Part shown: positions 1 to 64,000 of the stretch, in pieces
Layout: every line of letters starts with the position of its first letter
Numbering within the stretch: position 1 is the first letter of the stretch
Source of the DNA: an uncultured Prevotellaceae bacterium
GTDB taxonomy: Bacteria > Bacteroidota > Bacteroidia > Bacteroidales > Muribaculaceae
Direction of reading: 5' to 3'
DNA: 64,000 bases
Assembly (NCBI GenBank): GCA_900318335.1
Contig: ONKF01000015.1
Coordinates: 1 to 64,000, forward strand
Program-made: the position numbers and the translations under genes
The notes under the pieces: model-generated
Seen by the model: the letters and a program-made list of their open reading frames with translations, nothing else
Databases searched by the model: none
What the model was told of the DNA's origin: nothing

Positions 1-1
1 C

Positions 2-352
2 GAGCGTGGTGGCCAGATCCGTCTGGATCCCTACGGCGTTGAGGGCTTTGCAACTCCCAAGCACCTGACCAAGGAAGACGGTACCACCGCCAAGCAGGGT
101 GAGACCCTGATGTTCAAGGTGATCGACTTCAACAAGGACAGCAAGCACATCATTCTGTCTCACAGCCGCATCTTTGAGGATGAGCAGCGCAACGAGGCTC
201 GCAAGGCACGCCGTCAGGCTGCCGCCAACAAGCCCGCTGCCGAGGCCGCTCCCGCAGCACCTCAGGTAGAGAAGACTACCCTGGGTGACGTGACCGACCT
301 GGCTGCCCTGAAGGCTCAGCTCGAGAAGAACGAAGGCAAGACTGAGGAGTAA
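2..352 (+). CDS. rpsA: 30S ribosomal protein S1, C-terminal part (5' end outside window)
   Basis: The reading frame is open from the first bases, so the gene begins upstream of the window. The visible 116 residues hold the end of a last S1 RNA-binding repeat (GVEGFATPKHL and later IILSHSRIFEDEQ, a string typical of Bacteroidota S1). An Ala/Pro-rich low-complexity stretch and an acidic Lys/Glu tail ending at the TAA stop follow. S1 binds mRNA on the small ribosomal subunit and helps initiation, which matters in Bacteroidota because they rely little on Shine-Dalgarno pairing. Codon use is that of a highly expressed gene (GAG, AAG, CGT, GGT). A hairpin terminator follows 27 bp after the stop. 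Identification is secure from the C-terminal sequence; the rest of the protein cannot be judged. Confidence 0.9.
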   Translation, partial: ERGGQIRLDPYGVEGFATPKHLTKEDGTTAKQGETLMFKVIDFNKDSKHIILSHSRIFEDEQRNEARKARRQAAANKPAAEAAPAAPQVEKTTLGDVTDLAALKAQLEKNEGKTEE

Positions 353-378
353 AATCCCAATCAAAATCATCACAATTG

Positions 379-415
379 TTGCCGGCATCCCGATGTGGGA
401 TGTCGGCAATTTTAT
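379..415 (+). terminator. Rho-independent terminator after rpsA
   Basis: Arms at 379-391 and 397-409 (13 bp, one G-U pair) enclose a 5-nt loop and are followed by a short T-rich run. It closes the rpsA transcript before the hydrogenase operon. Confidence 0.75.
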
Positions 416-579
416 TGTGTAACCGTGTGGGAATACCCTAAATAGTTCCTATTTCCCTCATTTTGAATAAATATTTGCGTAAAAATTTCCGTAATTGAAA
501 AAATAAGAGTACTTTTACACCCTGAAAACCGAACATAAACTAATATAAAAATATCTAATAACTAATTCATTTCTACAAC

Positions 580-2487
580 GTGAAAATACTTTCTATTAAC
601 GACCTCAATAACTTGAGGAAGCGTGCGCAACAAGCTTTGGCGCTGCGCGAGGAAAGTTCTGACCAATCGTCAGAGCAGTGTTGTGGTCTTGCAACAGGAG
701 CCGAGCACCTGCAAGTGCTGTGCTGCGGTGGTACTGGTTGCAAGGCTTCAAACAGCCACAAAATCGTAGATAACCTGAATGCTTGTCTTGAGGAGAATGG
801 CATTGCCGACAAGGTGGATGTCATTACCACGGGTTGCTTCGGTTTCTGCGAGAAGGGTCCCATCGTGAAGATTATCCCCGACAACACCTTCTACACCCAG
901 GTGAAGCCCGAGGATGCTGCCGAAATCGTTAAGGAACACATCATTGGTGGCCGTCGCGTTGAGCGTCTGCTCTATGTTGACCCCAAGACCAACAAGACGG
1001 TGAGCGACAGCAAGCACATGGACTTCTATCGTAAGCAGATGCGTATCGCTCTGCGTAACTGCGGTCTCATTGATCCCGAGAACATTGAGGAATACATTGC
1101 CCGTGACGGTTATCAGGGTATCGCCAACGCGCTCCTCAACCAGACCCCCGAAGAGGTGATTGATATCATCAAGGCCTCAGGTCTGCGTGGCCGTGGTGGC
1201 GCTGGATTCCCCACCGGTATGAAGTGGGGCTTTGCCCGTGGCTATGACGCTGACGAGAAGTATGTGGTTTGTAACGCTGACGAGGGTGACCCCGGTGCAT
1301 TCATGGACCGCTCCATCATGGAGGGTGACCCCAACTCGGTGATTGAGGCAATGACCGTCTGCGGTTACTGCATCAACTCCCACAAGGGTCTGATTTACAT
1401 CCGCGCTGAGTATCCCTTGGCTGTTCACCGCCTGAAGGTCGCTATCCAGCAGGCTCGTGAATATGGCTTGCTCGGCAAGAGAATCCTGGGCACCGACTTC
1501 GACTTTGATATCGAAATCCGCTACGGTGCTGGCGCATTCGTTTGCGGTGAGGAGACTGCCCTTATCCACTCGATGGAGGGTAAGCGTGGTGAGCCCACCT
1601 TGAAGCCTCCCTTCCCCGCCGAGGCTGGTTATAACATGAAGCCCACCAACGTGAACAACGTTGAGACCCTGGCTAACGTGCCCATCATCCTGACCAAGGG
1701 CGCTGACTGGTTTGCCTCGATCGGCACCGAGAAGAGCAAGGGCACCAAGGTGTTCGCACTGGCTGGTAAGATTAATAATGTGGGCCTTATCGAGGTTCCC
1801 ATGGGTACTACCCTGCGTGAGATCATCTATGACATCGGTGGTGGCGTGAAGAATGGTAAGGAATTCAAGGCTGTTCAGACTGGTGGCCCCTCGGGTGGCT
1901 GCTTGACTCAGAAGCACCTGGATACCCCAATCGACTATGAGCACCTCGCCGCATCTGGCTCAATGATGGGCTCGGGTGGTATGATCGTTATGGACGAGGA
2001 TGACTGTATGGTCAGCGTGGCCAAGTTCTATCTTGAGTTCACTTGTGACGAGAGCTGCGGTAAGTGTACTCCCTGCCGCATCGGCAACAAGCGCATGCTC
2101 GAGATTCTTACCCGCATCACCGAGGGCAAGGGCACTATGGAAGACCTTGACCGCCTCAAAGAGCTGGGTGAGATCATTAAGGATACCGCCCTGTGCGGTC
2201 TGGGCCAGACCTCTCCCAATCCTGTGTTATCGACTATCAACAACTTCTGGGACGAATATGTGGAGCACGTGAAACAGCACACTTGCCGCGCTAAGCAGTG
2301 TAAGGCTCTCGTGACCTATAGCATTGAAGCCTCCAAGTGTAAGGGTTGTGGCGCCTGCGCTCGCAAGTGCCCCGCCAACGCCATCATGGGCGACATTCGC
2401 AAACCTCACATTATTAACCCGTTCGAGTGCATCCGCTGCGGTATGTGTAAGTCTAATTGCCGCTTCGACGCCATCTCGGTTTATTAA
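580..2487 (+). CDS. hydB: HydB, NADH/flavin subunit of trimeric electron-bifurcating [FeFe]-hydrogenase (NuoF-like)
   Basis: Flavin- and NAD(H)-binding subunit of a HydABC-type cytoplasmic hydrogenase, which in characterised relatives couples NADH and reduced ferredoxin oxidation to H2 formation. The 635 residues hold: a thioredoxin-like [2Fe-2S] domain (about 45-120; Cys pattern LCCGGTGC and TGCFGFC); the NuoF core with the FMN/NADH glycine motif GRGGAGFPTGMKW near 204; an SLBB region; the [4Fe-4S] motif SCGKCTPCRIG near 495; and a C-terminal two-cluster ferredoxin (KCKGCGACARKCP and CIRCGMCKSNC). The GTG start at 580 is chosen because an in-frame TAA lies just upstream and no ATG precedes the conserved region. 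hydA follows after about 15-45 bp. Length and domain order match HydB family members. Confidence 0.93.
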   Translation: MKILSINDLNNLRKRAQQALALREESSDQSSEQCCGLATGAEHLQVLCCGGTGCKASNSHKIVDNLNACLEENGIADKVDVITTGCFGFCEKGPIVKIIPDNTFYTQVKPEDAAEIVKEHIIGGRRVERLLYVDPKTNKTVSDSKHMDFYRKQMRIALRNCGLIDPENIEEYIARDGYQGIANALLNQTPEEVIDIIKASGLRGRGGAGFPTGMKWGFARGYDADEKYVVCNADEGDPGAFMDRSIMEGDPNSVIEAMTVCGYCINSHKGLIYIRAEYPLAVHRLKVAIQQAREYGLLGKRILGTDFDFDIEIRYGAGAFVCGEETALIHSMEGKRGEPTLKPPFPAEAGYNMKPTNVNNVETLANVPIILTKGADWFASIGTEKSKGTKVFALAGKINNVGLIEVPMGTTLREIIYDIGGGVKNGKEFKAVQTGGPSGGCLTQKHLDTPIDYEHLAASGSMMGSGGMIVMDEDDCMVSVAKFYLEFTCDESCGKCTPCRIGNKRMLEILTRITEGKGTMEDLDRLKELGEIIKDTALCGLGQTSPNPVLSTINNFWDEYVEHVKQHTCRAKQCKALVTYSIEASKCKGCGACARKCPANAIMGDIRKPHIINPFECIRCGMCKSNCRFDAISVY

Positions 2488-2533
2488 AATTCGATAGCAT
2501 CATGGAAGAAAAGAATATGATCCCGCAGGGACT

Positions 2534-4237
2534 ATGCTGCTCGATGCCGCCAAGACCGTCGGCATCAGCATTCCCACCCTGTGCCACATTGATCTGGAGG
2601 GCACCTGTGTACAGAACATGCCCGCCTCGTGCCGCATTTGTGTAGTGGAGATCGAAGGCCGTCGCAACCTGGCTCCCGCCTGCGCAACCCGCGTGACTCC
2701 GGGTATGGTGGTTCACACCAACAGCGCCCGCGTCATCCGCGCCCGTAAGACCGTTGCCGAGCTCATGCTTAGCGACCATCCCAACGATTGCTTGACCTGC
2801 CCCAAGTGCAGTGACTGCGAGCTGCAGCGCCTGGTAATGCGCTTCAACATCCGCCAGATGCCGTATAACGGTGGCGAGCAGAGCGAGCGCAAGCAGGAGT
2901 TGACTCCCGCCATTTCCCGCAACATGGAGAAGTGTGTTTACTGCCGCCGTTGCGAGAGCGTCTGCAACAACGTTCAGTCGGTAGGTGTATTGAGCGCTAT
3001 CCGCCGTGGTTTCAACACCACCATCGCTCCCACCTTTGACAAGATGTTCACCGACACCAACTGTACCTACTGCGGTCAGTGTGTTGCTGTATGTCCCACC
3101 GGCGCTCTTACCGAGCATGACTATACCAACCAGCTCATGGACGACCTCACCAACCCCGACAAGGTGGTTGTGGCTCAGCCCGCTCCCGCCGTGCGCTTCG
3201 CACTGGGCGAGGAATTCGGCATGCCCGCTGGTACTATCGTTACCGGCAAGATGGCAACAGCTCTTCGCGACCTCGGATTTGACTATGCATTTGACACCGA
3301 CTTCGCTGCCGACCTTACCATCATGGAGGAGGGCACCGAAATCCTGCAGCGCCTCAACAAGTTCCTTGCTGGCGATAAGGACGTGAAGTTGCCGATTATG
3401 ACTTCGTGCTGCCCCGCTTGGGTTAACTTCTATGAGCACGAGTTCCCCGATCTGCTTGACTATCCTTCAACAGCTAAGTCGCCCGCTCAGATGTTTGGCG
3501 CCATTGCCAAGACCTACTGGGCCGAGAAGATGGGTATCCCCCGCGAGAAACTCGTGGTCGTTTCCATCATGCCTTGCTTGGCTAAGAAGTATGAGGCTGG
3601 CCGTGAGGAATTTAAGGTGGATGGCAATCCCGACGTGGATTACAGCATCTCAACCCGCGAGTTGGGTCGCTTGATCAAGCGCGCCAACATCGACTTTGCC
3701 AACCTGCCCGAGAGTGACTTTGACTCGCCCCTCGGTGAATCGACCGGTGCTGGTGTCATCTTCGGCATCACTGGTGGTGTGATGGAGGCTGCATTGCGTA
3801 CCGTCTATGAGGTACACACCGGCAAGACCCTGCCTCACCTCGAGTTCAACGAAGTGCGTGGTTTCGAGGGCATCAAGGAGGCTACCATCGACCTCAATGG
3901 CTTCGAACTGAAGGTCTGCGTGGCTCACACCCTGAGCAACGCCCGCAAGGTGATGAACGCCCTGCGTGCAGGCAAGCTCAACTATCATGTGGTTGAGGTA
4001 ATGGCATGTCCCGGTGGTTGCATCGGTGGTGCCGGTCAGCCTTACCACCATGGCAACATCGAGATTCTCAAGGCACGTGCTGCTGCCGTTTATCGTGAAG
4101 ACGAGGGCAAGGCATTGCGCAAGAGCCATGAGAACCCCGATATCCAGAAGCTTTACAAGGAATTCCTGGGTGAACCCTGTGGCGAGAAGTCTCACCACCT
4201 GCTTCACACGCATTACTTTGATAAGTCTATTCACTAA
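2534..4237 (+). CDS. hydA: HydA, catalytic subunit of trimeric [FeFe]-hydrogenase; 5' end disrupted
   Basis: Catalytic H-cluster subunit of the HydABC complex. From the ATG at 2534 (567 aa) it has a NuoG-like [2Fe-2S] domain (Cys 17/25/33/36/50), a His-Cys3 [4Fe-4S] site (HPNDCLTCPKCSDC, 82-95), a two-cluster ferredoxin (CVYCRRC near 134, CTYCGQC near 177) and the H-cluster domain. All three H-cluster motifs are present: TSCCPAW near 290, MPCLAKKYE near 345 and VMACPGGCIGGAGQP near the C-terminus. The start is odd. An ATG at 2502, in another frame, encodes MEEKNM, which looks like a normal HydA N-terminus. The conserved frame then resumes at about 2522 (PAGTMLLDAAK) without the first beta-hairpin of the ferredoxin fold. 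Either a deletion of 3n+1 bases occurred or a shortened protein starts at 2534. All cluster ligands survive. Confidence 0.85.
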   Translation: MLLDAAKTVGISIPTLCHIDLEGTCVQNMPASCRICVVEIEGRRNLAPACATRVTPGMVVHTNSARVIRARKTVAELMLSDHPNDCLTCPKCSDCELQRLVMRFNIRQMPYNGGEQSERKQELTPAISRNMEKCVYCRRCESVCNNVQSVGVLSAIRRGFNTTIAPTFDKMFTDTNCTYCGQCVAVCPTGALTEHDYTNQLMDDLTNPDKVVVAQPAPAVRFALGEEFGMPAGTIVTGKMATALRDLGFDYAFDTDFAADLTIMEEGTEILQRLNKFLAGDKDVKLPIMTSCCPAWVNFYEHEFPDLLDYPSTAKSPAQMFGAIAKTYWAEKMGIPREKLVVVSIMPCLAKKYEAGREEFKVDGNPDVDYSISTRELGRLIKRANIDFANLPESDFDSPLGESTGAGVIFGITGGVMEAALRTVYEVHTGKTLPHLEFNEVRGFEGIKEATIDLNGFELKVCVAHTLSNARKVMNALRAGKLNYHVVEVMACPGGCIGGAGQPYHHGNIEILKARAAAVYREDEGKALRKSHENPDIQKLYKEFLGEPCGEKSHHLLHTHYFDKSIH

Positions 4238-4263
4238 TTTCGAATCAAAACAACAATAACGAT

Positions 4264-4758
4264 ATGAAGAAGAAAGAAGAAATCAAACTGGCGTGTACCG
4301 TTGTTCAACAGGTTGAAGAAATCTGCGATAAGCACGGCAATAAGCCCGGTGAACTGATTAACGTCCTGCATGAGTGCCAGGCTTTGCACGGTTATCTCCC
4401 TGAGGAGATGCAGCGCATCATCGCACGCAAGCTGGGTGTGCCCGCTTCTAAGGTGTATGGCGTGGTGACGTTCTACTCGTTCTTCACCATGACTCCTAAG
4501 GGCAAGCACCCGATTTCGGTCTGCCTGGGTACCGCTTGCTACGTGCGCGGTTCTGAGCGTCTGCTCGAGGAGATCAAGCGCATCTTGGGCATCGAGGTAG
4601 GTGAGACTACCCCCGATGGCAAGTTCTCGCTTGACTGCCTGCGTTGCGTGGGTGCCTGTGGTCTTGCTCCCGTTGTCATGATTGGTGAGCACGTCTATGG
4701 CCGTCTCGACGTCAAGGACGTTCGCCAGATCCTCGAGAACGCCGCTGCAAACGATTAA
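4264..4758 (+). CDS. hydC: HydC, NuoE-like [2Fe-2S] subunit of trimeric [FeFe]-hydrogenase
   Basis: A 164-residue thioredoxin-fold [2Fe-2S] protein of the NuoE/HydC family. It passes electrons between the flavin subunit HydB and the rest of the complex. The ligands fit the family pattern: Cys87-x4-Cys92 (CLGTAC) and Cys128-x3-Cys132 (CVGAC). The helical N-terminal region with LHGYLPEE is also typical. It lies 26 bp after hydA on the same strand and ends the operon, since a strong hairpin follows at 4784. In the Thermotoga model operon hydC comes first; here it is last. Length is normal and no residues are missing. Confidence 0.92.
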   Translation: MKKKEEIKLACTVVQQVEEICDKHGNKPGELINVLHECQALHGYLPEEMQRIIARKLGVPASKVYGVVTFYSFFTMTPKGKHPISVCLGTACYVRGSERLLEEIKRILGIEVGETTPDGKFSLDCLRCVGACGLAPVVMIGEHVYGRLDVKDVRQILENAAAND

Positions 4759-4783
4759 TCATTTGAAACATCACTAATCGCAT

Positions 4784-4822
4784 GAGCAGGATGTCCCCTC
4801 GAGGGCATCCTGCTCATTCTGT
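4784..4822 (+). terminator. Rho-independent terminator after hydC
   Basis: Arms 4784-4797 and 4803-4815 (GAGCAGGATG pairing with CATCCTGCTC, plus CCC/GGG around one bulged T), followed by a T-rich stretch. It separates the hydBAC operon from the next hydrogenase gene. Confidence 0.8.
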
Positions 4823-4862
4823 TAAATGCAATGGGGTTGATTGATTTTTCATGATTCACACA

Positions 4863-4893
4863 TTGCAAATATGTCAAAAAAAATGTAATTTTG
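4863..4893 (+). promoter_or_regulatory. Bacteroidota promoter of the second hydrogenase gene
   Basis: TTG at 4863-4865, a 20 bp spacer and TAATTTTG at 4886-4893 match the Bacteroidota -33/-7 consensus (TTTG, 19-21 bp, TAnnTTTG). Transcription would start near 4900 and give a leader of about 60 nt. Independent expression from hydBAC is therefore likely. Confidence 0.65.
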
Positions 4894-4958
4894 TAACCAA
4901 ATTCAATAGTAATGCTATTCTGTTGAATCTCCAATCCTCATTAACCTGTTTATAGTCA

Positions 4959-6785
4959 ATGGATACGCAACACAACGAGGCATCAAAACAGAACATCAAC
5001 AGTACACCCACGGGTGGAGCTCCCAAACACGAGGACCCATCGGAACAGACCTATGGATTGATAGGCAATAGCCATATCCAGGTCTTGTGCTGTTGCGGGT
5101 CGGCCTGCTATAGCTCCGGTAGCCTGAAAATCATTGACAACTTTATCCGTGTGATTGCCGAATACGGATTGGGTAGCCGTGTGGATGTCGTGGCAACGGG
5201 TTGCTTCGGTTTCTGTGCTAAGGGACCCATTGTCAGAATCATGCCCGACAATACGACCTATGTCCAGGTTCACCCCGAGGATGTGGAGGATATCGTCAAG
5301 ACCCACATTATCGATGGCCGCTTGCTCGAACGGCTGCAATATGTCGACTTCACGGCCCACCAGCTGATGGACGACTCCAAGCACTGGAGTTCCTATCCCA
5401 AGCAGCTGTCGATGGACGCCATGTTGCACGATTACATCTATGAGATTGGCGGCAAGAAGTTCTTGTCGGTGATGTCCTACAAGATTGATGCTGACAAGTG
5501 CAAGGGTTGTGGTGCCTGCAAACGCGGTTGTCCCAGCAATGCTATTGTGGGTGACTTGCGTCATCCCCATCTGGTCAATCCCTATAAATGTACATGCTGC
5601 GGCCATTGCACGACCAAGTGCAAGTTTGACGCTATCCATGGTCCCGTCGGTGCGCTCAGTGAGCGCAACTATGTCGAGGACCTGCTGGTCGATGTGGCTG
5701 ATCCCGACAAGATCGTTGTGGCTCAGACGGCACCAGCCGTGCGCTATGCTCTGGGCGAGGAATTCGGCATGCCTCCCGGCACGATTGTCACGGGCAAGAT
5801 GATTACTGCGCTGCGCAAGGTGGGTGTGGACTATGTGTTTGATACCGACTTCGGTGCCGACATCACAATTATGGAAGAGGCCGCCGAGATTGTTGACCGC
5901 CTGCGCAAATTCATTGCCGGAGACAAGACAGTACGTATTCCCATTACTACCTCGTGCTGCCCAGCATGGGTCAACTTCTTTGAGAACGATTATCCCGACC
6001 TGAGAGAATATCCCTCGACATGCAAGTCGCCGGCCCAAATGCTGGGAGCGGTCATCAAGGACTATTGGGCTCAGCGCATGGGCATTCCTCGTGATAAACT
6101 GGTGATGGTATCGGTGATGCCTTGCTTGTCCAAGAAATATGAATGTGCCCGCGATGAGTTTATCACCGACGGCAATCCTGATGTGGACTATTCTATCACA
6201 ACAATCGAATTGGCGGGTCTCATCAAGCGCATGAATATCGACTTCAACCGCTTGAGGGATACCGAGTTTGATTCTCCAATGGGTGATTCATCGGGCGCTG
6301 GAGCGATTTTTGGCACTACCGGCGGTGTGATGGAGGCGGCATTGCGAACTGTCTATGAGGAATTTACGGGACAGGAGTTGTCTCACGTCGAGTTTGAGCA
6401 AGTGCGTGGCCTGGACGGTATTCATGAGGCCGTAATAGACCTCAACGGTTTTGAATTGAAGGTCTGCGTGGTCAATACTTTGGCCAACGCACGCATCGTT
6501 ATGGACAAACTGCGTGCCGGTGAACTGGATTACCATGTGATTGAGGTGATGGCTTGTCCTGGTGGTTGTATCGGTGGCACTGGTCAGCCTTATCACCATG
6601 GTGACATCGAGGTCATCAAGGCACGTCAACGCGCTATCTATAGCGAAGATGTAGGAAAGAAGTTACGCAAGAGCCACGAGAATCCGGTCATCCAACGACT
6701 GTATCACGAATTCTTGGGTAAACCCTTGCAGGGAAAGGCTCACGAGATTCTTCACACCAAGTACCGCGACAAGTCTATCCTGTAA
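4959..6785 (+). CDS. Single-chain [FeFe]-hydrogenase with N-terminal thioredoxin-like [2Fe-2S] domain (HydB/HydA mosaic)
   Basis: This 608-residue protein has, in order: a polar N-terminal extension (1-35); a thioredoxin-like [2Fe-2S] domain (LCCCGSAC at 43-50, GCFGFC at 81-86); a two-cluster ferredoxin (CKGCGACKRGC at 181-191, CTCCGHCTTKC at 211-221); and a complete H-cluster domain (TSCCPAW near 330, MPCLSKKYE, VMACPGGCIGGTGQP). The first two modules match the N- and C-terminal modules of HydB at 580-2487, and the last matches HydA at 2534-4237. The FMN/NADH core and SLBB region are absent, so it cannot use NADH itself. The intact motifs suggest real H2 chemistry, with electrons probably entering through ferredoxin or an unknown partner docking on the [2Fe-2S] domain; a redox-sensing role is also possible. 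It has its own promoter and faces hydF, 39 bp away. Confidence 0.88.
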   Translation: MDTQHNEASKQNINSTPTGGAPKHEDPSEQTYGLIGNSHIQVLCCCGSACYSSGSLKIIDNFIRVIAEYGLGSRVDVVATGCFGFCAKGPIVRIMPDNTTYVQVHPEDVEDIVKTHIIDGRLLERLQYVDFTAHQLMDDSKHWSSYPKQLSMDAMLHDYIYEIGGKKFLSVMSYKIDADKCKGCGACKRGCPSNAIVGDLRHPHLVNPYKCTCCGHCTTKCKFDAIHGPVGALSERNYVEDLLVDVADPDKIVVAQTAPAVRYALGEEFGMPPGTIVTGKMITALRKVGVDYVFDTDFGADITIMEEAAEIVDRLRKFIAGDKTVRIPITTSCCPAWVNFFENDYPDLREYPSTCKSPAQMLGAVIKDYWAQRMGIPRDKLVMVSVMPCLSKKYECARDEFITDGNPDVDYSITTIELAGLIKRMNIDFNRLRDTEFDSPMGDSSGAGAIFGTTGGVMEAALRTVYEEFTGQELSHVEFEQVRGLDGIHEAVIDLNGFELKVCVVNTLANARIVMDKLRAGELDYHVIEVMACPGGCIGGTGQPYHHGDIEVIKARQRAIYSEDVGKKLRKSHENPVIQRLYHEFLGKPLQGKAHEILHTKYRDKSIL

Positions 6786-6824
6786 ACTGGTTATTACACG
6801 AGGCTCCTATGTCTCCAACTGGCC

Positions 6825-8027
6825 TCAGGGAAGCGATACCTTCCCCAGGATGCCCTTGATGTGGGCGATAGTGATGCCGTAATTGGTCATCGGCACACCT
6901 TGACGGCGGCAATGCTCCACGCGCTGGAGCATGAAACGGCGGTTGAACATGCAACCACCACAATGGATGACCAGGTCATAGCCCGTCACGTCGTCGGGGA
7001 AATCTTTACCAGCCACAATATCCACCGTTAATTCTTGTCCCACACGCTGCCGTAACATACGGGGGATTTTCTCGCGTCCTATATCCTCGGCAAGTGGTGC
7101 GTGTGTGCAGGCTTCTGCAATAAGCACTCTGGACTCGGCGGTGAGATGGTCAATGGCCGAAGCACTCTCGACAAAGTAGTTGATGTCACCCTTGTGGGCA
7201 GCCATCAAGACTGAAAATGACGTGAGCTTGCTATCGGCTGGCGTTTTCTGAGCCACGATGTCAAACACCTGGGAGTCGGTAATGATGAGTCGTGGCGGTT
7301 CGCGCAGTGCTGCCAATGTTTTATCTATGTCTTCGGTCGTGCAGCAAACTGCGATGCAGCCTTTGTCCATCAAGTCACGCAAGGTCTGTACCTGTGGCAG
7401 GATAAGTCGCCCCTTGGGCGCCTGTGGATCTTGCGGCATGACCAGTAGCACGGTGTCGCCAGCATGAGCGAGGTTACCGGTGAGCGAATGATTGCCGCTT
7501 TCGGGCATTAGGCCGGCCAGGGTTTTCCTCAGCAGATCGAGTCCTGTTCCGTTTATGGCGCTCACGGGGATCACATCACAACCCAGCCGCTTGGCAATGT
7601 CAGCGAGTAGGGTAGAGGGGACTTCTTGAATCAGGTCCACTTTATTTAATACGGCAACATAGGGGGTATTGGCCTGCTTGAGTAATCCTGCCCATGCAGC
7701 CTCGTCGTCGAGTGAGTCACCGTCGGTGACAAGGATGGCGATGTCGGCTTGTTTGATCACTTCACGGGTTCGTTCGGTACGCAGGTCACCCACAAGCCCA
7801 GTGTCATCAAAGCCTGCCGTGTCGATCAACACGCATGGCCCCAGCGGCAGGATTTCCATCGACTTGCTCACAGGGTCGGTCGTGGTCCCTGCCACATCGC
7901 TCACGATGGCTATCTGTTGCCCAGTGAGCGCATTGATGAGCGAAGACTTCCCCACATTGCGCCTTCCAAATAACGCGATGTGCAACCGCTCACTCTGCGG
8001 AGTCCTGTTAAAACTTTGATCTACCAT
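6825..8027 (-). CDS. hydF: [FeFe]-hydrogenase H-cluster maturation GTPase HydF
   Basis: HydF is the scaffold GTPase on which the 2Fe subcluster is assembled before transfer to apo-hydrogenase. The 400 residues show a Ras-like GTPase domain with the G1 loop GRRNVGKSS (21-29), G3 DTAGFDD and G4 NKVD, then a dimerisation region. The C-terminal iron-sulfur domain has the diagnostic pattern Cys307-x-His309 ... His355-Cys356-x2-Cys359 (HCGGC). Its length is normal. It is convergent with the second hydrogenase and follows hydG on the same strand after 105 bp containing a large AT-rich inverted repeat. Together with HydG and HydE (elsewhere in the window) the maturation set is complete. Confidence 0.95.
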   Translation of the reverse strand: MVDQSFNRTPQSERLHIALFGRRNVGKSSLINALTGQQIAIVSDVAGTTTDPVSKSMEILPLGPCVLIDTAGFDDTGLVGDLRTERTREVIKQADIAILVTDGDSLDDEAAWAGLLKQANTPYVAVLNKVDLIQEVPSTLLADIAKRLGCDVIPVSAINGTGLDLLRKTLAGLMPESGNHSLTGNLAHAGDTVLLVMPQDPQAPKGRLILPQVQTLRDLMDKGCIAVCCTTEDIDKTLAALREPPRLIITDSQVFDIVAQKTPADSKLTSFSVLMAAHKGDINYFVESASAIDHLTAESRVLIAEACTHAPLAEDIGREKIPRMLRQRVGQELTVDIVAGKDFPDDVTGYDLVIHCGGCMFNRRFMLQRVEHCRRQGVPMTNYGITIAHIKGILGKVSLP

Positions 8028-8049
8028 ATAAAACGACAGTATAAATAAA

Positions 8050-8122
8050 GGAAAACAATAAATACAATAATTACAATTGTTTGGAATTCAGCAATTTGTA
8101 TTTATTGTATTTATTGTTTCCC
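8050..8122 (-). terminator. AT-rich inverted repeat between hydG and hydF
   Basis: Arms of about 26 bp (8050-8077 and 8094-8122) built from AATAAATACAATA-type sequence are nearly perfect complements around a roughly 16-nt loop. It lies just downstream of hydG and could attenuate transcription into hydF or stabilise the hydG mRNA 3' end. It is weaker per base than a GC-rich terminator. Confidence 0.5.
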
Positions 8123-8132
8123 ATTTGATGCA

Positions 8133-9548
8133 TTAGAAGTAGAAGTCGCGCTTGCCGGCAGCGATTTCCTCAATGTGCTGGGCGGCGATTTCGCGAACGC
8201 GCTGATTGGATATCTTGCCCAACTCCTGCTGGATGAGGGCGTTGCCTTTTGCAATAGTGTCCTCGCTGGCGAAATCCATGAGATACTCCTTGAGTGTCAT
8301 CAAGGCATTAGGCGTGCAGATGTCACCAATCTTGCCGGCCTTACACAGTTCCATGAAACGGTCGCCCGTGCGTCCCGAACGGTAACATGCCGTGCAGAAG
8401 CTGGGAAGGTAGCCGATTGACAGCAGCCAGTTGATGACTTCATCAAGCGTACGCGTGTCGCTCACGTCAAATTGTGCCGTCTCGTCATGGCGTTCAACTG
8501 TGGTGTAGCCACCCACACTGGTGCGGCTGCCACCACTGATCTGTGACACACCCAGGTCGAGCACCTTGGCGCGAACGCTCTGGCTCTCACGGGTCGAGAT
8601 GATCATGCCGGTGTAGGGAACAGCCAAGCGGATTACAGCGATAATGCGGCAGAAGATGTCATCGGGTAACACATCGGGGAACTCGTCGAGTGAAATGTCC
8701 TCGGCAGGGCAGATGCGGGGCACACTGATGGTGTGAGGTCCCACGCCAAATCGAGCCTCCAAGTGCTCGGCGTGCATCAACAGACCGACGAAGTCGTAGC
8801 GGTAGGTAGTCAGGCCGTAAAGTACACCGATACCCACGTCATCGCAGCCACCCAGTTGGGCGCGGTCCATGGCCTCGGTGTGGTAGCAATAGTTGCTCTT
8901 GGGACCCGTCGGGTGCAAAGCCTCGTAGTTCTTGCGGTTATAGGTTTCCTGGAACAGGATATAGGTGCCGATGCCGGCAGCTTTGAGCTTTTCATAGGCC
9001 TCGACCTCGGTAGCGGCGATATTGACGTTCAGGCGACGGATTTCACCGTTACCCACCTTAGTATTATAAATAGTATGGATGGACTCCAGGATGTACTCGA
9101 GCGGGTTCATCACGGGGTGCTCACCAGCCTCAAGGGCGATGCGCTTGTGCCCCATCTTGACCAGGGCTTCGACTTCGGCACGGATCTCGTCCTGTGACAA
9201 TTTCTTGCGGGGAATGGTCTTATTCTTAGCATGATACGGGCAATAGACACATCCGTTGATGCAGTAATTGGACAGGTAAAGCGGTGCGAACATCACGATG
9301 CGGTTGCCGTAGAAGCGACGCTTCACGTCTTTGGCCAGTTGCTCGTAGCGTTCAATCAGGTCGGGCTGGTCACAGTCGAGCAGCACGGCTGCCTCACGGT
9401 GGGTCAGACCCTTGCACAGGGCTGCCTTGTCGATAATCTCCTCGATGAGGGCACGGTTGCTCTTGTTGCTCTCGGCATAGGCTAAGGTTTCTTTTATCTC
9501 ACTGTCGTCGATAAACTCATCGGCATGATTTGACTTGACGTTATACAT
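8133..9548 (-). CDS. hydG: [FeFe]-hydrogenase maturase HydG (radical SAM tyrosine lyase)
   Basis: HydG cleaves tyrosine to supply the CO and cyanide ligands of the H-cluster. The 471 residues carry the radical-SAM cluster motif Cys96-x3-Cys100-x2-Cys103 (CINGCVYC). The C-terminal second cluster motif starts CTACYRSGRTGDRFMELC, the CX2C pattern that binds the auxiliary [5Fe-4S] cluster. Length and both ends match the family. The gene is the first of a hydG-hydF minus-strand unit and is divergent from the LptD-like gene, with a likely -7 element at 9610-9617. Related radical-SAM families such as ThiH lack the second cluster motif, so the call is firm. Confidence 0.96.
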   Translation of the reverse strand: MYNVKSNHADEFIDDSEIKETLAYAESNKSNRALIEEIIDKAALCKGLTHREAAVLLDCDQPDLIERYEQLAKDVKRRFYGNRIVMFAPLYLSNYCINGCVYCPYHAKNKTIPRKKLSQDEIRAEVEALVKMGHKRIALEAGEHPVMNPLEYILESIHTIYNTKVGNGEIRRLNVNIAATEVEAYEKLKAAGIGTYILFQETYNRKNYEALHPTGPKSNYCYHTEAMDRAQLGGCDDVGIGVLYGLTTYRYDFVGLLMHAEHLEARFGVGPHTISVPRICPAEDISLDEFPDVLPDDIFCRIIAVIRLAVPYTGMIISTRESQSVRAKVLDLGVSQISGGSRTSVGGYTTVERHDETAQFDVSDTRTLDEVINWLLSIGYLPSFCTACYRSGRTGDRFMELCKAGKIGDICTPNALMTLKEYLMDFASEDTIAKGNALIQQELGKISNQRVREIAAQHIEEIAAGKRDFYF

Positions 9549-9609
9549 GATTATGTTTTTTTATTGCCTCGTTCAGGAGGTGACATTAGTTATTAGTTGA
9601 TTCAACCTG

Positions 9610-9617
9610 CAAATATA
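9610..9617 (-). promoter_or_regulatory. -7 promoter element for hydG
   Basis: Minus-strand TATATTTG, matching TAnnTTTG, about 61 bp upstream of the hydG start. No clear -33 element is visible at the expected distance. Confidence 0.45.
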
Positions 9618-9844
9618 CTTCTTTTTTAGGGAAAAGTAAATAATGAATCGTTAATTGTTGTTAGACCTTGTGCTATATTTTCTGATGGATGTCGATGGTT
9701 TTGAGGGCAACTGGCATTCACACTGGACGCGTCTGGTGTTCACGTGTGCGAGGCTGTGGTGCTAAATTAAGATAATAAAACAAAAAATGGCACAAAACTT
9801 GTCAATAATGCCATGCTGATTGCACGGGAGTGTTGATTTTTCCG

Positions 9845-9852
9845 TAATTTTG
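9845..9852 (+). promoter_or_regulatory. -7 promoter element for the LptD-like gene
   Basis: TAATTTTG, with a TTG at 9820-9822 (22 bp spacing, slightly long). The GTG start lies only 18 bp downstream, so the leader would be very short. Confidence 0.45.
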
Positions 9853-9870
9853 CAGTTTGTTTAGTAAATA

Positions 9871-12603
9871 GTGACGACAAGAAGTCTCCATATAATCTCT
9901 ATCCTGGTAACTGCCGTGTTGCTGTTGCCCGCCTTGTCATGGGGCAGGTCGGGAACTCCTCAACAGAGCGTTAACACTTTACCGCCTCCTGTGACCGTCG
10001 AGGGGGATACCGTGCGTGACACGCTCAGCGCCCCCATGCTGCCGCCTCGAGACACCAGCCGCTTCGTCCTCGAGCAGGTGGACTTGGATCATGTGGTGGA
10101 ATTCACAGCCAAGGACAGTATCATCCTGATTGGGCGCAACCGTGCGGTGATGTACGGCGGGAGCAAAATCCTGTATGGCGACATCGACGTGAGCGCATCC
10201 CAAATCAGCATGGATATGGACAGTAGTCAGGTGCATGCTATCGGCGTGCCTGACAGTGTGGGCGAATTGATTGGAAATCCTGTGTTCAAGGATAATAGCG
10301 GCGAATATGAGTCACGCGTGATGAAATACAACTTCAAGACCAAGCGCGGCTATATCACCGACATCGTTACCGAACAGGGCGAAGGTTATCTGACTGGCGG
10401 TGTGACCAAGAAGACCGAGGACGATTACTATTACATCAAGGACGGACGTTACACGACCTGTGACAACCACGAGCACCCGCACTTCTACTTCCAGCTCACT
10501 AAAGCCAAGGTAAAACCCAAGAAAAACGTGGTGACAGGACCCGCTTACATGGTGCTGGAGGACCTGCCGCTGCCCATTGCGGTGCCTTTTGGCTACTTCC
10601 CGTTCAGTGAAAAGTACCAGAGCGGTATTCTGGTGCCCACCTTCGGCGAAGACTATAACCGTGGTTTCTACCTGCGCAATGGTGGCTATTACCTCGCTCT
10701 GGGCCAATATGCCGACCTGGCCCTCACGGGTGAGATTTACTCGCGCGGCTCGTGGGGCTTATCGGCACAGTCGTCCTATGCCAAACGCTACAAGTACTCT
10801 GGCTCGTTCAGTGTCAACTACCTGACGACGATAACGGGATTGAAAGGCGACCCGGACTATAATAAAATGCATAACTTCCAGGTGCTGTGGAGCCATTCCC
10901 AGAACCAGAAGGCTAATCCCTACCTGACGTTCTCGGCCAGTGTGAACTTTGCGACGACGGGTTATGCCCGTAACAGCTTGAACACCTATTACACCAACGC
11001 CTTTACCGAGAACACCAAGAGCAGTTCGGTCAACCTGACTTATAAGGTTCCCAACAGCAAGTGGTCGTTCTCGACGACGGCCAATGTGTCGCAGCGAACT
11101 GCCGACTCGACCATCACGGTCTCGTTCCCCAACCTGACCATCACCATGAGCCAGACCGCCCCGTTCAAGCGCAAGCGCGCAGTGGGCGATGAGCGCTGGT
11201 ATGAGAAAATCAAGGTGAGCTATACAGGCCGTTTCCAGAACTCATTGACGGCTAAGCAGGACGAGTTCCTACATAAGTCCCTGGTCAAAGACTGGCGTAA
11301 TGGCATGAGTCACTCGGTGCCCATCCAGGCGACCTTCAACATGTTTAAGTACTTCAACATCACGCCTACCATTACGCTTAACGACCGCATGTATACCAGC
11401 AAGATACGCCAGCAGTGGGACCCCAATGCCAGCGCTGTGGTGCGGGACACGAGCTATAGTTTCTATAATGTGTTTGACTTCAGCTTCGCTGTTTCGCTCA
11501 GTACCAAGGTCTATGGTTTCTTTAAGCCGATGAAGTTCCTGGGTAAGTTGAGTGAAAAACTGCAGATGGTGCGTCACGTGATGACCCCCAACATCTCGTT
11601 CTCGGCTTCACCCGACTTCGGGTCGCCCTTCTGGGGATACTATGGCAATTACGAGTATGTTGATAAGGCGGGAGTTCACCGTCGCCAGCACTATAGTTAT
11701 TTCCAGCATGGTCTCTACGGCGGCGCGCCCGACGGAAAGTCGGGAACAATCTCGTTCAACATCTCTAACAACCTGGAAGCCAAGGTCAAGAGCGATAACG
11801 ACAGCACGGGATTCAAGAAAATCTCGCTGATCGAGAACCTCACTCTGAGCCAGTCTTGTAACCTCGCTGCCGACTCGATGAAGTGGAGTAACCTGAACAC
11901 GAGTATCATGCTGCGCCTGACCAAGGGCTTTAACCTGAACTTGAGTGCCACATGGGATGTTTATAAATATGCCCTCAATGAGTCGGGCACCCCAGTGAGA
12001 ATCAATAAGTTGCGCCTGTTTAACGGTGGCGGATGGGGTAGGTTGTCGAGCACGGGAACCTCTTTCTCCTACACGTTCAACAACGATACCTTCAAGCGCA
12101 AGCGCGATAAGGATAATAACAAGAACAACGAGCCACCTAAGCCAAAAGGTGAGCTTGACCGGAACAACACGACAGAGGAGGGCGCTGAACAGGAAGGTAC
12201 TGGCCCGACGACCGACTTGGAGCTGATTGACGGCTATGCCAAGTGGGACTGCCCGTGGAGCCTAACGGTCAATTACTCCCTGTCATACGGTTACGGCTCG
12301 TTCAATTACGACAAGCTGGAATATAACGGCCGCTGGACACAGAACTTGAGCCTGAATGCCAGAATACAACCGACCAAGAACTGGTCGTTTACGGCATCGG
12401 CCAGTTACAACTTCGATACGCACAAGATCGCCTACATGAACTGTAGCATCTCTCGCCAGATGCACTGCTTCGAGATGAGTGCCAGCTTTGTTCCTGTGGG
12501 ACCCTACAAGAGCTATAACTTCCACATCGCTGTCAAGTCGTCCATCCTCCAGGATGTGAAGTATGACAAGCACTCGAGTTTCAATAATGGCGTTACCTGG
12601 TAA
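9871..12603 (+). CDS. LptD/OstA-like outer-membrane LPS-assembly protein
   Basis: A 910-residue outer-membrane beta-barrel protein that starts with GTG and a signal peptide (hydrophobic 7-24). An N-terminal OstA-type jellyroll-like region follows (about 70-200; for example KILYGDIDVSASQISMDMDS). The rest is a long barrel with alternating aromatic strands ending in the Phe/Trp-rich C-terminus expected of barrel proteins (last residue Trp). It resembles the large putative LptD proteins of Bacteroidota, which insert lipopolysaccharide into the outer leaflet. A Lys/Glu/Asn-rich polar stretch near 750-790 is probably a surface loop or insertion. The next gene overlaps its end by 17 bp. The family assignment rests on fold pattern and N-terminal repeats; a more general barrel is possible. 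Confidence 0.7.
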   Translation: MTTRSLHIISILVTAVLLLPALSWGRSGTPQQSVNTLPPPVTVEGDTVRDTLSAPMLPPRDTSRFVLEQVDLDHVVEFTAKDSIILIGRNRAVMYGGSKILYGDIDVSASQISMDMDSSQVHAIGVPDSVGELIGNPVFKDNSGEYESRVMKYNFKTKRGYITDIVTEQGEGYLTGGVTKKTEDDYYYIKDGRYTTCDNHEHPHFYFQLTKAKVKPKKNVVTGPAYMVLEDLPLPIAVPFGYFPFSEKYQSGILVPTFGEDYNRGFYLRNGGYYLALGQYADLALTGEIYSRGSWGLSAQSSYAKRYKYSGSFSVNYLTTITGLKGDPDYNKMHNFQVLWSHSQNQKANPYLTFSASVNFATTGYARNSLNTYYTNAFTENTKSSSVNLTYKVPNSKWSFSTTANVSQRTADSTITVSFPNLTITMSQTAPFKRKRAVGDERWYEKIKVSYTGRFQNSLTAKQDEFLHKSLVKDWRNGMSHSVPIQATFNMFKYFNITPTITLNDRMYTSKIRQQWDPNASAVVRDTSYSFYNVFDFSFAVSLSTKVYGFFKPMKFLGKLSEKLQMVRHVMTPNISFSASPDFGSPFWGYYGNYEYVDKAGVHRRQHYSYFQHGLYGGAPDGKSGTISFNISNNLEAKVKSDNDSTGFKKISLIENLTLSQSCNLAADSMKWSNLNTSIMLRLTKGFNLNLSATWDVYKYALNESGTPVRINKLRLFNGGGWGRLSSTGTSFSYTFNNDTFKRKRDKDNNKNNEPPKPKGELDRNNTTEEGAEQEGTGPTTDLELIDGYAKWDCPWSLTVNYSLSYGYGSFNYDKLEYNGRWTQNLSLNARIQPTKNWSFTASASYNFDTHKIAYMNCSISRQMHCFEMSASFVPVGPYKSYNFHIAVKSSILQDVKYDKHSSFNNGVTW

Positions 12604-13231
12604 AACCCGTTTCCTGTCATTGCTGCTGTTGTCGCTTGTCGCTATGACGACTGATGCCCAGCAGCTGCTTGAAGGGGACCTGCTGTTCTGTTGCAGCGAG
12701 GCCCCTAATGCGATTACCCGTGTGACGAGTGGGGTAGAGGCCCTGCCGATTGACCACGTGGGCATTGTGCACCGCATCGGGGGAGATGATGGACCGCTTT
12801 TTGTCATCGAGGCCATCCCGCCTATGGTTTGCCTTACCCCCATTGACACATTCCTGTGCCGTAATACCAACGCATCGGTGCCCCAGGTCGTTGTGGGCCG
12901 CGTGAACGTGGATTTTGATGTGCGGCAATCTGTCAGGAGGTGCCTGATGCTAGTCGGCAAGCCTTATGACGACTTGTATCTGCCTGGGGACAGTGCCGTC
13001 TATTGCAGCGAATTGGTTCAGATGAATTATGTGACGCCAGCCGGTCAGGCAGTTTTCGGCACGATACCCATGTCATTCCATGACAGCACGGGACGTGTTC
13101 TGGACGAATGGGTTGACTTCTATTCCCGCCGTGGCATGGCTGTGCCCGAGGGCGCTCCCGGCACCAATCCAGGCGAACTCTCACGTCGAGACGAGGTGAC
13201 CATCATTGGCAAATATCCCCGTCAACTGTAA
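12587..13231 (+). CDS. YiiX/YebB-like permuted NlpC/P60 cysteine hydrolase, secreted
   Basis: From the ATG at 12587 the protein has 214 residues, beginning with a signal peptide (MALPGKTRFLSLLLLSLVAM). An ATG at 12563 is also in frame but would bury the signal peptide, so 12587 is preferred. The mature part matches the circularly permuted papain-like YiiX family: GDLLFC at the start, ITRVTSG, a conserved His in DHVGIVHRI, a glycine-rich strand and the catalytic Cys in YCSELVQ. Relatives are amidases or lipid/peptide hydrolases of uncertain substrate. The gene overlaps the 3' end of the LptD-like gene by 17 bp, so the two are likely co-translated, which hints at an envelope role. Confidence 0.75.
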   Translation: MALPGKTRFLSLLLLSLVAMTTDAQQLLEGDLLFCCSEAPNAITRVTSGVEALPIDHVGIVHRIGGDDGPLFVIEAIPPMVCLTPIDTFLCRNTNASVPQVVVGRVNVDFDVRQSVRRCLMLVGKPYDDLYLPGDSAVYCSELVQMNYVTPAGQAVFGTIPMSFHDSTGRVLDEWVDFYSRRGMAVPEGAPGTNPGELSRRDEVTIIGKYPRQL

Positions 13232-13280
13232 GAAAGTAAAAAAACTGAAAAGTGTCGACTGCCAACTGAAAACTTTTTAG

Positions 13281-13288
13281 TAACTTTG
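13281..13288 (+). promoter_or_regulatory. -7 promoter element for the LysE-type gene
   Basis: TAACTTTG lies 27 bp upstream of the GTG start. No convincing -33 element was found. Confidence 0.4.
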
Positions 13289-13314
13289 TAAGTTTTAATG
13301 AAGGACCTCCTGTA

Positions 13315-13971
13315 GTGGGTACAATTATATCCATAATTATTGGCTGTGTGTCGATTGGAATCATCCTGTCGGCACCAATGGGACCAGTCGGTATCCTGTG
13401 CATCCAGCGCACCCTGAATAATGGCCGCAATTCCGGCTTTTTCACGGGCGTTGGTGCTGCCGTCAGCGACCTGTTCTACTGTTTGCTGGTGGGACTGGGC
13501 ATTTCGCTGGTGACCGACTTCATCGCCGACCATGTCAATATCCTGCAGATCATCGGCAGTGTCATCCTTATCGTCTATGCCCTGTACATGATTGTGCACA
13601 ACCCCGTGAGCCAGATCAAGGAGAACATCGATTCACGTGACGACCGCTGGCGGGATATGGTGACAGGATTCCTGTTCACCCTTAGCAACCCGCTCATCAT
13701 GTTCCTGATCATCCCGTTGTTTGCCCGCTTCAGTTTCCCCTTGCCCGAGTATAAGTTCTACCACATCATTATCGGCTATGCCTTTATCGTGGTCGGGGCA
13801 TTGTTGTGGTGGTCGGTAATCACCTTCTTTGTCGATAAGGTGCGCACTCACTTCAACATCCGCTCGATGTGGCTCATCAACCGCATTATCGGCTCCATCA
13901 TCCTCATCCTCTCGCTCTATGGCCTCGTTTCGGGCATCATAGCCTATCTTCACGAGCTGGCCATCATCTAA
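13315..13971 (+). CDS. LysE/RhtB-family amino-acid exporter
   Basis: An integral inner-membrane protein of 218 residues with about six hydrophobic segments. The N-terminus SAPMGPVGILCIQRTLNNGR is the conserved first-helix/loop signature of LysE/RhtB translocators, which export amino acids by proton exchange. The string FTLSNPLIMFLIIPLF in the middle is also typical. The GTG at 13315 follows an in-frame-free leader and gives the full first helix. It stands alone, convergent with the butyrate kinase gene, with an inverted repeat in between. The substrate cannot be told from sequence. Confidence 0.85.
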   Translation: MGTIISIIIGCVSIGIILSAPMGPVGILCIQRTLNNGRNSGFFTGVGAAVSDLFYCLLVGLGISLVTDFIADHVNILQIIGSVILIVYALYMIVHNPVSQIKENIDSRDDRWRDMVTGFLFTLSNPLIMFLIIPLFARFSFPLPEYKFYHIIIGYAFIVVGALLWWSVITFFVDKVRTHFNIRSMWLINRIIGSIILILSLYGLVSGIIAYLHELAII

Positions 13972-14017
13972 CCACCAGTCATCATCTCGACCAAGCCTTA
14001 AAAGGTGCGAAAAAAAG

Positions 14018-14065
14018 TTCGCGCCTAGAATTTTACTGCTTTGCGCGATAAATTCCAGGCGTGAA
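14018..14065. terminator. Inverted repeat between convergent LysE-type and buk genes
   Basis: Imperfect arms 14018-14035 and 14049-14065 (GCGCCTAGAATTTTA against TAAATTCCAGGCG) with a 13-nt loop. Placed between convergent genes it may act as a bidirectional terminator, although there is no clean T-run. Confidence 0.45.
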
Positions 14066-14139
14066 CCCTTAGATTGTGAGTGGGTCATAATCGGCCTCTG
14101 GATTACAGGCTGGTGTTATGACACATCCTCATTGCCTTC

Positions 14140-15195
14140 TTAGTATTTCCTGACTTCGATTTCGCCATTGAGGACAGCTGCGGCATTCTCTGCCAGAGCC
14201 GACATCTCGTCCTCGCCGGGATATACGTGAACGGGAGCCATCCAGTCGACGCGCTTCTTGAGCTCATCAACCATATAGTTCCAGTAGGCGATACCGCCAG
14301 TGATGATGATGGCGTCAATCTTGCCGCACAGCACGGCGCCCTTCTCGGCGATAGCCTTGGCGATATGGTAAATCATCGCATTGATGACGAGCTTGGCGTG
14401 CTCATCACCATTGTTCATCATCTTCTCGGCCTCAATCATGTCGGTCGTGCCCAGGTGTGAGAATACACCACCCTTGCCAGAGATCATCTTGAGGATCTCA
14501 TCCTTGGTATACTCGCCGCTGAAGCACAGGTTAATCAGGTCGCGTGCGGGCAGGCTACCAGCGCGTTCGGGTGAGAACGGGCCCTCACCGTCCAGAGCGT
14601 TGTTCACGTCAACAGCGCGGCCATGATCGTGGGCTGCTACCGAGATGCCGCCACCCAGATGGGCAACAATGAGGTTCAGGTCCTCGTAACGCTTGCCATT
14701 CTCCTTGGCAAAGCGGCGGGCAATGGCGCGCTGGTTCAGGGCGTGCCAGATGCTCTCGCGCTTGAACATTGCCAATCCGCAGACGCGGGCATAATCGTTC
14801 AATTCGTCGGTTACGACGGGGTCGGCTATGTAGCAGGGGCAACCCAGTCCCTTGGCAATCTCATTGGCAATCACGCAACCCAGGTCGCATGCGTGCTGAT
14901 GCTCGCTGGCATAGGTTGCCTGGATCATGTTCTCGTCAACTGCATACACACCACCGGGCAACGGCTTGGTCAAACTGCCACGAGCGACGATGGCATCAAA
15001 CTTAACGGGGATGCCGGCTTTCTCCAGCTCGTTCAGAATCATCTGGCGGCGGAAGTCAAACTGGTCGGTAATCTTGGCATAGGGTGCCAACTCCTCGGCA
15101 GAATGACGGATGACTTTAATCAAACGGGGTTCGCCGTTCTCGACAACGGCCATCTTGGTGGATGTGGATCCAGGATTGATGACTAAGATAATCAT
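14140..15195 (-). CDS. buk: Butyrate kinase
   Basis: A 351-residue ASKHA-fold acyl kinase. It converts acyl-phosphate (butyryl-, possibly isobutyryl-phosphate) and ADP to the acid and ATP. Visible hallmarks are the N-terminal phosphate loop INPGSTSTKMAV, the central LNLIVAHLGGGISVAAHDHGR segment of the acetate/butyrate kinase family, and IITGGIAYWNY near the C-terminus. Length fits Buk rather than the roughly 400-residue acetate kinase. It follows the phosphate butyryltransferase gene by 58 bp on the same strand, so the pair makes a Ptb-Buk substrate-level phosphorylation unit. Confidence 0.95.
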   Translation of the reverse strand: MIILVINPGSTSTKMAVVENGEPRLIKVIRHSAEELAPYAKITDQFDFRRQMILNELEKAGIPVKFDAIVARGSLTKPLPGGVYAVDENMIQATYASEHQHACDLGCVIANEIAKGLGCPCYIADPVVTDELNDYARVCGLAMFKRESIWHALNQRAIARRFAKENGKRYEDLNLIVAHLGGGISVAAHDHGRAVDVNNALDGEGPFSPERAGSLPARDLINLCFSGEYTKDEILKMISGKGGVFSHLGTTDMIEAEKMMNNGDEHAKLVINAMIYHIAKAIAEKGAVLCGKIDAIIITGGIAYWNYMVDELKKRVDWMAPVHVYPGEDEMSALAENAAAVLNGEIEVRKY

Positions 15196-15253
15196 TATTA
15201 GATAGTTTGTGGTTAAAGTTTAAAGTGATAGTTAAATAACTAAAGCCTGATAT

Positions 15254-16165
15254 TTACTCGGCTGCCATGGTGGCTACAGCAAGGCTGTAGAATTTGGACT
15301 GGCTGCTGTCGGCACGCGAGGGAACGACGGCGGGGCACTTGGCGCCTAACAACAGGCCTGCGGTGCTTGCTCCGGCAAACAGGGTGATGGCCTTGTAGAA
15401 GACGTTACCGGCCTCGATGTCGGGCATGATGAGCACGTCACTGTCGCCCTGCAGGGGAGAAGTGAGGCCCTTTGCCTCCATGGCGTGCATGCTACATGCG
15501 CACTTGGCGTCCAGGGGACCATCAACGATGCACTTGCCCAGCTCGCCCTTGTTGGCCATATCGATGATTACAGGATAATCCTCGGTGAAGGGGAAGTGCT
15601 TGCCATTGACCTTCTCGGTGCAGTGGATGAGTGCAACCTTGGGCACCTCAATGCCGAAGTTGCGTGCCACGTTGGACATATATTTCACCATCTCGATGCG
15701 CTGTGCTTGGTTGGGATAGGGGATAACGGCGGCATCGGTGAAAATCAACAACTTATGGTAGCTGGGGATGTCAGCCACGGCGGCGTGGGTCAGCACGTTG
15801 CCCTTGGGCAGAATGCCGGTCTCCTTGTTGAGGACAGCACGCAGCAGGTTGTCGGTGTTGATCAGACCTTTCATCAGCACGTCGGCTTTGTCCTCACGCA
15901 CCAGGGCAACAGCCTTGGCGGCGGCATCGTCGGCGTCACTGGCGTCCACAAAACTCATGTTGGCGGCAAAGGGCTTCAGTGCCTCATTGGCCTTAAGCTT
16001 TTCTTCACAGCCCACAAAGACGGCCTCGATGAAGCCAGCCTCGAGTGCCATAGCGCATGCGGCGGGAGTCTTCTCGTCGGCAGCCCACACTACGGCCACG
16101 CGTTTTTTAACATTGTTTTCTTTGAGATGAGCAAGCAGCTCATCAAAATTCTTAATGGTATTCAT
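15254..16165 (-). CDS. ptb: Phosphate butyryltransferase (phosphate acetyl/butyryltransferase family)
   Basis: A 303-residue member of the phosphate acetyl/butyryltransferase family. It exchanges CoA of butyryl-CoA for phosphate and feeds butyrate kinase downstream. Features are the N-terminal VKKRVAVVWAADEKT strand, ADVLMKGLINTDNLLRAVLN, the TDAAVIPYPN segment and the C-terminal VLIMPDIEAGNVFYKAITLFAG motif typical of Ptb. Pta is usually longer or fused. The minus-strand element at 16207-16214 is a plausible promoter for ptb-buk. Database entries sometimes label close relatives as enoyl-CoA hydratase/phosphate acetyltransferase, but no hydratase domain is present here. Confidence 0.92.
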   Translation of the reverse strand: MNTIKNFDELLAHLKENNVKKRVAVVWAADEKTPAACAMALEAGFIEAVFVGCEEKLKANEALKPFAANMSFVDASDADDAAAKAVALVREDKADVLMKGLINTDNLLRAVLNKETGILPKGNVLTHAAVADIPSYHKLLIFTDAAVIPYPNQAQRIEMVKYMSNVARNFGIEVPKVALIHCTEKVNGKHFPFTEDYPVIIDMANKGELGKCIVDGPLDAKCACSMHAMEAKGLTSPLQGDSDVLIMPDIEAGNVFYKAITLFAGASTAGLLLGAKCPAVVPSRADSSQSKFYSLAVATMAAE

Positions 16166-16206
16166 TAAATAATTAGTATAAAGAAGTTAATGGTTTATTG
16201 GATGCC

Positions 16207-16214
16207 CAAAATTA
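16207..16214 (-). promoter_or_regulatory. -7 promoter element for ptb-buk
   Basis: Minus-strand TAATTTTG, 42 bp upstream of the ptb start; the -33 element is unclear. Confidence 0.45.
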
Positions 16215-16332
16215 CTACTTTTTCGTGAAATGGCATCGTTTTTATGTCTTTTTTTAAATCATTTTTCGGGTTGTTCATCGGCAGTGAAATCAAAAAAGTG
16301 GCATCAATCCATGACAACTGAAAAAATAATAC

Positions 16333-16340
16333 TATATTTG
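16333..16340 (+). promoter_or_regulatory. -7 promoter element for tatA
   Basis: TATATTTG, 38 bp upstream of the tatA ATG; no good -33 match. Confidence 0.45.
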
Positions 16341-16378
16341 CAATCAATAATAACAGTTTTAGACATATTTACGCATTT

Positions 16379-16603
16379 ATGGAATTAAACGGAATACTAG
16401 CCATCTTTAACCTGGGGACAGGTGAGGTTATCGCCATTGTTGCTATTATCCTGCTGCTGTTTGGCGGCAGAAAGATTCCCGAGCTCATGCGTGGCCTGGG
16501 CAAGGGTGTCAAGAGCTTCAAGCAAGGCATGAACGAGGTCGAGGACGAGCTCAAGAAGCCCCTTGATGAGCTCGACGGCAAGGACGACTCGTCAAGCAAA
16601 TAG
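16379..16603 (+). CDS. tatA: Sec-independent translocase protein TatA
   Basis: A small membrane protein of 74 residues forming the pore-like component of the twin-arginine translocase, which exports folded, often cofactor-bearing proteins. It has one N-terminal transmembrane helix (about 12-28), the hinge motif FGGRKIPELMRGLGKG and an amphipathic helix, then an acidic Lys/Asp/Ser-rich tail. The length and the FGG-K-PEL hinge point to TatA rather than TatB. tatC follows on the same strand after 186 bp; no tatB lies between, as is usual in Bacteroidota, where TatA alone serves. Confidence 0.95.
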   Translation: MELNGILAIFNLGTGEVIAIVAIILLLFGGRKIPELMRGLGKGVKSFKQGMNEVEDELKKPLDELDGKDDSSSK

Positions 16604-16789
16604 AATTATCATCAATCGGTCTGGCCGATAGGGCAGCAAGGTGTGTCAAGATAGGCCTCTGGGTTTTAATCGGCAGTACGCGGATTAATAACCGACGGGA
16701 GCCGTTGGCTGGGCGAAGCCAATTATGGCACAGCCTCTTGTTCTGGGTTGGTGGTGTGGTTTGCAATCATGTTTGTCTCATTTAGGTAG

Positions 16790-17602
16790 ATGGCTGAGGA
16801 GAAGTTGCAGGAAATGTCGTTCTGGGACCACATCGACGCGTTGCGTTCGGTGCTGGTCCGCATTGTTATTGCCCTGGTGGTGGCCACAGTGGGGCTGTTC
16901 TGCCTCATGCCCACCATCTTTGATAGCATTATTCTTGCGCCCTGCCATGGTGACTTTGCACTTTACCGCCTATTTGAGCGCATGACCTCGTCGGTGGCAT
17001 GGTTACCGCAGTTCACTACCGGCGGCTTTGAGGTCGAGTTGATCAATATCAAGCTCGCTTCCCAGTTCTTCATCCACATGTCCACTTCCTTCTGGCTGGC
17101 GCTTGTGCTGATGTTTCCCTTTGTCCTTTATGAATTGTGGGCCTTCATTGCACCTGCTCTTTATCAAAATGAGAAACAGGGTGTTAAGACCGCATTCTTC
17201 ATCGGATGCTTGATGTTTTTCTTGGGCGTTTTGGTGGGCTATTTTGTCGTTTTTCCCGTCACATTGCGTTTCCTGGCCGACTATCACGTGAGCCAGTTAG
17301 TGCCTAACCAGATTTCACTCGATAGCTATATGGATACGTTCCTGATGCTGATTTTCGTCATGGGCATCATCTTTGAGTTGCCACTCGTGGCTTGGCTCCT
17401 GGGTGTGCTGGGCGTGCTGCATCGGGGATTCTTCAGGACTTATCGCCGTCATGCCATCGTCGTGCTGCTGGTGCTGGCCGCAATCATCACGCCCACTGGC
17501 GATCCCTTCACCTTGATGATAGTGTTCCTACCCATTTACCTTCTCTACGAGATCAGTGCCTATCTCGTTCCCCGCTCAAGCACTTCTCAGCAAGGCTCCT
17601 AA
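16790..17602 (+). CDS. tatC: Sec-independent translocase protein TatC
   Basis: The 270-residue, six-helix TatC recognises twin-arginine signal peptides. The conserved N-terminal MSFWDHIDALRSVLVR (the F-x-H-x-x-E/D-L-R signature) and the string FVLYELWAFIAPALYQNEK confirm it. The last helices keep PTGDPFTLMIVFLPIYLLYE, also typical. The 186 bp between tatA and tatC has small hairpins but no reading frame that looks real. A palindromic repeat element begins 13 bp after the stop and probably terminates the transcript. Confidence 0.95.
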   Translation: MAEEKLQEMSFWDHIDALRSVLVRIVIALVVATVGLFCLMPTIFDSIILAPCHGDFALYRLFERMTSSVAWLPQFTTGGFEVELINIKLASQFFIHMSTSFWLALVLMFPFVLYELWAFIAPALYQNEKQGVKTAFFIGCLMFFLGVLVGYFVVFPVTLRFLADYHVSQLVPNQISLDSYMDTFLMLIFVMGIIFELPLVAWLLGVLGVLHRGFFRTYRRHAIVVLLVLAAIITPTGDPFTLMIVFLPIYLLYEISAYLVPRSSTSQQGS

Positions 17603-17614
17603 TAAGAGCTTGCC

Positions 17615-17834
17615 CCTGTTTTCCGCATTGGGACACACTGTGAAGTCATTAATGGCGATTGTTGTGTCCAAGCAGGTCGAAGGCCTGCACAAGGCCATCG
17701 GCCTTGTCAAGGTCTTCGACCTTTTTAGCCGAATGAGAATAGTACAGGAAACACCATTTTGCAAAAATCATGAGGTTGTATCGATGAATATCAAACAACA
17801 TTTATTTTAGCAAAATGCTAGTGCTGAAAACAGG
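17615..17834 (+). repeat. Dispersed palindromic repeat, copy A
   Basis: 220 bp non-coding element. Its ends form 13 bp inverted repeats with one mismatch: CCTGTTTTCCGCA at 17615-17627 and TGCTGAAAACAGG at 17822-17834. Inside are GTTGTGTC (17661-17668), a 49 bp palindrome (17674-17722), GCCGAATG (17728-17735), ATTTTGCAAAAATCA and AGCAAAATGCT. The same ordered blocks recur in reverse orientation at 21621-21790. There is no reading frame and no obvious target-site duplication. It resembles a MITE or an enlarged REP/BIME-type element; the class is inferred. Confidence 0.65.
17674..17727 (+). terminator. Long hairpin with T-run downstream of tatC
   Basis: Arms 17674-17696 and 17700-17722 (23 bp, three mismatches, 3-nt loop) followed by TTTTT. 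It is part of repeat copy A and probably terminates tatAC transcription. Confidence 0.7.
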
Positions 17835-18011
17835 AAAAGTCAAAAGGCCAATTATGACATACCACTCAGGGAGTTTGTATAATGTGTGTAATTAGTTAAT
17901 TTTGCGTAAATTGTTGTTTAAAATTATTATAATTAATTGATCGTTTGCGTTTTTTTATTACTTTTGTAGAATTAAAAAATTTCCTACTATTAACACTAAA
18001 ACTTTCTAATT
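17835..18011 (+). other. Leader and promoter region of the first dockerin-tailed gene
   Basis: The rest of the 409 bp gap after tatC. It is AT-rich and contains the promoter at 17937-17966 but no coding frame. Confidence 0.6.
17937..17966 (+). promoter_or_regulatory. Bacteroidota promoter of the first dockerin-tailed gene
   Basis: TTG at 17937-17939, 19 bp spacer and TACTTTTG at 17959-17966, a full -33/-7 match. The start codon lies 45 bp downstream. Confidence 0.65.
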
Positions 18012-19457
18012 ATGAAAAAATTATTCCTAATGTTATTTGGTCTGGTTGCGGTTAATGCGCTTGCTGTAACGCCCGCCGACCCCACAGATGTGATATGGTA
18101 TGATTGTGGTAATGAGACTGGTCACAGTTTTCTGACTTTCACCCTGCCCACAGTTGATGTGAATGGCAATCTCCTTGACATTGAGATGATGGGCTATCGC
18201 ATTTATACTGATGACGACCAGATTTTCACTTTCACCAAGCCGCCTTATGATGACCTCTGGGGTAATACAACCGATGTCTATTATTACCTTTGGGACGAAG
18301 ACACCGACATCCGGAGCAATGGTGTTTTCTTCTACCGCACCAACGCCGACGGTTATGAACGCTTCTTCAACACCCGCATTGGTGTCCAGGTGTTCTACGT
18401 GAATGACAATTTCACCATTGGTGGCGTTTCCAACATCGTCTATGCTTATCTGGGTGAGCCTGTGGCCGAATTGCCCAAGCCTGCTACTCCTGACATTGAA
18501 GACTTTATTGATTACGGAAATATGGTTGATTTGACTTACACCATTCCTCAAACCCTGATGACTCAGGAGCCTGTTGCCGATGACTACAATGTTGATTTGG
18601 AATTCAATGATGTTGAAGATGATTTCACTGTTCTTGATCCTGAGAAATTGAGTTTCAGTATTCTCACCGACAATGACAAGTTCTTTGTCTTCACTCCCGA
18701 GATGTTCCCTGGCCAGATTGAGGAAGCAACCACTCATGCACCGTATACTTGTAGGACTCCCAATGGAAATATCGGATATTGGGATATTCACTTTGCTGGA
18801 TTAACCAATGAAGTTGAAAATGCCGAAGAGCGCTTCTTCGATTGGCGCATCGCTCTGCAGACCCACTATACCGATGGAGATCAGACCAACTCATCGGAAC
18901 TCCTCTACATGGAGGTTTATCCCCAGCTGAAAGAAGCCGCCGAAGTGACATCCACGTCATTCCTTGCTGACTGGAACTGCGATGTCGAGAACACTTATAT
19001 CCTCGCCGGTTTCAAGAGCTATGACCTTTATATCACCAACATGACCACTCAGGAAACGACCGTCATCAATAATGTTGAACCCACTTATCCTCAGTCACAA
19101 CTGAATGAGCAGGGTGAGGAAGTGGCTATCCCGCATGCAAAGCCCGGTGCCGCCTACACTGTAACAGGCTTGACTCCTGGCACTACCTATCAGTACTATG
19201 TCGTTTGCTCGAATTCCTACAATTCGTTCAATTCTGCCACACGTGAGGTGACCCTGCCTGCTGAGGGCCATGGCTATGACCTGGGTGACGTTAACCACGA
19301 CGGCAAGGTGAACATCACTGATGCCACCTTCTTGATCGACTTCCTGTTGGGCGTCGATAATGGCACCTGCAACATCTGTGGTGACATTAACGGTGATGAC
19401 GCAGTAAACATCGTTGATGTTACTGCCTTGATCGACATCCTGTTAGGCGGAAATTGA
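18012..19457 (+). CDS. Secreted protein with fibronectin-like region and C-terminal dockerin-like domain
   Basis: 481 residues: a Sec signal peptide (MKKLFLMLFGLVAVNALA); two related beta-rich segments of about 150 residues, each opening with a D-Y/W-G-N-x-V/T-type strand and holding an FxF-x-P-E/P motif; a fibronectin type III-like stretch (about 315-415; GAAYTVTGLTPGTTYQYYVV); and a dockerin-like tail. The tail has two calcium-loop repeats (GDVNHDGKVNITDATFLIDF and GDINGDDAVNIVDVTALIDI) and ends LLGGN. I do not recognise the large N-terminal part. The tail is shared with the proteins at 19905 and 27559. The location is probably periplasmic or cell-surface; the function is unknown. Confidence 0.75.
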   Translation: MKKLFLMLFGLVAVNALAVTPADPTDVIWYDCGNETGHSFLTFTLPTVDVNGNLLDIEMMGYRIYTDDDQIFTFTKPPYDDLWGNTTDVYYYLWDEDTDIRSNGVFFYRTNADGYERFFNTRIGVQVFYVNDNFTIGGVSNIVYAYLGEPVAELPKPATPDIEDFIDYGNMVDLTYTIPQTLMTQEPVADDYNVDLEFNDVEDDFTVLDPEKLSFSILTDNDKFFVFTPEMFPGQIEEATTHAPYTCRTPNGNIGYWDIHFAGLTNEVENAEERFFDWRIALQTHYTDGDQTNSSELLYMEVYPQLKEAAEVTSTSFLADWNCDVENTYILAGFKSYDLYITNMTTQETTVINNVEPTYPQSQLNEQGEEVAIPHAKPGAAYTVTGLTPGTTYQYYVVCSNSYNSFNSATREVTLPAEGHGYDLGDVNHDGKVNITDATFLIDFLLGVDNGTCNICGDINGDDAVNIVDVTALIDILLGGN

Positions 19458-19548
19458 TGTAAACAGGGTTTGCCCCCCCTTGGTATAGGGGCTCCCGCCT
19501 TAGCGTGGCTGTTGTCACAGAACCCACGCTGAGTTAAGAATGTTGAAT

Positions 19549-19589
19549 AGACTGGCGCATTGGTGTTCTTCGAGCCGATGCGCCAGTCT
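19549..19589 (+). terminator. Terminator after the first dockerin-tailed gene
   Basis: Perfect 12 bp arms AGACTGGCGCAT (19549-19560) and ATGCGCCAGTCT (19578-19589), then a T-rich run. Confidence 0.75.
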
Positions 19590-19764
19590 TATTGATTTTA
19601 TCTGGCGTTGTGATAGGCTTGTTGTGAGTTTGGTGTGTATTATAAATAAATTAATGTGTGAACTGTAAATTTTCTTCACTATCGAAAATGGTAGTTTTTA
19701 CATTTATTTGAATTCATGTTGAAAAATATTGATAAAAACTATAGATATATTAAAATTATTGGTG

Positions 19765-19772
19765 TACATTTG
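19765..19772 (+). promoter_or_regulatory. -7 promoter element of the adhesin-like gene
   Basis: TACATTTG; no -33 element at the expected spacing. Confidence 0.4.
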
Positions 19773-19904
19773 CAGTACTAACCAAGATTGAGGTTCATTT
19801 GTTCCGTTTTGACGTTCATCGTTGAAAAGAATTGATAAACTCATATGGATCGAATATTTGTGTTTTAACTCCATATTTATTATTAACTAAATTTTTTTAC
19901 ATTT

Positions 19905-21506
19905 ATGAAGAAATTATTATTCTTAATGTTGAGTGCAGCTGTTGCAGTATCTGCTTCGGCTGGTGTTCGCACATCTATGACTCCGCAGATTGCTAAGGGT
20001 AACTCTAAGGCTAATGTTGAGGCTCGCACCGCAACTGGTAAGATCGTTTCAACTCCCGCCGTTATGTTCAAGGCTCCTGCTAAGGTGGATGTGCCCGAGG
20101 GTATGGCAGCAGTTACCCTGACTGCTGGTGATGTATGGCAGGATGGCACTGGCTATCAGATGCTTCTCGATGCCGATGCTACCGCTTATGGCACCATCAT
20201 TCCCGAGACCGGTGGTCTGACCACTAGTGGTGACGCTTCAGCAGAAACCTATGCTGAGTTTGAGTACAAGATCCCCGAGAACGCTGATGGCTCATTGACC
20301 ACTCAGAACATCGTTATCAACAACAGCATCACGATCTTCGTTCCCGCTGGTGTGTATGACTACTGCATCACCAACCCGACTCCCGGTGATCGTGTTTGGA
20401 TCGCTTCTAACCAGGGTGATCCCGCTCGTGCTGATAACTTCGAGTTCGCTGAGGGTATGACCTACGTGTTCACTGTAACCCTTGAGGGTCAGAACGACTA
20501 TGTGACCATGCAGATTCTCGAGCCCGGCGTAGCTGGTACTGTTCCCGAGAACCTGACTGTTACCCCCGCCAGCACCAGTGCTCTCGTAGCATGGGACGAC
20601 AACGACGATCCCAGCTGGAACCTCCGCTGGAGGCCTTGGGTTGACATGAGCGGTAACCCCATCTATGTAACTCTGCCCTATGAGGGTTATGAGGCTCAGA
20701 TTGAGAACTGGTTCATCTATGACGCCGATCAGGATGGCTACAACTGGAGTCTGGCTTATACTGACGATGCTCAGACTGACCTGTGCTTCTACAGCTATTC
20801 ATGGTCAAGCACAAGTGGTGCTCTTACTCCCGATAACTGGCTGATTTCACCGGAATTCGATGTAACCGAGGCTACTCAGCTTAAGTTCGACGTGTGGGGC
20901 AACAGCTCAAGCTATCCCGAGCAGATTAACGTTCTGATTGAGGTCTTTGGTGAGGACACCACTGTTTATCAGCTCTTCGAGGAGAATATCGTAACCACTA
21001 CCACTCAGACCACCTACACCGTTGACCTGGGTCAATTCGCTGGCAAGAAGGCTGACCTCATCTTCCGTCACAATGGCACCACCGACATGTATGCCATGTA
21101 TCTGGACAACATCTTCATTGGCGATCCCAATGCTGAGATTATTGAGCCCGCTGCTTGGGTTGAAGAGAATGGTCTGACCGCTACCGAGTTCACCATCAAT
21201 GGCCTGACTCCCGAGACCAAGTATGAGGTTCAGGTACAGTCTGCTGGTACTTACAGCACTTCTGCATGGACCGATGTTGTAACCTTCGTTACCCTGCCCG
21301 AGGGTCCCGTTGGTCTGCTTGGTGATGTTAACAGGGATGGTATTGTTAACGTTTCTGACGTTACCACTCTGATCGATGCTCTGCTGAACCAGGCTCTGGA
21401 CGACAGCGATGAGTTCAGCTATGAGAACGCCAATGTTAATGGTGATGACACTGTTAACGTACTTGACGTTACCGACCTGATTGACCTCCTGCTTGGTGGC
21501 AATTAA
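19905..21506 (+). CDS. Secreted adhesin-like protein: DUF2436, cleaved-adhesin (gingipain/haemagglutinin type) and dockerin-like domains
   Basis: 533 residues with a signal peptide (MKKLLFLMLSAAVAVSASAG). Residues about 65-215 match the DUF2436 module of Porphyromonas gingipains and haemagglutinins (AGDVWQDGTGYQMLLDAD, TIIPETGG). Residues about 235-410 match the cleaved-adhesin/jellyroll module (WSLAYTDDAQ, TPDNWLISPEFDV, MYLDNIFIGD). A fibronectin-like segment (LTPETKYEVQVQSAG) and a dockerin-like tail follow, with repeats GDVNRDGIVNVSDVTTLIDA and VNGDDTVNVLDVTDLIDL, ending LLGGN. No protease domain is present, so it is an adhesin or binding protein rather than a gingipain. Codon use (GTT/GCT/ACC-rich) suggests high expression. 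A strong terminator follows. Confidence 0.8.
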   Translation: MKKLLFLMLSAAVAVSASAGVRTSMTPQIAKGNSKANVEARTATGKIVSTPAVMFKAPAKVDVPEGMAAVTLTAGDVWQDGTGYQMLLDADATAYGTIIPETGGLTTSGDASAETYAEFEYKIPENADGSLTTQNIVINNSITIFVPAGVYDYCITNPTPGDRVWIASNQGDPARADNFEFAEGMTYVFTVTLEGQNDYVTMQILEPGVAGTVPENLTVTPASTSALVAWDDNDDPSWNLRWRPWVDMSGNPIYVTLPYEGYEAQIENWFIYDADQDGYNWSLAYTDDAQTDLCFYSYSWSSTSGALTPDNWLISPEFDVTEATQLKFDVWGNSSSYPEQINVLIEVFGEDTTVYQLFEENIVTTTTQTTYTVDLGQFAGKKADLIFRHNGTTDMYAMYLDNIFIGDPNAEIIEPAAWVEENGLTATEFTINGLTPETKYEVQVQSAGTYSTSAWTDVVTFVTLPEGPVGLLGDVNRDGIVNVSDVTTLIDALLNQALDDSDEFSYENANVNGDDTVNVLDVTDLIDLLLGGN

Positions 21507-21543
21507 TTGCATCGATGAGGTAATGTAAATTAAGGTTTAGGAT

Positions 21544-21581
21544 AGTGAGGATGCGCCAGATGACGCGTCCTCACTTTTTTT
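21544..21581 (+). terminator. Terminator after the adhesin-like gene
   Basis: 12 bp arms AGTGAGGATGCG (21544-21555) and CGCGTCCTCACT (21564-21575), one mismatch, followed by seven T. Confidence 0.85.
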
Positions 21582-21620
21582 GTGTCTTCACTTCAGGGGA
21601 TGAAGACGCATGCGCAATTA

Positions 21621-21790
21621 CCTGTTTTCCGCACCAATAATTTGCTGGAACTATTTTTACTTGAAATTCAATGATTTAACGTCTTGATTTTTCAAAATAG
21701 CATGTCCCGTGCTAATTACATTCGGCAAAATAGGTCGGAGGCCTTGACAAGGCCTTCCTGCTAAGACACAACATCCGCCGTGATTCTGTC
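21621..21790 (-). repeat. Dispersed palindromic repeat, copy B (inverted, 5' part degraded)
   Basis: Read on the minus strand it repeats the order of copy A at 17615-17834: GTTGTGTC (21765-21772), a shorter palindrome (GGAGGCCTTG/CAAGGCCTTCC, 21737-21758), GCCGAATG (21719-21726), ATTTTGAAAAATCA (21685-21698), and TGCGGAAAACAGG at 21621-21633. The opposite terminal CCTGTTTTC sequence is not found, so this copy is truncated or diverged at that end. Confidence 0.65.
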
Positions 21791-21826
21791 AATCATGAAG
21801 TTCCTCTCTTCACTTGCCTATTACGT

Positions 21827-21884
21827 GGGGACGGTTCCGTTAGCAACAAAAGATTGATCTTTTGTTACAAACCGAACCGTCCCC
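21827..21884. repeat. 28 bp-arm palindrome (REP-like)
   Basis: Arms 21827-21854 and 21857-21884 are complementary apart from three or four bases and are separated by 2 nt. Each outer end reads GGGGACGGTTC and the inner part AACAAAAGAT. The two-base loop makes a near-cruciform element. It sits directly beside repeat copy B. Confidence 0.7.
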
Positions 21885-22052
21885 TTGAAGCGGCCTTAAT
21901 GGCTGCTATTGGTCGTCTTTAACGGACACCATTGAATTTATTTCTCAGTGGGCAATACGGACATAATTACATGCTAGGACCCATCACCTGTTCTGCCAGT
22001 TAAGAACGGCTTAGGGGCAAGTCTCTGTGCATGAGGAAATGCGATTGTCGGG

Positions 22053-24293
22053 TTACTTGAGATGAGAGAGTTCCTTAGGGTCGCCAACAATCCACAGGAT
22101 GTCGCCGTTCTTGAATTCCAGGTCAGGAGTGGGGGAGATATAGTCATCCTCGCCTCGCTGCACAGCAACGAGCAGAGCCCCATAGTCCTCGCGTAAGCGG
22201 CTATCCTCGAGCGTCACACCCACGAGAGGAGAGTTCGTCGAGATGGCAAAGTGGATGAATTTCACGTCACGATTGGGCGTGTCACCCGTGTTGGTCTGGG
22301 CTTCGACAAGAGGTAACAGATTCTGGATTTGCTCCTCGGTTGCAATCACACCTAACACATCACCGGGGAAAAGACGCATGTCGCCCGAGGGCACGGGATG
22401 TCGCTTGCCCGCACGCTGAATGTTCACAAGATTCACACCATATCGCGAGCGCAGGTCCAGGTTGCGTAACCGCTCGCCTGCAAAGGGGCAGCCATGTCCC
22501 ACAGTCATATAGGCCAAGTGCAGGTCGCTTACCAGATTGTTCTCGTGTCCCGTGCGGCGGTTCTCACGCTCGTTGATGTTGCTGATGAAGCGTTTCTCGA
22601 TCTTTGACAGACGGTGCTTGAATCTTGTCGGGAAAGCCGCCACAGCCACAGCCATGGCGATGGTGAGTAGTATAGCCGCAATTACGGCAGCCGCACTGGG
22701 GTAGATGGCCTGGAGAATAGTGGCAAGAAACATGGCTGAAATGATAATGCTGATGAGAATCATCACCACGATGGGGACGTAGGACATCCTGCCCGACGAC
22801 TCGAGCAATACAATCTGCTCGGACCGCTTGGCCGACGGCATGATGATGGACAGGAGAAATGGCGAGATAATCATGATGGCCAATGTGGCACAGGCCAAGC
22901 GTCCCCAGATGTTCTGGCCGATGTGCTTGAACAGCAGTGGCATGAGGTAAGTGCGGCAAACGACAATCAGGGCGATGATGATGACCGAATAGACGATGAG
23001 GCGCACCAGATATCTCGAGATGATGGACTTCCATAACTTGATGGTCTCGCTGCCCTCGGTCACGTTGGCGTTCTGGCTATAACCGTTGAGCAGGCGTGTC
23101 CAATTCTTGGGTAAGACCTTGACCAGTAGATTGTAGCAGGGTATTGCCTGCTTGATAAAGAACGGAGTGGTAAATGTGGTGATGACCGATACCGCAACGA
23201 TAATCGGGTAGATGCTCTTGTCAAGAACACCCAAACCGGTACCGAGTGTGGCGATGATAAACGAGAACTCGCCAATCTGGGTCAACGAGAACCCCGACTC
23301 CATCGCCAACTTGAGCGGCTGTCCGGTCGCCAGCATGCCGAAGGTGCCAAACACGATCATGCCCACAATCACCACGATGGCAAGCAGGGCGATGACGCTC
23401 CAGTGCTTGGTCATCACCTCGGGGTTGACCATCATGCCGACCGAGATGAAAAACACAGCCCCAAACAAGTCCTTGACAGGTGAGATGAGGCGCTCGATAC
23501 GCTCGGCCTCGATAGTGCCTGCAAGGATTGAACCCATGACAAACGCGCCAAGTGCCGCCGAAAAGCCGGAATTGATTGAAAACAGCACCATGGCAAAGCA
23601 CAATCCCATAGCGATAATCAACATCTGCTCGTCGCTGATGTAGCGCTTGAAACGCTTGAATAGCGTGGGAATGATGAAGATGCCCACCGTGAACCACATG
23701 ATGAGAAAGAACGACAGCTTGAGGATGCTGCCCACCATCTCATTACCCTTAACGCTGTTATTCAGTGCGATAGAGGACAGGATCACCATCAATACAACGG
23801 CAAACAGGTCCTCGACAATGAGCACGGCGAACGTCATGGGCACAAAGCGCCGTTGACGCATGTTCAGGTCGGTCAACGCCTTGAGAATAATAGTTGTCGA
23901 CGACATGGAAATCATACCGCCCAGAAAGATGCTGTTGACCAGCCCATAACCCAGGAACTGTCCGACGACAAAGCCTAAACTCATCATACCCAACACGATG
24001 ATGAGCGCCGTGAGGATGGCCGAACCTCCCACATCGATCAGTTTCTTGAAGCTGAATTCCAGTCCTAACGAGAACAGCAGGACGATGATACCGATTTGAG
24101 CCCAGAACTCGATGTTGGACTCGACGATGATCGAGGGCGACAACGTGAAATGCGGGCTGGCCAAGAAACCAGCCACAATATAACCCAGGACGACGGGCTG
24201 CTTGAGCATTTTGAACACAACCGTGGCAACAGCCCCCAGCATGAGGATAAGCGCCAGGTCACTAATCAGACTGTTTATATCGAGGGATTCCAT
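22053..24293 (-). CDS. CPA2-type cation:proton antiporter (KefB-like) with two TrkA-C domains
   Basis: 746 residues. The first 400 or so form the Na+/H+-exchanger membrane domain with about 12 helices (QPVVLGYIVAGFLASP; LLFSLGLEFS). Four more hydrophobic segments follow (about 430-560). The cytoplasmic C-terminus has two RCK-C/TrkA-C ligand domains (about 600-670 and 675-740; each with a GD(V/I)L strand). The NAD-binding RCK-N domain of true KefB/KefC is missing, so regulation by nucleotide or glutathione is unlikely; another small ligand may bind. The transported ion (K+ or Na+) cannot be deduced. It lies 48 bp downstream of the MgtC gene and is probably co-transcribed. Confidence 0.85.
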   Translation of the reverse strand: MESLDINSLISDLALILMLGAVATVVFKMLKQPVVLGYIVAGFLASPHFTLSPSIIVESNIEFWAQIGIIVLLFSLGLEFSFKKLIDVGGSAILTALIIVLGMMSLGFVVGQFLGYGLVNSIFLGGMISMSSTTIILKALTDLNMRQRRFVPMTFAVLIVEDLFAVVLMVILSSIALNNSVKGNEMVGSILKLSFFLIMWFTVGIFIIPTLFKRFKRYISDEQMLIIAMGLCFAMVLFSINSGFSAALGAFVMGSILAGTIEAERIERLISPVKDLFGAVFFISVGMMVNPEVMTKHWSVIALLAIVVIVGMIVFGTFGMLATGQPLKLAMESGFSLTQIGEFSFIIATLGTGLGVLDKSIYPIIVAVSVITTFTTPFFIKQAIPCYNLLVKVLPKNWTRLLNGYSQNANVTEGSETIKLWKSIISRYLVRLIVYSVIIIALIVVCRTYLMPLLFKHIGQNIWGRLACATLAIMIISPFLLSIIMPSAKRSEQIVLLESSGRMSYVPIVVMILISIIISAMFLATILQAIYPSAAAVIAAILLTIAMAVAVAAFPTRFKHRLSKIEKRFISNINERENRRTGHENNLVSDLHLAYMTVGHGCPFAGERLRNLDLRSRYGVNLVNIQRAGKRHPVPSGDMRLFPGDVLGVIATEEQIQNLLPLVEAQTNTGDTPNRDVKFIHFAISTNSPLVGVTLEDSRLREDYGALLVAVQRGEDDYISPTPDLEFKNGDILWIVGDPKELSHLK

Positions 24294-24341
24294 TATTCAG
24301 TTTTTGGTTTCAGGATGATGTGGAATGCAATTGGCAAACTT

Positions 24342-25058
24342 TTACATATTCATCTCGTTGGTGATGGTAATCGAGATGGCATCGATTTTTTCTTTAATCT
24401 CGTGGAACATGGTAGTCACCGACACGTCATTCTTGCTGCGCACCATGAAGTTGACAATCGTCAACTGATTGTCATACTCAAACTTCATGAACTCATCGCT
24501 GATGTGCACATCATTGGCATGAAGGATGTCGCGCAGGGGCTGGATGTCGCTCAGGATACCATGCACCTTGACCCGGATAATCTTGGATTCCCACAGGAAA
24601 TTATGCCTCAACTCGATGCGCTCGATGTTGACAAGGATAAAGATGATGAGCAGGGTGGTGATGATGGAAATGAGGTACATGCCCGCTCCGACGGCCAAGC
24701 CGATACAAGCCGTCATCCAGATGCCGGCAGCAGTGGTGAGCCCACGCACTGAACCTTTCATCTGGATAATGGCTCCAGCGCCCAGGAAACCCACGCCGCT
24801 TACCACTTGGGCAGCGATTCGGCCAGGGTCACCGTTCTTGAGGCCCAGATACACTTGCGGGATGTAAATCGAGATGAGCATTGCCAGTGTAGCGCCCATC
24901 GAGATGAGGGCAAATGTGCGAAGGCCAGCAATCTGTCCCTTGCGGCGGCGCTCCATGCCGATGGTCGCACCCAGCAACATACTGAGCAGCAGTTTCACCA
25001 CCGCATTCACCAAGTTGACGTCGGGGCTGAGGATATCGTTATAAATGTTCTGAAGCAT
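24342..25058 (-). CDS. MgtC/SapB family membrane protein
   Basis: 238 residues. The N-terminal half has four or five transmembrane helices with the MgtC signature (LLGATIGMERRRKGQIAGLRT and SGVGFLGAGAIIQ). The C-terminal half is a soluble ACT-like domain (about 150-238). In pathogens MgtC modulates the F-ATPase and Mg2+ homeostasis; in commensals its role is not settled. It heads a two-gene unit with the antiporter and has a good promoter at 25084-25114. The pairing suggests a shared ion-homeostasis function (inference). Confidence 0.88.
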   Translation of the reverse strand: MLQNIYNDILSPDVNLVNAVVKLLLSMLLGATIGMERRRKGQIAGLRTFALISMGATLAMLISIYIPQVYLGLKNGDPGRIAAQVVSGVGFLGAGAIIQMKGSVRGLTTAAGIWMTACIGLAVGAGMYLISIITTLLIIFILVNIERIELRHNFLWESKIIRVKVHGILSDIQPLRDILHANDVHISDEFMKFEYDNQLTIVNFMVRSKNDVSVTTMFHEIKEKIDAISITITNEMNM

Positions 25059-25083
25059 TGCAAATCAGTGTTAATGTAATCGG

Positions 25084-25114
25084 CAAAATTAACAAAAATC
25101 CGCAACATTAACAA
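25084..25114 (-). promoter_or_regulatory. Bacteroidota promoter for the mgtC-antiporter unit
   Basis: On the minus strand, TTG (25112-25114), 20 bp spacer and TAATTTTG (25084-25091); the start codon lies 26 bp downstream. Confidence 0.6.
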
Positions 25115-25151
25115 TATCACGGTTATGAAACCTCATGCACACTCATAATTT

Positions 25152-25192
25152 AAGCCGCCAAGCTGCTTAAAAACTTAGCGGCTTGGCGGCTT
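25152..25192 (-). terminator. Terminator after clpC
   Basis: Perfect arms AAGCCGCCAAGC (25152-25163) and GCTTGGCGGCTT (25181-25192), extended inward by GCT/AGC pairing, between clpC and the downstream mgtC promoter. Confidence 0.75.
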
Positions 25193-25213
25193 ATGAAAGA
25201 TTTGCTATGACAG

Positions 25214-27394
25214 TTATGTCGTCACGGTTGGAGTCGTTTGCAGCTTGTTGATGCCGGTGGTGATTTTACCGTCCTGGGCATCGATGACGATGGTGTCGCC
25301 AGCGGCAGCTTCCTCGCGCAGGAGCATCTCGCTCAACGGGTCCTCGATTTCGCTCTGGATGGCACGCTTCAAGGGACGAGCGCCATACTGGATGTCAAAG
25401 CCATGGTCGGCCACCAGGTTCTTGGCAGCAGGGGTGATCTCGAGTTTCAAGCCGTTTTCCTCAACACGCTTGTAGAACGAGGCAAGCTCGATATCGACAA
25501 TCTTGAGGATGCTGTCGTGGTTGAGTGAGCCAAAGGTCACAATGTCGTCAACACGATTCAGGAACTCAGGGGAGAACTTGCGGTTCAACGCCTTGCGGAT
25601 CACCGCATCGCTGCGTTCCTTGGTCAACTCATTGGTATTGAATCCCACACCAGCGCCAAAGTCCTTCAGTTCCCTGGTACCGATGTTGCTGGTCATGATG
25701 ATGATGGTGTTCTTGAAATCCACCTTACGGCCCAAGCCGTCGGTCAAGTTACCCTCGTCGAGCACTTGCAGCATCATGTTGAACACATCGGGGTGGGCTT
25801 TCTCGATCTCGTCGAGCAGCACGACACTGTAGGGGTGACGGCGTACTTTCTCGGTCAACTGGCCACCTTCCTCATAACCCACATAGCCCGGAGGCGCACC
25901 CACGAGTCTGGAGACATTGAATTTCTCCATATATTCACTCATGTCAACACGGATGAGCGCGTCGGCCGAATTGAAGAGGAATTCAGCCAGTTTCTTGGCC
26001 AACAGGGTTTTACCAACGCCTGTCGGGCCCAAGAACATGAACGAGCCGATGGGGCGCTTGGGGTCGCGCAAGCCTGCACGGTTACGGCGGATGCTGCGTG
26101 CGATCTTGTCAATTGCCTCGTCCTGGCCGATGACCTGCTTCTTGAGTTCATCGGTCATGCCCAGCAGGCGGATGCCTTCGCTCTGGGCGATGCGCTGGGC
26201 GGGCACACCGGTCATCATGGCCACTACCTCGGCAATATGACCCTCGTTGACGGTCACACGACGGCTGTCAAGCTCTTGTTCCCAGCGCTCCTTGGCCACA
26301 GCGAGCTCTTCTTTGAGTTTCTCCTGCTGGTCACGATAGCTGGCGGCACTCTCAAAGTTCTGGGCCTGAACGGCCTTGAATTTGTTGGCCTGAGCTTCGG
26401 CAATGCGTTTCTCCAGGTCTTCAATTTCCTTGGGAGTGTCTACCTTAGTAATATGTACGCGCGATCCGGCCTCGTCCATCGCGTCGATGGCCTTGTCGGG
26501 GAAGAAACGGTCGCTGATGTAGCGGTCGGTCAAGGTGACACAGGCCTTCAGGGCCTCGTCGGTATAATTCACACCGTGGTGCTTTTCATACATCTCCTTG
26601 ATGTTGTGCAGGATCTCGAGGGTCTGCTCGGGAGTGGTGGGCTCGACAAGGACTTTCTGGAAGCGGCGCTCCAGGGCACCGTCCTTCTCGATGCTCTTGC
26701 GGTACTCGTCGAGGGTGGTGGCACCGATGCACTGGAACTCACCACGTGCCAGGGCGGGCTTCAACAGGTTGGCGGCATCCATCGAACCGCTGGCATTACC
26801 AGCGCCCACAATGTTGTGGATCTCGTCGATAAACATGATGACGTTCTTGTTGGCGCTCACCTCGTCGATAACGGCCTTGAGACGCTCCTCAAACTGGCCA
26901 CGGTATTTGGTGCCTGCCACGATAGCCGCCATGTCGAGCGAGATGATGCGCTTGTCGAGCAGGGTGCGTGCCACCTTGCGTTCGACAATGCGCTTGGCCA
27001 GCCCCTCGATGATGGCGCTCTTGCCCACACCGGGCTCGCCGATCATCACGGGATTATTCTTCTTGCGGCGGCTCAGGATTTGTGCCAATCGCTCAATTTC
27101 TACCTCACGGCCCACCACGGGGTCAAGATGCCCCTCGGCGGCTTCACGGGTGATGTCTTTGCCATATTTATCGATAACAGGAGTGGCAGAATTGTCACCC
27201 CGACTGACATTTCGTCGCTGTCTTGTCTCGCGATAGGACGGATTCTCGCTGCCCGCCTCGCCGGGATAACCACCGCCGCCAGGCAATTCCTCGTCCTCGT
27301 CGTCTTCCTCATCAGGAAAGTCCGCACCCCCACGGGGCACGGTAATGTCCTGTTTCCAGTACTTTTCTTGCATTTCGTGCTGGTTGTGTATCAT
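25214..27394 (-). CDS. clpC: ClpC-type AAA+ unfoldase lacking the N-terminal Clp-N domain
   Basis: 726 residues. Two AAA+ modules are complete: Walker [10 protein letters not shown] in D1 and [14 protein letters not shown] in D2. Between them is a short UVR-like M-domain ([20 protein letters not shown]), which marks ClpC rather than ClpB. The D2 loop contains VGFN, the ClpP-docking tripeptide, so it should feed substrates to ClpP. The usual N-terminal repeat domain (about 140 residues) for adaptors and substrates is absent. In its place are about 70 residues rich in Asp/Glu/Gly ([15 protein letters not shown]). No Clp-N coding sequence is found upstream before the endonuclease gene. The product is thus an N-domain-less ClpC, perhaps with specialised substrate choice. 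Confidence 0.88.
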
Positions 27395-27499
27395 GCTTAA
27401 AATTTTCCTTTCTTATTGCAATAGTGTTAAAATCTCACAATTATAGTAGCAAACACCGTGCCAGTGCCGATTGGGCAGGCTGAGTAGCACTTGTCCGAA

Positions 27500-27529
27500 A
27501 ACGGGATCGCCCGTCGAGACGATCCCGTT
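27500..27529 (-). terminator. Terminator after the endonuclease gene
   Basis: Perfect 10 bp arms AACGGGATCG/CGATCCCGTT with a 10-nt loop; on the minus strand a TTTT follows. It ends the ribBA-HD-endonuclease unit. Confidence 0.65.
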
Positions 27530-27558
27530 AAATAGACATTAAATAATGTGTATGCGGT

Positions 27559-29379
27559 TTAATTTCCGCCCAGGAGTATGTCGATGAGTGCCGATACGTC
27601 ACCGATAGTCACTTCTCCATCGTGGTTGATGTCGGCGATATCTTGGTCGATAGTGTCGCCAGCCGAGCCCAACAGGTAGTCGATGAGTGCTGACATATCG
27701 CCGATAGTTACCTCGCCATCGCCGTTGATGTCGCCAATGAGCGGCTCATCACCACTGCCAGTTAGGGTGACGTGCTCTATGTTGGACCACACGCTCTCGG
27801 TACCATCAGTATAGATGGCCTTGACAAAGTACTCATAGATACCGCCAGCCAGAGCCTTCACGGTATAATTGTCGGCGTTGATGCCACTCACGACACGCCA
27901 TGTGGAATCGCCCTCCTCGACAACGGCACGGCGCGGGGGGACAGCTGTGAGGTCACCGTTATAGATGTCCACATGATAGATGTAAAAGCGCTTGCCGTTA
28001 GCTGTCATGGATAGCTTGATATTGTTGTCAGAGCAACCTTTCAGCACAACGGTGTAATCCTCGGGCGTGGCGCTCAATGTGATGGTCTTGCTGACATCGC
28101 CACATGAAACAATCACCGAACTGCCGTCGCTGTCGCCATGGCTGTTGATCCAGCACTTGGAATTGAAAACGACTGTCACGGTGCTGTCTAACTCCAACTG
28201 GGGGCTAATGAGATAGCCAACTGCACTGCCGGTGCCCACTTTCAGGCTTTGATTGGCGGCGGCATAAAGCTTATAACCGCTCCAACCGGGATTGTCGGTG
28301 TAATTGTCGAGGGACTGGCTGATGTCTGTGTTAGAGTCATAATCGACATTGATGCCAGAGAAATTCTCAGTCATCAACAATGTGGCGATTTCTTCACCCG
28401 GCGCAGCGATACGGTTGACCTTGAGGGTGTAGCTCGACACGTTATCCACGGCGGTCCAGTCGGCACGGAAAGCGGTAGCCTCGATAGCATCCTCGTCAAC
28501 AGGTTGCATGACAGGCACTTCCTTATCAAACGGGTCAACAGGGGTGTCCTGTCCCGTCCAGGCGGTGTGTTGCTTGGTGCCCCAGATGTACTCGGCAAGT
28601 TCAGGGTGGTCAACAAAGGGGTTGCGGTTGCCTTGCTCGTCATATACGCCCTCGTTACGGTTCAACTCTTTCTGGCTCACGGGGTCAGCGCGGTGCCACT
28701 CCATGAGTAATTGTAACGACCAATCAGAGAACGCTTTGTAACCGTTCTTTTCATAGTCCAACTGGCCACTACCTGGCCACGTTCCTAACACGCTCTTGTA
28801 GCAAGTTACCATATAGAAGTAGATGCGTGCAAAATCGCCCTTGTACTCGTCGTCGGGCTCAAACACGGTTTCAGTGCAACCATTGTAGGTGCTGGTGCCC
28901 AATTTGCCCAGCATTGTCACACCCAATTCATTGTTGGTATAGGTTTGGCCACCAGCGCACACACCATACGGGTTATTGCTGCGACGCTGGTTTACAAAGG
29001 CATCGGTGGGGATGAGCATCGTCAGGTCAGTGTACATGGGATCCACGTCTCCACCGAACCAACTCTTGGGGAACGAGTGCTCACGATTAATACCCTCACC
29101 AACGTAGGACGCTCCAGCCACATGAGCTGAGGCGTTGTTGTACTTGCAGGTAGAGTACATGTCGATATAATAGCCGTCACTGCCCAGATCAGTGACATCA
29201 TAGGCTGTCCACATATAATTGTATGACAACTTGGCGTGGGTGTAGATGATACCCTCAAGGGCGGTCATCAACGCCTCGTCCTGTTTGCCGATGGCGTTGG
29301 TGTAGAAGCCCTCGGGAATCTCGGCCAATGCTGAGAAGCCGAGAAGCAAGGCAAATAATGAAGTAGAAAACTTTTTCAT
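27559..29379 (-). CDS. Secreted endonuclease I family nuclease with C-terminal dockerin-like domain
   Basis: 606 residues: a signal peptide (MKKFSTSLFALLLGFSALA), then an endonuclease I (EndA/NucM-type, His-Me finger) domain at about 25-270 with the catalytic/metal motif NREHSFPKSWFGG at 98-110 and NRRSNNPYGV-like helices. A beta-rich fibronectin/jellyroll region follows (about 300-530), then a dockerin-like tail with GDINGDGEVTIGDMSALIDY and DINHDGEVTIGDVSALIDI ending LLGGN. It probably degrades extracellular DNA for nutrient or phosphate scavenging. It lies 11 bp after the HD gene, so it is probably the last gene of the ribBA unit, an unexpected partner. The tail is shared with the two proteins at 18-21.5 kb. 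Confidence 0.85.
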   Translation of the reverse strand: MKKFSTSLFALLLGFSALAEIPEGFYTNAIGKQDEALMTALEGIIYTHAKLSYNYMWTAYDVTDLGSDGYYIDMYSTCKYNNASAHVAGASYVGEGINREHSFPKSWFGGDVDPMYTDLTMLIPTDAFVNQRRSNNPYGVCAGGQTYTNNELGVTMLGKLGTSTYNGCTETVFEPDDEYKGDFARIYFYMVTCYKSVLGTWPGSGQLDYEKNGYKAFSDWSLQLLMEWHRADPVSQKELNRNEGVYDEQGNRNPFVDHPELAEYIWGTKQHTAWTGQDTPVDPFDKEVPVMQPVDEDAIEATAFRADWTAVDNVSSYTLKVNRIAAPGEEIATLLMTENFSGINVDYDSNTDISQSLDNYTDNPGWSGYKLYAAANQSLKVGTGSAVGYLISPQLELDSTVTVVFNSKCWINSHGDSDGSSVIVSCGDVSKTITLSATPEDYTVVLKGCSDNNIKLSMTANGKRFYIYHVDIYNGDLTAVPPRRAVVEEGDSTWRVVSGINADNYTVKALAGGIYEYFVKAIYTDGTESVWSNIEHVTLTGSGDEPLIGDINGDGEVTIGDMSALIDYLLGSAGDTIDQDIADINHDGEVTIGDVSALIDILLGGN

Positions 29380-29390
29380 GTCATATCGAT

Positions 29391-30044
29391 TTATTGATTG
29401 TTCAATGAATTGTAAATGTCGTCAAATAGTTGTCTGAATCGAGGTTCATCGGCCAGGAGTTGGCGAAACTCCTCGAGCCTGCGGGCATTTGCGCTTTGTG
29501 GAATCCACAGCTTGAGATAACCTCCGTAGTCATATTTCTCGCGCATGTGCTCCATCAAGCGGCGATACTGACCCTCACGGTCAAGGCCAGGCTCATGCTT
29601 CATGCCGTATTGCAGGGCACGGCGCACGATGGTCTCCCCGTCGATAATGCGGTCGGCCTCGGCCACAATGCGGCCGTAGATGGTGCGGGGCTCATGGTCG
29701 CTTGATGCGCGGTGATCCTCGGCAGCATCGGCAATGGTGTTGATTTCGTCATCGTCAAACCACTGTCGCAACCGTGGGTCCTCGCGCACGATACGCGCAC
29801 TATCGGTGTGATGGTGCTCGCGACCGTTCACCAGCCCCAGGTCATGATAGGCAGCTGCCACGAGCAGGATGCACCTATCGACTTCAGGATAGAATTCCGC
29901 TAATTGCAGGGCCTGGTCGATAACGGTCTGGGCATGATCAACGCCATGTCCCGCATCAAAGTCATTGTAGCGGGGTATGATTTCCCGCTCGATGAATGCT
30001 CTTATTTCGTTGATATCCCGCATAACGGACGCCTTGTTTCTCAA
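29391..30044 (-). CDS. HD-domain phosphohydrolase
   Basis: 217 residues with an HD superfamily metal site: His in GHGVDHAQTVI, the HD pair in AAAYHDLGL, and Asp in VAEADRI. Extra helices (about 140-217) include MEHMREKYDYGGYLKLW. Such proteins hydrolyse nucleotides or other phosphate esters; the substrate is unknown here. It starts 18 bp after the ribBA stop if the first ATG (30044) is used; an ATG at 30023 (MRDINEIRAF) is an equally plausible start. The close spacing to ribBA upstream and the nuclease downstream suggests one transcript. Confidence 0.75.
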   Translation of the reverse strand: MRNKASVMRDINEIRAFIEREIIPRYNDFDAGHGVDHAQTVIDQALQLAEFYPEVDRCILLVAAAYHDLGLVNGREHHHTDSARIVREDPRLRQWFDDDEINTIADAAEDHRASSDHEPRTIYGRIVAEADRIIDGETIVRRALQYGMKHEPGLDREGQYRRLMEHMREKYDYGGYLKLWIPQSANARRLEEFRQLLADEPRFRQLFDDIYNSLNNQ

Positions 30045-30062
30045 CTTGCAATTGAAACCAAC

Positions 30063-31277
30063 TCAATCCACCTCGTGCAGGTCGTGTCCCATGCGCGTTT
30101 TCTTGGTGTGCATGTAGAACTCGTTGTAGCGGTTTGGTTTCACCTCGATAGGCACATTCTCGACCACTTCGAGCCCGTAGCTCTCGAGTCCCACGCGCTT
30201 CACGGGATTGTTGGTCATCAAGCGCATCTTGGTAACCCCCAGGATTCGCAGGATATTGGCACCCACGCCATAGTCGCGTTCATCGGGCTTGAATCCCAGG
30301 TGCACGTTGGCATCGACAGTGTCGTAGCCATGCTCTTGCAGCTTGTAGGCCTTGATTTTGTTCATCAGACCGATGCCACGGCCCTCCTGGTTCATATAGA
30401 CCAGAACGCCCTTGCCCTCTTTCTCGATCATCTGCATGGCCAGGTGCAGCTGCTCGCCACACTCACAACGCATCGAGCCAAAGATGTCACCCGTGGCGCA
30501 CGAGGAGTGTACACGCACCAGAATGGGTTCGCCAGGAGTCCATTCACCCTTAATGAGGGCGATGTGTTCACGGCCATTGTTGATCTGCCTGAAGGGGATG
30601 AGTTTGAAGTGGCCGTACTGGGTGGGAAGATCCACCTCGTCACCGACTTCAACCACCTTCTCGGTGCGTAACCGATAGGCAATCAGGTCCTTGATGGTGA
30701 TGATGGGCATATTGAATTTCTGGGCCACCTTCATCAACTGTGGCAGTCGTGCCATGGTGCCGTCGGGATTGATGATCTCGATGAGTGCGGCAGCAGGGTA
30801 GAGACCCGCTATGCGCATCAGGTCGATGGAGGCCTCGGTGTGACCAGCGCGTTTCAGGACACCCTTATCGACGGCGCGCAACGGATTGATGTGACCGGGA
30901 CGGCCAAAGTCCTGCGGCTTGCTGTTAGGGTTAGCCAGGGCGCGTATGGTCATGGCACGGTCGTGCATCGACACGCCAGTCGTGCAGCCATCAAGCAAGT
31001 CGATGGTCACAGTGAATGGGGTGCCCAGCATCGAGGTATTGTCATCCACCTGCATGCTAAGGTCCAACTCGTGGCAGCGCTCGGCAGTGATGGGTGCACA
31101 CAGCACGCCGCGACCCTCACGGAGCATAAAGTTGACCTTCTCCTCGGTAATCTTCTCGGCGGCAATGATAAAGTCGCCCTCGTTCTCGCGGTCCTCATCG
31201 TCAACAACGATGACAAACTCGCCACGTCTCAGTTGCTCGACAGCTTCGTCGATAGTATTCAGTCTGATTTCGTCCAT
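30063..31277 (-). CDS. ribBA: Bifunctional 3,4-dihydroxy-2-butanone-4-phosphate synthase / GTP cyclohydrolase II
   Basis: 404 residues catalysing both first steps of riboflavin synthesis. The N-terminal RibB half (1-205) has the acidic loop [13 protein letters not shown] and HDRAMTIR. The C-terminal RibA half has the zinc-binding motif [17 protein letters not shown] and NQEGRGIGL. Both active sites look complete. Flavin supply is relevant to the HydB flavoprotein and other redox enzymes, but that link is only contextual. It lies 53 bp after the LptF/G gene on the same strand. No FMN riboswitch is visible in that gap. Confidence 0.96.
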
Positions 31278-31330
31278 GATTATATTCTGAAATTTATGAA
31301 GCCACGCACAGGCGTGGCCGTCATCAGTAT

Positions 31331-33295
31331 TTATTTGTCTGTTGAAGGTAGAGGTTTGTCACTGTATTCCATCTCACGGCTATACTCGCCATTGAAGATA
31401 GCCACGAGCTGGTCGCAGGTCTTGATGGTGAGCTTCACGTCACGCTTCAGGTTCTTCTGGTGCCTCAAGCCCACGAGCCACACGGGCAAGCCAATGGGGA
31501 ACAGGGCTGCCACAACAGTACCGGCATTCTTGTTGGGCACGGGATGATAGGTGAGCAGCTGCCTGATGATGGGGTAGTCCATGGCCTTGTTCAGCACCAT
31601 CTGGTCACGGGAATTGGAGAGGTAATCCACCACGCGGTCCACTTCCTCGGCAAGGGCCTTGATCGCATCCTTGTCATAGCCGTGTTGCCAGTAGTCGATA
31701 TAGCGTTGACGGCCGGGATAGCGGTCCAGGAACTGCTGGCAGGAAGCCTTGAGGGCATTGATCTGGCTGAGAGCCTCGCTCGTGTTCACCTCGTTGATGA
31801 TGACTTCCTTGAACGCAAGTTTGCGGGTCTGATGCAGGCCGGTGAAGCGACGGATGAAGTTTAACCAGGCGTCGGGATTGAACACGGCCGAATCGTTGAC
31901 GGCCTTCTTGGTCAAGAAGATGCCTAAAGGCAACAGCACAGCTGAGCTGAGCCAGATTCCCTGCCATACGATCCAACGGCCATCACGGGCCAGTTTATAA
32001 CCCGTGTTGTCGATGATGTAATAGATGATGAACAGGATTACAGAGATGACGATGGGCATACCCAGGCCGCCCTTACGGATGATGGCACCTAACGGGGCAC
32101 CGATGAAGAAGAAAATGAGGCATGCCAGCGACAAGGTAAACTTCTTGATAAGCTCAATCTGATGCCGCCTGATGATGTAATTGTCTTCATTGACAGCATA
32201 TCCCTGAAATTGCATATCCTGCATCTCGGTAGTCGTATTGGACAGCGCCTGATTCAGGATCTGCTGCTGCTCCTGATTAGATAGTGATTTAATCAATTCA
32301 TTGATATCAACCGGTTTATCTAATTGCACCTCCTTGACGGGCTCATAACTTGTCTTGCCGTTGTTGACGACAACACGTTGTTGCGGCACACCGCAGATGG
32401 GTTGGCGGTGCATCCTCTCAACGATAAGACTGGCCGCAGAATCCACCTTGAGGGACATGGAGTCGATACTCTGCTGCAACTCGGCGATGTCCTTGCCCAC
32501 ATATTGCGACTTCATGGTCTCGTCATCCATGCGGGTGAAGTTGGCATCGTATGGAATCAGGATTTCCTTTTCACGGAACGATTCACGACGATACAAATCG
32601 CTGCTCAGGCCATTCACACCGCCCGCGCTGCTCATCTGCTCGTACCAGGCGCCTTTGTAGAGCGTGAGCACGAGATGACGCTTGTCCTCGGTCATGCTCA
32701 ACCTGCCGGAGTCGGCGGCAACGATACGGGGATACATGGTCGTGGCCGACACGTCATAGATAAGCAGATTGTAAAGCATGTCACGCTCCTTGTCCTTGCG
32801 CTTGACATAGATGTTATAGCCTGGAATCTGGCTGTAAACGGCACCTTCGGGAATATCAAGAGTCGGGGATGTCTGGCGCATCGAGAACAACAGGGTCCAC
32901 ATCTTGACCTGCGACTTGGGCAGCGCATTGTTCATGAAGAAGAACGCGCCAATGGCGACAAAGACTATCAGGATGGCGATGGGTTTCATGATGGTCGTCA
33001 AGGAGATGCCTGACGACTTGAGCGCTGTCAATTCCACATGCTCGCCCAGATCGCCAAATGTCATCAGCGCAGCCAGCAGGATACTCAACGGCAGTGCCAA
33101 CGGCAGCAGACTCAATGCGGCATGGAAGAAAAGCTCAGCTATCAGGTCCATGCTCAAGCCCTTGCCAACCAGCTCGTCGATGTAACGCCACAGGAACTGC
33201 ATCATCACGATAAAGAGGCAGATGCAGAAGGTCATCAAAAACCTCGGCAGGAACCTCGACAGCATGAATGTGTATAGTCTCTTGATCTTGAACAT
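31331..33295 (-). CDS. LptF/LptG family permease (YjgP/YjgQ)
   Basis: 654-residue inner-membrane subunit of the LPS-extraction ABC transporter. It has three N-terminal helices (about 14-120) with the family string [12 protein letters not shown], a periplasmic jellyroll domain (about 135-360), and three helices near 380-480 ([24 protein letters not shown] is the family signature). A C-terminal cytoplasmic extension of about 160 residues makes it much longer than the roughly 360-residue E. coli proteins; this extension is common in Bacteroidota versions. Together with the LptD-like gene at 9.9 kb it belongs to outer-membrane LPS assembly. Whether it is LptF or LptG cannot be decided. Confidence 0.85.
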
Positions 33296-33329
33296 GAATA
33301 ATTAGCGTCACACGCGTGTTAAGTGGCGA

Positions 33330-33337
33330 CAAAATTA
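33330..33337 (-). promoter_or_regulatory. -7 promoter element for the LptF/G gene
   Basis: Minus-strand TAATTTTG, 35 bp upstream of the start codon. A TTTG lies upstream at a spacing of 14 bp, which is too short. Confidence 0.4.
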
Positions 33338-33401
33338 CAAAAAAAACACCGCAAACGTGGCCGCTACGCTGTTTTTTTACAAATATTGATGTGACGGGCC
33401 G

Positions 33402-33854
33402 CTACTTGGCGATACCTAACTGCGAATTGTAGTAACGGGGATCGCCTGTCACCTCCTTGCCCACAAAGGGGGGTAAAGTGAAGGAATAATCCTCGGTAGG
33501 CACCTCTAACTCAGCGATTACCAACCCTTTTAATTCTCCCTGGAACTCGTCAATCTCCCATCGGTTGCCCTCGTGCATGACGATATAGCGGGTCTTGATG
33601 ATAATGGGGGGCACACACAGTGACAACATCTCAGTTGCATCAGCCAACGCAATCGGGTATTCAAATTCGGGATGAGCTGCTCCCTCGCCCTTGCCCTTGA
33701 TGGTGATGAATGCTTCGTTATCGCGGATTCTTATCCTCACGGTGCGCTCGGGGTCCCGAGACAGGAAACCCTGGGTAATCTTGCTTGCTGAACAAGCCAT
33801 TTCCTTGTAGGAATCGTTGTTCACAAGGAACTTGTGTTCTATTTCAATAGCCAT
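33402..33854 (-). CDS. CYTH-domain protein (class IV adenylate cyclase / triphosphatase superfamily)
   Basis: 150 residues from the ATG at 33854; the frame is open further upstream but only this start puts the signature EIEHKFLV at the N-terminus. CYTH proteins form an eight-stranded tunnel binding triphosphates with Mg2+. The basic/acidic pattern is visible: EIEHK, RTVRIRIRD, FITIKGKG, FEYPI, IIKTRYIV, WEIDEFQG and LAELEV-type strands. Bacterial members are inorganic triphosphatases, thiamine triphosphatases or CyaB-type cyclases; the choice cannot be made from sequence. It is divergent from the DUF5686 gene. Confidence 0.85.
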   Translation of the reverse strand: MAIEIEHKFLVNNDSYKEMACSASKITQGFLSRDPERTVRIRIRDNEAFITIKGKGEGAAHPEFEYPIALADATEMLSLCVPPIIIKTRYIVMHEGNRWEIDEFQGELKGLVIAELEVPTEDYSFTLPPFVGKEVTGDPRYYNSQLGIAK

Positions 33855-33963
33855 ATAATAAATAACGGGCTTAGGTGTCTTATTATTACATCTCAAGGCC
33901 GCATCAAGCACGGGTACCTTGCTTTTTTTCAACTATTTTGCGTAGCTCAACCCAAAAAATGTC

Positions 33964-33971
33964 TAATTTTG
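33964..33971 (+). promoter_or_regulatory. -7 promoter element immediately before the DUF5686 gene
   Basis: TAATTTTG ends 7 bp before the ATG at 33979, which would make the mRNA leaderless or nearly so. A TTTG at 33937-33940 lies at 23 bp spacing. Confidence 0.45.
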
Positions 33972-33978
33972 CGACCTG

Positions 33979-36519
33979 ATGAAGATGGCATTAAGACACA
34001 TACTCGCTATGGCGCTGGCGCTCTGGACTGCAATGACCCTTGTTGCCCAGCAGCCATCCATGACCCAAATCACGGGCATGGTGCGCGACTCCGTGTCTCG
34101 AGAGGGCATCCCCTATGCTTCAATCTCCCTCGTGGGTACCAACGAGGGAACTCTGGCCAATGCCCAGGGAGGATTTACCATCAATTCACGAGCCAGTTTC
34201 ACTAAGTTGCGTGTAACGGCCATGGGCTTTCGCAGCAAGGAGGTCACTGTCAAGTCGGGACAGGGGAGTGTTGTGCTTGTCGATATGGTTGCTACAGGAG
34301 TGGAACTCGAGGAACTGATAGTCAACAAGGGCAAAGAAAAGTACAGCAAGAAGAATAACCCTGCTGTCGACATGATCAGGAAATTGCGTGCCCGACGTGA
34401 CGACAACGACCCACTGCGCTTTCCCCATTACGGCTATACCCAGTACGAGAAAATGTCTTTAGGCTTCGCCGATTTGGACGATATCATGAATCGGCCCGAA
34501 GATCAGCAATGGATTAAGCAGTATGCCGACACATCATTGCTCACTGGCAAGCGCGTCCTGCCCATCTCGATTAAGGAAACCGTTGCACGTGACTACTATA
34601 GCCGTGACCCTAATCAGCACAAGCAACTTGTTCTCGGAACCAAGTTTGCCGGGCTCGACGAGCAGATGGACCAAACGAGTATTAAAAAGGTGCTTGATGA
34701 CTTCATGGGTGAGGTGGACATCTTCCAGAATGATGTGACGCTGTTGACCAATCGTTTTGTCAGCCCCTTGTCGCGCATTGCCGTTGACTTTTACAAGTTT
34801 TACCTCAACGACACTGTCATGGTGGATGGTGAGCGGTGCGCGGTGTTGAGTTTTGTTCCGTTCACCCCTCAGACGTTTGGTTTCTTGGGGCGCCTTTATG
34901 TCTCGCTCGAGGACACGACCATGTTTATCAAGCGGGTGTCGATGGGAGTCCCTTATGACATCAACCTCAACTATGTGGAGCGGATGAGCATTCAGCAGGA
35001 TTTTGAACGGGCTCCTAACGGCTCTCGCATCAAGGTGCGGGACGATGTGGAAATCTCATTCAAGCTCATTTCGGGTATTCCCAAGGCTTTTGCTCGCCGG
35101 GAGACATCCTATCGTGACCATAACTTTGAGCGTCCCGAGGCGGGCGTATTCAACTTTAAGGCCGAGCAGTCCATCGACAATAGTGCCCCATTCATGCCCG
35201 ATGAGTTTTGGCAAGAGTACCGCCCTGCAGGGGCACGCACAACGGCAACGTCCATGCGGTCTTTCATGCAGCGCCTGCGCGGCTCTCGATTGTTCTATTG
35301 GGCCGAAAAAGCGCTCGTCGTCATGGTCAACGGCTATATACCGACGGGAAAAGAAAGTAAGTTTGATATCGGTCCTCTCAACAGCATCATCAGCGGTAAT
35401 TCATTAGAGGGCTTCAGGTTGCGATTAGGAGGCATGACCAATGTAAACCTGAGCCGCCACTGGTTTGCACGCACCTATCTTGCCTATGGTTTCAAGGATG
35501 AGAAGCTCAAGTACATGGGTTCGCTGGAATATTCATTTATTCCCAAGAAAGCTATGGATCAAGAGTTCCCTATCCATAGCTTGCGCTTGACCCATCGTTA
35601 TGACGTGGACAAGTTGGCGCAGCATTATCTGTACACCAGCCAGGACAATATGTTCCTCACCCTGAAGCGCCACAAGGATGTGAGGATCCAGTACTTGCGG
35701 ACAACGCGCCTGGAGTACCGCCACGAGTGGTACAATCATTTCTCAATCGCATTAGGTATCGAACACAATATCCATGAGGCAACCCGATACGTGCCGTTTG
35801 CCTATGCAGATGGCACTGCCCGCAACCGCTACACACAGGCGGGATTTACCGCCCAGCTGCGCTTTGCCCCTGGAGAAACGTTCTACCAGGCACGTACCAT
35901 TCGCATTCCCATCAATATGGATGCCCCCATTATCACCCTAAGCCAGACTTATATGCCTAAGGGGTTCATGGGGAGCCTGTTTGAGGTGAATAAGACCGAA
36001 TTGGGTCTGCAGAAGAGGTTCTGGTTTTCGGCTTTTGGCTATGCCGATGTTATCGTCAAGGGTGAGAAAGTGTGGAGCAAAGTCGCATATCCTGAATTGC
36101 TGCTTCCCAACGTGAACCTGAGTTACACCATTCAGCCTGAGAGCTATACACTGATGAAACCGATGGAATTTGTCAACGATCAGGCACTGTCATGGGACCT
36201 CACCTATTGGGGTAACGGCATCTTAATGAACCGCTTGCCGCTCATCAAGAAACTACGCCTGCGCGAAGTGCTTACCTTCCGTGGCCTCTGGGGCAGCCTG
36301 AGCGATAAGAACGACCCGGTCAAGAGCAGTGACGTGTTCCTGTTCCCGAGCGACGTGCCTTGCCTGCCCATGGGCAGCAAGCCCTATATGGAGGCTGGAG
36401 TGGGCATTGATAATATATTGACTATCCTGCGAATTGACTATGTCTGGCGCCTTACTTACCGTGAGAATGCGGGGACAGACCGCCGCGGCATCCGCATTCA
36501 ACTTCACTTCAACTTCTGA
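33979..36519 (+). CDS. DUF5686 outer-membrane protein with carboxypeptidase-regulatory-like domain
   Basis: 846 residues: a signal peptide (1-24), a CarboxypepD-regulatory-like beta-sandwich (about 30-110; ITGMVRDSVSREGIPYASI ... GGFTI), then the DUF5686 region to the C-terminus. The C-terminal half is rich in amphipathic aromatic strands and ends in FNF, as outer-membrane barrels do. DUF5686 proteins are widespread in Bacteroidota with no established function; they resemble TonB-receptor scaffolds without a plug. The gene stands alone between the CYTH gene and dnaE. The predicted start falls right next to the -7 element, so an alternative start at the second Met (33985) is possible. Confidence 0.8.
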   Translation: MKMALRHILAMALALWTAMTLVAQQPSMTQITGMVRDSVSREGIPYASISLVGTNEGTLANAQGGFTINSRASFTKLRVTAMGFRSKEVTVKSGQGSVVLVDMVATGVELEELIVNKGKEKYSKKNNPAVDMIRKLRARRDDNDPLRFPHYGYTQYEKMSLGFADLDDIMNRPEDQQWIKQYADTSLLTGKRVLPISIKETVARDYYSRDPNQHKQLVLGTKFAGLDEQMDQTSIKKVLDDFMGEVDIFQNDVTLLTNRFVSPLSRIAVDFYKFYLNDTVMVDGERCAVLSFVPFTPQTFGFLGRLYVSLEDTTMFIKRVSMGVPYDINLNYVERMSIQQDFERAPNGSRIKVRDDVEISFKLISGIPKAFARRETSYRDHNFERPEAGVFNFKAEQSIDNSAPFMPDEFWQEYRPAGARTTATSMRSFMQRLRGSRLFYWAEKALVVMVNGYIPTGKESKFDIGPLNSIISGNSLEGFRLRLGGMTNVNLSRHWFARTYLAYGFKDEKLKYMGSLEYSFIPKKAMDQEFPIHSLRLTHRYDVDKLAQHYLYTSQDNMFLTLKRHKDVRIQYLRTTRLEYRHEWYNHFSIALGIEHNIHEATRYVPFAYADGTARNRYTQAGFTAQLRFAPGETFYQARTIRIPINMDAPIITLSQTYMPKGFMGSLFEVNKTELGLQKRFWFSAFGYADVIVKGEKVWSKVAYPELLLPNVNLSYTIQPESYTLMKPMEFVNDQALSWDLTYWGNGILMNRLPLIKKLRLREVLTFRGLWGSLSDKNDPVKSSDVFLFPSDVPCLPMGSKPYMEAGVGIDNILTILRIDYVWRLTYRENAGTDRRGIRIQLHFNF

Positions 36520-36676
36520 TACCAACAGATAGCAATTCTGATTGAGGACCTTAGCCAAAACACACCCAATGTTGTTAATAACTTTATTTTGGTGAATGGG
36601 AAAAATAGCGTAATTTTACACTCCAATTCTATACTCATTTCATCTGTCGGAAAAAGTCAAAAAAGCAATCCAAGAT

Positions 36677-39600
36677 ATGATACCTTTTGTACATCTGCAC
36701 GTACACTCACAATACTCGATCCTTGACGGTCAAGCTCCGGTCAAGGCGCTCGTTGACAAGGCTATAGCCAACGGCATGCGCGGCATGGCGATTACTGACC
36801 ATGGCAATATGTTCGGCATCAAGGAGTTTCATGACTATGTGAACAAGCTGAACAAGAAGCGCGGCGAGGATGAGAAGTTCATTCCCATCTTCGGCTGTGA
36901 GGTCTATGTGGCCAATAAGGACCGATTTGAGCACCTTGACAAACGAGATATCGGCCGCCACTTGATCCTGCTGGCCAAGAACCTGAAAGGCTACAAGAAT
37001 CTCATTAAGATTGTATCACATGCCTGGACCGAGGGTTTCTATTCTCACCCCCGCACCGACCACAGCGAGCTCGAGAAGTACCATGAGGGTATTATCTGCT
37101 GTTCAGCATGCCTGGGTGGTGAGGTGCCGCAGCTCATTATGAGTGGCAGGATGAATGAGGCCCGTGAAACGATCATGTGGTTCAAGAGCGTGTTTGGTGA
37201 TGACTATTATCTGGAGTTGCAGCGTCACAAGGCAACTGTCGCCCGCGCCAACCACGAGACCTATGAAAAGCAATGCCTGGTTAACGACGCGTTGATTCAG
37301 TTTGCCCGCGAATTGGATATCAAGCTGATCTGCACCAACGACTCCCACTTTGTCAATGAGGAAGACGCCGATGCCCACGAGCGTCTCATCTGCCTCTCGA
37401 CAGGCAAGAAACTTACCGACGAGAACATCATGCTCTACAGCAAGCAGGAGTGGTTCAAGACCCAGGAGGAGATGAACGAGGTGTTTGCCGATGTGCCCGA
37501 GGCTTTGCAGAATACCAACGAGATACTGGACAAAATCGAGATTTACAGCATTGACCATGCACCGATTTTGCCCGATTTCCCGTTGCCCGATGGCTTTGAC
37601 AACGAGGATGACTACCTGCGTTACCTGGTTTATGAGGGCGCCAAGGAACGGTGGCCAGAACTAACCGATGAACAGCGTGAACGCCTTGATTTCGAGCTCG
37701 AAACCATCAAGAAGATGGGCTTTCCAGGTTATTTCCTCATCGTGCAGGATTACATCAGGATGGCACCTAAACTGGGCTGCACCGTAGGTCCGGGCCGTGG
37801 ATCGGCTGCGGGTTCGGCCGTGGCTTACTGCTTGGGCATCACCAAGATTGACCCGCTGAAGTATGACCTGCTGTTTGAGCGATTCCTGAATCCCGACCGT
37901 ATCTCGCTGCCCGATATCGATACCGACTTTGATGATGACGGACGTGCGGCTGTACTTAATTATGTGACAGAGAAATATGGCGCTGAAAAAGTGGCACACA
38001 TTGTTACCTATGGCACGATGGCGGCCAAGAGTGCCATTAAGGACGTTGCACGTGTTGAGGACCTGTCGGTTGCCGAGAGTAACCGCTTGGCCAAGTTCAT
38101 TCCTTCTTCACCCAACGAGATGCCCGAGGATAAGAATGGCAAGAAATACAAAATCACGGTCAAGAACTGTCTGGATTGCTTCGACGACTTCCGCGCCGAA
38201 CTTAATAATGAGGATCCGCGAGTGGGCGAGACCATACGATTTGCCGAAAAACTCGAGGGTAGCGTCCGTAACACCGGTGTCCATGCGTGTGGCGTGATTA
38301 TCGGCCGAGATGACATTACCGACTGGGTCCCCGTGAGCACGGCCACCGACAGCGATGGCGAGCGCATCATTGTCACCCAGTATGAGGGTGGTGTCATCGA
38401 GAGCACCGGACTTATCAAGATGGACTTCCTGGGTCTCAAGAACCTGTCAATCATTAATGAAGCCCTTGCTAACATCAAGCTCAACCACGGCATTGACATT
38501 GATATTGAAAAAATTCCTATCGATGACCCCAAGACCTATGAACTGTATTGCAAGGGCCAGACTTCGGGCACGTTCCAGTTTGAGTCGGCGGGAATGCAGA
38601 AGTACCTTATTGAGCTGCATCCGACTTGCTTTGAGGACCTGATTGCCATGAACGCCCTGTATCGCCCGGGCCCCATGGATTATATCCCCCAGTTTATCAA
38701 CCGCAAGCAGGGTAGGGAAGAAATCAAGTATGACATCCCCTGCATGGAGAAGTACTTGAAGGAGACCTACGGCATCACGGTCTATCAGGAGCAAGTCATG
38801 CTGTTGTCACGTCAGTTGGCAGGCTTTACCCGTGGCCAGAGTGACACGCTGCGCAAGGCAATGGGTAAGAAGCAGATCGAGAAGATGAACGAGCTCGAAG
38901 CGTTGTTCTACGAGGGCGGTGAGAAAAACGGACATGACAAGGTGGTACTCAACAAGATATGGGAAGACTGGAAGAAGTTTGCATCCTATGCCTTCAATAA
39001 GTCACACGCCACCTGTTACAGTTGGGTCGCCTATCAGACCGCTTATCTTAAGGCTAACTATCCGAGCGAATACATGGCTGCAGTGTTGAGCAGCAACCTG
39101 AACGATGTGGACAAACTCTCCAAGTACATGGACGAGTGCCGCGCAATGGGCATCGAGGTGCTGGGACCCAACATCAACGAATCGTATAAGAACTTCAGTG
39201 CGACCAAGGACGGCCGCATCCGTTTCGGTCTCGCCGGAATCAAGGGCGTCGGGGTAAGTTGTGTGGACTCGATTGTCGAGGAGCGCCAGAAGAATGGTCC
39301 CTACAAAGACATCTTTGACTTTGTGCAGCGCATCAACCAGGGCGCTTGCAACCGCAAGGCGCTGGAATCGATGGCTCTGGCAGGTGCATTTGACGATTTC
39401 AAGGATATCAAGCGTGAAGATTTCTTTGAGGTCAATCCCCGTGGTGAGGCCTATAGTGAAACCCTCATGCGTTTTGGCCAGAAGTATCAGGCCAGCCAGC
39501 AGGAGATGCAGAATTCCCTGTTTGGCGCATTTGGCGCCATTGAGGTGGCAACTCCACCCATCCCCAATGCCGAACCCTGGTCACAACTCGAGCGCCTCAA

Positions 39601-40222
39601 CCGTGAGCGCGACCTGGTGGGCATGTACTTGTCGGCCCATCCCCTTGATCCATACTATATTGAGGTGAATTATGGGTGTGACACACCTCTGGCCGAGGTG
39701 AAGAACCAATCCGACAAGTTGGACAAGGAACTCACAATGGGCGGCCTTGTCGTGGATTTCCAGACCCGCATGGGCAAGAAGGGAAATCAGTTTGGCATAC
39801 TCAAGATAGAGGACTATAGTGGCTCGTTTGAGTTCATGCTCTTTGGCAATAAGTTTGTGGATTACCAGAAGTTTGGTGTCCCTGGCTTTGCTATCGTTGT
39901 GCGTGGTGCTTATGAAAAAGGTTACGGTGACAATGTGCGCTTCAATGTCAAGACGATAGACCTGCTCGAGAACCTCAAGGGCAAGATGTTGAAGAACATA
40001 GTCATCACACTGCGCGACAGTGACTTGAATAACGTGGACTTCCTGAAACAGAACCTCGGCATCGAGGGTGACAACCGCTGTGAGCTCTACTTCCGCATGA
40101 AAGATCAGGCGAGCGGCAATTATGTCATGTTGCGCTCCAAGCGCCTCATCGCTGTTGACAAGCGCCTGCTCGAGTCGCTACGCGAGGCTGGCGTTAAGTT
40201 CAAAGTCAATGCCCGCGTGTGA
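36677..40222 (+). CDS. dnaE: DNA polymerase III alpha subunit
   Basis: 1181-residue replicative polymerase catalytic subunit. The N-terminal PHP domain starts FVHLHVHSQYSILDG and keeps TDHGNM. The palm has GPGRGSAAGSAVAYCLGIT and the catalytic aspartates in LPDIDTDFDDDGR. The finger region shows YRPGPMDYIP. A C-terminal helix-hairpin-helix and OB fold (LTMGGLVVDFQTRMGKKGNQ) and a tail domain follow. It is typical in length for DnaE. The 157 bp upstream carries a weak TAATTTTA element at 36611. trxA follows after 81 bp. Confidence 0.97.
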   Translation: MIPFVHLHVHSQYSILDGQAPVKALVDKAIANGMRGMAITDHGNMFGIKEFHDYVNKLNKKRGEDEKFIPIFGCEVYVANKDRFEHLDKRDIGRHLILLAKNLKGYKNLIKIVSHAWTEGFYSHPRTDHSELEKYHEGIICCSACLGGEVPQLIMSGRMNEARETIMWFKSVFGDDYYLELQRHKATVARANHETYEKQCLVNDALIQFARELDIKLICTNDSHFVNEEDADAHERLICLSTGKKLTDENIMLYSKQEWFKTQEEMNEVFADVPEALQNTNEILDKIEIYSIDHAPILPDFPLPDGFDNEDDYLRYLVYEGAKERWPELTDEQRERLDFELETIKKMGFPGYFLIVQDYIRMAPKLGCTVGPGRGSAAGSAVAYCLGITKIDPLKYDLLFERFLNPDRISLPDIDTDFDDDGRAAVLNYVTEKYGAEKVAHIVTYGTMAAKSAIKDVARVEDLSVAESNRLAKFIPSSPNEMPEDKNGKKYKITVKNCLDCFDDFRAELNNEDPRVGETIRFAEKLEGSVRNTGVHACGVIIGRDDITDWVPVSTATDSDGERIIVTQYEGGVIESTGLIKMDFLGLKNLSIINEALANIKLNHGIDIDIEKIPIDDPKTYELYCKGQTSGTFQFESAGMQKYLIELHPTCFEDLIAMNALYRPGPMDYIPQFINRKQGREEIKYDIPCMEKYLKETYGITVYQEQVMLLSRQLAGFTRGQSDTLRKAMGKKQIEKMNELEALFYEGGEKNGHDKVVLNKIWEDWKKFASYAFNKSHATCYSWVAYQTAYLKANYPSEYMAAVLSSNLNDVDKLSKYMDECRAMGIEVLGPNINESYKNFSATKDGRIRFGLAGIKGVGVSCVDSIVEERQKNGPYKDIFDFVQRINQGACNRKALESMALAGAFDDFKDIKREDFFEVNPRGEAYSETLMRFGQKYQASQQEMQNSLFGAFGAIEVATPPIPNAEPWSQLERLNRERDLVGMYLSAHPLDPYYIEVNYGCDTPLAEVKNQSDKLDKELTMGGLVVDFQTRMGKKGNQFGILKIEDYSGSFEFMLFGNKFVDYQKFGVPGFAIVVRGAYEKGYGDNVRFNVKTIDLLENLKGKMLKNIVITLRDSDLNNVDFLKQNLGIEGDNRCELYFRMKDQASGNYVMLRSKRLIAVDKRLLESLREAGVKFKVNARV

Positions 40223-40303
40223 CAGAAAACGTTTTGGCACTGTATTTGCTGTTAAACAATCAGAAAATAAATATTATATCAACTACTAAACATTAACAAA
40301 GAA

Positions 40304-40618
40304 ATGGCAAAAGAGATTAACGACGCTAATTACAAGGAATTACTGGAATCGGGCATGCCCGTTGTGATTGACTTCTGGGCTCCCTGGTGTGGTCCTTGTC
40401 GCAGCATTGCTCCTATCGTTGAGGAACTGGCAACAGCCTATGAGGGCCGTGCTATTATCGGTAAGTACAATGTGGACGATGAATCCGATCTGGGTGTAGA
40501 GTATGGCATCCGCAATATCCCCACGCTGCTGTTCTTCAAGGATGGCAATATGGTGGAGAAGCATGTGGGCACTATCACCCGCGACGCGCTTACAGCCAAG
40601 ATTGACGCTCTGCTGTAA
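40304..40618 (+). CDS. trxA: Thioredoxin
   Basis: 104-residue classic thioredoxin: active site WCGPC at about 31-35 within VIDFWAPWCGPCRSIAP, the cis-proline loop RNIPTLLFF and the C-terminal helix. No signal peptide is present, so it is cytoplasmic. It follows dnaE by 81 bp and ends in a strong hairpin that also covers the last codons of the convergent hydE. Confidence 0.97.
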   Translation: MAKEINDANYKELLESGMPVVIDFWAPWCGPCRSIAPIVEELATAYEGRAIIGKYNVDDESDLGVEYGIRNIPTLLFFKDGNMVEKHVGTITRDALTAKIDALL

Positions 40619-40644
40619 GTCTGACAGATAAATAAGGAACTGCT

Positions 40645-40682
40645 GAATAGCTTGACATCCAGTGTCAGGCTATTCTTTTTTT
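40645..40682 (+). terminator. Terminator after trxA, overlapping the hydE stop codon
   Basis: 13 bp arms GAATAGCTTGACA (40645-40657) and TGTCAGGCTATTC (40663-40675), one G-U pair, then eight T. The hydE stop codon (40670-40672) lies in the right arm. Confidence 0.85.
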
Positions 40683-41719
40683 GTGGGGGAATCTCCTCGC
40701 GACCAGTCGATGTGGTATCCAATGAGAGAAAGCTCGTCGGCAAGTTCTTTCACACCCTGCGCCGACTCGGCACCCAGTGATGCCTTGTTGTCATATAGGG
40801 AATAGAGTTTGCGGGTATCAGTCGGTGAAAGGTTGGGCATGACAACATTGGCTCCAGCCAGGATGCCGCGCAACCGACCATCGGGCGCAAGAGTGGCCAT
40901 GGCTGTTGTGCTGGGAATCAAGGCTTGTGGGATAGCCAGCCTCATGATTGCATACAACCTTGCGGTCATGTCGACCGAACCTGCCGGGAAACGTCCTAAT
41001 GGGGTGTCATGTTGGGGGACAAACGGACCGAGACCTATCATGTGTGGCTTAAAAGCAGTTAGATACTGGATGTCTTCGACAATGCTGCCTATGGTTTGGA
41101 ATGGCGATCCCACCATAATGCCCGTTCCCACTTGGTAACCCAAGTCCTTGAGCCAATCAAGACACTGCAAGCGATGTGCATGTGACATCCCTCGAGGATG
41201 AAGCAGGCCGTAAAGGCGTTCGTTACGGGTTTCATGGCGCAGCAGGTAGCGGTTGGCTCCTGCTTCTCGCCACAGGGCGTAGGTCTCCCGCGGGTGTTCG
41301 CCAAGTGATAAGGTAATGGCACAATCGGGCCAATGTCGCCTGATGTCCCGAATCACGTCAGCAATCCACTGCGACCGTTTCTCATCCCATTCGCCGCCCT
41401 GGATCACAAAGGTGCGGAAACCAATTCTGTAGCCTTGCTCACAGCAAGCAATTACCTGCTCATGAGTGAGTGTATAGCGGGACACATGGCTATTGCTGGA
41501 GCGAATACCGCAATACAGGCAATCATTCCGGCAGACGTTAGAAATCTCAATGAGACCACGCAGGTAAATTCCTTTACCGAAATTCTCCTGCGCCACTTCA
41601 CGGGCTTGGCTCAGCAAGTATTCTACATCTTGTGGATTGCGCGTAAGAAGCAACGCCCGATACTCATCGGATGCCAACTCGTGCTTTTCCCTGAGTTTGT
41701 CAACAAGACATCTCATCAT
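40670..41719 (-). CDS. hydE: [FeFe]-hydrogenase maturase HydE (radical SAM)
   Basis: 349-residue radical-SAM enzyme that works with HydG and HydF in building the 2Fe subcluster. The cluster motif Cys63-x3-Cys67-x2-Cys70 (CRNDCLYCGIR) and the strings GIYLRGLIEISN, SLGEHPRETY and MVGSPFQT match HydE. PylB and BioB are related, but the GIRSSN context and the full Hyd set in the window favour HydE. Its ATG overlaps the stop of the transglutaminase gene (ATGA, 41716-41719), so it is translated with that gene and from its promoter, 31 kb from hydF/hydG. The 3' end runs into the trxA terminator. Confidence 0.9.
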   Translation of the reverse strand: MMRCLVDKLREKHELASDEYRALLLTRNPQDVEYLLSQAREVAQENFGKGIYLRGLIEISNVCRNDCLYCGIRSSNSHVSRYTLTHEQVIACCEQGYRIGFRTFVIQGGEWDEKRSQWIADVIRDIRRHWPDCAITLSLGEHPRETYALWREAGANRYLLRHETRNERLYGLLHPRGMSHAHRLQCLDWLKDLGYQVGTGIMVGSPFQTIGSIVEDIQYLTAFKPHMIGLGPFVPQHDTPLGRFPAGSVDMTARLYAIMRLAIPQALIPSTTAMATLAPDGRLRGILAGANVVMPNLSPTDTRKLYSLYDNKASLGAESAQGVKELADELSLIGYHIDWSRGDSPTKKE

Positions 41720-44289
41720 TTATCCAGATTACTGATGACCTTGTTGAGCTGTTCGCCGAGGCCGATTGTGTAGCCCTGGGAGCAGAACATTACACGGTTG
41801 AACGTGTCGGCAAGGATGAACATGGGCAATTGGGTATCGCTCTGAAGTTTCATCTCTTGGGCAATCTGGCGGCGGATACTGCCATCAGTGTCAATGCCGT
41901 ATATTATATTCTTGGGCAAGGCACCGTAGTTCTCATGACGATACTTCTGCGCTTCAGTCTCATTTTCAAACAACAGCACCATCGGGCGTCCCCATTTGTT
42001 GAGTTCAGCGCTCATTTTGGCAATGTCACGCATAGCATGGTTAGTGGGTTCCTGTCCCACGCCGAGCACACCTACGATGAAGTAACCACGACCTGTCTGC
42101 GAGAGGATGGACACATCATCACCGGCAATGGGCTTCAATTCATTGTCCAGCAAATGGAACTTGGATTCAGAGTTGAAACTGCCAATGACTGCCACAATGT
42201 CATCACTCTGGCGCATGGTCAGGTTGATGGTTGTGGTTTCTCCAGGATTGACCGTGAAAATGCGGTTGGCCACCAGCACCTTACCACTGGCGGCACGGGT
42301 GCCGCTTGTGAGCATATAGGTGCCTGCATCGAGTGTGGTACCGTTCTGGAACGTGTTGCTCCATGAGGAACCTTCTTCCAAACCTGAGTCGCCCTCGTCG
42401 TAGTTCAGCAGTTGTGTTGTTCCGTCGTCCATGATGCGTGACAGCGAGAAGTGATGGTAATACTTCGGGTCATCGAGGGCGGGAGTGGGGGTGTAACGCA
42501 GTTTCAAGGTGCCGGTCTGGGCATTCTGTTGCTCAACGGCCTCAAAATTAACATCTTGCCAATCGCTGCCGTTGCGGTACTGTACTTTACCGGTAATCGG
42601 GTCCATACGGGCCTCAATATCAAGCGAACGGGCTAAATCAACAAAGAAGATGTCCCTGCCACGGCCGTCGGCCACGCGAGAGCGCCACACACCCATCGGA
42701 GTCTGGGCAATGTGTAAAGCATTCTCTTCGGGATGGAGGGCAATGTTGTCACGGACCCAAGTGACCAATTTTGCGGGGTCTGACTTGAATTGCTGGGCTG
42801 TAGCCACGTCAAAGGCATCCTGCAACTCCATCTTGAATGGTGATGTGATCATTTCATACTCAACACGTTGGCTCAGCTGGCTGCTGCGGGCATTGAAAGC
42901 ATCCTCGAGAATGGCCATCGTCACATCTCTCATATCCTTGTCGTTAAGTCCTTTCAATACGCCAAGAGCTCGGTCACTATTGTCGCTGTGCCTATTCATG
43001 AACTCCAGGATGGTTTTCCAGTTACCACGAGCCTTGACAAGATAATCGGCGGCAGCGGGGCAGAGCGATTTGGCTTTATCAGCATCAACAAAGGTGGCCT
43101 CGTAGGCCTTGCGGATTGAATCCTCGCGGGCAAAGCGCAACTTATTGGCGGCTGCCATTTCGGGGCTGACCTTGGGCATGACGGCTTTCTCGACAGGAGG
43201 CACAATGTCAAATGTCTCGTAAGTTGGCCCGCTCTTCTTGCTGTTACTCTTATTGAGCATGACATCAACCTTGCCATCCTTGCCGAAAGTCACCTTGCGG
43301 TAGCCATACCAGCCGTCCTTGCTGGCCCACACGAGCATATCACCCTTGCCGGCAGTGAGACTGGTCTTGCCATTTTTGTCAGTATATTTGGTAGCGGCAG
43401 GGTAGAACTCGCCATAATTGTAAATGCGGAATTCCACTTGCGCACCTTTCACGGGAGCCCCCGTGCGGTCAATCACCTGTACTTGGGTTGATGCAGTGGT
43501 GGCATAGTTATCAATAAGGTTGATTTCGGTGAAATTGCGGGTGCGCAGCATCACTTCCTCGGGACCGTTATAATTGCCGAAGGCGCGAGTGTGCATCAGC
43601 AGAGCCCTTGATGCAGGGGCATTGAACCATCCCAAGTCCAGCACCGCTTCGGGCTCACAGGCTCCCATAAAATGCCATTTGCCGTCGGCCCATGCCTCAA
43701 CCCAAGCATGGTTGTCGTCGGTATGTGCCCAGCGTGGTGTATAGACTTGGCGGGCGGGAATGCCGATGGAACGCAGGGCGGCAACAGTAAAGGTGGATTC
43801 CTCTCCACAACGGCCTATGGCCGTGTTCATGCAGGCCAGCGGCGACAACGTGCGAGAATCGCTGGGCTGATAGGTCACGTGTTCATGACACCAGTGGTTG
43901 ACCTCGAGGATTGCCTCTTCCATGCTCATGCCGGCAACGCGTTTTTTCAACTCGTTGAAGAATACCGGGCGGGACATATCCAGCGCCTCGTTATTGATGC
44001 GCAATGGCAGCACAAAATGGTTGAAAAGCAGATCAGGAACCTTTTTGCCCCAGGGCATCTGTTCTCGGGCTTCGAGGGTGGCCCGCACGTTCTCAAGGTG
44101 GAACTCTACCGTGTAGTCCGTCACATCGGCCAGTGGCATGTAGGCATATAAGAACCTCAATGCCTCCATCTCTTGTTGATTCACGTTCAAGCCCTTCACG
44201 TCGGGCGTCCTTAATTCATCGATAGTCGCTGCTTGACTGATTCCAGCCACAGCCAGCACCATCACCATTATTGATAATAATCTTTTCAT
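41716..44289 (-). CDS. Secreted transglutaminase-like cysteine protein
   Basis: 857 residues from the ATG at 44289, which opens a clean signal peptide (MKRLLSIMVMVLAVAGISQA); the longer upstream frame overlaps the promoter and is unlikely. Residues about 120-215 form a transglutaminase-like core with Cys161 (AIGRCGEESTFTVAALRSIG), His194 (DDNHAWVEAW) and a downstream acidic residue near Glu212. A carboxypeptidase-regulatory-like beta domain follows (about 260-330), then a long beta-rich region with a C-terminal part resembling a thioredoxin-like fold (LPMFILADTFNRVMFCSQGY). The substrate is unknown; a peptidase or glycan-associated role in the envelope is plausible. It is followed directly by hydE. 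Confidence 0.8.
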   Translation of the reverse strand: MKRLLSIMVMVLAVAGISQAATIDELRTPDVKGLNVNQQEMEALRFLYAYMPLADVTDYTVEFHLENVRATLEAREQMPWGKKVPDLLFNHFVLPLRINNEALDMSRPVFFNELKKRVAGMSMEEAILEVNHWCHEHVTYQPSDSRTLSPLACMNTAIGRCGEESTFTVAALRSIGIPARQVYTPRWAHTDDNHAWVEAWADGKWHFMGACEPEAVLDLGWFNAPASRALLMHTRAFGNYNGPEEVMLRTRNFTEINLIDNYATTASTQVQVIDRTGAPVKGAQVEFRIYNYGEFYPAATKYTDKNGKTSLTAGKGDMLVWASKDGWYGYRKVTFGKDGKVDVMLNKSNSKKSGPTYETFDIVPPVEKAVMPKVSPEMAAANKLRFAREDSIRKAYEATFVDADKAKSLCPAAADYLVKARGNWKTILEFMNRHSDNSDRALGVLKGLNDKDMRDVTMAILEDAFNARSSQLSQRVEYEMITSPFKMELQDAFDVATAQQFKSDPAKLVTWVRDNIALHPEENALHIAQTPMGVWRSRVADGRGRDIFFVDLARSLDIEARMDPITGKVQYRNGSDWQDVNFEAVEQQNAQTGTLKLRYTPTPALDDPKYYHHFSLSRIMDDGTTQLLNYDEGDSGLEEGSSWSNTFQNGTTLDAGTYMLTSGTRAASGKVLVANRIFTVNPGETTTINLTMRQSDDIVAVIGSFNSESKFHLLDNELKPIAGDDVSILSQTGRGYFIVGVLGVGQEPTNHAMRDIAKMSAELNKWGRPMVLLFENETEAQKYRHENYGALPKNIIYGIDTDGSIRRQIAQEMKLQSDTQLPMFILADTFNRVMFCSQGYTIGLGEQLNKVISNLDK

Positions 44290-44333
44290 CTTGATATGAT
44301 AAACGCAGCAAGCCATACGTCTGCAATAAAATG

Positions 44334-44365
44334 CAAATGTAGCACATTCTGGCTGGCTTGGCAAA
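44334..44365 (-). promoter_or_regulatory. Bacteroidota promoter for the transglutaminase-hydE unit
   Basis: Minus-strand TTTG (44362-44365), 20 bp spacer and TACATTTG (44334-44341), an exact consensus match, 45 bp before the start codon. Confidence 0.75.
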
Positions 44366-44683
44366 TATATAAGCAAAAAAACAACGCAACAAAGAATGGG
44401 GATAATCACTTCAGGCTTTGCCAGCTATTCTGGAGTTCCCTGAGCACTTTCTTCCCACGTCTTTTACTGACTTTGCAGTTCTTTTCTGATTATCACTACC
44501 CCTGCCGTATCATTTGATAGAGAGACCAGAAGTTGCATACTCTCTTACAGGATGCGGATTACCACCAATATTGAGGAATGCTCTCAATATCCATTTATAG
44601 GTAGGTCTTGAAAACTACCCACAAATCAACAGTAGGATATGTTTGATACGCTTCATCTGACACATCTTTCATTACATTCCTGC

Positions 44684-44713
44684 AAATATATCATCTTTAA
44701 TTACGAGATACAA
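44684..44713 (-). promoter_or_regulatory. Second minus-strand promoter further upstream
   Basis: Minus-strand TTG (44711-44713), 19 bp spacer and TATATTTG (44684-44691). It would start a transcript near 44677 that either gives a 390 nt leader for the transglutaminase gene or a separate small RNA. Confidence 0.45.
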
Positions 44714-44780
44714 TTTTCAAACCATACTTTTATCGTGGTGTGGAAAAAACCGGGTGGCAATGCGGCTTCACGTGAGTTTT

Positions 44781-44812
44781 TTTGGCATTTCGCTCGTCTT
44801 TCACTATCTTTG
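44781..44812 (+). promoter_or_regulatory. Bacteroidota promoter for lepA
   Basis: TTTG (44781-44784), 20 bp spacer and TATCTTTG (44805-44812), an exact consensus match, 25 bp before the lepA start. Confidence 0.75.
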
Positions 44813-44837
44813 CACCCAAAATAAAGGAATTCCATAT

Positions 44838-46625
<1,788 letters not shown>

Positions 46626-46651
46626 TTGTTGCTCTCATTTCGGGGTGCGCC

Positions 46652-48736
46652 GTGGATGGTGAACTGCAAAATATTGACCTCAACAATCCTGAATTTCAGG
46701 ATGCTTGGGATGTGTTGCAGCACACCCACCGTTCGGTATTCCTCACGGGTAAGGCGGGAACCGGCAAGAGCACATTCCTGAAATATATACGCGAGACCAC
46801 CCGGAAGAAAACCGTGGTGCTGGCGCCAACAGGCATCGCCGCTGTCAATGTTGGCGGACAGACGATGCACTCGTTTTTCAAGATTCCCTTCAAGCCATTT
46901 CTGCCTGATGACCCCGACATCGCCAATATCACGCGCCTGCGGAAGATGTTGCGCTACACCAAGGAGAAAGTGAAACTCATCCGTGAGTTGGAGCTCATCA
47001 TCATTGATGAGATTTCGATGGTGAGGGCCGATATCATTGACTTTGTTGACAGGGTATTGCGTGTCTATTCGGGAAATATGCGTGAGCCGTTTGGCGGCAA
47101 ACAGCTGCTTTTGGTGGGCGATATTTTCCAATTGGAGCCGGTGGTTACCCACGACATGCGTGACATCCTCAGGAGGTACTATAAGAATTTCTTTTTCTTT
47201 AATGCCCGGGCATTCAGTCTGATTAATCTGGTCTCGATCGAGTTGCGTAAGATCTACCGCCAGAGTGACAGTGATTTCATTTCCCTGCTGGACCGTGTGC
47301 GCATCAATCGCGCAACAAGTGCCGACATCGCACGCCTGAATCAGCGCTGTAACCCTAATTACCAGGAAATCAACGATAATTTTGCCATCACGCTTGCCAC
47401 TCGCCGTGACACCGTGGATTCAATCAATGATGAGCACATGCAGGCCCTCAAGACCCCCGAATTCATTTATGAGGGAAAGATTGAAGGCGATTTCCCGGAG
47501 AACAGCCTGCCCACAGCCCTGCGTCTCACCCTCAAGGAGGGAGCACAGGTTATCTTTATCCGCAATGACAAGGAGGGCAGGTGGTATAATGGCACAATCG
47601 GCAAGGTAACGCTACTGCGTGATGACGAAGTGTATGTAACACTCGAGAACGGAATAGAACTTGAGGTTTTACCCGAGATATGGGAAAACATGCAATACTC
47701 CTATAATGAGAAGGAGAAAAAGGTCGAGGAGAAGGTGTTAGGCACATTCATCCAGGTTCCCATCAAGCCGGCATGGGCTCTAACGGTGCACAAGAGCCAG
47801 GGACTCACATTTAATAATGTGGTGATTGACTTTGTGGGGGGCGCATTCACGGGCGGCCAGACCTATGTAGCGCTGTCACGTTGCACATCCATGGAGGGAA
47901 TCACGTTGCTCAAGCCCTTGAGCGAACGCGATATCATTGTCAATATGGCTGTTGTGGATTTTAGCCGCCAGTTCAACAATAAGCAGATCCTCAACGAGGC
48001 GATGGAACAGGAACGTGCCAATCAGCTCTACAGACGAGCGATACATGCCTTTGAGCATCAGGAGTTTGAGGACTGTGTCGAGTATTTTGCCGAGGCCATG
48101 AAGATTAAAGACAATCTTCAGAATCCAGCAGTCAAACGCCTGATTTCCAAGAAGCTGAATGCATTTAAGAAGCAGTTTAAGACTATTGACAGGTTGAAGC
48201 AAGTGATTGATAGTCAGAAGAAAATGCTTCAAGACCTGGCTCTTGAATATGCTTCAATGGGTGACCAGGCTCTCTCTATGGACGAGAGTGGGGTATTGGG
48301 AGAGGGTAGTGTCCCCTATTCCAAGCGCCTTGATGACATCGCAATACGCTCTGCATTAGCCAATTATAACAAAGCATTGCGCATCATGCCAGAATGTGTG
48401 CCCGCTATGATTGGAAAAGCGCGACTGCTCATGATACTTGACCAGCTCGAAGGCGCCGAGGAGGAGTTGAAGAAGGCAATTGAACTTGAAAAACAGAATT
48501 ATCAAGCCCACATGACGATGGCAGAGTTGATGGAGATGATGAAAGATGTGCCTGAAGCCATCAAGTCCTACAAGCGTGCCATCAAGTCAGATAAGAAACG
48601 ACCGGAACCTCACGAAAGGTTGCAAGACATCTATGAGAAGATCGGATTTGAAGACCTGGCCGATGAAGAACAGGAAATAGCTGAACGACTTCGTAAAGCA
48701 TTGTATAAATCTCAGTCCAGGAAAAAAAAGAAATAG
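46652..48736 (+). CDS. Pif1-like helicase with C-terminal TPR repeats
   Basis: 694 residues starting with GTG. The N-terminal SF1B helicase region (20-450) shows Walker A GKAGTGKST (33-41), Walker B IIIDEISMV, a QLEPV-type motif III (GDIFQLEPV) and motif VI with HKSQGLTFNNVV and TYVALSRCTSMEGI. This is the Pif1/RecD-like architecture. The C-terminal 230 residues are helical with TPR-like repeats (LANYNKALRIMPECVPAM; AIKSYKRAIKSDKKRPEP) and a Lys-rich end, suggesting a protein-binding arm. Such Pif1-TPR fusions occur in Bacteroidota; the partner is unknown. It is probably co-transcribed with lepA. Confidence 0.85.
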   Translation: MDGELQNIDLNNPEFQDAWDVLQHTHRSVFLTGKAGTGKSTFLKYIRETTRKKTVVLAPTGIAAVNVGGQTMHSFFKIPFKPFLPDDPDIANITRLRKMLRYTKEKVKLIRELELIIIDEISMVRADIIDFVDRVLRVYSGNMREPFGGKQLLLVGDIFQLEPVVTHDMRDILRRYYKNFFFFNARAFSLINLVSIELRKIYRQSDSDFISLLDRVRINRATSADIARLNQRCNPNYQEINDNFAITLATRRDTVDSINDEHMQALKTPEFIYEGKIEGDFPENSLPTALRLTLKEGAQVIFIRNDKEGRWYNGTIGKVTLLRDDEVYVTLENGIELEVLPEIWENMQYSYNEKEKKVEEKVLGTFIQVPIKPAWALTVHKSQGLTFNNVVIDFVGGAFTGGQTYVALSRCTSMEGITLLKPLSERDIIVNMAVVDFSRQFNNKQILNEAMEQERANQLYRRAIHAFEHQEFEDCVEYFAEAMKIKDNLQNPAVKRLISKKLNAFKKQFKTIDRLKQVIDSQKKMLQDLALEYASMGDQALSMDESGVLGEGSVPYSKRLDDIAIRSALANYNKALRIMPECVPAMIGKARLLMILDQLEGAEEELKKAIELEKQNYQAHMTMAELMEMMKDVPEAIKSYKRAIKSDKKRPEPHERLQDIYEKIGFEDLADEEQEIAERLRKALYKSQSRKKKK

Positions 48737-49540
48737 ACCTTTGATGTCAGGGTGTCTATGAATTACCTGCAGATTACCATTATTTTTTATTTGTCTTTGA
48801 AGGGGTAAGGGGAATCATGAAATGCGCGAATATGTATTTTACATAATATCAATTCTAATTTTTTTAGGTGGATTTTGAGGTATTGGGCAATACATGAGTT
48901 TTTAGGTGTATAATGAGCGGTCTTTTGTCGTGCTGACAATGCCGAAGATCCGCACAACTGGCAATGAAAAAATGAATTTGAAAATCTCAGCGAGTTAAGA
49001 TCGCAGAAAAATTAAGAGAATTCCTTATTCATAAAGCGATAAGCGTTTTCAACTGCAATTCACTATAGCCACTTAGATAATTCAAACAACCAGCATATCC
49101 AAGGTGTTTTTTCCGGTCGGTATGTTATCGATAAAATAGAAAATTCTCTACAGGCGATATTCTTGTCTCAATGTGGTAACATGATTATGGAATTATAATT
49201 TAAGTCATTTTGTAAAATCGCTTATAATAAATGTGTTTAATATTTACTATTAAAGTAAAAGTTAAATTATTTTTGTCGCCTTTTCTTTAATCTGTAAGCA
49301 TTCAAACTATACTAATACAGTGATTGCTTTAGATTTTGTTGTTTTGCAAGTAATTATCATTTGTAAATAATTGAATAACAAAAATATAAATAAAATTTAA
49401 TCAAGCAATAATTTAAGTTTTGCTTTAGGTGTGTTGTGCCCCGCTATTCTTGGTGATTTTCTTTATTTTTCCTTGTTCTATATTTATATAATGAGAAATG
49501 TTTGCTACCTTTGTAATTCAACTTTATTACCAAAATCAAG
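48737..49540. other. 804 bp AT-rich stretch without genes
   Basis: Only very short open frames occur on either strand. Base composition is much more AT-rich than the flanking genes, especially 49140-49440. A promoter-like TATTTTTG lies at 49268-49275 with nothing to drive except the distant ABC gene. No repeats, tRNA or known RNA fold was recognised. It could be a decayed gene or a long regulatory region. Confidence 0.6.
49506..49513 (+). promoter_or_regulatory. -7 promoter element for the ABC exporter genes
   Basis: TACCTTTG, 27 bp before the first ABC start; no matching -33. Confidence 0.45.
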
Positions 49541-51307
49541 ATGTTAAAGACACTACTCAAACAAGTCAAGCAGTATAAGACAGCGTCGCTATTGACGCCT
49601 GTTTTTATTATGCTTGAGGTGGTGCTTGACGTGCTCATCCCCTATGTGACCGCCAAGCTCATCGATAACGGCATCAGTGCAGGCCACATGCCCAGCGTCT
49701 ATAAATATGGGCTCATCATGCTTGTCATGGCATTCTTGAGCATGATGGCGGCTATTATGGCGGGCAAATATGCGTCATACGCGTCGTCGGGCTTCGCCTG
49801 CAACCTGCGAGATGCCATGTACAAGAATATTCAGCGGTTTGCCTTCAGTGACATTGACAAGTATAGCACCTCTGGTCTGGTTACCCGAATGACGACCGAC
49901 GTCACCAATCTGCAGAATGCCTTTCAACAGATTATCCGCACCTCGGTGCGAGCCCCGTTCAACTTGTTGTCCAGCATTGTGATGTGCTTTGTCATCAGCC
50001 CGGATTTAAGCTTGATTTTCATCATTGCCAGTGTTGTGCTGGGCGTGATTCTGGCACTGATTATCAGCAAAGTATCAAAGATGTTTGCCCTTGTGTTCAA
50101 GCAGTATGACGTGTTGAACAGCGTTGTCCAGGAGAATGTGACGGGAATACGTGTTGTCAAGGCTTTTGTGCGGGAGGATCATGAGAATGCCAAGTTCTGG
50201 AATGCCGCCAAGCGCCTCTATGACCTCAACGTCAAGGCCGAAAGCCTGATGGCGCTCAACCGCCCATTGATGAACATGGTGGTGTATGGCTGTATCATCG
50301 CCCTTTCGTGGTTTGGAGCGCAATTCATTGTCGGCGGCAGCCTGACCACCGGCCAGCTGACGTCCTTGTTCACCTACGTCATGACAATCCTGATGTCCCT
50401 GATGATGTTGAGCATGATTTTTGTAACCATTACTCAAAGTCTTGCCAGTGGACAACGTGTGGCACAGGTGATTAACGAAATCCCTGATATCACAAATCCC
50501 GAGGACGCAGTGACCGAAATCCCTGACGGGTCCATCGATTTTAACCATGTGTCATTTGCTTATAAAGGCGGCAGCGGTGAGTATGCTCTCAATAATATTG
50601 ACCTGCATATCGCCAGCGGCGAGTCAATCGGTGTGATCGGTGGTACAGGTAGCGGAAAATCATCGCTCATTAATCTGGTGAGCCGCCTTTACGACGCATC
50701 CAAGGGTGAAGTGCTTATCGGTGGTAATAATGTGAACACCTATGACTTAGAGGCCCTTCGCAACAATGTGGCGGTCGTATTGCAGAAGAATGTCCTGTTT
50801 ACCGGCACCATCCTTGACAATCTGCGCTGGGGTGACGAGAATGCCACGCTTGAACAGTGTCGGCAGGCTTGCCGGACGGCCTGTGCCGACGAATTCATCA
50901 TGGAAATGCCTGATGGTTACGAGACCCGTATCGAGCAAGGCGGCACCAACGTATCTGGTGGCCAGAAACAGCGACTCTGCATCGCTCGTGCGCTATTGAA
51001 GAAGCCCAAAATCATAGTGCTTGACGACAGCACCAGCGCATGTGACAACACGACCGATGCCCGAATCCGTGCGGCCCTGCGTGAAAATCTGCCTGAAATG
51101 ACCAAGATTATCATAGCCCAGCGTATCAGTAGCATCAAGGACTGCGACCGCATCCTCGTGCTCGACGATGGCAAGATGGTTGGCTTTGACACCCATGACA
51201 ACTTGCTCAAGTCATGCAAGATTTACCAGGAGATCTGTGCCATCCAGGAGGAGGCCGGTGGCGACTTTGACAAACCCCAAGACAACAGAAAGGAGGCACA
51301 ATCATGA
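49541..51307 (+). CDS. ABC exporter half-transporter, degenerate-site subunit
   Basis: 588 residues: six transmembrane helices (about 18-300), then a nucleotide-binding domain with Walker A GGTGSGKSS (367-375), Q-loop VLQKNVLFTG, signature VSGGQ (471-475) and Walker B IIVLDD (491-496). The catalytic Glu after Walker B is replaced by Asp496 (LDDSTSACD). The switch His is also replaced (AQRISSIKDC; normally AHR). These changes mark the degenerate ATP site of heterodimeric exporters such as TM287/288. The next gene overlaps by ATGA and supplies the partner. The substrate (drug, lipid or peptide) cannot be inferred. Confidence 0.9.
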   Translation: MLKTLLKQVKQYKTASLLTPVFIMLEVVLDVLIPYVTAKLIDNGISAGHMPSVYKYGLIMLVMAFLSMMAAIMAGKYASYASSGFACNLRDAMYKNIQRFAFSDIDKYSTSGLVTRMTTDVTNLQNAFQQIIRTSVRAPFNLLSSIVMCFVISPDLSLIFIIASVVLGVILALIISKVSKMFALVFKQYDVLNSVVQENVTGIRVVKAFVREDHENAKFWNAAKRLYDLNVKAESLMALNRPLMNMVVYGCIIALSWFGAQFIVGGSLTTGQLTSLFTYVMTILMSLMMLSMIFVTITQSLASGQRVAQVINEIPDITNPEDAVTEIPDGSIDFNHVSFAYKGGSGEYALNNIDLHIASGESIGVIGGTGSGKSSLINLVSRLYDASKGEVLIGGNNVNTYDLEALRNNVAVVLQKNVLFTGTILDNLRWGDENATLEQCRQACRTACADEFIMEMPDGYETRIEQGGTNVSGGQKQRLCIARALLKKPKIIVLDDSTSACDNTTDARIRAALRENLPEMTKIIIAQRISSIKDCDRILVLDDGKMVGFDTHDNLLKSCKIYQEICAIQEEAGGDFDKPQDNRKEAQS

Positions 51308-53211
51308 GAATGCCAGGAGGACCCAATAACCGACATGTCGTGGTGGACACGACGGGTGTGAACAAGCGCAGCACCTTGTGGCGCCTGTTCAAGATTGTGA
51401 TGAAGAACTACAAGTTCTCGTTCCTGGCTGTGGCCGTGTGTATCGTCGTGACAGCGTGCACTACCCTAGCCTCTACCCTATTCACAAGAACCCTTATTGA
51501 CGACTACATCACGCCGATGATTGGCCAGGCTCATCCCGATTATGGCCCACTGGCCGAGACGTTGGTAAAGCTGGGCATCATCCTTGCATTTGGTGCGCTA
51601 TGTTCTTATCTGCACAGCCGCCTGATGATTAACGTGACCCAAGGCACGATGCTGAAACTGCGTAAAGGCATGTTTGAGCACATGCAGACGTTGCCCATCA
51701 AGTACTTTGACACCCATGCCCATGGCAATGTCATGTCAACCTATACTAATGACGTGGACACCTTGCGCCAGATGATTTCCAACAGTCTGCCACAGGCGTT
51801 TAACTCGCTCATCACTCTGGGCATCACATTTGCCAGCATGATTGTGATGAGTGTGCCGATGACCATCCTGTCGATTGTCATGGCTCTCATTATGGCATGG
51901 TCAACGACTTACCTGGGCAAGCGTTCCCGCAAGCACTTCCGCGTGCAGCAGCAGAAGTTGGCCGAGGTCAATGGCTTCATCGAGGAGATGATGACGGGCC
52001 AGAAGGTGGTCAAGGTATTCTGCCACGAGCAGAAAGCCATCGAGCAGTTTGAAGTGATCAACGAGGAACTGCGCAGCAACACTTACGACGCCAACCGTAT
52101 CGGCAATATTGTCATGCCCGTTAACGGTAACCTGGGCCACTTGAGCTACGTGCTCATGGGTGTGCTGGGTGCCGCGCTTATCATCAGCGGGCACAGTGGC
52201 ATGACACTGGGTACCCTGGTGGCATTCTTGACACTGAACAAGAGTTTTGCGCGCCCCATAGCCAGCATCAGCCAGGAAATCAACAGTGTGTTGAACGCCT
52301 CGGTCGGTGCCGACCGTATCTTCAAGATTATGGACGAGCAGCCCGAACCCGACGCGGGCAAGGTCAAGTTGATCAATGCCAAACGTGGAGCCGACGGCTT
52401 TCTGCATCCCTGCAACCACCACACTGGCATTTGGGCCTGGAAGATTCCTCAGGACGATGGTAAACTGCGCTATATCAAGGTGTCGGGCGGTGTCAAATTC
52501 AATAACGTGGACTTTGGCTATAATGAGGAGAAACAAGTGCTCTTTGATATCGACATCGATGCCATGCCCGACCAGAAGATTGCCTTTGTGGGCGGTACTG
52601 GAGCGGGTAAGACGACCATTACCAATCTGATCAACCGTTTCTATGACATACAGGACGGCAAAGTGCTTTTTGACGGTATCGGTATCAATGAAATCAGCAA
52701 GCGTGACTTGCGTCATGGTTTAGGTATGGTGTTGCAGGAAACCCATCTTTTCACAGGCACTGTGATGGACAATATCCGTTACGGCCGTCTTGAAGCCACC
52801 GACCAGGAATGTATCGAGGCCGCCAAATTGGTGAATGCCGACAGCTTTATCCGACGCCTGAGCGACGGCTATCAGACCATCCTCAATGCTGATGGAGGCA
52901 ACCTGAGCCAGGGTGAGCGCCAGTTGCTCGCCATTGCCCGTGCTGCGGTTGCCGATCCTCCCGTACTCATCCTCGATGAGGCGACCAGCAGCATCGACAC
53001 CCGTACCGAGACCCTCGTGCAGCGAGGCATGGACTCCCTGATGAAGGGGCGCACGACCTTTGTCATCGCCCACCGTCTCTCCACGGTGCGCAACAGCGAC
53101 TGCATCATCGTCCTGGAAAAGGGCCGCATCATCGAGCGGGGCACCCATGACGAGCTCCTCGCCCTCAAGGGCAAATACTACCAGCTCTACACCGGCGGCG
53201 AAATCGCCTAA
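51304..53211 (+). CDS. ABC exporter half-transporter, catalytic-site partner
   Basis: 635 residues overlapping the previous gene by 4 bp. It has six helices (about 35-330), Walker A GGTGAGKTT near 430, signature LSQGERQ near 533, and a canonical Walker B with catalytic Glu (LILDEATSSIDT near 556) plus switch His (VIAHRLSTV). The LSQGE signature instead of LSGGQ is typical of the TM288-like partner. The consensus ATP site would be formed by this Walker B with the VSGGQ of the first subunit. An insertion of about 40 residues (HHTGIWAWKIPQDDGKL) lies between the membrane domain and the ATPase. No ion or drug specificity is readable. Confidence 0.92.
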   Translation: MRMPGGPNNRHVVVDTTGVNKRSTLWRLFKIVMKNYKFSFLAVAVCIVVTACTTLASTLFTRTLIDDYITPMIGQAHPDYGPLAETLVKLGIILAFGALCSYLHSRLMINVTQGTMLKLRKGMFEHMQTLPIKYFDTHAHGNVMSTYTNDVDTLRQMISNSLPQAFNSLITLGITFASMIVMSVPMTILSIVMALIMAWSTTYLGKRSRKHFRVQQQKLAEVNGFIEEMMTGQKVVKVFCHEQKAIEQFEVINEELRSNTYDANRIGNIVMPVNGNLGHLSYVLMGVLGAALIISGHSGMTLGTLVAFLTLNKSFARPIASISQEINSVLNASVGADRIFKIMDEQPEPDAGKVKLINAKRGADGFLHPCNHHTGIWAWKIPQDDGKLRYIKVSGGVKFNNVDFGYNEEKQVLFDIDIDAMPDQKIAFVGGTGAGKTTITNLINRFYDIQDGKVLFDGIGINEISKRDLRHGLGMVLQETHLFTGTVMDNIRYGRLEATDQECIEAAKLVNADSFIRRLSDGYQTILNADGGNLSQGERQLLAIARAAVADPPVLILDEATSSIDTRTETLVQRGMDSLMKGRTTFVIAHRLSTVRNSDCIIVLEKGRIIERGTHDELLALKGKYYQLYTGGEIA

Positions 53212-53329
53212 CCCGTCCCCTATGGGAAACACTTATCGACCGCTCGCCTAGTGTGGGCGGTTGCTATTTAAAGAGAAAAAAATGTTGTTTGGGGTTTAGT
53301 AAATCGGTTTTCGCGTTTCTATATAGTGA

Positions 53330-53836
53330 ATGGAGGACAAGACACGACATATCGAATCGTTGTTCAAGCAGCATTACCAAGCGATGTATCGCCTGGCATT
53401 CATGATGTTGCATGACGAGGAGGAGAGCAGGGATATCGTGCACGATGTCTTTGCCCGGTTGCTGGACGGCGACATCCGTTTCGATTGCGACAAGGCGAGA
53501 GCATTCTTGTTATCATGCGTTCGCAACGCTTGCCTGAATGTGATGCGCTTTCATGACTACCGTGAGCGTGCCATGCGCTACTTCCCTGTAGATGACGAGA
53601 ACGCTAGTGACAGCGAGGCGTTTGAAAGCGAGATTGAAGCGTTGCACGATGGCATCTGCCATCTCACTCCGCCCGTCTGCCGAGAAATCATCCTGCTCCA
53701 TTACAGGTATGGATTGACGTTCAAGCAAATCGCCACACGACTGCAAGTGAGCGAGACGACAATCTACAAGCATCAGCGCAATGCGCTCAACCAATTACGT
53801 TTAACTTTACGGGACACCTATAAATTATCGAAATGA
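53330..53836 (+). CDS. ECF-type RNA polymerase sigma factor
   Basis: 168 residues. Region 2 (about 8-75; LFKQHYQAMYRLAFMMLHDEEESRDIVHDVFARL) and region 4 (about 110-160; GLTFKQIATRLQVSETTIYKH, a helix-turn-helix) are present and region 3 is missing, as in ECF factors. It belongs to the FecI-like group that pairs with FecR-like anti-sigma factors in Bacteroidota. Its stop overlaps the start of a 56-codon small frame (ATGA at 53833-53836), which in turn overlaps the anti-sigma start. It probably drives the receptor operon that follows and itself. Confidence 0.93.
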   Translation: MEDKTRHIESLFKQHYQAMYRLAFMMLHDEEESRDIVHDVFARLLDGDIRFDCDKARAFLLSCVRNACLNVMRFHDYRERAMRYFPVDDENASDSEAFESEIEALHDGICHLTPPVCREIILLHYRYGLTFKQIATRLQVSETTIYKHQRNALNQLRLTLRDTYKLSK

Positions 53837-54003
53837 TTATGATTTGTGTTGGCTGTATTTTGCTGCTTTTTGGCATCTTTTGCCTCATCTTCTTGGACCA
53901 TAGTTTGCTATGCTCCTGCGAAGCTAAGACAAAGTCTGCTCAAAAATCATTCAAAATCCAACTCAAGCTAATTTATAGGAATCCCTCAAAATCTTTGCGA
54001 TGA
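53833..54003 (+). CDS. Possible 56-residue membrane peptide between sigma and anti-sigma genes
   Basis: A small frame opens at the ATGA overlapping the sigma-factor stop (53833-53836) and closes with TGA at 54001-54003, overlapping the anti-sigma ATG at 54000. So it is coupled at both ends. The product would start with one hydrophobic helix (MIMICVGCILLLFGIFCLIF) followed by a basic tail of about 35 residues with many Lys and Ser. I know no homolog. The double ATGA overlap and the membrane helix favour a real gene. Against it, the sequence also contains a hairpin (CATAG/CTATG at about 53900) and could be plain leader DNA. Confidence 0.35.
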   Translation: MIMICVGCILLLFGIFCLIFLDHSLLCSCEAKTKSAQKSFKIQLKLIYRNPSKSLR

Positions 54004-54668
54004 TGGAAAAGACCGATTTACTGTTCCGCATGATGGACGATCCGGGACAATATACCGATGAACAATGGCGGGAAATCCTCGCCGACAGTGAGTGCGCATC
54101 GCTCTATGAGATGATGTGCAAGACGCGCAGTGCCCTTGACGCAGAGCAGATTGATCAGGAATTCACGTCCGACACGGTTGACCAGGAATGGGAACGCTTT
54201 GCCGCAGCCCATCAAGCTCGCAATGTCAAGCCCTTTGACTGGAGAAAAATCGCTGCCGCTATTGTCGTCCTGGCAGTCTTCGGCATCGCTGCCGCGGCCA
54301 TTTATTCCCATTTCGCCCATACTCCCCAAACCGAAACCGAAACCATTGAAAACACCATTCCCAACGTAAATCCGCAAGTGACCGACACGACAGAAGGTGC
54401 CATTGATGCAGAGGCGGACAAGTCGCAGGCGCACTTGTATGATGACGTGCCGCTGGAGCAGATCATCAATGACCTGGCAGCGCACTACAACGTCCAGCCC
54501 CAGTGGCATGGCGACGACGTGCGCTCACTGCGGTTATACTATAAGTGGGAACCCGATTTCACCCTCGACGAGGTCGTTGAGATGCTCAACAATTTCGAGG
54601 CATTCAGCGTCAAGCTCGATGGTGATCAACTGGTGATTACCGGGAACGATATGAAGGCCAATCAATGA
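54000..54668 (+). CDS. Short anti-sigma factor with DUF4974 domain
   Basis: 222 residues: a cytoplasmic N-terminal helix bundle (about 1-75) for sigma-factor binding, one transmembrane helix (83-104; AAAIVVLAVFGIAAAAIYSHF), a Thr/Glu-rich linker, and a periplasmic DUF4974 domain (about 145-218; YDDVPLEQIINDLAAHYNV). DUF4974 resembles the STN fold. The FecR beta-domain that usually lies between helix and DUF4974 is missing. Start choice: ATG at 54000 or the next Met at 54003. The receptor gene overlaps its end by ATGA. In the known Fec scheme the receptor signals through the anti-sigma to release the sigma factor. Confidence 0.82.
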   Translation: MMEKTDLLFRMMDDPGQYTDEQWREILADSECASLYEMMCKTRSALDAEQIDQEFTSDTVDQEWERFAAAHQARNVKPFDWRKIAAAIVVLAVFGIAAAAIYSHFAHTPQTETETIENTIPNVNPQVTDTTEGAIDAEADKSQAHLYDDVPLEQIINDLAAHYNVQPQWHGDDVRSLRLYYKWEPDFTLDEVVEMLNNFEAFSVKLDGDQLVITGNDMKANQ

Positions 54669-57325
54669 TGAGACAGCGGGTATTGATATTATTCCTCATC
54701 GGTTGTGTCATGGCTATGAGCGTGGATGCACAACAGATTACGCATCGCTTCAATCGGGTCTCGATGAGCGAGGCGCTGAAGTATCTGCAAGGCCAAACCG
54801 ACCGTTACCGCATCGTGTTCATCTTCAACGAACTCGAGGACTTCAGTGTTACTGCCGATGTGAGAGGAAAAAGCGTCCCTGATGCCATCCGTCAACTCAT
54901 TGGCTTCTACCCTATCGCCATGACCGTCAACGACAAACACGAGATCTATGTGGAATGTACCCACAAGACCGACCGCCGCCTGATCGGGCGTCTCGTTGAT
55001 GAGAAAGGAGGGCCGCTGGAGTATGCCAATATCATCGTGATGGATCCACGGGATTCCACCCTGCTCACCCACGGCGTGAGCAATGCCAGCGGCATCTTTG
55101 TCATTCCTGTTGAGCGAGAAAAGGTCATTGCGCGTGTCAGTCATGTGGGTTACAAGACAGTGTATAAGCCTTGTAAGACGATGAGAATCGGTACCATCAA
55201 GATGGAACCCGAGATTATCAGACTCCAGGAAACCTTTGTTACCGCCCCCAGAATGCAGGTAGCGCGCGACGGGACCAATTATACCATCTACAGCCTTGGC
55301 GGCACCATCATGGGTAATGCGGGTAATGCGCTGGACCTGTTACGATGGGCGCCGGGTATCATGGTCGATGCGGGTGACGGCATTTCAGTCATTGGGCGCA
55401 ATTCAACCGAGGTGTATGTCAACAACCGACGTATCACCAATAAATCAGAACTCAGGGCTTTGAGCTCCCAAGACATCAAGCGCATTGAGGTCATCCGTGA
55501 CCCTGATGCTCAATATTCCTCTACTGCCGATGCGGTCATCATGTTATACACGCACAGTTCCATCAAGAACCACCTGGGCGCCAGCCTTACCGACATCGTG
55601 GACTTCAAGCACAAGGTGTCCAACACCACGACCCTGACGATTGACGGCAAGTATAACAAGCTGTCGGGCAACGTCTCACTGGGCTACAGCCGCAACTATT
55701 CCCGCAGTCACAACACGCAATTTACTGATGCTTACGACAGTGGCTCGAAAAACGACACTACGAGCTATTCGGGCAGCGGAGACAACTACCTTGTGTTCGC
55801 CGGCATCAACTATGCCTTCACCCCTAAGAGTGTCGTGGGTGTTCAATACAGTGGAGACTTCAGCAAGACGGGTATTGACCTGCAGACGTCACGTGAGTAC
55901 AACCATGGTTTTGTCACTGAGCAGACCGACAAACAGTGTGACTTGGCCTTGAGATCAGACCACCAGAGCATTTCGGCCAGCTACTCGTGGCAACGCACCG
56001 ACGACTCCCGATTGCTGCTTATCTACGATCGTGCCTATTCCTGGCAGACCAATCGTCAGGACATCCATAGCCATGGACTGGCACCTCAAACGATAGACTA
56101 CTTCAATGACTATGAGATCAGTACGGCAACGGCAAAATATGTTTTTGTAACCCGTGGTTGGGAACACAAGTCGGGGCTGGAATGGGGCCATGCCAATAAT
56201 GCCAGCGAAGTAGAGAAAGAGGGTGATAGGCAACGAAGCAACCGCAACAACTACTGGGCCTCGGCCTATTATGCGCTGAGCAAGCAGTGGAATCGCTGGC
56301 GGTTGAACCTGGGATTGCGTTATGAGTATGACTATACCAAAACGCTTCAGGACGTCGTTATCCGTTATGAGAAAACATATCATGACCTGTTGCCGAGCTT
56401 TAAGGTGGGTTATCGGGTGAACGACGACCTTGACCTCACGGCCAGCTATCGCCGCACGCTCGTGCGCCCGTCCTACAACCAGTTGCGCTCCACATTCTAC
56501 TTTAACGTGTTGCCGTACAACAGCCTGGGGTATTCCTTCTTGTCAAACTCTGATTTCATGACGGGTCATTCATCGCAAGAGAATTTACCGAGTAGCAACC
56601 TGTCGCCCAATATCATCTATCTGGGCGCCGATGACCTTGCCACGGGCAATCCCGAGTTGCGCCCCACGTCGACCGACCGCTTTGCCCTGACGGCCCAGTA
56701 TCGCCATTTTGCGGCCCAACTGTCCTACAGCCTTGTGGACAATGCCATCCAGACTGTACATCAATTGCTTAGTTCAGGAGCCTTGCTCCAGAGCCCCATC
56801 AATATCGGTCGCATTCATGCCCTGAGCCTTGACGTGGATTATTCTTTCAACAACAGATATTTCAACATATTCTTGCTGGCATCGGGCACATGGCCCCGCA
56901 TTCCCGTACCATCGTTGGGACGAACCGAAATCGAGAACAGGCCGTTTGCCGTGCTGCATGGCAACCTACAGTATAACCTCTCGCAGCATGTGATGCTGGG
57001 GTGTGACCTGTTGTATTCCACGCCTTGGACCTCGGGCAGTAGCACCCGTTGCAATTCAAGGCTGGGGTTGAACCTGAGCGTGATGGCTCGCCTGCTTGGC
57101 GACAGACTCACCCTGGGTGCCAACTTCAATGATGCGTTCAACCGTAGCATGAGCACCCGTAACGAGACTCAATACGGCAACGTGTTCAACCGCACCGATA
57201 TCCACAACGACTCGCGCAGCGTCTCGCTCATGGTCAGGTGGACGTTCAACACCATCAACAATCCATTCAAGCGCCGCAGCGGCAACGATGCCACGCTGCA
57301 ACGCACCCAAGAAACAGTCAATTAG
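54665..57325 (+). CDS. STN-domain TonB-dependent receptor (signal-transducing outer-membrane protein)
   Basis: 886 residues: a signal peptide (1-22), an STN secretin/TonB signalling domain (about 23-95; MSEALKYLQGQTDRYRIVFIF), a carboxypeptidase-regulatory-like domain (about 105-180; LIGRLVDEKGGPLEYANIIV), a plug (ALDLLRWAPGIMVDAGDGI ... VNNRRI) and a barrel of the OMP-beta-barrel type. STN receptors talk to an anti-sigma factor, here encoded just upstream. No SusD partner gene follows, so it is not a classic SusCD pair. The ligand may be a siderophore, metal complex, peptide or protein. A 7-bp tandem repeat starts at its stop codon. Confidence 0.87.
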   Translation: MMRQRVLILFLIGCVMAMSVDAQQITHRFNRVSMSEALKYLQGQTDRYRIVFIFNELEDFSVTADVRGKSVPDAIRQLIGFYPIAMTVNDKHEIYVECTHKTDRRLIGRLVDEKGGPLEYANIIVMDPRDSTLLTHGVSNASGIFVIPVEREKVIARVSHVGYKTVYKPCKTMRIGTIKMEPEIIRLQETFVTAPRMQVARDGTNYTIYSLGGTIMGNAGNALDLLRWAPGIMVDAGDGISVIGRNSTEVYVNNRRITNKSELRALSSQDIKRIEVIRDPDAQYSSTADAVIMLYTHSSIKNHLGASLTDIVDFKHKVSNTTTLTIDGKYNKLSGNVSLGYSRNYSRSHNTQFTDAYDSGSKNDTTSYSGSGDNYLVFAGINYAFTPKSVVGVQYSGDFSKTGIDLQTSREYNHGFVTEQTDKQCDLALRSDHQSISASYSWQRTDDSRLLLIYDRAYSWQTNRQDIHSHGLAPQTIDYFNDYEISTATAKYVFVTRGWEHKSGLEWGHANNASEVEKEGDRQRSNRNNYWASAYYALSKQWNRWRLNLGLRYEYDYTKTLQDVVIRYEKTYHDLLPSFKVGYRVNDDLDLTASYRRTLVRPSYNQLRSTFYFNVLPYNSLGYSFLSNSDFMTGHSSQENLPSSNLSPNIIYLGADDLATGNPELRPTSTDRFALTAQYRHFAAQLSYSLVDNAIQTVHQLLSSGALLQSPINIGRIHALSLDVDYSFNNRYFNIFLLASGTWPRIPVPSLGRTEIENRPFAVLHGNLQYNLSQHVMLGCDLLYSTPWTSGSSTRCNSRLGLNLSVMARLLGDRLTLGANFNDAFNRSMSTRNETQYGNVFNRTDIHNDSRSVSLMVRWTFNTINNPFKRRSGNDATLQRTQETVN

Positions 57326-57327
57326 CA

Positions 57328-57387
57328 GTTAGGAGTTAGCAGTTAGGAGTTAGGAGTTAGGAGTTAGGAGTTAGGAGTTAGGAGTTA
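57328..57387 (+). repeat. Tandem array of a 7-bp unit
   Basis: Eight full copies of GTTAGGA (the second reads GTTAGCA) and a partial ninth, directly after the receptor stop codon and 36 bp before the lipoprotein start. The exact 7-bp periodicity makes it prone to slipped-strand length change. It lies outside coding sequence. Confidence 0.9.
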
Positions 57388-57422
57388 TTTTGACAACCAA
57401 CAAATAAAATATCAAAAGAATT

Positions 57423-58262
57423 ATGAAAACAAGAATTATAATGATGACACTTGCCTTGGCTTTGCTGAGTTTGAGTGCTTGCACAAAAGACGATGATGCT
57501 GATGATCCAATGTCTGGATGGGCGATGCCCGATCCTAGAATCCCTTTAATGCCCGTACCTGACTTTGAGATGTGGCCGACTCCAACGATTGACGACAGCG
57601 ATCTGCAGGGTGAGGGTTACACATTTGACTATTGGAGAGAGCACAAAGACGAAGCACAGACAGGTGATGAACTCATGGCTATGTGCAATATCCCCAATGA
57701 TTTGCTTAAAAACATGTCAACACCCAACCTGGCATGGACCTGCTTCAACCACCCCTATAACACTGATTGGATAGCATTCAATAATTACTATGAAGGCATT
57801 CTATCGGTGATGACGAGATTTAATGGCTATGGGGAACTCATGAAACGAAAAGGCGGTGCCGAAGCCGTGATAGACCTCTTTGTTGATTTAGGCTACAATG
57901 AAGAGGGAAAAATCAATGTGAACGAACCATCTATGATTGCATGGACACTGGTGTTGTGCACTGCCAACGATTATCGGGCATTTAATCAGGAACAGGTGTC
58001 AAGACTTGCCAAAGAGGTGCTCTATAAAGACTTCATCGCCCTAGCCACCTCTTCCGCAAACCTCTATCTATCGCACAAGTCTTATTGTCTGTTGGGCGCA
58101 TTTATGGCCTATCATTATGATGAGGCACTGCCAGTAGAGCAACGCATCCTTCTAGCCAGTTTCATTGGAAATCTGAGCATGACATACTATACCAGCGAGG
58201 TGGACTTGGTCCGTTCCTACATCATCATCAAAGAAAGTCTGAACCGCCTCGCCGGGGAATAA
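57423..58262 (+). CDS. Putative lipoprotein of unknown function
   Basis: 279 residues with a lipoprotein signal peptide: LSLSAC with the lipid-modified Cys at 20, followed by Thr-Lys-Asp-Asp, so it may be surface-exposed in Bacteroidota if the acidic/Lys residues act as an export signal (inference). The mature part begins with a Pro-rich segment and is then mostly helical (residues 70-279). No domain is recognised. Neighbours are the STN receptor upstream and a SUMF1-like lipoprotein 40 bp downstream, suggesting a shared surface complex. Confidence 0.6.
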   Translation: MKTRIIMMTLALALLSLSACTKDDDADDPMSGWAMPDPRIPLMPVPDFEMWPTPTIDDSDLQGEGYTFDYWREHKDEAQTGDELMAMCNIPNDLLKNMSTPNLAWTCFNHPYNTDWIAFNNYYEGILSVMTRFNGYGELMKRKGGAEAVIDLFVDLGYNEEGKINVNEPSMIAWTLVLCTANDYRAFNQEQVSRLAKEVLYKDFIALATSSANLYLSHKSYCLLGAFMAYHYDEALPVEQRILLASFIGNLSMTYYTSEVDLVRSYIIIKESLNRLAGE

Positions 58263-58302
58263 CATAAATTGCAAAATAAATGATAACTTAGTAGAAACGA
58301 TT

Positions 58303-59058
58303 ATGAAAAAGATTCTTTTTTTACTGCTTATTGGGCTGCTGGCACTGACAGCCTGCGATGTGAAGGATGAGCCGAATTCCGATATCGAGACAATCAAGGT
58401 GAACGGCGTGTCATTCAACATGGTAAAAGTCAAGGGTGGCAACTTAACAATGAACATGGAAATCTGGTCTGACTGGGGCTTTGTTTATCATAGAGACACT
58501 ACACTCAATGTCACAGTTGGAGACTTCAGGATTGGCCAGACCGAGGTCACCCAAGCCTTATGGCTTGCCGTCATGGGCGAGAACCCAAGTTATTTCTCCA
58601 GCAATAATGACAAACGAGTTTTTGAAGATGATTTTAACCGCCCGGTAGAAAATGTATGGTGGGACGATTGCCAAGAATTCATAGAAAAACTGAACAAACT
58701 CACGGGACGGCACTTCAGGATACCCAGCGAAGCCGAGTGGCAGTTTGCAGCCCGTGGAGGAATGAAGACACATGGCTACCCTTATGCCGGTAGTGATAAC
58801 ATTGACGAGGTGGCTTGGTGGTTTGAGAATTCCGATGGCATGACGCATCCTGTAGGCCAAAAGAAGGCCAACGAACTGGGGCTCTATGACATGAGCGGCA
58901 ATGTGATGGAGTGGTGCTACATGCCCTTGTCAGGTTATTCTTTCCGCGTTTGCCGTGGCGGATCATATTTCAGTAAATACTTCATGTGGAAAAGTGTCTA
59001 TTCTAGCGATCAAGGTGAAGTCAGGGGAAGCGATATCGGCCTGCGCCTCGCCGAGTAG
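58303..59058 (+). CDS. SUMF1/FGE-sulfatase-domain lipoprotein, probably non-catalytic
   Basis: 251 residues with lipobox LTAC (Cys at 18). The rest is a formylglycine-generating-enzyme-like fold: GDFRIGQTEVTQALWLAVMG, PVENVWWDDCQEFIEKLN, RIPSEAEWQFAARGG, GLYDMSGNVMEW and RVCRGGSYFSKYF. FGE enzymes have a Cys pair after RGGSY; here the segment is SYFSKYFMWKSV with no Cys, so sulfatase activation is unlikely. Such domains often serve as binding or structural modules in Bacteroidota lipoproteins. It is in line with the unknown lipoprotein before it and the serpin after it. Confidence 0.8.
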   Translation: MKKILFLLLIGLLALTACDVKDEPNSDIETIKVNGVSFNMVKVKGGNLTMNMEIWSDWGFVYHRDTTLNVTVGDFRIGQTEVTQALWLAVMGENPSYFSSNNDKRVFEDDFNRPVENVWWDDCQEFIEKLNKLTGRHFRIPSEAEWQFAARGGMKTHGYPYAGSDNIDEVAWWFENSDGMTHPVGQKKANELGLYDMSGNVMEWCYMPLSGYSFRVCRGGSYFSKYFMWKSVYSSDQGEVRGSDIGLRLAE

Positions 59059-59105
59059 GAACAATTAAGAATTCAATATCATTAAAAACATAAAATAATT
59101 CAATC

Positions 59106-60313
59106 ATGAAAATGACAAAGAAACTGATGACCCTGGTGCTGGTGATGCTGGCACTGACGGCCTGTAAAGATGACGGTGAGGTTGTTTATATGCTCCCCGA
59201 GAAAAAGCCTATCCAGTTGAGCGCTGAACAAAAGCAGATGCGTGACAACAACAATGAGTTTGCATGGCGGCTGTTCCAGTGACCTATATGCTGGGGATGC
59301 TTAACGCTGGTGCAGCAGGGACAACACGCGACGAAATCACAGCAACGCTGGGATTCGGCTCAGACCCGACTGCGGTGAACGAATACTGCAAGAAAATGAT
59401 TGAAGGAGCGCCCAATGTCGATCCGGCTGCTACCGTGAAAATCGCCAACTGCATCAACGTCAATTCTGCTATGGGATTAAGCCTGCTCAAACAGTATGTC
59501 AACGACATGGAGAACTATTATAGCGCCCAAATCGAAGCTCTGGACTTCACCAAGAGCAGTACCTTGGAGAAAATCAATAAGTGGTGCTCAAAGAACACAG
59601 ACGGGATGATTCCCAGTATCCTCGACGAGTTGAATCCCAATGTCGCCATGTGTCTGTTGAACGCCATCTATTTCAATGCTGACTGGAAAGAGAAATTTGA
59701 CAAAAACGACACCCGTAACTCGAGCTTTACTTTGCCTGATGGATCTATCGTGACTCGTGAACTCATGCACCGCAAGGCCATCGCACAAGGCTGCGAGAGC
59801 GAGTTGTGCTCCATGTTGCGCATACCATTTGGCAACGGCGGCTACAGCATGTATGTCATGCTGCCTGCCGAGGGGAAGACCACGGGCGACCTCATCCGCG
59901 AAATGAGCCAGCAGGAATTGACCGACCATCTGGACGCCATTGACATGACTCCCCACGAGGTGGATATCCTCATGCCCCGGTTTGAAATCGTGAGCGACAT
60001 CGACCTGATAGATGTCCTCGAACCCATGGGCATCAAATCAGCGTTCACCTCCAGCGCCGACTTCTCAAACATGTCTGACATGAGACTGTTTGTATCAATG
60101 ATGAAGCAGAAGGCTAAGATCGAAGTCGACGAGGACGGAGCCAAAGCCTCGGCAGTGACCGTTGCGGAGATGGGACCAACATCCCCTGGACCACAGCACT
60201 ATGAAAAAGCCGAGTTCCATGCCATCCGTCCCTTCCTGTATTTCATACTCGAGGAGAGCACCCGCAGCATCTTCTTCATCGGCACCTACTGTGGCAACGT
60301 CACAGAGAACTGA
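59106..60313 (+). pseudogene. Serpin lipoprotein gene broken by an internal frame-changing deletion
   Basis: The N-terminal frame starts at 59106 with a lipoprotein signal (LTAC, Cys20) and runs into the first serpin helix (NNNEFAWRLFQ) before a stop at about 59280. The serpin then continues in another frame from about 59264 (PVTYMLGMLNAGAAGTTRDEI) to 60313. About 18-20 residues of the usual helix-A/strand region are missing, so a deletion of 3n+1 bases fits. The rest is a full serpin, including the hinge DEDGAKASAVTVAEMG of inhibitory members and the C-terminal IFFIGTYCG strand. If intact it would be a surface protease inhibitor. An assembly error could also explain the break. Confidence 0.8.
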
Positions 60314-60403
60314 CGCAAGAACAAAATAACGCCCAACTTGCCTTCGGAATGAAGTTTTGACCATTTTATACTCGGCATTCTTATGGTTTCGTGCAAAAAA
60401 CAC

Positions 60404-60411
60404 TATCTTTG
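60404..60411 (+). promoter_or_regulatory. -7 promoter element for the DUF3857 genes
   Basis: TATCTTTG, 24 bp before the start codon, in the same sequence context (CACTATCTTTGCA) as the lepA promoter; the -33 part is poor. Confidence 0.5.
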
Positions 60412-60435
60412 CAGCAAAAACTAAACCTTAACGAT

Positions 60436-62412
60436 ATGAAGACCACTAGACTGTTACTCTTAGGAATGATGTTGTGCCTGGCATCAATGGCATGGGCACA
60501 AACGCTGGAGCCAAATCTCAAGTGGGGAAAGCCCACTGACGCTGAACTGAATATGACAACATATGCCCCCGACCCGGAAGCCGAGGCGGTGGTGCTGTGC
60601 AGTCAGACACTTCTGCGGTATGACTTGTCCTCGGGTTCGCTCAAACTGATACTATCCACTAAGAAGCGTATCAAGGTTCTCAAGGAAGAAGGAAAAGACA
60701 AAGCCAATGGTGCTATCTCATATGTTTACAATGGCCGTCGAATGGGTGACTGCGAACTATTAGTCAAACTCAAAGCCACAGCCTACAATATGGTTGACGG
60801 GAAGTTGGTCAAGACCAAAATGGAGGGCAATATGGTCAATCATGAGGATGTGACCAAAACGCTGCGCCTGACCAAATACACTGTGCCACAGGTCACCGTG
60901 GGAACCATCATAGAGGTGGAATATGAGATAGAAAGCGACTTTTTCAGCCACATTGATGACTGGTGGGCACAGAGTGAAATACCAGTGATGTACACTTCGT
61001 TTGATGTGACTGTTCCGGAGTATTTCGATTTCAGCGTTGATGAACGCGGTTCTTATCGGTTGGAAAATAAGATTGAGGACACAAACATGAATTTGGCAGC
61101 AGGAATACCTTGTATAGGTAAGCGATATCAGTTTATTGGCCGAAATTTGCCGGCTCTGCGCAAAAAGAAAATGCTTTATGCTCCTCAATACTATGGGCAG
61201 CGCGTTTCAATGGAGTTGCGTTCTATCCAGATACCGGGTAGGATGACCAAAAACTTCACTTCCAACTGGGATGCTGTGGACAAGCACCTATTAGATGATG
61301 GTGAGTTCGGTGTTCGGCTGGGTAAGAACCCGCTTAAGACCGAAATGAAAGAGGCGGGCGTGGCCGACATCGCCGACCCTGTAGAACGCATCATGGCCAT
61401 TTATCGCCTGCTTAAGGATCGTGTCAAGTGGAACGATCAATACACTCTCTATGCCGAGAGCGCTGGCAAGGTGCTCAAGGAACGCTCGGGCAGCAACGCC
61501 AGCATCAACTTCATCCTAATCAATATGCTCAGGGATGCAGGATTTGAGGCTTATCCTGCTGTGATGAGGTCGCGCGACAAGGGATTCTTGACCGTCGCCC
61601 GTGCTACTGTTAAAGAGTTCAACACCTTTGTCGTGGCAATCAAGGTGGGTGATAAGTTCTCATACCTGGACGGCTCGATCGAGGACGGTTGGCTCGATGT
61701 CCTGCCCGACCATCTGCTGGTTGACCGCGCTCGCATCGTGAGCAAGGACAAACCGACCGAATGGGTCGACCTGAGGGGGGTGTCGGAATCCAAATCAGGA
61801 AGCTTGGTCAAGGGTGAACTCCAAGCCGATGGTACCTTGCAGGCCGACATTCAGACGAAATATACGGGTCTGGAGGCTGCTTCCCTGCGACATGAATTCC
61901 GCATGGCCACCGACAGTGCCACTTACGTGTCAAAGTTGGCTCAGGAGTTGAACTGCGAAATCGAATCCCTCACCCTTGCTAACCATCACGGATTGGGACC
62001 CGACGTGAAGCGGAACATGCATGTGACCAAGCATTGTGACGCTGCAGGCGACATCATCTATCTCAACCCGTGGGTGCTGAATGTGATGAGTGAAAACCCG
62101 CTAACCGAGGAGCAACGCACGTTGCCCGTCGAGTTCCCATGTCTCAACACCGAAAATCTGACCTCAGTAATTACCCTTCCCGAGGGCTATGTGGTTGAGG
62201 AACTGCCTAAATCACTGATGATCAAGAGTGAAGATGGCAAGCTAAGCTGCCTCATCGCATCGACTACCGATGGCTCGACGCTTTCGTCAAGGTGTCAGAT
62301 ACAGGTCGGCAGGCTTTTCTTCTCTTCCCAAGAGTACCCCTTTGTGAAAAACTTCTTCGAAGAGGTGTATAAGCGACTGCAAGATGTCATCGTAATTAAA
62401 AAGGCGTCATGA
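60436..62412 (+). CDS. DUF3857 protein with degenerate transglutaminase-like domain, secreted
   Basis: 658 residues from the ATG at 60436 (signal peptide MKTTRLLLLGMMLCLASMAWA); the frame opens earlier, but that would include the promoter. The N-terminal DUF3857 domain (about 45-240) is followed by a transglutaminase-like core (about 310-420; LKDRVKWNDQYTLY, GSNASINFILINMLRDAGF). The catalytic Cys position is occupied by Ala/Ser, and the His region reads FNTFVVAI without His, so this copy is probably inactive. A C-terminal beta domain follows. The next gene overlaps by ATGA and has an intact catalytic set. The function is unknown; these pairs are common in Bacteroidota envelopes. Confidence 0.78.
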   Translation: MKTTRLLLLGMMLCLASMAWAQTLEPNLKWGKPTDAELNMTTYAPDPEAEAVVLCSQTLLRYDLSSGSLKLILSTKKRIKVLKEEGKDKANGAISYVYNGRRMGDCELLVKLKATAYNMVDGKLVKTKMEGNMVNHEDVTKTLRLTKYTVPQVTVGTIIEVEYEIESDFFSHIDDWWAQSEIPVMYTSFDVTVPEYFDFSVDERGSYRLENKIEDTNMNLAAGIPCIGKRYQFIGRNLPALRKKKMLYAPQYYGQRVSMELRSIQIPGRMTKNFTSNWDAVDKHLLDDGEFGVRLGKNPLKTEMKEAGVADIADPVERIMAIYRLLKDRVKWNDQYTLYAESAGKVLKERSGSNASINFILINMLRDAGFEAYPAVMRSRDKGFLTVARATVKEFNTFVVAIKVGDKFSYLDGSIEDGWLDVLPDHLLVDRARIVSKDKPTEWVDLRGVSESKSGSLVKGELQADGTLQADIQTKYTGLEAASLRHEFRMATDSATYVSKLAQELNCEIESLTLANHHGLGPDVKRNMHVTKHCDAAGDIIYLNPWVLNVMSENPLTEEQRTLPVEFPCLNTENLTSVITLPEGYVVEELPKSLMIKSEDGKLSCLIASTTDGSTLSSRCQIQVGRLFFSSQEYPFVKNFFEEVYKRLQDVIVIKKAS

Positions 62413-64000
62413 GAGTACTGATTTCCATTCTCCTGTTGCTGGTGTGCGTGCTGCCAGCCGCATCACAGACGGTCGATGCTGTCGTTGTGCAATCGACCAC
62501 CGAGGTTGACTGTCGTGACATGCGCAACACACGCATCAGCGAGCAGCGCGTCTATCGCCTGCTCCATGAGCGCGCCAACGACATGGCGCAGTTTGCGATA
62601 GGTTGCAGCAAGTGGCAGAAGTTGACCGACTTCAACGGTCAAGTGACCGATGCCACAGGCAAGGTCATCCGCAAGTTTAAGAAGGGGGAGCTCAAGCGCA
62701 GTGAACTGAGCGGCGACTTTGCTGATGACTTCTATACGCTCTCGCTTGACTATACGCCGCCCAGTTACCCAATTACTGTAGAATTCAACTGGGTCACCGA
62801 ACGCAACAACGGCAACTTCGGATTCCCTGCCTTTGCTCCGGTCGAAGCCTACAATACCCAGGTGGAACACGCCAATTACGTGCTCACGGCGCCAGCCCAG
62901 ATGGCATGCCGGTACCAGTGCCGTAACATCGCCGACCAGGTGACACAAAGCACCTTGAGTGATGGCCGCATCCGCTACGAGGTGCACATGGATAACCTGC
63001 CCGCCATTGATAGTGAACCCTATTCGCCCCCTGCCCGTGAAATCCTACCTCACATTCTATGGTCGCCAGGCAAGTTTGAATTTCATGGCGTCTCAGGCGA
63101 TATGACGACATGGCAGGGATACGGGGAATGGATCCATTCGTTGCTCAAGGGTCAGCAAGAGTTGACGCCCAAATTCAAGGAGCAGCTGCACGCCATGACC
63201 GACACCTGCCGTACCGACCGCAGCAAGGTGGAGGTCATCTACAATTACCTGGCCCAAACCACGCGCTATGTGAGTATCCAGTTAGGCATCGGAGGCTGGC
63301 AACCGTTTCCCGCCAACGAGGTGTGCCGCACCGGTTTTGGCGATTGCAAAGGCTTGACCAATTACCTGTGCACCATGATGCATGAGGTGGGCATTCCGGC
63401 CAACTATGTGGTCATCAAGAGTGACCAGCGCCACCTCGTCAGGGAGTTCCCGTCCAATCAGTTCAATCACGTCATTGCCCAAGTGCCGCTGCCGGGCGAC
63501 ACGCTGTGGCTCGAGTGCACGTCCTCGGCCTTTGTGCCGCTGGGATATGTGCATGAAAGTATAGCAGGCAACGATGCGCTGCTGATTGATGACAATGGCG
63601 GGCACTTGGTGAAACTTCCTGCTTACACCCCCGAGCAGAATGTCTCTTATAACAAAGCACACGTCACGCTGCAGGATGACGGCAGTGCCAAGTTGGATGT
63701 CGATATGCGATATGAGTGCCGCCAATACGAGGACATGTTACCCCTCATGTCGCGCACCGAGCAGCAACGCCGAGATGCCATGCTCAGCAGCATCAACCTC
63801 TCGGCGGTCACGCTTGGCGACTTTACGTTTACAGAGCATAAGCAGAGCTACACCACACCCCATATCGATGTGAATATGCAGCTCGAAACACGCAATCTGG
63901 CCAATATCACCGGCTCTCGCATGTTTATCCCAGTGGGAATATTCCACAAAATGACCGTACCACGGGCATTACAACAGCGCATGCAGCCCGTCAGTATCGG
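62409..64000 (+). CDS. DUF3857/transglutaminase protein with intact catalytic residues (cut by window end)
   Basis: The gene begins with ATG at 62409, overlapping the previous stop by 4 bp, and stays open to the end of the window (530 codons). The N-terminus is a signal peptide (MRVLISILLLLVCVLPAASQ). A DUF3857-like domain (about 25-255) precedes a transglutaminase-like core with Cys313 (GFGDCKGLTNYL), His354 (NQFNHVIAQV) and acidic Glu369 (LWLECTSS), so it looks catalytically competent. A beta-rich C-terminal domain starts near 395. It probably works with the inactive paralogue in front of it. The end is unknown. Confidence 0.8.
   Translation, partial: MRVLISILLLLVCVLPAASQTVDAVVVQSTTEVDCRDMRNTRISEQRVYRLLHERANDMAQFAIGCSKWQKLTDFNGQVTDATGKVIRKFKKGELKRSELSGDFADDFYTLSLDYTPPSYPITVEFNWVTERNNGNFGFPAFAPVEAYNTQVEHANYVLTAPAQMACRYQCRNIADQVTQSTLSDGRIRYEVHMDNLPAIDSEPYSPPAREILPHILWSPGKFEFHGVSGDMTTWQGYGEWIHSLLKGQQELTPKFKEQLHAMTDTCRTDRSKVEVIYNYLAQTTRYVSIQLGIGGWQPFPANEVCRTGFGDCKGLTNYLCTMMHEVGIPANYVVIKSDQRHLVREFPSNQFNHVIAQVPLPGDTLWLECTSSAFVPLGYVHESIAGNDALLIDDNGGHLVKLPAYTPEQNVSYNKAHVTLQDDGSAKLDVDMRYECRQYEDMLPLMSRTEQQRRDAMLSSINLSAVTLGDFTFTEHKQSYTTPHIDVNMQLETRNLANITGSRMFIPVGIFHKMTVPRALQQRMQPVSI

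Follow-up and report, generated by a model that had tools for sequence, protein, structure and literature searches.

The hydrogenase locus

The window (the whole stretch of 64,000 nucleotides that was analysed) carries on its forward strand the hydBAC genes of a bifurcating-type hydrogenase, followed by hydX (4959..6785), which encodes a single-chain [FeFe]-hydrogenase of 608 aa (delimited by its open reading frame, Pfam matches and a 26-row family alignment, A1). Upstream of hydX lie hydB (580..2487), encoding the FMN/NADH subunit and, based on Pfam and tree placement, belonging to the donor family of the N-terminal half of HydX; hydA (2534..4237), encoding the catalytic subunit, from whose family the H-domain of HydX derives (NF040763 and tree); and hydC (4264..4758), encoding a NuoE-like [2Fe-2S] subunit (PF01257, E 1.9e-51). 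HydA was assigned to group A6 by NF040763 (864.8 bits versus a cut-off of 765), and its N-terminus is shortened in this assembly, with a 34-nt gap. On the reverse strand are genes for the H-cluster maturation GTPase, hydF (6825..8027, convergent with hydX; TIGR03918, 541 bits), and the maturation radical SAM enzyme, hydG (8133..9548; TIGR03955, 845 bits); the third maturase gene, hydE (40691..41707, reverse strand; TIGR03956, 500.5 bits), is distant in the window. All three maturase matches were over their cut-offs. The source assembly, fragmented into 70 contigs, also holds a match to pyruvate:ferredoxin oxidoreductase (PFOR) that is truncated at the start of a contig. No RnfC match passes the cut-off; with the assembly 92.9% complete, the absence of Rnf counts for little.

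A promoter of its own had been predicted for hydX. This was supported by a TTG-N20-TAATTTTG site (4863..4893, forward strand), which we take to be of the Bacteroidota type (-33/-7). The pattern occurs in all 31 near-clade hydX upstream regions, against a mean of 0.4 in shuffled sequences (single-base shuffles of regions that are related to one another). It is found in 8 of 23 far-clade upstream regions (320 nt each), so conservation is claimed for the near clade only. Ahead of the promoter and 3' of hydC, a hairpin (4782..4817, forward strand) has a predicted folding energy of -28.6 kcal/mol (z -5.6), and none of 200 shuffles folded as well. The hairpin, which has no T run behind it, may act as a terminator that separates hydBAC from hydX. 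In this region, simple scans for terminators and for sigma-70 sites gave nothing above chance.

Modular architecture of HydX

The modules of HydX are ordered as a thioredoxin-like [2Fe-2S] domain, a linker, a 2x[4Fe-4S] ferredoxin (Fd) domain, the H-domain and a small-subunit (SSU) domain. The thioredoxin-like domain (residues 37-115; 5067..5303) narrowly passed PF01257 (2Fe-2S_thioredx, E 1.9e-5, 25.0 bits versus a cut-off of 24.8), and its likely [2Fe-2S] ligands by motif, C45, C50, C82 and C86, are invariant in the 26 rows of A1. The Fd domain (residues 174-226; 5478..5636) was matched by Fer4 (174-196) and Fer4_10 (175-221), and the H-domain and SSU domain (together 5709..6773) by Fe_hyd_lg_C (251-540, E 9.7e-93) and Fe_hyd_SSU (551-605, E 4.8e-25), in agreement with TIGR02512, tree placement and predicted fold. 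No Complex1_51K, NADH_4Fe-4S or SLBB match was found in HydX (Pfam, E 0.001), whereas all three occur in the neighbouring HydB (where SLBB scores 24.4 bits, below its cut-off of 27). These results confirm the original prediction: a single chain of 608 residues joins the thioredoxin-like [2Fe-2S] domain to a 2x[4Fe-4S] module like that at the C-terminus of HydB and to a complete H-domain, and the FMN/NADH core is absent.

HydX passed the group A model TIGR02512 (467.9 bits versus a cut-off of 405.95) and contains the TSCCP, MPCxxKKxE and CPGGCxGG motifs. It did not pass NF040763, the model for NADH-dependent A3/A6 HydA (585.7 bits versus 765), or the group B model TIGR04105 (172.4 bits versus 450), and has no Pfam match to Fer2_4 or NADH-G_4Fe-4S_3, both of which are present in the neighbouring HydA. 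Neither a PAS, a kinase nor a four-Cys C-terminal domain was matched by Pfam, and the chain stops three residues past the SSU domain (605 of 608). An SLBB domain of M2c type ahead of the Fd domain was likewise not matched (Pfam, E 0.001), a piece of about 16-28 residues being left. By sequence, HydX is a group A [FeFe]-hydrogenase on the strength of its H-domain, SSU domain and TIGR02512 match, and it is a new modular arrangement within a known enzyme family.

We looked for the same arrangement elsewhere using a model (A2) of the thioredoxin-like and Fd domains. Among the matches listed, the whole model was spanned only by the window in 395 genomes of its own phylum, and by nothing in 398 genomes of the phylum of Blautia G455 or in 288 genomes of the phylum of G457. 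One match in the window's phylum (G409, model positions 3-169) contains four internal stops. Apart from HydX, all open reading frames of at least 390 residues with a thioredoxin-like domain in the fetched stretches also carry the FMN core. When full-length HydX was compared with 50 hand-picked of 398 Bacillota genomes, the thioredoxin-like domain lay ahead of the H-domain in 0 of 50 H-domain loci. It lay behind the H-domain in 9 of 20 fetched Bacillota stretches (one of the nine a weak match, 13 bits); this is the long HydA type of Thermotoga maritima, which resembles HydX in joining both domains in one chain and differs in having the thioredoxin-like domain C-terminal. In the portions of the open-access PMC literature consulted, no description was found of a thioredoxin-like domain, 2x[4Fe-4S] domain and H-domain in that order, and the already named hydrogenase class that would have refuted the original prediction was not encountered.

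Origin of hydX from hydB and hydA

Comparison by blastp inside the window bore out the prediction that the end modules of HydX match the ends of HydB and its H-domain matches HydA. Residues 25-152 are 53% identical to HydB 28-156 (E 1e-39), residues 166-226 are 56% identical to HydB 572-632 (E 4e-22), and residues 177-607 are 63% identical to HydA 130-566. The thioredoxin-like domain of HydX derives from the HydB N-terminus and its Fd domain from the HydB C-terminus, the latter in place of HydA's own F-domain. At the DNA level, the three locally aligned parts are just 69, 64 and 71% identical to hydB/hydA and are therefore old copies, and a fresh local duplication was rejected as the source of hydX.

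Phylogenies of both halves gave a similar picture. HydX was monophyletic in both trees (22 rows and support of 100/99 in each). It fell within the HydA clade of the genus (99/97) in the H-domain tree, and within the HydB clade of the genus (99/92) in the tree of the thioredoxin-like and Fd domains. The sister of HydX differed between trees, with L062 joining in both and L061 and L064 in the HydB tree only. Both trees agree with the predicted mosaic of hydB and hydA, but the suggestion that it was locally born needs revision, since they place its birth in the ancestor of the genus and not in this genome.

The linker retains a remnant of the HydB SLBB domain, SMDAMLHDYIYEIGG(K), at residues 150-165 (5406..5453, forward strand), which matches HydB at about 405-432 and extends over residues of about 150-172. 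The alignment of the linker with this SLBB piece scored 44 against a shuffled maximum of 32 (500 shuffles), and all nine HydX x HydB pairs mapped to the same place, with 0-3 of 300 shuffles as good. Descent of the linker from the HydB segment just ahead of its Fd domain was also considered and rejected: only KKFLSVMSYKIDADKCK aligned (score 42, shuffled maximum 36), and the SLBB origin is preferred because that piece fits better. The Zn hinge was probably lost from HydX, as read from missing Cys in one alignment.

Together, the trees and alignments indicate that HydX is the product of a one-time hydB-hydA collapse in the common ancestor of a single genus of Bacteroidales. In the scenario we propose, the neighbouring genes hydB and hydA were copied and the copy collapsed once into a single reading frame. 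Deletions within hydB would have taken out the FMN/NADH core and almost the entire SLBB domain, probably along with the Zn hinge, while hydA would have lost its front half through an additional deletion and fusion. As a result, the ferredoxin-docking domain that swings in HydB would have become fixed ahead of the H-domain, at the ordinary F-domain position.

Distribution and conservation

In a scan of species genomes with short exact HydX peptides, which distant analogues may escape, the best 80 of 168 matches were kept, and of the 77 loci fetched, 55 carry hydX, with copies 62-95% identical to that of the window; a weak 23% match (L096) was left out of all HydX counts. Across the family, HydX was detected in 51 of 397 genomes, all 51 in the window's genus (thresholds of E 1e-60 for HydX and, for the core of HydB, 1e-80; the match in G1178 spans model positions 51-236 only). 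Carriers are uncultured bacteria, several from ruminant guts, and a host is named for 8 of the 55 loci, all eight being ruminants. The median dN/dS of hydX was 0.044 (28 near-clade comparisons), which indicates purifying selection. The 70 contigs of the assembly and the gap at the adjoining hydA might suggest that hydX is a chimera created when hydB and hydA were assembled, or a pseudogene in decay; given recurrence in so many loci and genomes, the range of identities and the low dN/dS, the chimera was rejected, and we consider the likelihood of either to be close to nil. The misassembly that was raised as a concern in the original prediction is thus contradicted.

Residues expected to be catalytic are strictly kept: C333, C334, E307, E310, R314, S353, M387, C389, K392, M531, C533 and C537 are invariant in 56 of 56 HydX. 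The proton-path residues E307, E310, R314, S353 and C333, which presumably match E279, E282, R286, S319 and C299 in CpI numbering, are invariant in these 56 HydX as well as in 48 HydA of the genus and 10 other HydA. Another residue, Cys355, beside the active-site helix, is invariant in HydX and is Ala in 48 of 48 genus HydA. C396 was rejected as a second HydX-specific Cys, as Cys also occurs there in 31 of the 48.

HydX diverges faster than HydA (median identity 63% versus 84%, window to far clade), and its function may therefore have drifted. Synonymous divergence is also higher in hydX (median pS 0.65 versus about 0.4 for hydBAC); these comparisons use medians, and a few of their 'hydA' pairs may in fact be HydX where the locus has no hydA.

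Predicted fold and comparison with known hydrogenases

An AF2 model of HydX based on a 76-row alignment reached a mean pLDDT of 78.8, superseding an earlier model (26 rows, pLDDT 59.7) that was too poor to use. Linker residues 129-171 were poorly modelled (pLDDT <50), and the N-terminal tail and first half of the linker are more variable than the domains in A1. The model superimposed over 435 columns each on CbA5H (rmsd 2.5, 46% identity) and on linked-subunit DdH (rmsd 2.3). As the match extends beyond the H-domain alone, the Fd and H domains are very likely in the canonical arrangement, and structure prediction, which had been proposed as a check, matches both of these enzymes in this respect.

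CbA5H of Clostridium beijerinckii (SLBB-Fd-H), which we take to be Cbei_1773, resembles HydX in having a similar 2x[4Fe-4S] domain directly ahead of the H-domain in one chain. Its front is a Zn-binding SLBB domain, whereas that of HydX is a thioredoxin-like [2Fe-2S] domain with an SLBB remnant only, and the CbA5H oxygen-loop residues are mostly not in HydX. DdH (Desulfovibrio) shares the expected electron path, in which two [4Fe-4S] clusters would lead to the H-cluster, but is periplasmic with a separate small subunit, and DdH is not known to have a [2Fe-2S] domain. With the group A3 HydABC enzymes of T. maritima and Thermoanaerobacter kivui, HydX shares all of its recognised modules, each having a homologous counterpart in HydB or HydA, and per the trees its parents are HydB and HydA of its own genus. 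HydX differs from these enzymes in being one chain and in lacking the FMN core, NADH site, NADH_4Fe-4S, plant-type [2Fe-2S] and NuoG-type [4Fe-4S] modules. A further natural one-chain fusion is the hydrogenosomal hydrogenase of Nyctotherus, in which, as described in part of PMC4967309, NuoE/NuoF homologues are C-terminal and the NADH module is kept; in HydX, the HydB ends are N-terminal and the NADH module is lost. In the passage of PMC8444407 on these types, Cbei_1773 is given as type M2c, cluster A5, and type M2b is named for Cbei_4000, cluster A2, without its domain content.

Proposed function and alternative readings

Our proposal, with a probability of about 0.64, is that HydX works as a soluble group A hydrogenase that depends on ferredoxin, does not bifurcate electrons and is fed via its HydB-derived [4Fe-4S] domain. 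Reduced ferredoxin, from pyruvate:ferredoxin oxidoreductase, would most likely reduce the two HydB-type [4Fe-4S] clusters; these would hand electrons to the H-cluster, and H2 would be made without NADH. In bifurcating enzymes, the C-terminal [4Fe-4S] domain has been named as the ferredoxin site (PMC8880783), and clusters B3/B4 as the likely ferredoxin site (PMC8880783, PMC10482914, PMC9499530; passages of each). The originally predicted second H2-active enzyme is supported by the invariant catalytic residues and low dN/dS. We infer the electron donor, the direction of the reaction and that HydX does not bifurcate, and likewise what the [2Fe-2S] domain does: it may serve for docking, perhaps on HydC, or hold a side cluster. 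A plain ferredoxin-driven hydrogenase would not need the retained [2Fe-2S] domain, and Cys355 has no role in this account. It is conceivable, albeit fairly unlikely, that the kept HydB N-domain docks a 'de-bifurcated' HydX on HydC/HydABC, and that the cell thereby switches ferredoxin between coupled (NADH plus ferredoxin) and ferredoxin-only H2 routes.

Other readings give the N-terminal domain a larger part. HydX could be a physical partner of HydABC, its N-domain binding HydC, and could thus provide the bifurcating complex with another H-cluster or with an exit for ferredoxin electrons only. In a solved NiFe relative, the HydB N-domain stabilises the C-terminal domain of HydC (PMC8880783, in part), and the N-domain is retained in 53 of 55 HydX loci, the other two (L082 and L086) being cut by a contig end. 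HydX (51 genomes) and HydB (58) co-occur in 45 family genomes, but 13 have HydB without HydX and six HydX without HydB; HydX and HydA are on separate contigs in G030, and in L078, judged by length to be the same contig, the 7 kb fetched on either side of hydX hold no hydABC. With hydX also having its own promoter, and HydX lacking the N-terminal iron-sulphur domains of HydA, we regard such a partnership as unlikely. Entry of electrons at the [2Fe-2S] domain, on which an electron partner would dock before transfer to the [4Fe-4S] clusters and H-cluster, would fit its invariant ligands, and a proposal for T. maritima has the HydB [2Fe-2S] cluster B1 relaying electrons to B3/B4 (PMC9499530, in part). 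From the same source, B1 may or may not be the cluster of the HydB N-domain. The cluster matching that of HydX (B5) was called a probable dead end, with electron transfer through it left possible (passages in PMC8880783). Published accounts of the parent enzyme thus disagree over this cluster. This route seems rather improbable given that assessment, the placing of ferredoxin itself on the [4Fe-4S] domain in the studies above, and a tail and first linker half that vary more than the domains.

The redox sensor offered as an option in the original prediction, here an H2 or redox sensor that signals to regulators, is disfavoured and very improbable. The higher pS of hydX fits modest expression, and sensory [FeFe]-hydrogenases also adjoin bifurcating operons (PMC3561251, in part), but HydX has none of the PAS, kinase or four-Cys C-terminal domains, passes the group A model, and keeps as invariant the active-site Cys that is reportedly missing in putative sensory enzymes (PMC8924675, in part). 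That HydX serves in H2 uptake or is protected from oxygen in the manner of CbA5H is about as improbable, even though CbA5H is the closest solved protein by both sequence and fold. H204, invariant in A1, corresponds by hand count to H245 of CbA5H, a residue important for oxygen stability (PMC13397568, in part); the same His is present in the Fd domain of neighbouring HydB, and need not signal oxygen protection. Of the CbA5H loop residues, L364 and A561 are replaced by T330 and V527 in the window HydX and only P386 (P352) is kept, and C236 is replaced by A195; CbA5H-like oxygen protection was rejected on this mixed residue match.

Implications of a putatively ferredoxin-dependent HydX

To our knowledge, gain and loss of accessory modules in [FeFe]-hydrogenases have mostly been inferred from distant families. 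In the case of HydX, the parents still adjoin, the order of parts is that of the operon, a scrap of the deleted domain is readable and dozens of species retain the product. HydX also bears directly on the proposal that the bifurcating enzyme exchanges electrons with ferredoxin at the C-terminal [4Fe-4S] domain of HydB, as here the domain is wired straight to the H-domain. Surveys of group A3 by H-domain alone could misfile HydX, since among curated models it matches the NADH-dependent one best, albeit with a score below the cut-off. Since all named hosts of HydX loci are ruminants, HydX may add an unrecognised source of H2 in the rumen.

Architecture and gene neighborhood of HydX

The single-chain [FeFe]-hydrogenase HydX is encoded at 4959–6785 on the forward strand (608 aa) and comprises a thioredoxin-like [2Fe-2S] domain (TRX, residues 37–115), two [4Fe-4S] motifs separated from it by a linker (Fd, residues 174–226), an H-cluster domain (H-domain, residues 251–540), and a small-subunit tail (SSU, residues 551–605). 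A domain search of the 608-aa chain found no FMN- or NADH-binding part, which bears out the original prediction of these modules in one chain without an FMN/NADH core. HydX was recognized by TIGR02512 (group A [FeFe]-hydrogenase) and fell below the cut-off of the curated model for NADH-dependent group A6 HydA (585.7 versus 765 bits needed). Its gene follows hydB, hydA, and hydC, with hydF and hydG after it on the opposite strand and hydE elsewhere in the window (40691–41707).

Two other features of the window were observed. At 2502–2540, hydA lacks 34 nt just past the ATG used by relatives: the MEEKNM... frame runs out, only the ATG at 2534 can serve as an in-frame start, and the plant-type [2Fe-2S] domain loses its first strands. 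This may be either a true lesion or an assembly slip. At 14140–16165 on the reverse strand, Acetokinase-family (PF00871) and PTA_PTB (PF01515) genes adjoin, possibly encoding butyrate kinase and phosphotransbutyrylase; similar genes adjoin hydX at locus L069.

Origin and distribution of HydX

Comparison inside the window aligned HydX residues 25–152 with HydB 28–156 (53%), 166–226 with HydB 572–632 (56%), and 177–607 with HydA 130–566 (63%), and the TRX-Fd-H order is that of the same parts along hydB-hydA. Between both HydB pieces, residues 148–172 match HydB at about 405–432, in its SLBB domain (alignment score 44 against a maximum of 32 in 500 shuffles); this placement was identical in all nine comparisons when three HydX were each set against three HydB, and 0–3 of 300 shuffles were equally good. 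Given the colinear order and this SLBB scrap, HydX looks like a hydB-hydA pair minus the FMN/NADH core, nearly all of SLBB, and then the HydA front. The HydB cysteines just ahead of the Fd domain (CRAKQC) are also missing from HydX. In solved relatives, a Zn ion holds the linker to the HydB Fd domain, its ligands in Thermotoga maritima being three Cys and one His (PMC9499530, PMC10482914), and this hinge has therefore probably been lost.

Phylogeny of the H-domain against HydA (62 rows) placed 22 HydX in one clade (100/99) nested inside the HydA clade of the genus (99/97), with other Bacteroidales HydA outside the latter, and the TRX+Fd tree (59 rows) likewise placed them in one clade (100/99) within the genus HydB clade (99/92). 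The sister group was the HydA of L062, G003, and G005 in the former (97/93), where the L061 and L064 HydA lay away from HydX, and the HydB of L061, L062, and L064 in the latter (96/91), which left out the HydB of G003 and G005; we are thus unsure of the exact sister. As judged from the trees, HydX is of single origin, in one genus. The proposed mosaic of the neighboring hydB and hydA is upheld by the sequence matches and both trees, as one born in the lineage.

A species scan with one genome per species (best 80 of 168 matches) yielded 77 loci, 55 of which carry HydX (L035–L088 and L097; two truncated by a contig end). The taxon given in their record titles is Muribaculaceae, Prevotellaceae, Porphyromonadaceae, or Bacteroidales. 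A RUG code appears in 32 titles, and the eight that mention a host all point to ruminants. Upstream, 45 loci have hydC on the same strand, and downstream 42 have hydF on the opposite one; >1 kb of upstream flank was available in 48 and >2 kb downstream in 53. The window's family was sampled with 397 genomes. At E 1e-60, 51 of them carried HydX, and at E 1e-80, 58 carried the HydB core, both confined to one of the 30 genera sampled, the window's own; 45 genomes had both, 13 only HydB, and six only HydX, at least three of the latter (G024, G032, G036) with hydX or hydA near a contig end. Given this spread of the HydB core, the whole HydABC system may have been gained by, or retained only in, this genus within the family sampled.

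Active site, selection, and expression signals

Twelve positions were invariant across 56 HydX, the window's included (E307, E310, R314, C333, C334, S353, M387, C389, K392, M531, C533, C537), which we take, from the CpI literature, to be the H-cluster ligands and proton path. Compared with 48 genus HydA and 10 other HydA, fixed HydX-specific changes include C355, T330, N343, R349 (Arg also in one genus HydA), and T541. The C355 position, Ala in 48/48 genus HydA and Cys in one of the 10 others, lies two residues past proton-path S353, just before a helix starting at 358 in the predicted model (76-row alignment; mean pLDDT 78.8, pTM 0.70; pLDDT <50 at residues 1–29 and linker 129–171). The best solved Foldseek matches were the Clostridium beijerinckii hydrogenase CbA5H (435 columns, rmsd 2.5, 46% identity) and Desulfovibrio [FeFe]-hydrogenase with linked subunits (435 columns, rmsd 2.3). 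Since the H-domain and SSU span only about 355 residues, these matches very likely extend over the Fd domain as well, set next to the H-domain as is usual.

Compared with the window copy, the near clade of HydX relatives gave a median dN/dS of 0.044 over 28 comparisons, and the far clade one of 0.138 (17/25 computable, dS near saturation). By its dN/dS, hydX is a working gene. HydX has diverged more rapidly than HydA, the median identities to far-clade copies being 63% versus 84%. Median pS against near relatives was 0.38–0.42 for hydB, hydA, and hydC (580–4758) and 0.58–0.65 for hydX, hydF, and hydG, the lower values being as expected for highly expressed genes.

A stable hairpin follows hydC (4782–4817, z -5.6) with no T run after it; in the hydC-hydX region, neither a simple terminator scan nor a sigma-70 scan rose above chance. 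Downstream of the hairpin, the promoter pattern TTG-N20-TAATTTTG (4863–4893) recurs in all 31 upstream regions of the near clade, against a mean of 0.4 and a maximum of 3 in shuffles, and in only 8/23 of the far clade, in agreement, for the near clade, with the suggestion that hydX has its own promoter. GTAATTTTGT occurs twice in the window against 0.06 expected, and a second promoter-like site, TTG-N22-TAATTTTG (9820–9852), lies just ahead of the LptD_2 gene at 9871.

Comparison with known systems

CbA5H, the nearest solved protein, differs in its SLBB-Fd-H layout. In Bacillota, the thioredoxin-like domain followed the H-domain in 9/20 fetched stretches and preceded it in 0/50 loci. Searched with the TRX+Fd model, three phyla (395, 398, and 288 genomes) showed no further HydX among the matches listed. 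The open-access literature searched gave no description of the HydX module order; type M2b (Cbei_4000) is named there without domain content, and the order may already be formally named.

Two further kinds of protein were also observed. Bacillota loci L215–L223 encode H-domain ORFs of ~650–740 residues, several clipped by the fetched stretch, that end in a thioredoxin-like domain, the layout of long HydA proteins. L156, L157, L158, L179, and L184 (genomes G613, G610, G715, G1255, G1371) encode TRX-FMN proteins of 1,013–1,074 residues whose last ~450 residues match none of five domain models; these are HydB-like and fused to something else, and ORFs of similar length appear in other genomes.

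Proposed function of HydX

In a solved HydABC relative, the HydB C-terminal domain, which carries clusters B3 and B4, is the leading candidate for ferredoxin docking; B5, the thioredoxin-like cluster at the N-terminus, is described as a dead end (electron transfer unlikely, not excluded), and the HydB N-domain stabilizes HydC (PMC8880783). Ferredoxin is likewise proposed to meet B3/B4 in T. maritima, where a HydB [2Fe-2S] cluster (B1) would relay electrons between HydC and B3/B4 (PMC9499530). HydX joins this putative ferredoxin port straight to the H-domain and drops the flavin, and for that reason we favor, at roughly two chances in three, a ferredoxin-dependent, non-bifurcating hydrogenase. 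Its [2Fe-2S] domain could serve for docking, perhaps of HydC, or as an entry or side cluster, or could be a relic.

HydX emerges as real and conserved, a hydrogenase that was born in its lineage and whose modules stand in an unusual order, and what is most surprising is its origin, readable in place. In function it probably performs ordinary H2 chemistry driven by ferredoxin. The window's genome has a gene for pyruvate:ferredoxin oxidoreductase, which lies at the start of a contig, and no RnfC scored over the cut-off (assembly 92.9% complete); this is suggestive, though only that, of an organism to which a ferredoxin sink would be useful.
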